Of a stretch of DNA of 20,904 nt, positions 1 through 20,904 are shown piece after piece. This stretch comes from a virus. The stretch is from positions 1 through 20,904 of IMG/VR virus record IMGVR_UViG_3300013772_000052; one strand, 5' to 3'. The first letter of the stretch is position 1, and each line of letters begins with the position of its first letter. The notes below the pieces were generated by a model, which saw only the letters and a program-made list of their open reading frames with translations, ran no database searches and was not told the DNA's origin. Made by a program: the position numbers and the translations under genes.

Positions 1-154
1 TACGCACGATGCGTGCTGCATAATTCCGACTTTAGAAGGGTCAATGTACGCATCTCCTGGTGATTGGATTATTCGGGGCGTTGCTGGTGAATACTACCCG
101 TGCAAGCCGCATATATTCGCAGCGACTTATGAAAAGGTTGAGGACGACGAATGA
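1..154 (+). CDS. C-terminal end of a conserved phage protein (5' truncated by window edge)
   Basis: The frame is open from the window edge (first full codon at base 2) to TGA at 152-154, giving about 50 residues. It contains the run [18 protein letters not shown] followed by [10 protein letters not shown]. This PGDWII-x-GV-x-GE-x-YPCKPxIF signature closes a small conserved phage protein seen in many tailed phages, whose function I do not know. The last residues overlap the next gene through ATGA, so the two are likely co-translated. The start lies outside the window. Confidence 0.8.
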
Positions 155-387
155 CCTGGCGCGAACGGTTGGAGATGCCACCAGAGAGATTCACGCGCAT
201 ATGGCTTTCTAAGGCTGGCTGTGAAGCGGCCTCGCAAATGGCTAATGCCCACCTAGACGGCCTCGCTGAAGTGTTGGAGCGGGTAGAGGCGGTGTTGTCG
301 GGATACGTGATTATTCCATATACCGACGGACCGGCCCGCGACGCCCTCTCACTACTTCGCGCGTGGCGGGATGGAGGTGGGGAATGA
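151..387 (+). CDS. small hypothetical phage protein
   Basis: A 78-residue protein starting at the ATG that overlaps the preceding stop codon (ATGA), with a purine-rich GAGG stretch upstream inside the previous gene. The sequence looks helical with a tryptophan at each end ([11 protein letters not shown] at the N-terminus, [11 protein letters not shown] at the C-terminus). I recognise no catalytic motif or membrane segment. The overlap with genes on both sides places it in a small early operon. Function unknown; that it is a real gene follows from the overlap and the SD. Confidence 0.6.
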
Positions 388-491
388 CCTGTACGACACA
401 TCACCACGCGTGCGATTGCCGCGAAGCTGAGTTTGAGCGCGCTAAGAGTTATCTCACCGAAATCGCCCGCGCGTTGGAAGGTAAGGCGTGA
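384..491 (+). CDS. 35-residue small protein with Cys/His-rich N-terminus
   Basis: A very short gene with an ATG overlapping the previous stop (ATGA) and a strong purine-rich SD (GGAGGTGGGGA) just upstream. The product begins [20 protein letters not shown] and continues as a short helix ending in ALEGKA. The Cys-x(6)-Cys-x-Cys plus three histidines suggest metal binding, and CDCRE-type short proteins are common among phage early genes. The stop overlaps the next start (GTGA). Short, but the SD and the two coupled overlaps support translation. Function unknown. Confidence 0.55.
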   Translation: MTCTTHHHACDCREAEFERAKSYLTEIARALEGKA

Positions 492-730
492 AACCAAAGA
501 CTGAGCGCAAGGCATTCGTCTTGATGAATATGGCGAATGCCGAATTGATACTGGGCTACCGAGTATCACTTATCGACGGTGACGAGTCTGAAGCGGTTGC
601 GTCGATGCCGGGCTATACGATCGGGCTCGTCAAACACGACGGGTGGATAGTTTACACGCCGAAATTCAATGTGATGTTTTGGGTCAATATCAACGGCGAA
701 AAGTATTTCGAAAACTTAGGTGAACTATGA
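488..730 (+). CDS. hypothetical phage protein, 80 residues
   Basis: Starts at GTG 488, overlapping the preceding TGA by GTGA, with GGAAGG about 6 bases upstream. The product is compact and mixed alpha/beta (MKPKTERKAFVLMNMANAEL, then GYTIGLVKHDGWIVYTPKFN). There is no signal peptide or membrane helix, and I recognise no domain. It is the last gene of the first overlapping run; a large inverted repeat follows its stop, which suggests transcription or message processing changes there. Confidence 0.55.
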   Translation: MKPKTERKAFVLMNMANAELILGYRVSLIDGDESEAVASMPGYTIGLVKHDGWIVYTPKFNVMFWVNINGEKYFENLGEL

Positions 731-752
731 TTTCCGGTAAAGCGGAAAAAAG

Positions 753-823
753 CCCAATCACGTCGGGAGCGCCTTTATCCCCCAAAAGGGGCCGAAGTCT
801 AATTCACTCCCGGCGTGATTGGG
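753..823 (+). other. large stem-loop with nested hairpin
   Basis: Bases 753-769 and 807-823 form a 17-bp inverted repeat (CCCAATCACGTCGGGAG against CTCCCGGCGTGATTGGG) with a single G-U pair and no other mismatch. The 37-base loop holds a second perfect hairpin, CCCC-AAAA-GGGG (780-791). No U tract follows, so a classical intrinsic terminator is doubtful. A structured RNA, a processing site or a DNA cruciform are alternatives. It lies directly after the first gene run. Confidence 0.7.
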
Positions 824-854
824 TGAATCGTTGAAGTCTGCGTTCTTAAAAATT

Positions 855-887
855 ACCCGGCTTGTAGCATGGTGTTTCAAGCCGGGT
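855..887 (+). other. perfect 10-bp stem-loop before the small membrane gene
   Basis: ACCCGGCTTG (855-864) pairs exactly with CAAGCCGGGT (878-887) around a 13-base loop. It ends two bases before the AGGAG ribosome site (889-893) of the membrane-protein gene at 903, so it could terminate upstream transcription, protect the 5' end of a processed message, or influence initiation at that gene. No U tract follows. Confidence 0.65.
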
Positions 888-902
888 CAGGAGATTTGAA
901 AA

Positions 903-1079
903 ATGATTGCTCTTATCGTGTGGCTCGTCATCGTGGGTGTGTGTCTTTATATCGTGAACACGGTCGTGCCGATGCCGGAGTGGATTAAGACCGTGATTAA
1001 CGTCATCGTCGCTTTAGCCGTCGTGCTCTGGCTACTTGAGCACGTCGCTGGCGTCTCAACGGGTATTCATCTCAGATGA
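903..1079 (+). CDS. small two-helix membrane protein (Thivi_2564-like); possible holin-type
   Basis: A 58-residue protein from ATG 903, with AGGAG at 889-893 at good spacing. Residues 2-22 (IALIVWLVIVGVCLYIVNTV) form a hydrophobic helix. A short polar turn follows (PMPEWIKT), then a second helix at about 30-47 (VINVIVALAVVLWLLEHV) and a short polar tail. The arrangement and the VNTxxPM-x-x-x-IK turn resemble the small phage/bacterial membrane family I know as Thivi_2564. Two-helix inner-membrane proteins of this size can be holins, but no lysin is adjacent, so this is only a possibility. The gene stands alone between two hairpins, unlike its overlapping neighbours. Confidence 0.75.
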   Translation: MIALIVWLVIVGVCLYIVNTVVPMPEWIKTVINVIVALAVVLWLLEHVAGVSTGIHLR

Positions 1080-1090
1080 TTTAAAAGCAA

Positions 1091-1129
1091 ACCGCCCGGT
1101 CATAAGGCGGGTGCTTAGATCCGGGCGGT
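1091..1129 (+). other. perfect 9-bp GC-rich stem-loop after the small membrane gene
   Basis: ACCGCCCGG (1091-1099) and CCGGGCGGT (1121-1129) pair perfectly around a 21-base loop, 11 bases after the stop of the membrane-protein gene. No T-run follows, so it may be an imperfect terminator or a 3'-end stabiliser. With the hairpin at 855-887 it brackets a one-gene cassette. Confidence 0.6.
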
Positions 1130-1221
1130 GAGAATGAGTTAGCTACTTAAACTTGGGGTTTTGCAGCTGTGGACTAGATAGCGTGAAATTCCGCAGCACG
1201 CAATGGGTTAATGGGGGTTTT

Positions 1222-2160
1222 GTGGCAAGGGTGAATTTAGAGGAGCGGCTATTCAGTGAAGCGCGTCTTCATTATTTTTCTGAATTACTAAAAACGACGA
1301 GCCACCAGGCGCTCGGCGTTTTGTCCTATCTCTGGCACGATTCGCAAGAGCTAAAGCGCGCGACCGCATCCAAACGCGAGATCGTGATTTGGTGTCGGTG
1401 GAAAGAGATTCAGTATTACAATTACGACGTCCATGGTGAAAAGCCACCGGATACCGAGCTTATAGCCGCATTAGTTGAGAGCGGCTATATCTCGGAGAGT
1501 GAGCCGGAAGTTTTTCAAATTCATGGCAACGAGGATCAAATTGCAGCGCTTGATACTTATCGGGTGGGAAGTGAAGCGCACCGACTAGCTTCGATATTAG
1601 GCGGAAAAGCGCGAGCCGCATCCGCGCCACGCGATGAGCAAGGACATTTCATTCCAGCCGGAACACCAGCCGACAGCCAGCCGACAGCCAGCCGGAACAC
1701 CAGCCGACAGCCAGCCGGCGGCTGGTCCAGCCACCAGCCGCAATTCAATTCAATTCAATTCAATTCAACTCAACTCAATTCAGAGATACATACGTCGGCT
1801 GTTTCACCAACCCAGCCCGACTTACTCGCCACTTGGAATTTGGAATGCGGTAATATTTGCGGGGCCATGAAGCTTAACGACGATAGACGGCGCGCAATCA
1901 GAGCACGGCTCAAAGAGCATCCCGACCCTGAGTACTGGATAAGTGTCGCCAAACGGATTGCTGCCTCGCCCTTTTGCCGAGGGGAGCGAGGCGGTTGGAA
2001 GGCAAACTTCGATTGGTTTCTAAAACCCAAAACGCATATGAGAGTTTTAGAGGGCCAATACGACGCTAACAAAATAGTCGATTTCAAAACTCAAGCTGCA
2101 CGTTCGCGGGAGGAACACGCCCAATCCCAATGGGAACGGGTCGAGAAAGGCCTACTGTGA
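1222..2160 (+). CDS. phage replication protein with winged-helix-like N-domain and variable linker
   Basis: I place the start at GTG 1222 (GGGGG at 1213-1217), giving 312 residues beginning MARVNLEERLFSEARLHYFS. The opening RVNLEERLFSE with a later LGVLSYLWHDSQ is typical of phage replication-initiation proteins. The frame is open upstream to about 1153. The C-terminal part carries RRRAIRARLKEHPDPEYW, then a GWKANFDWFLKP stretch and VLEGQYD, the usual C-domain of these replisome-loading proteins. Between the domains is a low-complexity linker of about 45 residues encoded by tandem repeats. It overlaps the next gene by 4 bases. Likely role: origin binding or loading of the replicative helicase with the next gene product (family-based inference). 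Confidence 0.75.
   Translation: MARVNLEERLFSEARLHYFSELLKTTSHQALGVLSYLWHDSQELKRATASKREIVIWCRWKEIQYYNYDVHGEKPPDTELIAALVESGYISESEPEVFQIHGNEDQIAALDTYRVGSEAHRLASILGGKARAASAPRDEQGHFIPAGTPADSQPTASRNTSRQPAGGWSSHQPQFNSIQFNSTQLNSEIHTSAVSPTQPDLLATWNLECGNICGAMKLNDDRRRAIRARLKEHPDPEYWISVAKRIAASPFCRGERGGWKANFDWFLKPKTHMRVLEGQYDANKIVDFKTQAARSREEHAQSQWERVEKGLL
1654..1713 (+). repeat. tandem repeat of a 23-base unit in the replication-protein linker
   Basis: CCAGCCGGAACACCAGCCGACAG occurs at 1654-1676 and again at 1688-1710, with a shortened copy (CCAGCCGACAG) between them at 1677-1687. The CCAGCCG core continues to 1717. The 34-base period is not a multiple of three, so the same DNA is read in different frames and encodes different Pro/Ser/Thr/Gln-rich residues. 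Confidence 0.85.
1741..1780 (+). repeat. pentanucleotide microsatellite (CAAYT)8
   Basis: Eight consecutive five-base units: five CAATT, two CAACT and one CAATT, inside the replication gene. The unit length is not divisible by three. Gain of one unit would send translation into a frame that stops at about 1870; loss of one into a frame that stops at TAA 1851-1853. Either way the C-terminal domain would be lost. Confidence 0.9.
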
Positions 2161-2717
2161 CTGACTCGCAAAAGGGTATTAAAAAGGTCCTGATTGGCTT
2201 AGGTGAGTTTTACAACGAGCACCTTAGCGATGCACGCCTAGCAATGTACGCGGCGATCCTAAGCGATTGTGACGCGTGTGGTGTGGAAGAGTCCGCAATG
2301 ACTTTAATGCGCGATCCGACTCAAACTAGAATGCCAGTCGCCGCAGTCATTCGCGACCGCGCAATGGGTTTTTCAAACCCCGATCACGAGGCTATCGAAG
2401 CCGCATCTCGTATCCCCGAGGCAATGAAACGTTTCGGATATCCTGATTCGACTGCCGCCCGCGAATTCATCGGAGAATTGGGCTGGCGTGTGGTTGAGCG
2501 CGAAGGGGGCTGGGAAAAACTCTGTCACCGAGTCACAACCGACCAACTTCCGACGCTCAAAGCGCAGTGGCGCGAGATGGCAAAAGCCGTAAGCGGTCGC
2601 TCCCGCAATGGAAGTGAGGACGCCCCCCGCATTCCGGGCGTATCCGATAAATCACTACGCGTCCTAAAGCTTGCGCGCGGTATCGGCAAAGAGCTTGCGG
2701 CCGGGAAGGACGACTAG
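2157..2717 (+). CDS. probable helicase-loader-like replication protein
   Basis: GTG 2157 overlaps the upstream stop as GTGA and has AGAAAGG six bases before it, so I prefer it to the in-frame ATG at 2130. The 186-residue product starts MTDSQKGIKKVLIGLGEFYN and has a helical N-domain (LSDARLAMYAAILSD), then ALTLM-type helices and PTQTRMPVAAVIRDRAMG. This pattern of a short helical repeat followed by a Pro-Thr rich turn and a helix resembles the G39P-type helicase loaders of phages. The middle (GELGWRVVEREGGWEKLC) and the basic C-terminus fit a protein that binds partners or DNA. Position directly after a replication initiator supports the call. No Walker motif is visible, so it is not an ATPase loader of the DnaC type. 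Confidence 0.5.
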   Translation: MTDSQKGIKKVLIGLGEFYNEHLSDARLAMYAAILSDCDACGVEESAMTLMRDPTQTRMPVAAVIRDRAMGFSNPDHEAIEAASRIPEAMKRFGYPDSTAAREFIGELGWRVVEREGGWEKLCHRVTTDQLPTLKAQWREMAKAVSGRSRNGSEDAPRIPGVSDKSLRVLKLARGIGKELAAGKDD

Positions 2718-2986
2718 TGTTTACGGGCCCGGATAGCTTTTTTTTTCATCGGCTACTAAAACTAAAAACGTTGCACGCAAATCGGGCTGAGAGAACAGGG
2801 AAAGCCGACAAAAAGGAAAATGAGGACGTCAAAGAGATAGAAATCGAAAGCCTCCCCGATGCACTTGAGAAACTCACCGAAGACGAATTGTGGAAGCTTG
2901 GCTCAACCGCTACCGAATTTATTCCCGAATCAGCCATCGAGGGCTACGGCTTAGGGGTTACTCACGGCGGGGAAACCGATGGGTAG
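2717..2986 (+). CDS. acidic hypothetical protein, start uncertain
   Basis: The frame opens with GTG 2717, overlapping the preceding stop by one base, with an AAGGA-type SD at 2706-2710. The first 25 residues are odd (a Phe-rich run encoded across a poly-T tract). The middle is highly charged (KADKKENEDVKEIEIESL), followed by PDALEKLTEDELWKLG. The part from LPDALEKLTEDELWKL looks like a genuine short helical domain. It overlaps the nuclease gene by 8 bases. No known domain is recognised, and an internal start cannot be excluded. Confidence 0.4.
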   Translation: MFTGPDSFFFHRLLKLKTLHANRAERTGKADKKENEDVKEIEIESLPDALEKLTEDELWKLGSTATEFIPESAIEGYGLGVTHGGETDG

Positions 2987-3386
2987 GCGTGGCAAGCCAA
3001 AGTGTGAGTTAGAGGCTGGCCTAGTTTTATCGGTGAAATCTCTTTTGCGAATTCTAAAAGCAGAAAGCCAGACGGGACGTTTGCCACCGTTAGACTGGTG
3101 GAGACGCGACGGAAGGCCTAAGATAGTAAGTGGCCCCGGCGGCACCAAGCGCTTCATCCCATCCGACGACGTCGGGGTAGCAGACTTTGAAGTCGCAATA
3201 TTCAACCGCCCGCGTCTTTGGCTTGAGACGAAAAGCACTACCGGCCGACAGTCAGACTCCCAAAAGAAATTTCAAATAGCAGTCGAAGCAATTGGCGATA
3301 AATACGTTTTGATTCGTTCCATGGCGGATTGTGAGGCAGCTTTAAGGCTTCACGGTATCGAGCACTGGTCTTTGTCTCATCGTTAA
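2979..3386 (+). CDS. VRR-NUC-like (PD-(D/E)XK) nuclease
   Basis: A 135-residue protein from ATG 2979 with GGGGAA at good distance upstream. The C-terminal half matches the compact VRR-NUC fold: an acidic residue in GVADFEV (D69), then LWLETK (E83, K85), then SDSQ (Q95), then KYVLIRSMADCEAAL. These correspond to the D, ExK and Q of the PD-(D/E)XK nuclease centre. Such proteins in phages are structure-specific or Holliday-junction-type endonucleases acting in replication and recombination. The family size (roughly 90-140 residues) fits. Its position among replication genes supports this. The N-terminal 40 residues show no known domain. Confidence 0.75.
   Translation: MGRRGKPKCELEAGLVLSVKSLLRILKAESQTGRLPPLDWWRRDGRPKIVSGPGGTKRFIPSDDVGVADFEVAIFNRPRLWLETKSTTGRQSDSQKKFQIAVEAIGDKYVLIRSMADCEAALRLHGIEHWSLSHR
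3228..3242 (+). repeat. 15-bp direct repeat, copy A (copy B at 3388-3402)
   Basis: ACGAAAAGCACTACC occurs here inside the nuclease gene, over the codons of its catalytic ExK lysine. It occurs again, identically, at 3388-3402, just after the stop codon of the same gene. The two copies are 160 bases apart. This could be the scar of a local duplication or recombination. Confidence 0.8.
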
Positions 3387-3387
3387 A

Positions 3388-3402
3388 ACGAAAAGCACTA
3401 CC
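3388..3402 (+). repeat. 15-bp direct repeat, copy B (copy A at 3228-3242)
   Basis: Exact second copy of ACGAAAAGCACTACC, in the short intergenic gap between the nuclease gene and the TTG-started gene at 3422. Confidence 0.8.
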
Positions 3403-3421
3403 AAAAATTGGAGTCCATAAC

Positions 3422-3676
3422 TTGCGTGAGATAACTCTGTCTCGTTTGGAAGTTGAGGCACTAGTGCGGCCGGCCCCTCTGGCCGAAGTCTTAGACGCGC
3501 TTAAATCCCATGGAAGCATTAGCGATTGGGAAGAGACCAAAGGTGTAGTGCGCGTGTGGGCACAAAGGCGCCTTGAAATGTTTTTCGTGATGGAAGAGGC
3601 GGCTATTATCCCCGAGGCTCCCTTAAGCCAATACGAGCGCAATAAAACCAATACCTCGAAGCGGCCGGTGAGATGA
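3422..3676 (+). CDS. hypothetical protein, 84 residues, TTG start
   Basis: TTG 3422 is preceded by GGAG with an 8-base spacer, which makes this rare start credible. The product (MREITLSRLEVEALVRPAPL...) has a helical first half, then a possible beta strand VVRVWAQRRLEMFFVMEEAA, and a basic tail ending KRPVR. I recognise no family. The stop overlaps the next start (ATGA), indicating coupled translation with the helix-turn-helix gene. Confidence 0.5.
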   Translation: MREITLSRLEVEALVRPAPLAEVLDALKSHGSISDWEETKGVVRVWAQRRLEMFFVMEEAAIIPEAPLSQYERNKTNTSKRPVR

Positions 3677-4023
3677 ATCACCGAGATGCAAAATTTAAGG
3701 CCTTACAAGCCAAGTGGTATGAGCGATTAAAACAGGCAGGCTTTGAGGACGTCGAAATTACTACCACTCGCCTTGACTACCGCAACGCTATCTATCGCGA
3801 CAGGATGGCGGTATCTGACTATTACAGCGCTGCCGCGGACTTTCTACACCAGGGCGAATTCGACACCGCTCGGGAGCGCGATATCTGGGCGCTGCACACC
3901 GACGGCTTGTCGCACCGTGAGATAGTGCGAGCACTTCATTGCACGCGGTGGGCCGTGGAAGCTGTCCTTGCAAAATACCGCCCGAAGGCCGGCCTTAAGC
4001 CCAGACAGCGCCCCGTAAATTGA
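3673..4023 (+). CDS. small helix-turn-helix DNA-binding protein
   Basis: 116 residues from ATG 3673, overlapping the previous stop. The N-terminal half is helical and charged. The C-terminal half reads ERDIWALHTDGLSHREIVRA and continues LHCTRWAVEAVLAKYR. The pattern (helix, DGLS turn, REIVRALHCT recognition region, AVEAVLAKYR) is a sigma-region-4 or phage late-regulator-like HTH. In phages such proteins just before the terminase genes often control late transcription; whether it does here is inference. Its last codons are made from copy 1 of the CCAGACAGCGCCCC repeat. Confidence 0.6.
   Translation: MNHRDAKFKALQAKWYERLKQAGFEDVEITTTRLDYRNAIYRDRMAVSDYYSAAADFLHQGEFDTARERDIWALHTDGLSHREIVRALHCTRWAVEAVLAKYRPKAGLKPRQRPVN
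4001..4014 (+). repeat. dispersed CCAGACAGCGCCCC repeat, copy 1
   Basis: The 14-base core lies at the 3' end of the helix-turn-helix gene and encodes part of its Arg-Gln-Arg-Pro end. It is preceded by GGCCTTAA, which also precedes copy 4. Unlike the other three copies it is not followed by an obvious gene start and shows no clear hairpin. Copies 2, 3 and 4 lie at 4099, 7642 and 11104. Confidence 0.85.
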
Positions 4024-4038
4024 GAGTGAGTGTGTGTG

Positions 4039-4095
4039 ACCACGGGGCTTTTCAGGGTTTGAGGTTGCTTCTTTTTCCCGGTCAAGCCCCGTGGT
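4039..4095 (+). other. 12-bp inverted repeat in the gap before the GNAT-like gene
   Basis: ACCACGGGGCTT (4039-4050) pairs perfectly with AAGCCCCGTGGT (4084-4095) around a 33-base loop. The loop includes a pyrimidine-rich stretch (GCTTCTTTTTCCC). The element is enclosed by copies 1 and 2 of the CCAGACAGCGCCCC repeat. It could be a terminator, a regulatory leader, or an inserted repeat unit. Its right arm overlaps the left arm of the hairpin predicted at copy 2, so the two folds exclude each other. Confidence 0.7.
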
Positions 4096-4127
4096 TGACC
4101 AGACAGCGCCCCCAAGCTTGTGAGCCA
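4092..4127 (+). repeat. dispersed repeat copy 2 with possible start-codon hairpin
   Basis: The core CCAGACAGCGCCCCC spans 4099-4113. The sequence around it can fold: TGGTTGACCAG (4092-4102) against CTTGTGAGCCA (4117-4127), with two mismatches and one G-U. This leaves ACAGCGCCCC at the start of the loop and GTG 4120-4122 in the stem. No SD is visible upstream of that GTG. The motif is certain; folding and a regulatory role are inference. Confidence 0.6.
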
Positions 4128-4551
4128 AGTTGACGCAATCGAGATTCATGCCGGCACTGAGATCCACGTGCCCTTTGTTTTAAGCTCTTGGCTTAAAACT
4201 TACAAATACTCTTCTCCTTTTGCCCGGCGCATTAGGAATGAGATTTACTATAAGCGCCACCACGCAATTGCGACGGCCATCTTAAACAGAGCGTCAACCA
4301 AAGTTTACATCGCTACACCCAAAGGGGAGCCGGATGTCTACTTGGGTTACCTCGTTATTGAGCGCTCAGCTTTTGCGGTTATTCATTTTTGCTACGTGAA
4401 GACAAGTTTCCGGCGCTTAGGAATTATGTCGGCTCTTCTTAAAGCCGCTCGTATCGTGCCCGAAGGCTCACGCTATACTCATCGCACTTATGACGTGGAT
4501 TGGCTCGATGATAAGTATCCCGGCCTGATTCACGATCCTTACTTACTCTGA
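4120..4551 (+). CDS. GNAT-like phage protein
   Basis: 143 residues from GTG 4120, with no SD but with repeat copy 2 ending six bases upstream. The centre shows an N-acetyltransferase-like core: VYIATPKGEPDVYLGYLVIE, a strand AVIHFCYVKTSFRRLGIMSA and a helix LLKAARIV. The YVK-x-x-(F)R-x-x-GI pattern is the acetyl-CoA-binding loop region of GNAT-fold proteins common in phage late regions. The N-terminus (WLKTYKYSSPFARRI) also matches that phage family. Substrate unknown. It opens a run leading into the terminase genes. Confidence 0.6.
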   Translation: MSQVDAIEIHAGTEIHVPFVLSSWLKTYKYSSPFARRIRNEIYYKRHHAIATAILNRASTKVYIATPKGEPDVYLGYLVIERSAFAVIHFCYVKTSFRRLGIMSALLKAARIVPEGSRYTHRTYDVDWLDDKYPGLIHDPYLL

Positions 4552-4562
4552 AAGGTACCCCT

Positions 4563-4751
4563 ATGACCAAACACGAACGTCTCGTTACCCCGTGCCGCAC
4601 TATCGAAGAGATTAATAAAGAATATTCCCAGGTCTGCATGGCCATGGGTGACTTTCTAATGAAAGCATTTCACGCGCATTCGCACGCGGTAAAGCTTGAG
4701 TCGGAAGCCACCGCCGCAAAAGCGCGTGAGGTTAAAATTGAAAAGCCTTAA
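4563..4751 (+). CDS. hypothetical protein, 62 residues
   Basis: ATG 4563 has AAAGG eight bases upstream. The product (MTKHERLVTPCRTIEEINKE...) appears wholly helical with an Ala/Lys/Glu-rich second half, possibly a short coiled coil. The 3' end overlaps the next gene. No domain recognised. Confidence 0.5.
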   Translation: MTKHERLVTPCRTIEEINKEYSQVCMAMGDFLMKAFHAHSHAVKLESEATAAKAREVKIEKP

Positions 4752-4968
4752 AGACGCTAAGATCATGAAGTTTGCAAGCCACGTCGGCGTTCACTTGCTG
4801 GGCCATGTACGCACCTGGGTCTCAATCGGTAATGACGGCGTTGAAGAGATCTCAATGCAACCCATGGGGATCTACGTAAAGCAAACCTGGCAGGGTAAGT
4901 TGAAAGAGCTAATCGTGCCCTACCCTAACTGCCACCAGATAGACTTGTTTCCTGAAGAAAAAGAGTAA
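4738..4968 (+). CDS. hypothetical protein upstream of terminase
   Basis: I choose TTG 4738 because GAGG lies six bases upstream. ATG 4765 would give a product starting MKFASHVGVHLLGHVRTWVS and is the alternative. The sequence is beta-rich (HVRTWVSIGNDGVEEI, GIYVKQTWQGKLKELIVPYP) and ends DLFPEEKE. I know no function. It overlaps its upstream neighbour by 14 bases and ends exactly one base before the next start. Confidence 0.5.
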   Translation: MKSLKDAKIMKFASHVGVHLLGHVRTWVSIGNDGVEEISMQPMGIYVKQTWQGKLKELIVPYPNCHQIDLFPEEKE

Positions 4969-5271
4969 ATGAAAGGCAAAAAAACGGGGGGCCGCAAAAA
5001 AGGCACACCCAATAAATCAACGCTCAATTTGCAAGAGCGCCTTGATACCCTGGGCTTTGACGCAGTCGATTGGCTCGTCGCGGGACTAGGCTCGATGCCG
5101 CCCTTTCAGCAAGTCGACGCGCTTTTAAAACTCATGGAATTTCTTTACCCCAAACGCAAAGCTATTCAGGTTGATTTAAAAACGCTCACCGATGCCGAGC
5201 TGGTAGCCATCGTTGAAAATCGCCTCACCGAGTTACTCCCCTCATCGGAGACGGATGAAACAGCCCACTGA
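4969..5271 (+). CDS. small terminase-like protein
   Basis: 100 residues from ATG 4969, immediately after the previous TAA, with AAAAAGAG upstream. The N-terminus MKGKKTGGRKKGTPNKST is a basic GGRKKGTPNK segment found in phage small-terminase-like proteins. The rest is helical, with LLKLMEFLYPKRKAIQ, also typical. Small terminases recognise the packaging site and recruit the large subunit. Its location directly before, and overlapping, the large terminase supports the call. No enzymatic motif is expected. Confidence 0.65.
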   Translation: MKGKKTGGRKKGTPNKSTLNLQERLDTLGFDAVDWLVAGLGSMPPFQQVDALLKLMEFLYPKRKAIQVDLKTLTDAELVAIVENRLTELLPSSETDETAH

Positions 5272-7138
5272 GCTTTACCAGGCGTTTTTAAAAGCAGCGC
5301 GCCCTCGGGAGTTTAAACTCGAAGACTTTTGCTTTGATAAGCAATTGGCGTTCGTTACAGATCCAGAGTCATTTGCAACCGGCGTATGCGGTCGGCGAAG
5401 CGGGAAGACGATTGCTTGTGCCGCAGATCTCATTTACACGGCAACACAGCGCCCCGGGGTAACCTGCCTTTACATCACGCTCTCGCGCGCCAACGCTAAG
5501 CGCATTATTTGGCCAGAGCTTCTTCGCATCAATCGCCACTATAAGTTTGGAGGCCATCCCGATAATACCGAGCTTTCCCTTAGCTTTGCCAATGGCTCAA
5601 TCATTTACGCCTCGGGCGCAAAAGATTCCTCGGAAATTGAAAAGTTTCGCGGCTTGGCCCTGGCACTAGTCTATATCGATGAGTCGCAATCGTTTAGGCC
5701 CTACATACAGCAATTAATCGACGATGTGATTGCCCCCGCCCTATTCGATTACAACGGCCGGCTTCGGACCATCGGAACACCCGGCCCCGTGCCGGCGGGA
5801 TTCTTTTTTGAAATAGGCAAAAGCGCCCAGTGGTCGCACCACTCGTGGACGATGTTTGATAACCCGTGGCTTTTAAAAAAGAGCGGGAAGACGCCGCAAG
5901 AGCTACTCGAACGCGAGCTAAAGCGCCGCGGAGTAACGGTTGACGATCCCACTATTCAACGCGAGGTATTCGCCAAGTGGGTCGTGGATTTTGAATCGCT
6001 ACTTTTTAAATATAGCGAAGAGCTAAATCATTACGACAAACTCCCTTATACCAAAGCAAACTACGTTATTGGTGTGGATATCGGACATGACGACGCCGAC
6101 GCAATTGCAACCATCGGGTGGAGTGAATTTCTGCCTGAGGCTTATCTTGAAAATGAGATCGTCACGACTAAGCAAGGTATCACCGAGCTTGCAAACCAAA
6201 TTCAAGCTGAGATAGCACGAGTGGGTGAAAACAGTGTTCTCTCAATCGTCATGGACACGGGCGGCTTGGGCAAAAAGATTGCGGTCGAAATTCGACAGCG
6301 CTTCGGCATTCCAATTGAGGCGGCTGAGAAATCGCGCAAGTTTGAGTATGTGGAACTGCTTAACGACGCTATGCGCACGCGCAGGTTTCGCGCGAAAAAA
6401 GATTCGCGCTTTGCACAAGACTGCTTACTCGTGGAAAAAGAGATTGATCTAACCCAGCCCGACAAAATAAAAGTTTCCGATAAATACCACTCTGACGTGT
6501 GTTTTGTGGCCGGGACCTTGATAGCAACGCATCGAGGCGAAATCCCGATCGAGATGGTTCGCGTAGGCGATTTGGCCCTCACAAGAGACGGTTACAGGTC
6601 GGTCGTTGCCAGCGGAAAAACTGGTGTCGAAAGCGAAGTACTGGAGCTTGAATTTTCAAATGGGAGTGTGCTCACATGCACACCGAATCACCCTATTTAT
6701 CGACGTGACTTCGGCGATTTTGTTGCCGCTGACGCATTGCTTTATGGCCATAGGGCCGCTATAAATCCCGCATGGGAAAATCCAGTGTCACTTTTATATG
6801 CGCAAAACAGTTCCGAGCTAATAAGTATGCCGAGCCAAGGTTTTGCAGCCGCTCTTGTGCGACGACGAACAAAAATCGGGAAAGACACCGTCTTTAACAT
6901 TACCGTCGCCGGAAGCCCCGAGTACTACGCAAATGGCGTGCTCGTACACAATTGCGACGCGGTTCTATATGCCTTTCGCAAAAGCCTACACTGGCTATCC
7001 GAACCCGAAAGCCCCATCCTTATCCCCCAAACCCACGCGTGGAACCTCGAGCAAGAAAAGCGCATGGAAGAGCGCGCGGAAGAAATGCTTCGGGAAAAGT
7101 TAGATGCCCAAAACCAATGGGATGAGTGGGGAAACTAA
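5255..7138 (+). CDS. terL: terminase large subunit (packaging ATPase/nuclease), intein-containing precursor
   Basis: 627 residues from ATG 5255 (GGAG four bases upstream, 17-base overlap with the small terminase); an upstream in-frame start at 5213 is less likely. ATPase features: Walker A CGRRSGKT (45-52), Walker B ALVYIDE (137-143), coupling motif GTP (174-176). Nuclease features: acidic residues in VIGVDIG (D275), VMDTGG (D334) and HSD (D414). Right after HSD-V an intein of 151 residues (416-566) interrupts the third motif, which resumes as CDAVLYAFRK. Removal would leave a mature protein of 476 residues, a normal length. It translocates DNA into the prohead and cuts it. Confidence 0.95.
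   Translation: MKQPTELYQAFLKAARPREFKLEDFCFDKQLAFVTDPESFATGVCGRRSGKTIACAADLIYTATQRPGVTCLYITLSRANAKRIIWPELLRINRHYKFGGHPDNTELSLSFANGSIIYASGAKDSSEIEKFRGLALALVYIDESQSFRPYIQQLIDDVIAPALFDYNGRLRTIGTPGPVPAGFFFEIGKSAQWSHHSWTMFDNPWLLKKSGKTPQELLERELKRRGVTVDDPTIQREVFAKWVVDFESLLFKYSEELNHYDKLPYTKANYVIGVDIGHDDADAIATIGWSEFLPEAYLENEIVTTKQGITELANQIQAEIARVGENSVLSIVMDTGGLGKKIAVEIRQRFGIPIEAAEKSRKFEYVELLNDAMRTRRFRAKKDSRFAQDCLLVEKEIDLTQPDKIKVSDKYHSDVCFVAGTLIATHRGEIPIEMVRVGDLALTRDGYRSVVASGKTGVESEVLELEFSNGSVLTCTPNHPIYRRDFGDFVAADALLYGHRAAINPAWENPVSLLYAQNSSELISMPSQGFAAALVRRRTKIGKDTVFNITVAGSPEYYANGVLVHNCDAVLYAFRKSLHWLSEPESPILIPQTHAWNLEQEKRMEERAEEMLREKLDAQNQWDEWGN
6500..6952 (+). other. mini-intein within the terminase nuclease motif
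   Basis: A 151-residue in-frame protein-splicing element. It starts with Cys1 in CFVAGTLIATHRGEIPIEMV (block A). It has TPNH (T61, H64; block B). It ends in VFNITVAGSPEYYANGVLVH followed by Asn151 and the +1 Cys of the host protein (blocks F and G). His150 and Asn151 are the usual residues for Asn cyclisation. There is no room for, and no sign of, a LAGLIDADG or HNH homing endonuclease, so it is a splicing-only mini-intein. Expected junction: HSD-V joined to CDA-VLYAF. All key splicing residues seem present, so I expect it to be active. Confidence 0.93.
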
Positions 7139-7147
7139 TTACTATTT

Positions 7148-7333
7148 GTGACGCCTAATAACAAAATCTCAAAGACTGGCCAATCAAGCCCCGCCAATTT
7201 GGTTCTTATGCCGTGTAAAAATGGTAGCTTTAATGCAGTCCAGTGCACGAGGATCACAGATCCAAACACGCAAAAACTCTTAGCCATCGGAATTATACGT
7301 GATGACCGACGAGACAAATGTGAGCGAACATAA
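7148..7333 (+). CDS. doubtful small ORF between terminase and coiled-coil gene
   Basis: A 61-residue frame from GTG 7148 (MTPNNKISKTGQSSPANLVL...), with the purine-rich stretch too far upstream (about 14 bases) for a good SD. The middle, MPCKNGSFNAVQCTRITDPN, has two cysteines and could be a small beta domain. It overlaps the better-supported gene at 7302 by 32 bases. It is kept because it would otherwise leave a 160-base gap in a dense genome; it may well be non-coding. Confidence 0.3.
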   Translation: MTPNNKISKTGQSSPANLVLMPCKNGSFNAVQCTRITDPNTQKLLAIGIIRDDRRDKCERT

Positions 7334-7625
7334 CTCGTGGGCAGAATGGTCACGTCACGTGCTTAAAGAATTAGAGCGGCTCAACATTAAATTCGAAAGC
7401 CTGCAGCTCGACATGCACGCGCTAAGAAACGACATGTCTAAAATAGACGACATCCGAGACTGGAAGCGCTCGCTAGAAAAAGAGATCTCAGTCAAAGACA
7501 TTTCACAGCTCCGCGGAGATCTCGACCGCCTGAAAACTTTTAAGACGCAGGCCGTAACCATTTGGGTTGTGATTCAGGGTGCAATGGCAATTGCTACCGC
7601 CATGTCATTTAAGCTGGTTCACTAA
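7302..7625 (+). CDS. coiled-coil protein with C-terminal membrane helix
   Basis: 107 residues from ATG 7302 (a GTG just before it is in frame). The N-terminus MTDETNVSEHNSWAEWSRHV leads into a long helical heptad-like region (LKELERLNIKFESLQLDMHA and onwards, residues 18-75). The end (VTIWVVIQGAMAIATAMSFK) is a hydrophobic helix near the C-terminus, so the protein is probably tail-anchored in the inner membrane. Similar HNSWAEWSRHVLKELERL proteins with a final membrane segment are widespread in phages, sometimes near lysis genes. Possible lysis or entry function is inference only. Confidence 0.65.
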   Translation: MTDETNVSEHNSWAEWSRHVLKELERLNIKFESLQLDMHALRNDMSKIDDIRDWKRSLEKEISVKDISQLRGDLDRLKTFKTQAVTIWVVIQGAMAIATAMSFKLVH

Positions 7626-7632
7626 AAACCGC

Positions 7633-7676
7633 GGCATCATTCCAGACAGCGCCCCCTGGTTTGAATGATTGATGCC
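7633..7676 (+). repeat. dispersed repeat copy 3 with start-codon hairpin
   Basis: The core CCAGACAGCGCCCCC spans 7642-7656. Possible fold: CCAG (7642-7645) with CTGG (7656-7659) closing a ten-base loop ACAGCGCCCC. The stem extends by TCATT (7637-7641) with AATGA (7664-7668) and GGCA (7633-7636) with TGCC (7673-7676), with two bulges on the 3' side. The ATG at 7665-7667 lies inside the stem. There is no SD. This is the best-formed of the three start-codon hairpins. Confidence 0.65.
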
Positions 7677-7922
7677 AAAAAGCTTAAAGAAATACTCAAA
7701 GTCGTAATCAAACACCGCGTCAAACGCCTAAAAACTACCGATTTCGAAATCGAGCTTTTTGAAGCGGCGTTGGTCCATGGCCACCCGGTCGATAGGCCAC
7801 GTGCTGCGCCTCAAATGCGTGTCGTGGAAGAGCCCGAAACCCCCATGCCGAGTGATGAGGATTTCCTTTACTGGTCGTCTGGTTTTGACCCGGCCGGTGA
7901 AAAGAAAGGTGGGGCCGCCTAA
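7665..7922 (+). CDS. small conserved protein preceding portal
   Basis: 85 residues from ATG 7665 (an in-frame alternative is not evident). No SD; the start codon is in the repeat-copy-3 hairpin. The basic N-terminus (KKLKEILKVVIKHRVKRLKT) is followed by FEIELFEAAL, a proline-rich middle and PSDEDFLYWSSGFDP. Small proteins ending in (P)xDED(F/L)LYWSS sit just upstream of portal genes in related podovirus-like genomes, as I remember them. The stop overlaps the portal start (TAATG), so its translation could set portal levels. Function unknown. Confidence 0.6.
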   Translation: MIDAKKLKEILKVVIKHRVKRLKTTDFEIELFEAALVHGHPVDRPRAAPQMRVVEEPETPMPSDEDFLYWSSGFDPAGEKKGGAA

Positions 7923-9808
7923 TGGACTACAAAGAATTATCCGGGAACGCGCCCCCTGCCGTATCGACAGGCTCAAAGCGCTGGTGGGAATTGCCCGAAC
8001 GCGAAATGGCCGATGCCATCACGGGTATCATTACCTTTTTGGGCGACCAGCAATCAGATAGGGATATGCAAGACCAAATATCCGCACGCCTATACGGCAA
8101 CATGAATCTTGTCGGCTCAAGAGGTGTGCGTTACGCGAAATCGTCTTCCGCCGGCACCCCGTTTAAAGACCGATTGTCTTTCAATATCGTGCAATCGTGT
8201 ATCGATACGGTGCAATCAAAAATTGCGAAGAATAAACCCAAGCCGCTCTTTCTTACCTCCGGCGGCGATTACAAAATTCAACGCCGCGCTAAAAAGCTCG
8301 ATAAGTTTGTGGAAGGCGTCTTCTATGAGAATCAGGTTCACGCTAATAGCCCAATCATCTTTCGCGACGCCTGCGTCTTCGGCACTGGCTGCACTTATGT
8401 TTACAACGCGTTTAACCGAGTCAAACACGAGCGCGTTTATCGGGGTGAGCTTTTAGTCGATGAGACGGAAGCCTTTTACGGGGATCCGCGCTCTATTCAC
8501 CGCGTGAAGGATATTGATCGCGACGTGCTTCGCGAAATGTTTCCGGCCAATGAATTCCCCGGCGCGCAAAAGCTAATCACCAACGCGCCTGGCGTGACTG
8601 AGCCCGGCGTTCCGAATCTGGCTGACCTCGTGCGCGCAAGAGTCAGCTGGCACTTGCCTTCTGGACCTGACGCCAACGACGGCCGGTGGGCCTTTACCTT
8701 GGAAAACGGGACTCTGGAAAAAGGTATTTGGGATAAGCCATATTTCCCCTTCGCATTCTTTCACTGGAATAAGCGCCTCTTTGGTTTTTGGGGCCAAAGT
8801 GCCGCCGAGCAATTGCAAGACACCCAACTTGAGATAAACAAACTACTGTGGATAATTCAGCGCTCGTTTCACTTGGCCGGCTCTTTTAAGATCTTGCTCG
8901 AGACCGGATCAAAGGTCGTAAAAGAGCATATAAATAACGACGTGGGCGCGGTCATTAATTACACCGGCACCGAGCCCAAATACATCGTGCCGCCCGTTTG
9001 CCCGCCCGAATACCTGACGCAGGTACAAACCCTAATTCAGCGCGGCTACCAACGCTTAGGCGTTAGCGAGCTCTCGGCTGCGTCTAAAAAGCCCGATGGC
9101 CTAGACAGTGGCAAGGCGCTTCGCGAGTACAACGATATCGAGTCAGACCGCTTCATGACCGTGGGCCAAGCCTACGAGCAATACCATATCGACCTTGGCC
9201 GCCTTGATATCTCGGTGGGGCGCGACATCTATAAGGATAAGGGAAAGTTTGCGGTCAAAGTGCCGGGTAAGAAATTCGTTGAGACCATCGACTGGAAAGA
9301 CGTCGATATGGAAGACGACCAATTTATAATGAAAGTGTTCCCCATCTCGTCTCTGCCTAATGATCCTAGCGGTCGCCTCTCAACGATTCAGGAATACGCG
9401 CAGGCCGGATACATCTCAGCACGTGTCGCGCGCCGTGTTTCTGACTTCCCAGACATTGAGCGAGTCGAGGATATGGAAAATGCGGGCGAGGATTACTTAC
9501 ACGAGATCCTAACCAAAATGGTCGACGACGGTGAGTACACGCCGCCCGAGCCATTCGATAAGCTAGACATTGCAAAAGAATTGGTCCTTGAATACTACGC
9601 CTACGCAAAGCTGACTGGAGTGGAGGAGGAAAAGCTCGACCTACTCAGAGAATTCAACGCGCAGGTTGACGCGCTCACCGGCAAAGCAACCGCACCGCCG
9701 CAGCCGTCGCCATCGCCAGGCGTAGGACCTAGTCCCGGTGCCACGCCGCAAGCGCTCCCCATGGCGCCGCCACAATCGGATTTACTGCCTAATGCGCCGG
9801 GAGTTTGA
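7922..9808 (+). CDS. portal (head-tail connector) protein
   Basis: 628 residues from ATG 7922, overlapping the previous stop. Portal proteins form the dodecameric ring at the capsid vertex through which DNA is packed and the tail attaches. Supporting features: size, position between terminase and scaffold, and podovirus-portal-like sequence (KDRLSFNIVQSCIDTVQSKI early, then IIFRDACVFGTGCTYVYN, FFHWNKRLFGFWGQSAAEQL in the middle, and ELSAASKKPDGLDSGKALRE). The last 50 residues are Pro/Ala/Ser-rich and likely disordered (PPQPSPSPGVGPSPGATPQA). No frame break. The fold assignment rests on pattern recognition and gene order. Confidence 0.85.
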   Translation: MDYKELSGNAPPAVSTGSKRWWELPEREMADAITGIITFLGDQQSDRDMQDQISARLYGNMNLVGSRGVRYAKSSSAGTPFKDRLSFNIVQSCIDTVQSKIAKNKPKPLFLTSGGDYKIQRRAKKLDKFVEGVFYENQVHANSPIIFRDACVFGTGCTYVYNAFNRVKHERVYRGELLVDETEAFYGDPRSIHRVKDIDRDVLREMFPANEFPGAQKLITNAPGVTEPGVPNLADLVRARVSWHLPSGPDANDGRWAFTLENGTLEKGIWDKPYFPFAFFHWNKRLFGFWGQSAAEQLQDTQLEINKLLWIIQRSFHLAGSFKILLETGSKVVKEHINNDVGAVINYTGTEPKYIVPPVCPPEYLTQVQTLIQRGYQRLGVSELSAASKKPDGLDSGKALREYNDIESDRFMTVGQAYEQYHIDLGRLDISVGRDIYKDKGKFAVKVPGKKFVETIDWKDVDMEDDQFIMKVFPISSLPNDPSGRLSTIQEYAQAGYISARVARRVSDFPDIERVEDMENAGEDYLHEILTKMVDDGEYTPPEPFDKLDIAKELVLEYYAYAKLTGVEEEKLDLLREFNAQVDALTGKATAPPQPSPSPGVGPSPGATPQALPMAPPQSDLLPNAPGV

Positions 9809-9841
9809 CCAACCTCGCGCAAAGGTTAAAGCTGCCCAAAA

Positions 9842-10543
9842 GTGCTAACCGAGGAAAAAGCGCGAAAGCTTCTAGCGAGGGCTCTACTAAGTGCAAGACG
9901 AAAAGGATTTAGCGAACATGCAGAAGATATTGCTCAAGACGTTTTGTGCTCGTTCGCGGCTGGCCACGGGAAACACCAATCCGTTGACCAAGCAGTTATC
10001 GACGCTATACGCCGAATGTTCGGAAGGTCGAGGCTGGGCGGCCATGATCAGCGATTCGCTCTCAATAACCCGGAAGAGTTTGATGAAACGAAATGCGAGT
10101 ATTCAAATCGACATGCTGATGTCATGTCTCTGGAAAATCGACGAGATTACGAGCGAGCTATTGGAATACTTGAGGGATTAGAGCGTGCAATCGTTATCCT
10201 CAGATACGAGTGGGGCTTCAAGGAAACTGAAGTGGCACATTGTTTTGGAGTTACAGAGTCTCAGATATGTAAAAGGCTCACCGGAATACAGGCGCGCCTA
10301 TCACGCGCGATGGCGCGAGAGGAACCAAGAGAAGGTTCGCGAATATTCGAAACTGAAGCAAAGGCAGCGCCGTGCAAATCCCGAAGCCCGCAAAGCCGAC
10401 AATGCGAAGTGGCGAGATTGGGCAGCGAAAAAAGAGGAAGTAGTGCCGGGTTGGCGCGCGAATCGAATGACGGCCTGGAGGAAGAGGAACCCTTCTCTAT
10501 GGAAAGCTCTTATGAAGCGAGCTTCGATGAATGGCTTACATAG
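9842..10543 (+). CDS. sigma-70-family-like transcription factor with overprinted C-terminal tail
   Basis: 233 residues from GTG 9842 (AAAGG about 15 bases upstream, so initiation is weakly supported). Residues about 10-60 look like sigma region 2 (LLARALLSARRKGFSEHAED followed by IAQDVLCSFA, then QAVIDAIRRMFGRSR). Residues about 106-157 look like region 4 (LEGLERAIVILRYEWGFKET, then EVAHCFGVTESQICKRLTGI and QARLSRAM). Such small ECF-like factors direct host RNA polymerase. The last 76 residues after ARLSRAM are low in recognisable structure and share DNA with the gene at 10185 in another frame. The conserved core is only about 157 residues. Region 4 alone could also be a non-sigma HTH regulator. 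Confidence 0.65.
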   Translation: MLTEEKARKLLARALLSARRKGFSEHAEDIAQDVLCSFAAGHGKHQSVDQAVIDAIRRMFGRSRLGGHDQRFALNNPEEFDETKCEYSNRHADVMSLENRRDYERAIGILEGLERAIVILRYEWGFKETEVAHCFGVTESQICKRLTGIQARLSRAMAREEPREGSRIFETEAKAAPCKSRSPQSRQCEVARLGSEKRGSSAGLARESNDGLEEEEPFSMESSYEASFDEWLT

Positions 10544-10733
10544 GCGCTGGTACAAAAAACATAGGAGCCAAAAGCTTGAGTCATCCAAAAGACGATCCCA
10601 GAAACTTAACCCGCTCCACGGGCTCAAACGGCTTATCTACGCCGTTGCCACAGGCAAACGATCCGCAGAAAACCTTGTCCAGGAATATAGCCGAGCACTT
10701 ACTGCACTTGATGAAAGAAGTGACGAACGATGA
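10185..10733 (+). CDS. Arg/Trp-rich basic protein with YxxRWRExNxEK-type repeats
   Basis: 182 residues from GTG 10185, which has GAGGG eight bases upstream inside the sigma-like gene. The segment EYRRAYHARWRERNQEKVRE and the later RRANPEARKADNAKWRDW resemble the (Y/W)RExNxEK(v)RE basic repeats that accompany phage HNH and other nucleic-acid-binding proteins; no HNH catalytic core is visible. The rest is Lys/Arg/Trp-rich with a helical end (NLVQEYSRALTALDERSDER). Probably binds DNA or RNA. It overlaps the sigma-like frame by 359 bases and the next frame by 203 bases, an unusual arrangement. Confidence 0.55.
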   Translation: MQSLSSDTSGASRKLKWHIVLELQSLRYVKGSPEYRRAYHARWRERNQEKVREYSKLKQRQRRANPEARKADNAKWRDWAAKKEEVVPGWRANRMTAWRKRNPSLWKALMKRASMNGLHRRWYKKHRSQKLESSKRRSQKLNPLHGLKRLIYAVATGKRSAENLVQEYSRALTALDERSDER

Positions 10734-10830
10734 GGTAAATCCGAAGACCGTCAACGCCGCCTGCCAGTGCGCAGCAGAGCTCTATAAGGTGATGAAGCTG
10801 AATCTTGAGATGAAAAGGCACAAAATATGA
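10531..10830 (+). CDS. small phage protein, N-terminus uncertain
   Basis: 99 residues if ATG 10531 is used; an internal start is possible, because the first half shares DNA with the basic protein in another frame. The second half, RNIAEHLLHLMKEVTNDEVN then PKTVNAACQCAAELYKVMKL and NLEMKRHKI, is a well-formed helical unit, including a TVNAACxCAxELYKxMKLNLEMK signature I associate with small phage structural-region proteins. No SD is obvious at 10531. It ends ATGA into the next gene. Function unknown. Confidence 0.55.
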   Translation: MAYIGAGTKNIGAKSLSHPKDDPRNLTRSTGSNGLSTPLPQANDPQKTLSRNIAEHLLHLMKEVTNDEVNPKTVNAACQCAAELYKVMKLNLEMKRHKI

Positions 10831-11096
10831 AGACCCCACGCCACAAGGAATATCACACGCGCTACTTCACGATTTACGTGCAGTTTCCAGACGGCGAAGA
10901 GTGGTGCGCGCAAGTGCCTTTCATCCAAGACCTGTCGTTTCAGCTAAAGCAAACGAAGTGGAACCCGGATATCTGCCGAAAGCTTTTAAAGCACGGTGAA
11001 GCGCACTGGAAGGACGCCCACAACGGCGTCACTCACCGCGTTGTAGTTGACGATGTCACGCGCCCCCGCAAGTGGGGAAAGAATGGGATGAGATAG
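10827..11096 (+). CDS. hypothetical protein, 89 residues
   Basis: ATG 10827 overlaps the previous stop. The product (MKTPRHKEYHTRYFTIYVQF...) is compact, with tryptophans and histidines (EEWCAQVPFIQDL, HGEAHWKDAHNGVTHRVVVD) and a basic end (RPRKWGKNGMR). The mix of strand and helix suggests a small globular protein. No recognised family. It ends exactly where the GGCCTTAA that introduces repeat copy 4 begins. Confidence 0.5.
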   Translation: MKTPRHKEYHTRYFTIYVQFPDGEEWCAQVPFIQDLSFQLKQTKWNPDICRKLLKHGEAHWKDAHNGVTHRVVVDDVTRPRKWGKNGMR

Positions 11097-11099
11097 GCC

Positions 11100-11126
11100 T
11101 TAACCAGACAGCGCCCCCCTAGTTAA
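11100..11126 (+). repeat. dispersed repeat copy 4 with start-codon hairpin
   Basis: Core CCAGACAGCGCCCCCC at 11104-11119. TTAACCAG (11100-11107) can pair with CTAGTTAA (11119-11126) with one mismatch, leaving a loop of ACAGCGCCCCC. The A of the scaffold ATG (11126) is the last base of the stem. No SD precedes the ATG. The whole gap between the two genes consists of this element. Confidence 0.65.
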
Positions 11127-11977
11127 TGGAAGTCACCGCAAGCGAAGTATTGGCCCAAGCCCAACCCTCGTCAGTCACCCCGAGCCCGCAAGTCACAGAT
11201 CCAAAAGGCGCGCCGCAGGTTACCGAAGAGGCGCCAAAGCCCGAGCTAAAGGAACAACTTTCACCGCGATTTGCGCAGCTAGCGCACCGCGAAAAGAAAA
11301 TTCAAGTAAAAGACCGCGAAGTCAAAGCGCGCGAGCAACAACTAGTTGAGCGCGAGGGACGAATCTCGCAGTTCGAAGAGGCCAAGTCTAAGGGCGACAT
11401 TCCCAAGGCGCTAGAGCTTTTGGGACTTTCCTACGACCAGATCACCAATTTCTTTTTAAACGGCGAAAAACCCACACCTGAAATGACCGCACGCCAAGCG
11501 GCGCGAGCAGAGATTGAAGCGGAGCGCAAACGACAAGAAGAAGAGCGCAAAAAGTCGACCGAAGAGACGTCCAAAAAAGCGCGCGAAGAGTACGAGCAAA
11601 CGCTTCAAGAATACCGCGAAAAAGTTAATGCCTACATTTCAGATAACGCCGCCACCTACGAATTAATCGAGCTTCACGAAGCAAATGAAGTAGTTCTCGC
11701 CACGATAGAACAACACTACCAGGACACTAAAGAGATACTCACCGAACAAGCCGCTTGCGACTTGGTCGAGAAATATCTTGAGGACCGGGTGGAAAAAGCA
11801 ACGCAAACTAAGAAATTCCAAGCAAAGGCACAGCCGCAGCCTAAAGCGGACAATTCGCCATCTAAATCAGCGCCGCCACGCACCTTAAATAACCAACTAA
11901 CCCCAAGTGCAAATACATCACGACCTTTGAGTCGCGAAGAGCGCATCAAGCGCGCCTTGGCGGTCGGGAGATCCTAA
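11126..11977 (+). CDS. scaffolding protein
   Basis: 283 residues from ATG 11126; no SD, start codon at the edge of repeat-copy-4 hairpin. The protein is strongly charged and helical: a disordered Pro/Ser N-terminus (1-45), a long coiled coil (about 55-90, KDREVKAREQQLVEREGRIS), then Glu/Lys/Arg-rich helices (EAERKRQEEERKKSTEETSK). The tail is basic and ends SREERIKRALAVGRS. Such composition directly upstream of the major capsid gene is characteristic of scaffolds, which guide procapsid assembly and bind capsid through a basic C-terminal helix. Scaffolds must be made in large and controlled amounts, which makes the odd leader notable. Confidence 0.8.
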   Translation: MEVTASEVLAQAQPSSVTPSPQVTDPKGAPQVTEEAPKPELKEQLSPRFAQLAHREKKIQVKDREVKAREQQLVEREGRISQFEEAKSKGDIPKALELLGLSYDQITNFFLNGEKPTPEMTARQAARAEIEAERKRQEEERKKSTEETSKKAREEYEQTLQEYREKVNAYISDNAATYELIELHEANEVVLATIEQHYQDTKEILTEQAACDLVEKYLEDRVEKATQTKKFQAKAQPQPKADNSPSKSAPPRTLNNQLTPSANTSRPLSREERIKRALAVGRS

Positions 11978-12003
11978 TCGGGTTTCCAAAGAAAGTTTAA
12001 CAA

Positions 12004-13221
12004 ATGCCGAATCAGATTTTTGATACAACTGCGGCCAACAACGTCTTGAAAGAGCTATACGACGGGCAACTTCCCGAAAACATGGTCTACATGGATCGCC
12101 CTTATTTCGCGATGGTCGAAAAGAAAACCGACTTCGGCGGACGAAACTATCCAATCCCCGTCGAATACGCGGTGAACCAGGGCCGCAGCTCCAATTTCGC
12201 AACCGCGCAAGCCAACGCGTCGGCTAACCAGTTTGCGGAATTCCTTTTGACCCGCGTCTCTGATTACGCAATCGGCTACATCTCTAACGAATTGCTCCTT
12301 GCCGCAACGACTGATCGCGAAAGCTTCATTCGCTCGGCGACGAATATCGTCGACGGCACCATCACTTCCGGTACAGCCTCTTTGTCGTCAGCCCTTTTCC
12401 GGTCGGGCACGGGCACCATCGGTCAAGTGTCGACCATCACTGCCGGCGTTATCGTGTTTGCCGATGCAAACCAAGTGACGCAGTTTGAGAAAAACATGGT
12501 TATCCAGGCCAATGCGACTGACGGCGGAACGCCGCGCGCAGCCCTTGGATATGTCGTTGGTCGTAACGCGTCTGCGGGAACCATCACAGTCTCGGCAACG
12601 TTCGGTGGCGCCGCCGGCACTCCTGCAGGCTGGCTCGCAAACGATTACCTCTTGGTACAGGGCGACAATAACGCCAAGGTCAAAGGCTTGGCCGGCTGGT
12701 GTCCAGTGGTCGCGCCCGTGCCCGGTGATAACTACTTCGGTGTGGATCGCTCGGCTGATTCTCGCCTCTACGGTATCTATTACAACGGAGTGGCGCAATC
12801 CATTGAAGAGGCGCTCGTGGACTCTTCAACGCTCCTTGCTCGTGAAGGCGGACGGCCTGACGTGGCAGTGCTCCCCTTCTCGTCTTACGGCGCGTTTGAG
12901 AAGTCGCTTGGGTCGAAAGTCCAGTACGTGGACTTGCAAAAAGGCGAAGTCGCCTTCCGAGGCGTCGTTATCAACGGAGCGAAGAAACAAATACAGGTAT
13001 TCCCGGATAAGGATTGCCAGGGAGCAACGGCTTGGTTGCTGACGATGAAAACTTGGAAGCTTTGCAGTCTCATGGAAGCGCCGATGATCCTTAAATACGG
13101 CTCTAACGACGAGATGCTTCGCGTTTACAACGCCGACCAGGCGGAGCTCCGAGTCGGTATGTACGGCAACCTTGGTTGCTCGGCGCCGGGTTGGAACGCT
13201 CAAGTCGCTCTCAGCGCGTAA
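12004..13221 (+). CDS. major capsid protein
   Basis: 405 residues from ATG 12004 (an AAAGAAAG stretch about nine bases upstream). The N-terminal part (NNVLKELYDGQLPENMVYMD, TDFGGRNYPIPVEYAVNQGR) is followed by an Ala/Gly/Ser/Thr-rich beta domain (about 105-225) that probably forms an outer insertion. The C-terminal part (SSYGAFEKSLGSKVQYVDLQ, then MEAPMILKYGSNDEMLRVYN and QAELRVGMYGNLGCSAPGWN) is typical of podovirus major capsid proteins with HK97-like fold. Position after the scaffold and before small head genes agrees. No protease or decoration domain is fused. Confidence 0.85.
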   Translation: MPNQIFDTTAANNVLKELYDGQLPENMVYMDRPYFAMVEKKTDFGGRNYPIPVEYAVNQGRSSNFATAQANASANQFAEFLLTRVSDYAIGYISNELLLAATTDRESFIRSATNIVDGTITSGTASLSSALFRSGTGTIGQVSTITAGVIVFADANQVTQFEKNMVIQANATDGGTPRAALGYVVGRNASAGTITVSATFGGAAGTPAGWLANDYLLVQGDNNAKVKGLAGWCPVVAPVPGDNYFGVDRSADSRLYGIYYNGVAQSIEEALVDSSTLLAREGGRPDVAVLPFSSYGAFEKSLGSKVQYVDLQKGEVAFRGVVINGAKKQIQVFPDKDCQGATAWLLTMKTWKLCSLMEAPMILKYGSNDEMLRVYNADQAELRVGMYGNLGCSAPGWNAQVALSA

Positions 13222-13234
13222 TTATTGAAAGTCA

Positions 13235-13260
13235 CGGGAGTGGGCGAAAGCTCACTCCCG
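13235..13260 (+). terminator. strong GNRA-tetraloop hairpin after capsid gene
   Basis: CGGGAGTGGGC (13235-13245) pairs with GCTCACTCCCG (13250-13260) over 11 bp with one G-U pair and a GAAA tetraloop. It lies 13 bases after the capsid stop and 17 before the next ATG. Only a weak T-run follows, so it may act as an incomplete terminator or as a 3'-end stabiliser that lets capsid message accumulate. Confidence 0.55.
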
Positions 13261-13277
13261 GCTTTGAAAGGTAACTT

Positions 13278-13664
13278 ATGGCAAACAGAAATTTTAGTCA
13301 GTTTCAGCTAACGCTTGAGAAAACACCAGTTTCGCTTTGGGGCCGATATACCGTGGGTGCAACGGGTGCGCCGACCATCGATATACCTAACTCTAAGGGC
13401 ATCAAGTCGATAGTGCGAAACGGCGTCGGTAAATACACCATCACGCTGCAAGACACTTACATTAGGCTTTTGGGTTTTAATTTCTTATCGGTCTTTGCTA
13501 CACCCGCAGCGATTAACTGTTTTGTGGTTTCCGAAAGTGTTGGGACTTTGGCAGCGCCGACGATCGTAGTGCAGTTCCAAAGTAGCGCCGCTATAAACGT
13601 AGAGCTTGCTAACGGCGAAGACATTCGGCTGCAGCTTGAGCTTAAACAATCCTCGGCGGTGTAA
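13278..13664 (+). CDS. small virion-type protein after capsid
   Basis: 128 residues from ATG 13278 with GAAAGG upstream. It begins MANRNFSQFQLTLEKTPVSL, then IDIPNSKGIKSIVRNGVGKY and TITLQDTYIRLLGF. This is a beta-rich protein of a family common in podovirus head regions just downstream of the capsid gene. Possible role as decoration or head-completion protein; exact function unknown. Confidence 0.65.
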   Translation: MANRNFSQFQLTLEKTPVSLWGRYTVGATGAPTIDIPNSKGIKSIVRNGVGKYTITLQDTYIRLLGFNFLSVFATPAAINCFVVSESVGTLAAPTIVVQFQSSAAINVELANGEDIRLQLELKQSSAV

Positions 13665-13666
13665 CT

Positions 13667-13912
13667 ATGATTTTTCCTGACGCTAAGAAAGCGGCAACGG
13701 TCATTCTCTCTCGCTCTAAAGGCGAAGGGGATAACACCAGCATGCCGGTAAAGTCCGAAGTGAATATGGATGGCGATGATTCGGCGGGCCTTACAGCTGC
13801 CGCTGAAGACATCATGCAAGCGTTTCACGATAAGTCGGTTGAGGGTTTGAAGTCCGCACTAAAAGCATTTGTCTCGCAGTGCGACGACGACGAGCCTGAA
13901 GGCGACGAATAA
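13667..13912 (+). CDS. small acidic phage protein
   Basis: 81 residues from ATG 13667, two bases after the previous stop. It starts MIFPDAKKAATVILSRSKGE and ends LKSALKAFVSQCDDDEPEGD. The AAEDIMQAFHDKSVEGLKSA helix and acidic end match a family of small phage proteins (KKAATxILSxxK at the start, AAEDI-x-x-A...ALKAF near the end) often found between capsid and tail genes. Function unknown. Confidence 0.6.
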   Translation: MIFPDAKKAATVILSRSKGEGDNTSMPVKSEVNMDGDDSAGLTAAAEDIMQAFHDKSVEGLKSALKAFVSQCDDDEPEGDE

Positions 13913-13943
13913 AATAATTCATGTGCCCTCATGAAGAATAGGC

Positions 13944-13978
13944 CCCCCGTTTGAGTTTTATTTTTTCTCAAGCGGGGG
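13944..13978 (+). terminator. stem-loop, probable terminator of the head operon
   Basis: CCCCCGTTTGAG (13944-13955) pairs with CTCAAGCGGGGG (13967-13978), with one G-U, around an 11-base T-rich loop. It is followed by ATCTCTTTCCCC rather than a clean T-run. It lies between the small acidic gene and the adaptor gene, in the longest gap of the structural region (97 bases), so it likely reduces or ends read-through from the capsid genes. Confidence 0.55.
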
Positions 13979-13996
13979 ATCTCTTTCCCCGTCCTC

Positions 13997-14006
13997 GAGG
14001 TACCTC
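13997..14006 (+). promoter_or_regulatory. palindromic ribosome-binding site of the adaptor gene
   Basis: GAGGTACCTC is a perfect ten-base palindrome containing the SD (GAGG) of the gene at 14009. A CTCGAG sequence abuts it on the left (CCTCGAGGTACCTC). It may form a dimeric protein-binding site. Length is short, so chance is possible. Confidence 0.35.
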
Positions 14007-14008
14007 AC

Positions 14009-14710
14009 ATGTCTAGCCTGGGAAAAATGACCCTTGCGGAAATTCGATTAGCCGCACAACAACGCGCCGACCTAGTTAACTCCCAGTTCGTCACAAATTC
14101 TGAATGGAATAGTTATATCAACCTATCCATCTATGGGCTCTACGACATCCTTATCCAGAAATTCGGTGATGATTACTACGTCGCTTCCCCCAATGCAATT
14201 ACAACCGATGGCACTAATTACCTCTACGCGCTGCCGATTGATTTTTACAAAATGCTGGGCGTCGACTTAAAGACGGGCGCGCAGACCAATCCCTGGACAG
14301 CACTTAAGCCCTTCATGTTTGCAGCACGCAATCAGTACAAAGTGCCGGCAGGCGGCCGCAATGTGCAGCTATGGTATGCGCCGCGGCTAACGGAATTAGT
14401 ACTAGACACTGATACGTCAGACGGCGTTGACGGTTGGCTCGAATGGGTTATCAATGACGCCGCGATAAAAGCGCGCGTCAAAGAAGAATCAGAAATTTCT
14501 GACTTAGCCGCGATGCGCTTGAATATAGAAAAGCGCATCGAGTCGGCCGCCGAGAATCGCGATGCCGGGATGCCGCAAACCGTGACTGACGTTTACTCAC
14601 TCTCGTTTGCTTCATTCGCCGGCCCCAACATGAGTTACCGCATCACGGGTAATAATATCTGGCTTGGTGAATTTCAAACCGTATGGCCTTTCACGGGTGG
14701 CCTTTCGTGA
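14009..14710 (+). CDS. head-tail adaptor-type protein
   Basis: 233 residues from ATG 14009, SD within a palindrome. It starts MSSLGKMTLAEIRLAAQQRA, continues FVTNSEWNSYINLSIYGLYD and has YALPIDFYKMLGVDL and LWYAPRLTELV. The helical bundle followed by a strand block, and the pattern LPxDFYKMLGVD, resemble the small ring-forming adaptors that bind below the portal in podoviruses. Immediately after the head genes and before the tail fiber and nozzle genes, as expected. Confidence 0.65.
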   Translation: MSSLGKMTLAEIRLAAQQRADLVNSQFVTNSEWNSYINLSIYGLYDILIQKFGDDYYVASPNAITTDGTNYLYALPIDFYKMLGVDLKTGAQTNPWTALKPFMFAARNQYKVPAGGRNVQLWYAPRLTELVLDTDTSDGVDGWLEWVINDAAIKARVKEESEISDLAAMRLNIEKRIESAAENRDAGMPQTVTDVYSLSFASFAGPNMSYRITGNNIWLGEFQTVWPFTGGLS

Positions 14711-15018
14711 TAGGAAAATTCGCACGAATTCAATCCGAAGACAGAGTGGTTAATCAACTTCAAAGCAACGTGGCGCAGGTTTTAGATCCGGTCACGGCCA
14801 ATATCATTTTAAGTGGCATTTTCTTAAAGAGCGTCCCGCTTATCGCTGGCGCCAATACCATAAGCCATAAGCTTGGCCGAAGGCTCACGGGTTGGTTTGT
14901 GACTAGAAAGCGCGTGACCGCTGACGTCTGGGATACGCAAGACTCTAACAAAACCCCAAACCTAAATTTGATTCTAAACGCATCGACTGGAGTCACAGTC
15001 GATCTCTACGTCTTTTGA
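14707..15018 (+). CDS. small tail-region protein
   Basis: 103 residues from GTG 14707, overlapping the previous stop by GTGA and with GGGTGG six bases upstream; ATG 14683 further up is less likely. It is beta-rich in the second half (NTISHKLGRRLTGWFVTRKR, then LNLILNASTGVTVDLYVF). Similar small proteins with GxNxIxHxLGRxxxGW occur next to tail fiber genes in podovirus-like genomes. Function unknown, possibly a virion protein. Confidence 0.6.
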   Translation: MIGKFARIQSEDRVVNQLQSNVAQVLDPVTANIILSGIFLKSVPLIAGANTISHKLGRRLTGWFVTRKRVTADVWDTQDSNKTPNLNLILNASTGVTVDLYVF

Positions 15019-15026
15019 GGTAAACA

Positions 15027-16373
15027 GTGGTAACGACTCCTAATATGAACCTGACGCTTCCCACGGTGGGCGTGACGGTGGGCCCTACCTACGCCACTTT
15101 GGAAGTTTCAGCCCTCACTCAAATCGATAGCCACAATCATACCTCTGGACAGGGCCCTTTAATCCCCACGGCCGCTTTGAATATCAACGGGGACTTAGGC
15201 TTTAACGGTTACAACGTAAGCCTTTTGCGCGCCGTGCGCCTTACATCTCAGGCTTCGCCCCTTGCATTGGCGGGCGACGTCACTTGTCTGTACGCCTCGG
15301 GCGGAAATCTTTATTACAACAACGGCACGGGCACGCAAGTACAGCTCACAGCGGGTGCCGCTCTCAACGCTGCCTCAATCGGCGCTATCGGCGGCGATTA
15401 CGCAACCTCAAGTGCCAGCGTGTTCTATACCTCGGTTGCCTCAAAATTCACCTTCACGAGCAACACGAATACCGCGGCCTACATGGACACCGGGCCGATT
15501 ACCTTGCGGCAAGTTGTTGCAAGCGCAAATGGGGTAACCATCACGCCACCCGCTGGGCTCTCGGCAAACTACCAACTAACACTTCCGTCTGGCCTTCCCG
15601 CCACAACAAACGTAATGACGCTCGATAGCTCGGGTAACGTCGGCTATACGACAGCGCCGACGCTTACCGCCGCAACCATTACCGGCGCCGTAACCGTGGG
15701 CGCCACTTTGGGCGTTACGGGAAATGCGACGTTCGGCGGGACGCTTTCCTCCTCGGGTGCTGCAACGCTAAATAGCGTGGTAGTCACAACTACAGCAAAT
15801 ATCGGCGGAACGCTTTCCACGGGGAACATTTCAGCGGCCGGCGCGGTGAGCGTTACCGGAAGCGTTAGCGCTACGAGTACGATCTCGTCCGGGGGTGATT
15901 TTATTGCCGGATCATCCGGGTCGACCGGCATTCAACTTCAGTACGCGAAATTTCAAGGCGGCATCGGCGCGCAGCTGTGGAATTATGCGCCGAGCTACTT
16001 TTCTACCGACACGTTAGCCATCGGAAGTAGCGTGTCGACCACGCAGCCAATCGTCGTCTCGGCTGGGACGCCAGCAAACGGTGTCATGACGGTACGCGGC
16101 CTGATTAATTGGAGTGGTAGCGCCTACTCAATCTCCGCTGGCGAGGGTTTCACGCTTGCGGCCGGCTCCGGCGGGCAAGTCATTGTGCAATGGGGCGCTG
16201 CCTTTAATGTGGGCTCGACTACCATTGCTACTGGCTCTAGATCCGGCGGAACGCCTGGATTCGTGAGCCCGCAGGACCTTTCAACAACGCAAATGAAATT
16301 TTTCTTATTTAACACAGGCGGCGTGGCAGCGGATTTCAGCTTCCAATTCATTGCCCAGGGGATTCGCGCGTAA
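15027..16373 (+). CDS. tail fiber protein
   Basis: 448 residues from GTG 15027 with GAGG six bases upstream. The N-terminus contains QIDSHNHTSGQGPLIPTAAL followed by NINGDLGFNGYNVSLLRAV, which I associate with the phage-attached domain of tail fibers. The middle (about 205-295) is a repetitive Gly/Ser/Thr/Ala/Val beta region (TVGATLGVTGNATFGGTLSS) typical of trimeric beta-helical shafts. The C-terminal 150 residues (IQLQYAKFQGGIGAQLWNYA, VQWGAAFNVGSTTIATGSRS, FFLFNTGGVAADFSFQFIAQ) would be the tip binding the cell surface. No enzymatic depolymerase motif was noted. Confidence 0.75.
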   Translation: MVTTPNMNLTLPTVGVTVGPTYATLEVSALTQIDSHNHTSGQGPLIPTAALNINGDLGFNGYNVSLLRAVRLTSQASPLALAGDVTCLYASGGNLYYNNGTGTQVQLTAGAALNAASIGAIGGDYATSSASVFYTSVASKFTFTSNTNTAAYMDTGPITLRQVVASANGVTITPPAGLSANYQLTLPSGLPATTNVMTLDSSGNVGYTTAPTLTAATITGAVTVGATLGVTGNATFGGTLSSSGAATLNSVVVTTTANIGGTLSTGNISAAGAVSVTGSVSATSTISSGGDFIAGSSGSTGIQLQYAKFQGGIGAQLWNYAPSYFSTDTLAIGSSVSTTQPIVVSAGTPANGVMTVRGLINWSGSAYSISAGEGFTLAAGSGGQVIVQWGAAFNVGSTTIATGSRSGGTPGFVSPQDLSTTQMKFFLFNTGGVAADFSFQFIAQGIRA

Positions 16374-19336
16374 TGGCGCTGGTTAAGCAAAATTTCCCCG
16401 TGACCTTCAGAGCGGGTATCGACCTAAAGAGCGATCCGAAGCAAGTCGTGCCCGGAAAGCTTTTAGGCCTTGAGAACGGCACGCTTCAATCAACGGGAAG
16501 AGTAAAAAAACGCTACGGAAATACCGCGCTTGCGACAAATATCGAAGGCGGCGGCAATATCGCAACCGGGGTCGCGTGCGCTACTTACCAAAACGAGTTA
16601 CTCCAATTCTCGGGCGGTGAGCTTTATAGCTACTCTTCCGCAACCCAGAGGTGGAGTGACAAAGGCTTCACCACAAGCTGTGAGCTTTCAACCATTGCGG
16701 TTGTAAGAAATGGATTTCAGCAAACTACCTGCGATAGTGCTGTCCATTCGTCAGGGCTTCGCATTTACACCTGGGAAGACTCGCGCACACCTAATACGAT
16801 TCGCTATTCTGTCGTGGATAGCGCAACCGGGCAATTCGTCATTAACGACGCGCTTATCTCGAATTCGGGGCTTAAGCCCAAGCCAATGCCGCTTGGGAAT
16901 TACTTTATTATCTCGTTTTTAAATTCATCGAATAACCACATTCAATATTGCTCGATTTCAGTGTCGTCACCCTCTGTGCTTTCGGTCGTTAGCGATATCG
17001 CGATAAATGTGAATGTCGCAAACCCGAATTGGGATGTGTGCCCGCAAGGGACGCGACTATTTTACGCCTACAACAACACTGACGTCGGTGGGGGTATTAC
17101 AACACGCTACCTGAATTATTTCCTCACTCTCTCAGCACCCTCCACCATCGCGGCTGAAGTCGCATCCGGCACAATTACAGTTTTCCCAGACGCTACGACC
17201 AACCAAATTTGGGTCGCCTACTCCAATGGCACTACGGTGAAATATTTTATTCGCGATTACACGCTCACCGTTGCAGTGCTCGGCGTTACAGCGATTGAGA
17301 CGATTTCAAATGTTCGAAATATTTGCGGCATTGCCCTATCCGGTGTGGCAAAGCTTTTCTACTCTGTGAGTGCCGCGGCAAGCTATAACTACTTCACCAA
17401 AAGTGCCGCGCTCACAAGCCTCGGCGCCGTATCAGGTGTCGCAGTATTCCTGCGCTCGGTTGACTTAGCGTCAAAGCCTTTCACGTTGACGGGTGTCACC
17501 TACGTCGCGCTTTCCTACCAATCAGCGCTTCAATCAACCTATTTCGTCGCAAGCACTTCGGGCAAGATAGTCGCTAAGATCTCACCATCGACCGGCGGCG
17601 GACTAACCCAAAGAAATATTCTCCCCGAGGCGAATATCCTAAGCGCAAACCAGGTGAGCTTTGCCTACTTGCAAACCGACGCGCTTACGACCGTATCTGG
17701 AAAAGTGCAGACGCAAACGGGCGTGCAGGCTGCGACTCTAACTTTTGGCGCGCAAAACTCTTACTTACGCTCCGAAATTGCAAAGACGCTTCACATTTCG
17801 GGTGCTGTCCTTTCCATGTACGACGGTAACAGCGTCGTTGAGCACGGCTTTCATCTTTACCCGGAAAACATCACCTACACCGTTGGTGCGGGTGGAAACA
17901 TGCTGGATGGCACCTACCTTTATTACCTTTGCTACGAGTGGACAGACGCCCAAGGACAAATACACCGCTCGTCCGCGTCAGTGGGTTTAAGTGTCGTGGT
18001 CGCAGGCAAAGCCGGCCTGGGAAGTGTCACGCTAACAGTGCCGACTTTAAGGATCACGTCAAAATCCGGCACGCGCGCGGCTGTAAATATTGTGTCCTAT
18101 CGTACCGACGTTAACCTAACTATCGCTTATCGAATTAGCTCGCCCACAGGCGCGCCCGTAAATGACACGACGGTCGATACCCTGACACTGCCAGCTGACA
18201 CAATCGCCTCGGCCGTAGGTAACGCGCTTTTATACACGACGGGCAACGTGCTTGAAAATATCCCCGCCCCGGCGACGAGCTTGGTATGCAATTTTAAAAA
18301 TCGCCTCATCGCAGTCAGTAGCGAGGATAGGTTATCGTGGTGGCCATCAAAGGGGATTGTCTCCGGCGCACCCGTTGAGTTTTCAGATTTCACAGCCCAA
18401 GCCATGGACGCATACGGGGGGCCGATTACGTCAGTCGGCGCAATGGACGATAAAATCATTTTCTTTAAAAGGACCTGCGCCTATTACGTCTACGGCGACG
18501 GGCCGGATAACCTAGGCGGCGGCGGGTATTCGGAGCCCGTACTAATTACGACTGCCCAAACTGGCTCGACTAATCAGCGCTCGCTTATTCTCACGCCGCA
18601 GGGCCTTATGCGGCAGACGGATAAGGGGATTTATCTTTTAGACCGCTCGCTCAGTGACCAGTACGTGGGGGCTGACGTTGAGTCTTACAATTCCGACACG
18701 GTGACGGCCGCAACCCTCATTCCAAACACGACGCAAGTCAGGTTCTACATGGCGAGCGGCGTCGTCTTAGTTTACGACTACTTTTTGCGCGAGTGGTACA
18801 CGTTCACGAATATCGCAGCCGTTGACGCTGTCGTTTTTCAATCGCAAGCGACATACCTGCAATCAACCGGCGCAGCCTTTCAAGAAACGGCTGGGAGCTA
18901 CACCGACAATGGCAATTTCATCAAGATGCGAATCAAGCTGTCGTGGCTTGCGTTAGCCGGTATCCAAGGCTTTCAACGCGTTTATAACATGGCAATTCTT
19001 GGCGATTACATCTCAGCGCACAAGCTGCAAGTGCAGGTGGCCTACGACTTTAATCCCAATCCAACGCAAACAACGACCATTGATGCCACCGCAGTTTTAG
19101 GCACTGCCGTCTTCGGCGCGGATGCGACGTTTGGCGCAAGCTCGGTATACGGCGGCGTTTATCCTAGTTACCAATTCCAGGTAAGCCTTACGCAGCAAAA
19201 ATGCCAATCGGTGCAATTCACACTCGAAGACGTGCAGCAATCTAACTTCGGTGAGGGGTATTCACTTTCCGCGATTACACTGCAAGTAGGCCTTAAGACC
19301 GGCACTAATAGGCTCCCAGACTCGAGGACCTACTAA
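16373..19336 (+). CDS. large tail nozzle / tail tubular B-like protein
   Basis: 987 residues from ATG 16373, overlapping the tail fiber stop. It begins MALVKQNFPVTFRAGIDLKS and has LENGTLQSTGRVKKRYGNTA (about 33-52), characteristic of the large podovirus tail proteins that form the nozzle. The body consists of many beta strands, as in a propeller. A later part, LVCNFKNRLIAVSSEDRLSW then DKIIFFKRTCAYYVYGDGPD, and another strand block to the end, also fit. It is the largest gene of the window, and its place after the fiber and before the internal virion type genes fits. Confidence 0.7.
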   Translation: MALVKQNFPVTFRAGIDLKSDPKQVVPGKLLGLENGTLQSTGRVKKRYGNTALATNIEGGGNIATGVACATYQNELLQFSGGELYSYSSATQRWSDKGFTTSCELSTIAVVRNGFQQTTCDSAVHSSGLRIYTWEDSRTPNTIRYSVVDSATGQFVINDALISNSGLKPKPMPLGNYFIISFLNSSNNHIQYCSISVSSPSVLSVVSDIAINVNVANPNWDVCPQGTRLFYAYNNTDVGGGITTRYLNYFLTLSAPSTIAAEVASGTITVFPDATTNQIWVAYSNGTTVKYFIRDYTLTVAVLGVTAIETISNVRNICGIALSGVAKLFYSVSAAASYNYFTKSAALTSLGAVSGVAVFLRSVDLASKPFTLTGVTYVALSYQSALQSTYFVASTSGKIVAKISPSTGGGLTQRNILPEANILSANQVSFAYLQTDALTTVSGKVQTQTGVQAATLTFGAQNSYLRSEIAKTLHISGAVLSMYDGNSVVEHGFHLYPENITYTVGAGGNMLDGTYLYYLCYEWTDAQGQIHRSSASVGLSVVVAGKAGLGSVTLTVPTLRITSKSGTRAAVNIVSYRTDVNLTIAYRISSPTGAPVNDTTVDTLTLPADTIASAVGNALLYTTGNVLENIPAPATSLVCNFKNRLIAVSSEDRLSWWPSKGIVSGAPVEFSDFTAQAMDAYGGPITSVGAMDDKIIFFKRTCAYYVYGDGPDNLGGGGYSEPVLITTAQTGSTNQRSLILTPQGLMRQTDKGIYLLDRSLSDQYVGADVESYNSDTVTAATLIPNTTQVRFYMASGVVLVYDYFLREWYTFTNIAAVDAVVFQSQATYLQSTGAAFQETAGSYTDNGNFIKMRIKLSWLALAGIQGFQRVYNMAILGDYISAHKLQVQVAYDFNPNPTQTTTIDATAVLGTAVFGADATFGASSVYGGVYPSYQFQVSLTQQKCQSVQFTLEDVQQSNFGEGYSLSAITLQVGLKTGTNRLPDSRTY

Positions 19337-19704
19337 TGCTGAGGCTTGTAAATCACGCGGACTATAAAACGATAGACGACTGGTACCTGTCGCGTGGGCA
19401 AAATACGCTGAGGCAGTTCCCAAAGCTTGGCTACATCATGCCGGGTGTGGCCGCAGGTTTCGTTTATCAGACCGATAGCGACATATGTCTTGTGGAGGGC
19501 TTTGTGTCTAACCCCAAGGCCCCTGCCCGCAAGGTGTTCAAAGCTTTTGATTCAATCACCATCGCATGCCTTAAAACCTCCGGCGCAATGGGTTACACGA
19601 GAGTTTTTGCATTCACACAAAAACGCTCAATCAAAAGCTTGGCCCTTCGCCACTGCTTTACCTCGCGCGGCGATTTTATGATCTTTGAAAAGGAGATGAA
19701 CTAA
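19336..19704 (+). CDS. GNAT-like acetyltransferase protein
   Basis: 122 residues from ATG 19336 (GAGG nine bases upstream), overlapping the nozzle stop. Pattern: LVNHADYKTIDDWYLSRGQN, PKLGYIMPGVAAGFVYQTDS, DICLVEGFVSNPKAPARKVF, then helix and GYTRVFAFTQKRSIKSLALR. The VAAGFxYxTDSxICLVEGFVSNP segment is the strand core of small phage GNAT-like proteins, some of which lack a full acetyl-CoA site. It is probably structural-region associated, modifying a virion or host protein; unproven. It is a second GNAT-like gene, unlike the one at 4120. Confidence 0.65.
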   Translation: MLRLVNHADYKTIDDWYLSRGQNTLRQFPKLGYIMPGVAAGFVYQTDSDICLVEGFVSNPKAPARKVFKAFDSITIACLKTSGAMGYTRVFAFTQKRSIKSLALRHCFTSRGDFMIFEKEMN

Positions 19705-20663
19705 TGGGAATGGTTTCTAGCCTTATCGGGGCTAACGACGATTTTAAAGCGAAGCAAGCGGCACTCCAAACTAGTGATTACGGAAACGCGATTAATGCGG
19801 CCGCAAAAAACGGGCTAATGCCGACACCTGGCGTGGTTGATAATAGCCAAGCCAACCAGGCGCGTGGCAACCAAAACAAATTGGTAGCAGCTCTACAAGC
19901 CGCAGCCAGCGGGCAGGGCCCTTCACTCGCGCAGCAACAAGTACAGCAAGCGACTAACAACAATGTTGCGGCCGGTGCCTCCCAAATTGGAAGCGTTCGA
20001 GGCATGAATCCGGCAGCACAAGCTAGGCTAATACTTCAAAACACGGCAAACCAAAATCAAATGGCCGCCGGTCAATCAGGCATCGCACGCACGAATGAAA
20101 TCAATACCGCACGTGGGGAGCTCGGCAACGTGCTCGCTGGGCAGCGCGGACAAGATATCAATCAAGCCTCGACCAATACTCAGCTTGGGTTAGATACGAT
20201 TAACGCCAATACTAGTCGGCTCGGCGTTGCGGGCGGGTTGCAAAATAGCCAAAATGCTAACGCCATCACGAGCCAAAACGGTGCGAATGCCATCGACGCC
20301 GACGTTGCCAAGACCAACGCGCAAACTAATGCCGGAATTGCGGGTGGGTTGATGGGTGGTGTGTCGGGGCACATCATGGGGATGCTCAAAAAAGCCGAAG
20401 GCGGCGTCATTCCGGGACATGCCACCGTGAAAGGTGACTCATACGCCAATGACAAAGTGCCGGCCATTCTCTCCCCCGGGGAAGTCGTATTACCACGTAG
20501 CATTTCAAAAGACGGCGATAAGGCGAAAGAGTTTGTTGAAGCTTTAAGGAAAAAGCAGGGCAAAGCGCACGAAGCCGGTTTTGGGAAAGTGCTCGCGGCC
20601 CACAAGGCGATGCACGAAAGAATTAGTCAGCTTGAAAAAATGTGCTACGGGGGACAAGCGTGA
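19704..20663 (+). CDS. internal virion / ejection-type protein
   Basis: 319 residues from ATG 19704 with a good SD (AAGGAGAT). Residues 20-215 are Asn/Gln/Ala/Gly-rich and helical (SLAQQQVQQATNNNVAAGAS, QNTANQNQMAAGQSGIARTN), like the low-complexity ejection proteins of podoviruses. The C-terminal part has AEGGVIPGHATVKGDSYAND followed by KVPAILSPGEVVLPRSI, a motif family common in phage tail and internal proteins. The end is a charged helix (KVLAAHKAMHERISQLEKMC). Probably an internal or injected protein; assignment by composition and location. Confidence 0.6.
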   Translation: MGMVSSLIGANDDFKAKQAALQTSDYGNAINAAAKNGLMPTPGVVDNSQANQARGNQNKLVAALQAAASGQGPSLAQQQVQQATNNNVAAGASQIGSVRGMNPAAQARLILQNTANQNQMAAGQSGIARTNEINTARGELGNVLAGQRGQDINQASTNTQLGLDTINANTSRLGVAGGLQNSQNANAITSQNGANAIDADVAKTNAQTNAGIAGGLMGGVSGHIMGMLKKAEGGVIPGHATVKGDSYANDKVPAILSPGEVVLPRSISKDGDKAKEFVEALRKKQGKAHEAGFGKVLAAHKAMHERISQLEKMCYGGQA

Positions 20664-20904
20664 GCGAGAAAAAGTATAGCCTTATCGACGAGGCGCAGCA
20701 CCACTACATTTTAAAGCACCCCGACGGCACAAGTTTCTCAGTCGCTAAAAAGGGCTTAGACCACGAGACGCATGAGCGTATTCGCATGATGGCCGAAGGT
20801 GGGGAAGTCGAAGCGCCTGCGGATTCAACGCCGCAAAGCGAGCCGGTAGATTTATCATCGCTGGGCAGTGAGCGCGCGCCCGACTCCGATGCATCACCGA
20901 TGCC
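20660..20904 (+). CDS. virion-region protein, 3' end beyond the window
   Basis: GTG 20660 overlaps the previous stop (GTGA) with GGGGG upstream. The open frame continues to the window edge (81 residues seen). It starts MSEKKYSLIDEAQHHYILKH, PDGTSFSVAKKGLDHETHER, then contains MMAEGGEVEAP and an acidic Ser/Pro stretch. The AEGGEV motif echoes the AEGGVIPG of the preceding gene. Likely another internal or tail-associated protein. Too short to assign. Confidence 0.6.
   Translation, partial: MSEKKYSLIDEAQHHYILKHPDGTSFSVAKKGLDHETHERIRMMAEGGEVEAPADSTPQSEPVDLSSLGSERAPDSDASPM

Follow-up and report, generated by a model that had tools for sequence, protein, structure and literature searches.

The described elements that would come closest to the one reported here are the SAS repeats of the cluster K mycobacteriophages, the SAS-like repeats of phage Mordin, and the stoperator-like asymmetric repeats of L5, T1 and Stevie. 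First, the cluster K SAS are asymmetric 13-bp sequences that stand 3-7 bp before start codons, in a single orientation with rare exceptions; they occupy the position of the ribosome-binding site (RBS), include the Shine-Dalgarno (SD) core AGGAG and are found in 11-19 copies before non-structural genes, with a minority of copies within ORFs. They are lineage-specific and their function is unproven (PMC3203893, PMC12699233). Second, Citrobacter phage Mordin carries in its left arm eight copies of a 26-bp SAS-like repeat, which contains GGAG, before hypothetical genes (PMC4611695). Third, the stoperators of mycobacteriophage L5 are asymmetric 13-bp sites, more than 20 in number, bound by a known immunity repressor (PMC9283540), and T1 and Stevie have 16-20 copies of 22-bp asymmetric repeats with an A/T-rich consensus, predominantly intergenic and oriented with transcription (PMC4319613; see also PMC11447400). 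The asymmetric intergenic repeats of T1/Stevie and TLS have been likened to the stoperators of L5 (PMC4319613, PMC9283540, PMC11447400).

A pattern search of the window, namely the whole 20.9-kb stretch of DNA from an uncultured phage analysed here, returned four mismatch-free copies of the 14-mer CCAGACAGCGCCCC, at 4001, 4099, 7642 and 11104, all on the + strand. The last three had been listed in the preliminary description, which overlooked the first as well as a bare core within the terminase gene. The copies, and this core, are as follows:

4001-4014, + strand: motif copy A, CCAGACAGCGCCCC, found by pattern search, with its frame taken from the translation.
4099-4113, + strand: motif copy B, CCAGACAGCGCCCCC, found by pattern search.
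7642-7656, + strand: motif copy C, found by pattern search.
11104-11118, + strand: motif copy D, found by pattern search.
5446-5455, + strand: bare core ACAGCGCCCC within the terminase gene, in TQRPG codons; positions 5442-5455 agree with the motif at 12 of 14 bases.

Copies B, C and D share a C as fifteenth base. Copy A lies 98 bp 5' of copy B, within the final codons of ORF 3673-4023 (RQRPVN-stop), and no convincing gene start is found 3' of it, but only a 37-codon ORF (4020-4133) opened by a TTG at 4020, 5 nt 3' of the copy. Past the motif, the four copies agree in two Ts and one G (P about 0.0015, calculated post hoc), the TT standing 5 nt after the motif and being followed by the start codon, and none of the 20 columns 5' of the motif is identical across copies. 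Not one of 300 codon-preserving shuffles held any 14-mer at four copies, the maximum being three copies, reached in 3 of the 300, and ACAGCGCCCC occurred in them either once or not at all; similarly, a 14-mer with four copies was found in none of 200 order-4 Markov sequences. The repeat is real and beyond chance, and it is probably a control signal. The core within the terminase gene lacks the downstream TT, and its QRP residues fall at a variable position of the protein that is not conserved among relatives; judged on its sequence, it is probably a chance occurrence and unlikely to be a true member of the motif. Since this core and copy A both lie in coding sequence, ACAGCGCCCC is not restricted to gene starts.

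The repeat is placed in a run of genes, mainly on the + strand, that extends from 903 to 20663 and holds a late-gene order: an HTH-like ORF (3673), a GNAT-like ORF (4120), ORF 4969, the terminase large subunit (TerL, 5213), ORF 7299, ORF 7665 and the portal gene (7922), continued by a sigma-like ORF (9842), ORFs 10531 and 10827, a gene in the scaffold position (11126) and the major head protein gene (12004). The genes next to copies B, C and D are the following:

4120-4551, + strand: GNAT acetyltransferase-like gene (Pfam Acetyltransf_1), 3' of copy B.
7665-7922, + strand: 85-aa ORF 3' of copy C, which precedes the portal gene and has homologues in relatives.
7922-9808, + strand: portal gene (PHROG portal protein).
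11126-11977, + strand: gene in the scaffold position, 3' of copy D, whose homologues adjoin the major head protein gene.

No family match was found for the gene in the scaffold position (11126-11977). The elements had been said to stand before the terminase, portal and scaffold/capsid runs; the copy at 4099 precedes the GNAT-like ORF, with the terminase three ORFs further on.

The 15-mer ends 6 nt before GTG 4120, 8 nt before ATG 7665 and 7 nt before ATG 11126, so that its spacing from the start codons is as first described, the 14-mer matching exactly at each site and the further C always following it; its first base stands 21, 23 and 22 nt 5' of these codons, respectively. Positions 19-25 nt before gene starts make up about 1.1% of those on the + strand, and three of the four copies fall there (binomial P about 5e-6). 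The distance from the upstream stop codon to the motif varies from 7 to 75 nt, and copy A precedes its stop. Given this variation and the tight spacing of 6-8 nt on the other side, the anchor of the element is the downstream start.

That the three genes have no SD, unlike most of their neighbours, was borne out: pairing with the anti-SD over the 22 nt before the start amounts to 0.1 (4120), -2.2 (7665) and 0.4 (11126) kcal/mol, among the weakest values of the window, whereas the remaining starts lie mostly between -3 and -10 kcal/mol. Among relatives, an anti-SD pairing of -5 kcal/mol or stronger precedes 12 of 17 scaffold-position homologues and 11 of 17 GNAT homologues, with SD sequences such as GGAGATAAAATG, these figures depending on called starts and on start calling that is crude. 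In this lineage the RBS position of the three genes is taken by the motif, an SD being nearly absent there. The major head protein gene (12004) has no SD either (-0.9 kcal/mol), yet it also has no motif, which means that SD-less starts in this phage do not need one.

We tentatively favour, with somewhat less than even confidence, an element that controls translation initiation, is tied to gene starts and is recognised as a specific linear sequence, because of the four exact copies on one strand, the start spacing of 6-8 nt and the near-complete loss of the SD. What is conserved is the sequence and not a hairpin: the linear, asymmetric 14-15 nt, CCAGACAGCGCCCC with or without the final C, stand where three late genes would have their RBS and replace the SD, and a factor of the phage or the host, either a protein or a small RNA, would recognise them in the mRNA. 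Such a factor would set the timing or the strength of initiation for these three genes and for those translationally coupled to them; we infer both the action at the RNA level and the co-regulation of the three runs. A run of nine or more pairs between the motif and the 16S or 23S rRNA of E. coli, a stand-in that may not be the host, was not found, so that no ribosomal target is evident. Copy A, at the end of an ORF and with no convincing start after it, speaks against an effect on translation alone; the start spacing and the loss of the SD speak against one on DNA alone. One factor that reads a shared cis element at the late runs had been proposed before; placement, single orientation and SD loss fit this idea, whose structural half fails, as described below. 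In a stronger form, in which a dedicated factor of this tailed phage would read the C-rich 15-mer independently of an SD and so switch the GNAT, portal and scaffold/capsid runs together at translation, the idea is unlikely.

The structural half held that each of the three sites forms a hairpin, with altered stems that retain their pairing and with the same sequence exposed in the loop, as would suit a translational operator. In agreement with this, copy C folds well, its start codon standing in the 3' arm of a hairpin (7633-7676) that about 3% of shuffles reach, and a stem peculiar to this copy may exist. Copy C is, however, alone in this respect: scored against shuffles, neutral windows yield z of -2.38 for C, +0.95 for D, 0.00 for B and -0.55 for A; within the boundaries originally proposed, C has -2.35, D -0.28 and B -0.76. 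For pairing between the 13 nt before the core and the 25 nt after it, the share of all positions that do as well is 1.3% at C, 19% at B, 56% at D and 65% at A. Moreover, flank pairing summed over the three sites gives -28.3 kcal/mol with the sites' own partners and from -21.4 to -30.9 kcal/mol in the five swapped arrangements, that is, swapped flanks pair equally well. The CCAG of the 5' arm is invariant, and its 3' partner, which may be CTGG, CTAG, CTTG or GTAA, does not covary with it. A stem kept through compensatory change below an exposed loop, the mark of an RNA hairpin translational operator, was not found here, one copy out of four folding better than shuffles; in the minimum-energy fold of C the ACAGC portion of the supposed loop is partly paired, and hence the conserved sequence does not correspond to a shared exposed loop. 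Comparison with shuffles, with swapped flanks and with the rest of the sequence thus gives no support to a hairpin family, which we reject, and we regard an operator hairpin with a conserved loop as very improbable. No Rfam family was matched at gathering score in the window.

A structure of a different kind lies between copies A and B:

4038-4096, + strand: long hairpin with a 13-bp stem, GACCACGGGGCTT/AAGCCCCGTGGTT, and no T-run (strand folding, -33.9 kcal/mol, z -4.84, reached by 0 of 200 shuffles).

The 37-codon ORF mentioned above (4020-4133, TTG start) spans this hairpin and extends across the GTG that opens the GNAT gene. Long G+C-rich inverted repeats were also seen by eye in other intergenic gaps, at 740-830, 860-885, 1090-1130, 13237-13262 and 13935-13985.

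The motif can also be considered as coding sequence. Read as AGA-CAG-CGC-CCC, copies A, C and D and the terminase core share the phase of the ORF that precedes or contains them. The three copies then give RQRPxx-stop just 5' of the next start (4001-4023, 7626-7664 and 11097-11126), although translation of C and D would need readthrough of a TAA or TAG. Because none of the four codons differs between copies even where a synonymous change would be silent, we take the constraint to lie on the nucleic acid; this identity, together with the readthrough that C and D would need, disfavours conservation at the level of an RQRP peptide. A bolder variant of the dedicated-factor idea, in which the motif would act during its own translation, A, C and D being in phase, is much less likely.

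The distribution of the motif was evaluated in 96 related loci (1.25 Mb; 34-62% protein identity), collected by scans with the portal, major head protein, tail protein and TerL sequences; a scan with the scaffold-position gene found no relative. The search of related genomes that had been suggested as a check of the motif gave nothing start-associated in any of the 96. The 9-mer ACAGCGCCC occurs five times in these loci, on both strands, compared with about 9.5 expected, and an 11-mer common to at least three gene starts was found in none of the relatives, save for one weak case (L142). Across the viral-contig collection there are at least 119 single matches to the 14-mer, with no start association, which are apparently due to chance, and an ATG-anchored scan of the collection gave 21 contigs with one match each. 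Isolated phages gave no DNA match to the region, only distant terminase matches, and a genome search returned a single match, a contig of a bog Deltaproteobacteria MAG that is without the motif. By these comparisons the motif is lineage-specific, and it is known from one incomplete genome, a fragment where related contigs extend to 35-57 kb.

Such a distribution, together with the perfect identity of copies that are all at gene joints, would fit a recent spread by duplication or recombination of identical short linkers at module boundaries, with no regulatory function, and the stretch of 84 bp between copies A and B, which contains a hairpin, looks much like a small insertion flanked by its repeats. 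However, identity ends sharply at 14-15 bp and the flanks are unrelated, and neutral linkers would leave both the constant start spacing and the SD loss unexplained. We consider this explanation improbable.

Further features were seen along the run. The terminase large-subunit ORF (5213-7138) contains a Hint/intein domain at 6503-6955 (Pfam Hint_2, 2e-8), and an end related to that of this intein was found only in L006/L230, which are one contig. An ECF sigma-factor-like ORF (9842-10543; Pfam Sigma70_ECF, 5.9e-5) stands between the portal gene and ORF 10827; a scan of viral contigs found no relatives of it, and in L006 the homologue of 10827 directly follows the portal gene. Within ORF 1153-2160, short tandem repeats were seen by eye, namely GACAGCCAGCCG-like units at 1672-1735 and CAATT/CAACT units at 1740-1790.

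When compared with the systems described at the outset, the element resembles the cluster K SAS in being a short asymmetric repeat with a single orientation, placed a few nt before several starts at the RBS position in B, C and D, with A, inside an ORF, as the exception to this placement; like SAS, it is specific to a lineage. Unlike them, CCAGACAGCGCCCC has no SD core, which the SAS consensus GGGATAGGAGCCC does have; it is C-rich and situated in the structural region, with four copies in a partial genome, and the two sequences are unrelated. Nor is it conserved across related phages, as SAS are, being missing from the 96 loci. It differs from the Mordin repeat in being shorter (14-15 versus 26 bp) and in having no GGAG, and from the T1/Stevie repeats in being shorter, fewer in copies and not A/T-rich. 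It is of the same kind as these repeats, but its sequence, its lack of an SD core and what is known of its conservation place it outside SAS.

It is the likeness to the L5 stoperators that raises the main rival to the element we favour, namely a stoperator-like or operator site in DNA, at which a phage regulator would bind the asymmetric 14-mer and, depending on orientation, block or modulate transcription of the late operon. Just as the sites of L5 and T1/Stevie, the 14 bp are asymmetric, mostly in short intergenic gaps and always oriented with transcription, with copy A in a coding end; the location of A and the A-B spacing of 98 bp are easier to reconcile with a protein bound to DNA than with an RBS, and candidate regulators are the HTH-like ORF (3673-4023) and the ECF sigma-like ORF (9842-10543). 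Against this, neither a repressor nor an integrase was found among the window ORFs scanned, and there are four copies in a 20.9-kb part, compared with the more than twenty of L5. Furthermore, spacing from the start codon is not a defining trait of the L5 sites, and a DNA site does not require start codons at 6-8 nt or replacement of the SD. A site of this type is possible but, on balance, rather doubtful.

The sigma-like gene within the run (Pfam Sigma70_ECF, 5.9e-5) also allows the motif to be read as a promoter element, for instance for this very factor, giving late mRNAs with short leaders or none, and the 6-8 nt from the end of the motif to the start codon are similar to the interval that separates a -10 box from its start point. 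Such a promoter would nevertheless consist of a single block, as no second conserved block was found upstream (0 identical columns in 20), and sigma-70-like sites are not in excess (6 found, 7.9 expected), neither sigma-70 promoters nor terminators exceeding shuffles in the window. The chance of a promoter is slimmer still than that of an operator hairpin.

Only a few phages are known to carry start-associated repeats, the function of which is unproven after more than a decade. Were the present repeat a DNA operator or the scar of recombination, it would matter little, and its interest is modest, coming as it does from the reading of one incomplete genome at the sequence level. If it is the start-associated element that we favour, a repeat that replaces the SD altogether would allow an action of such elements on translation to be tested more cleanly.
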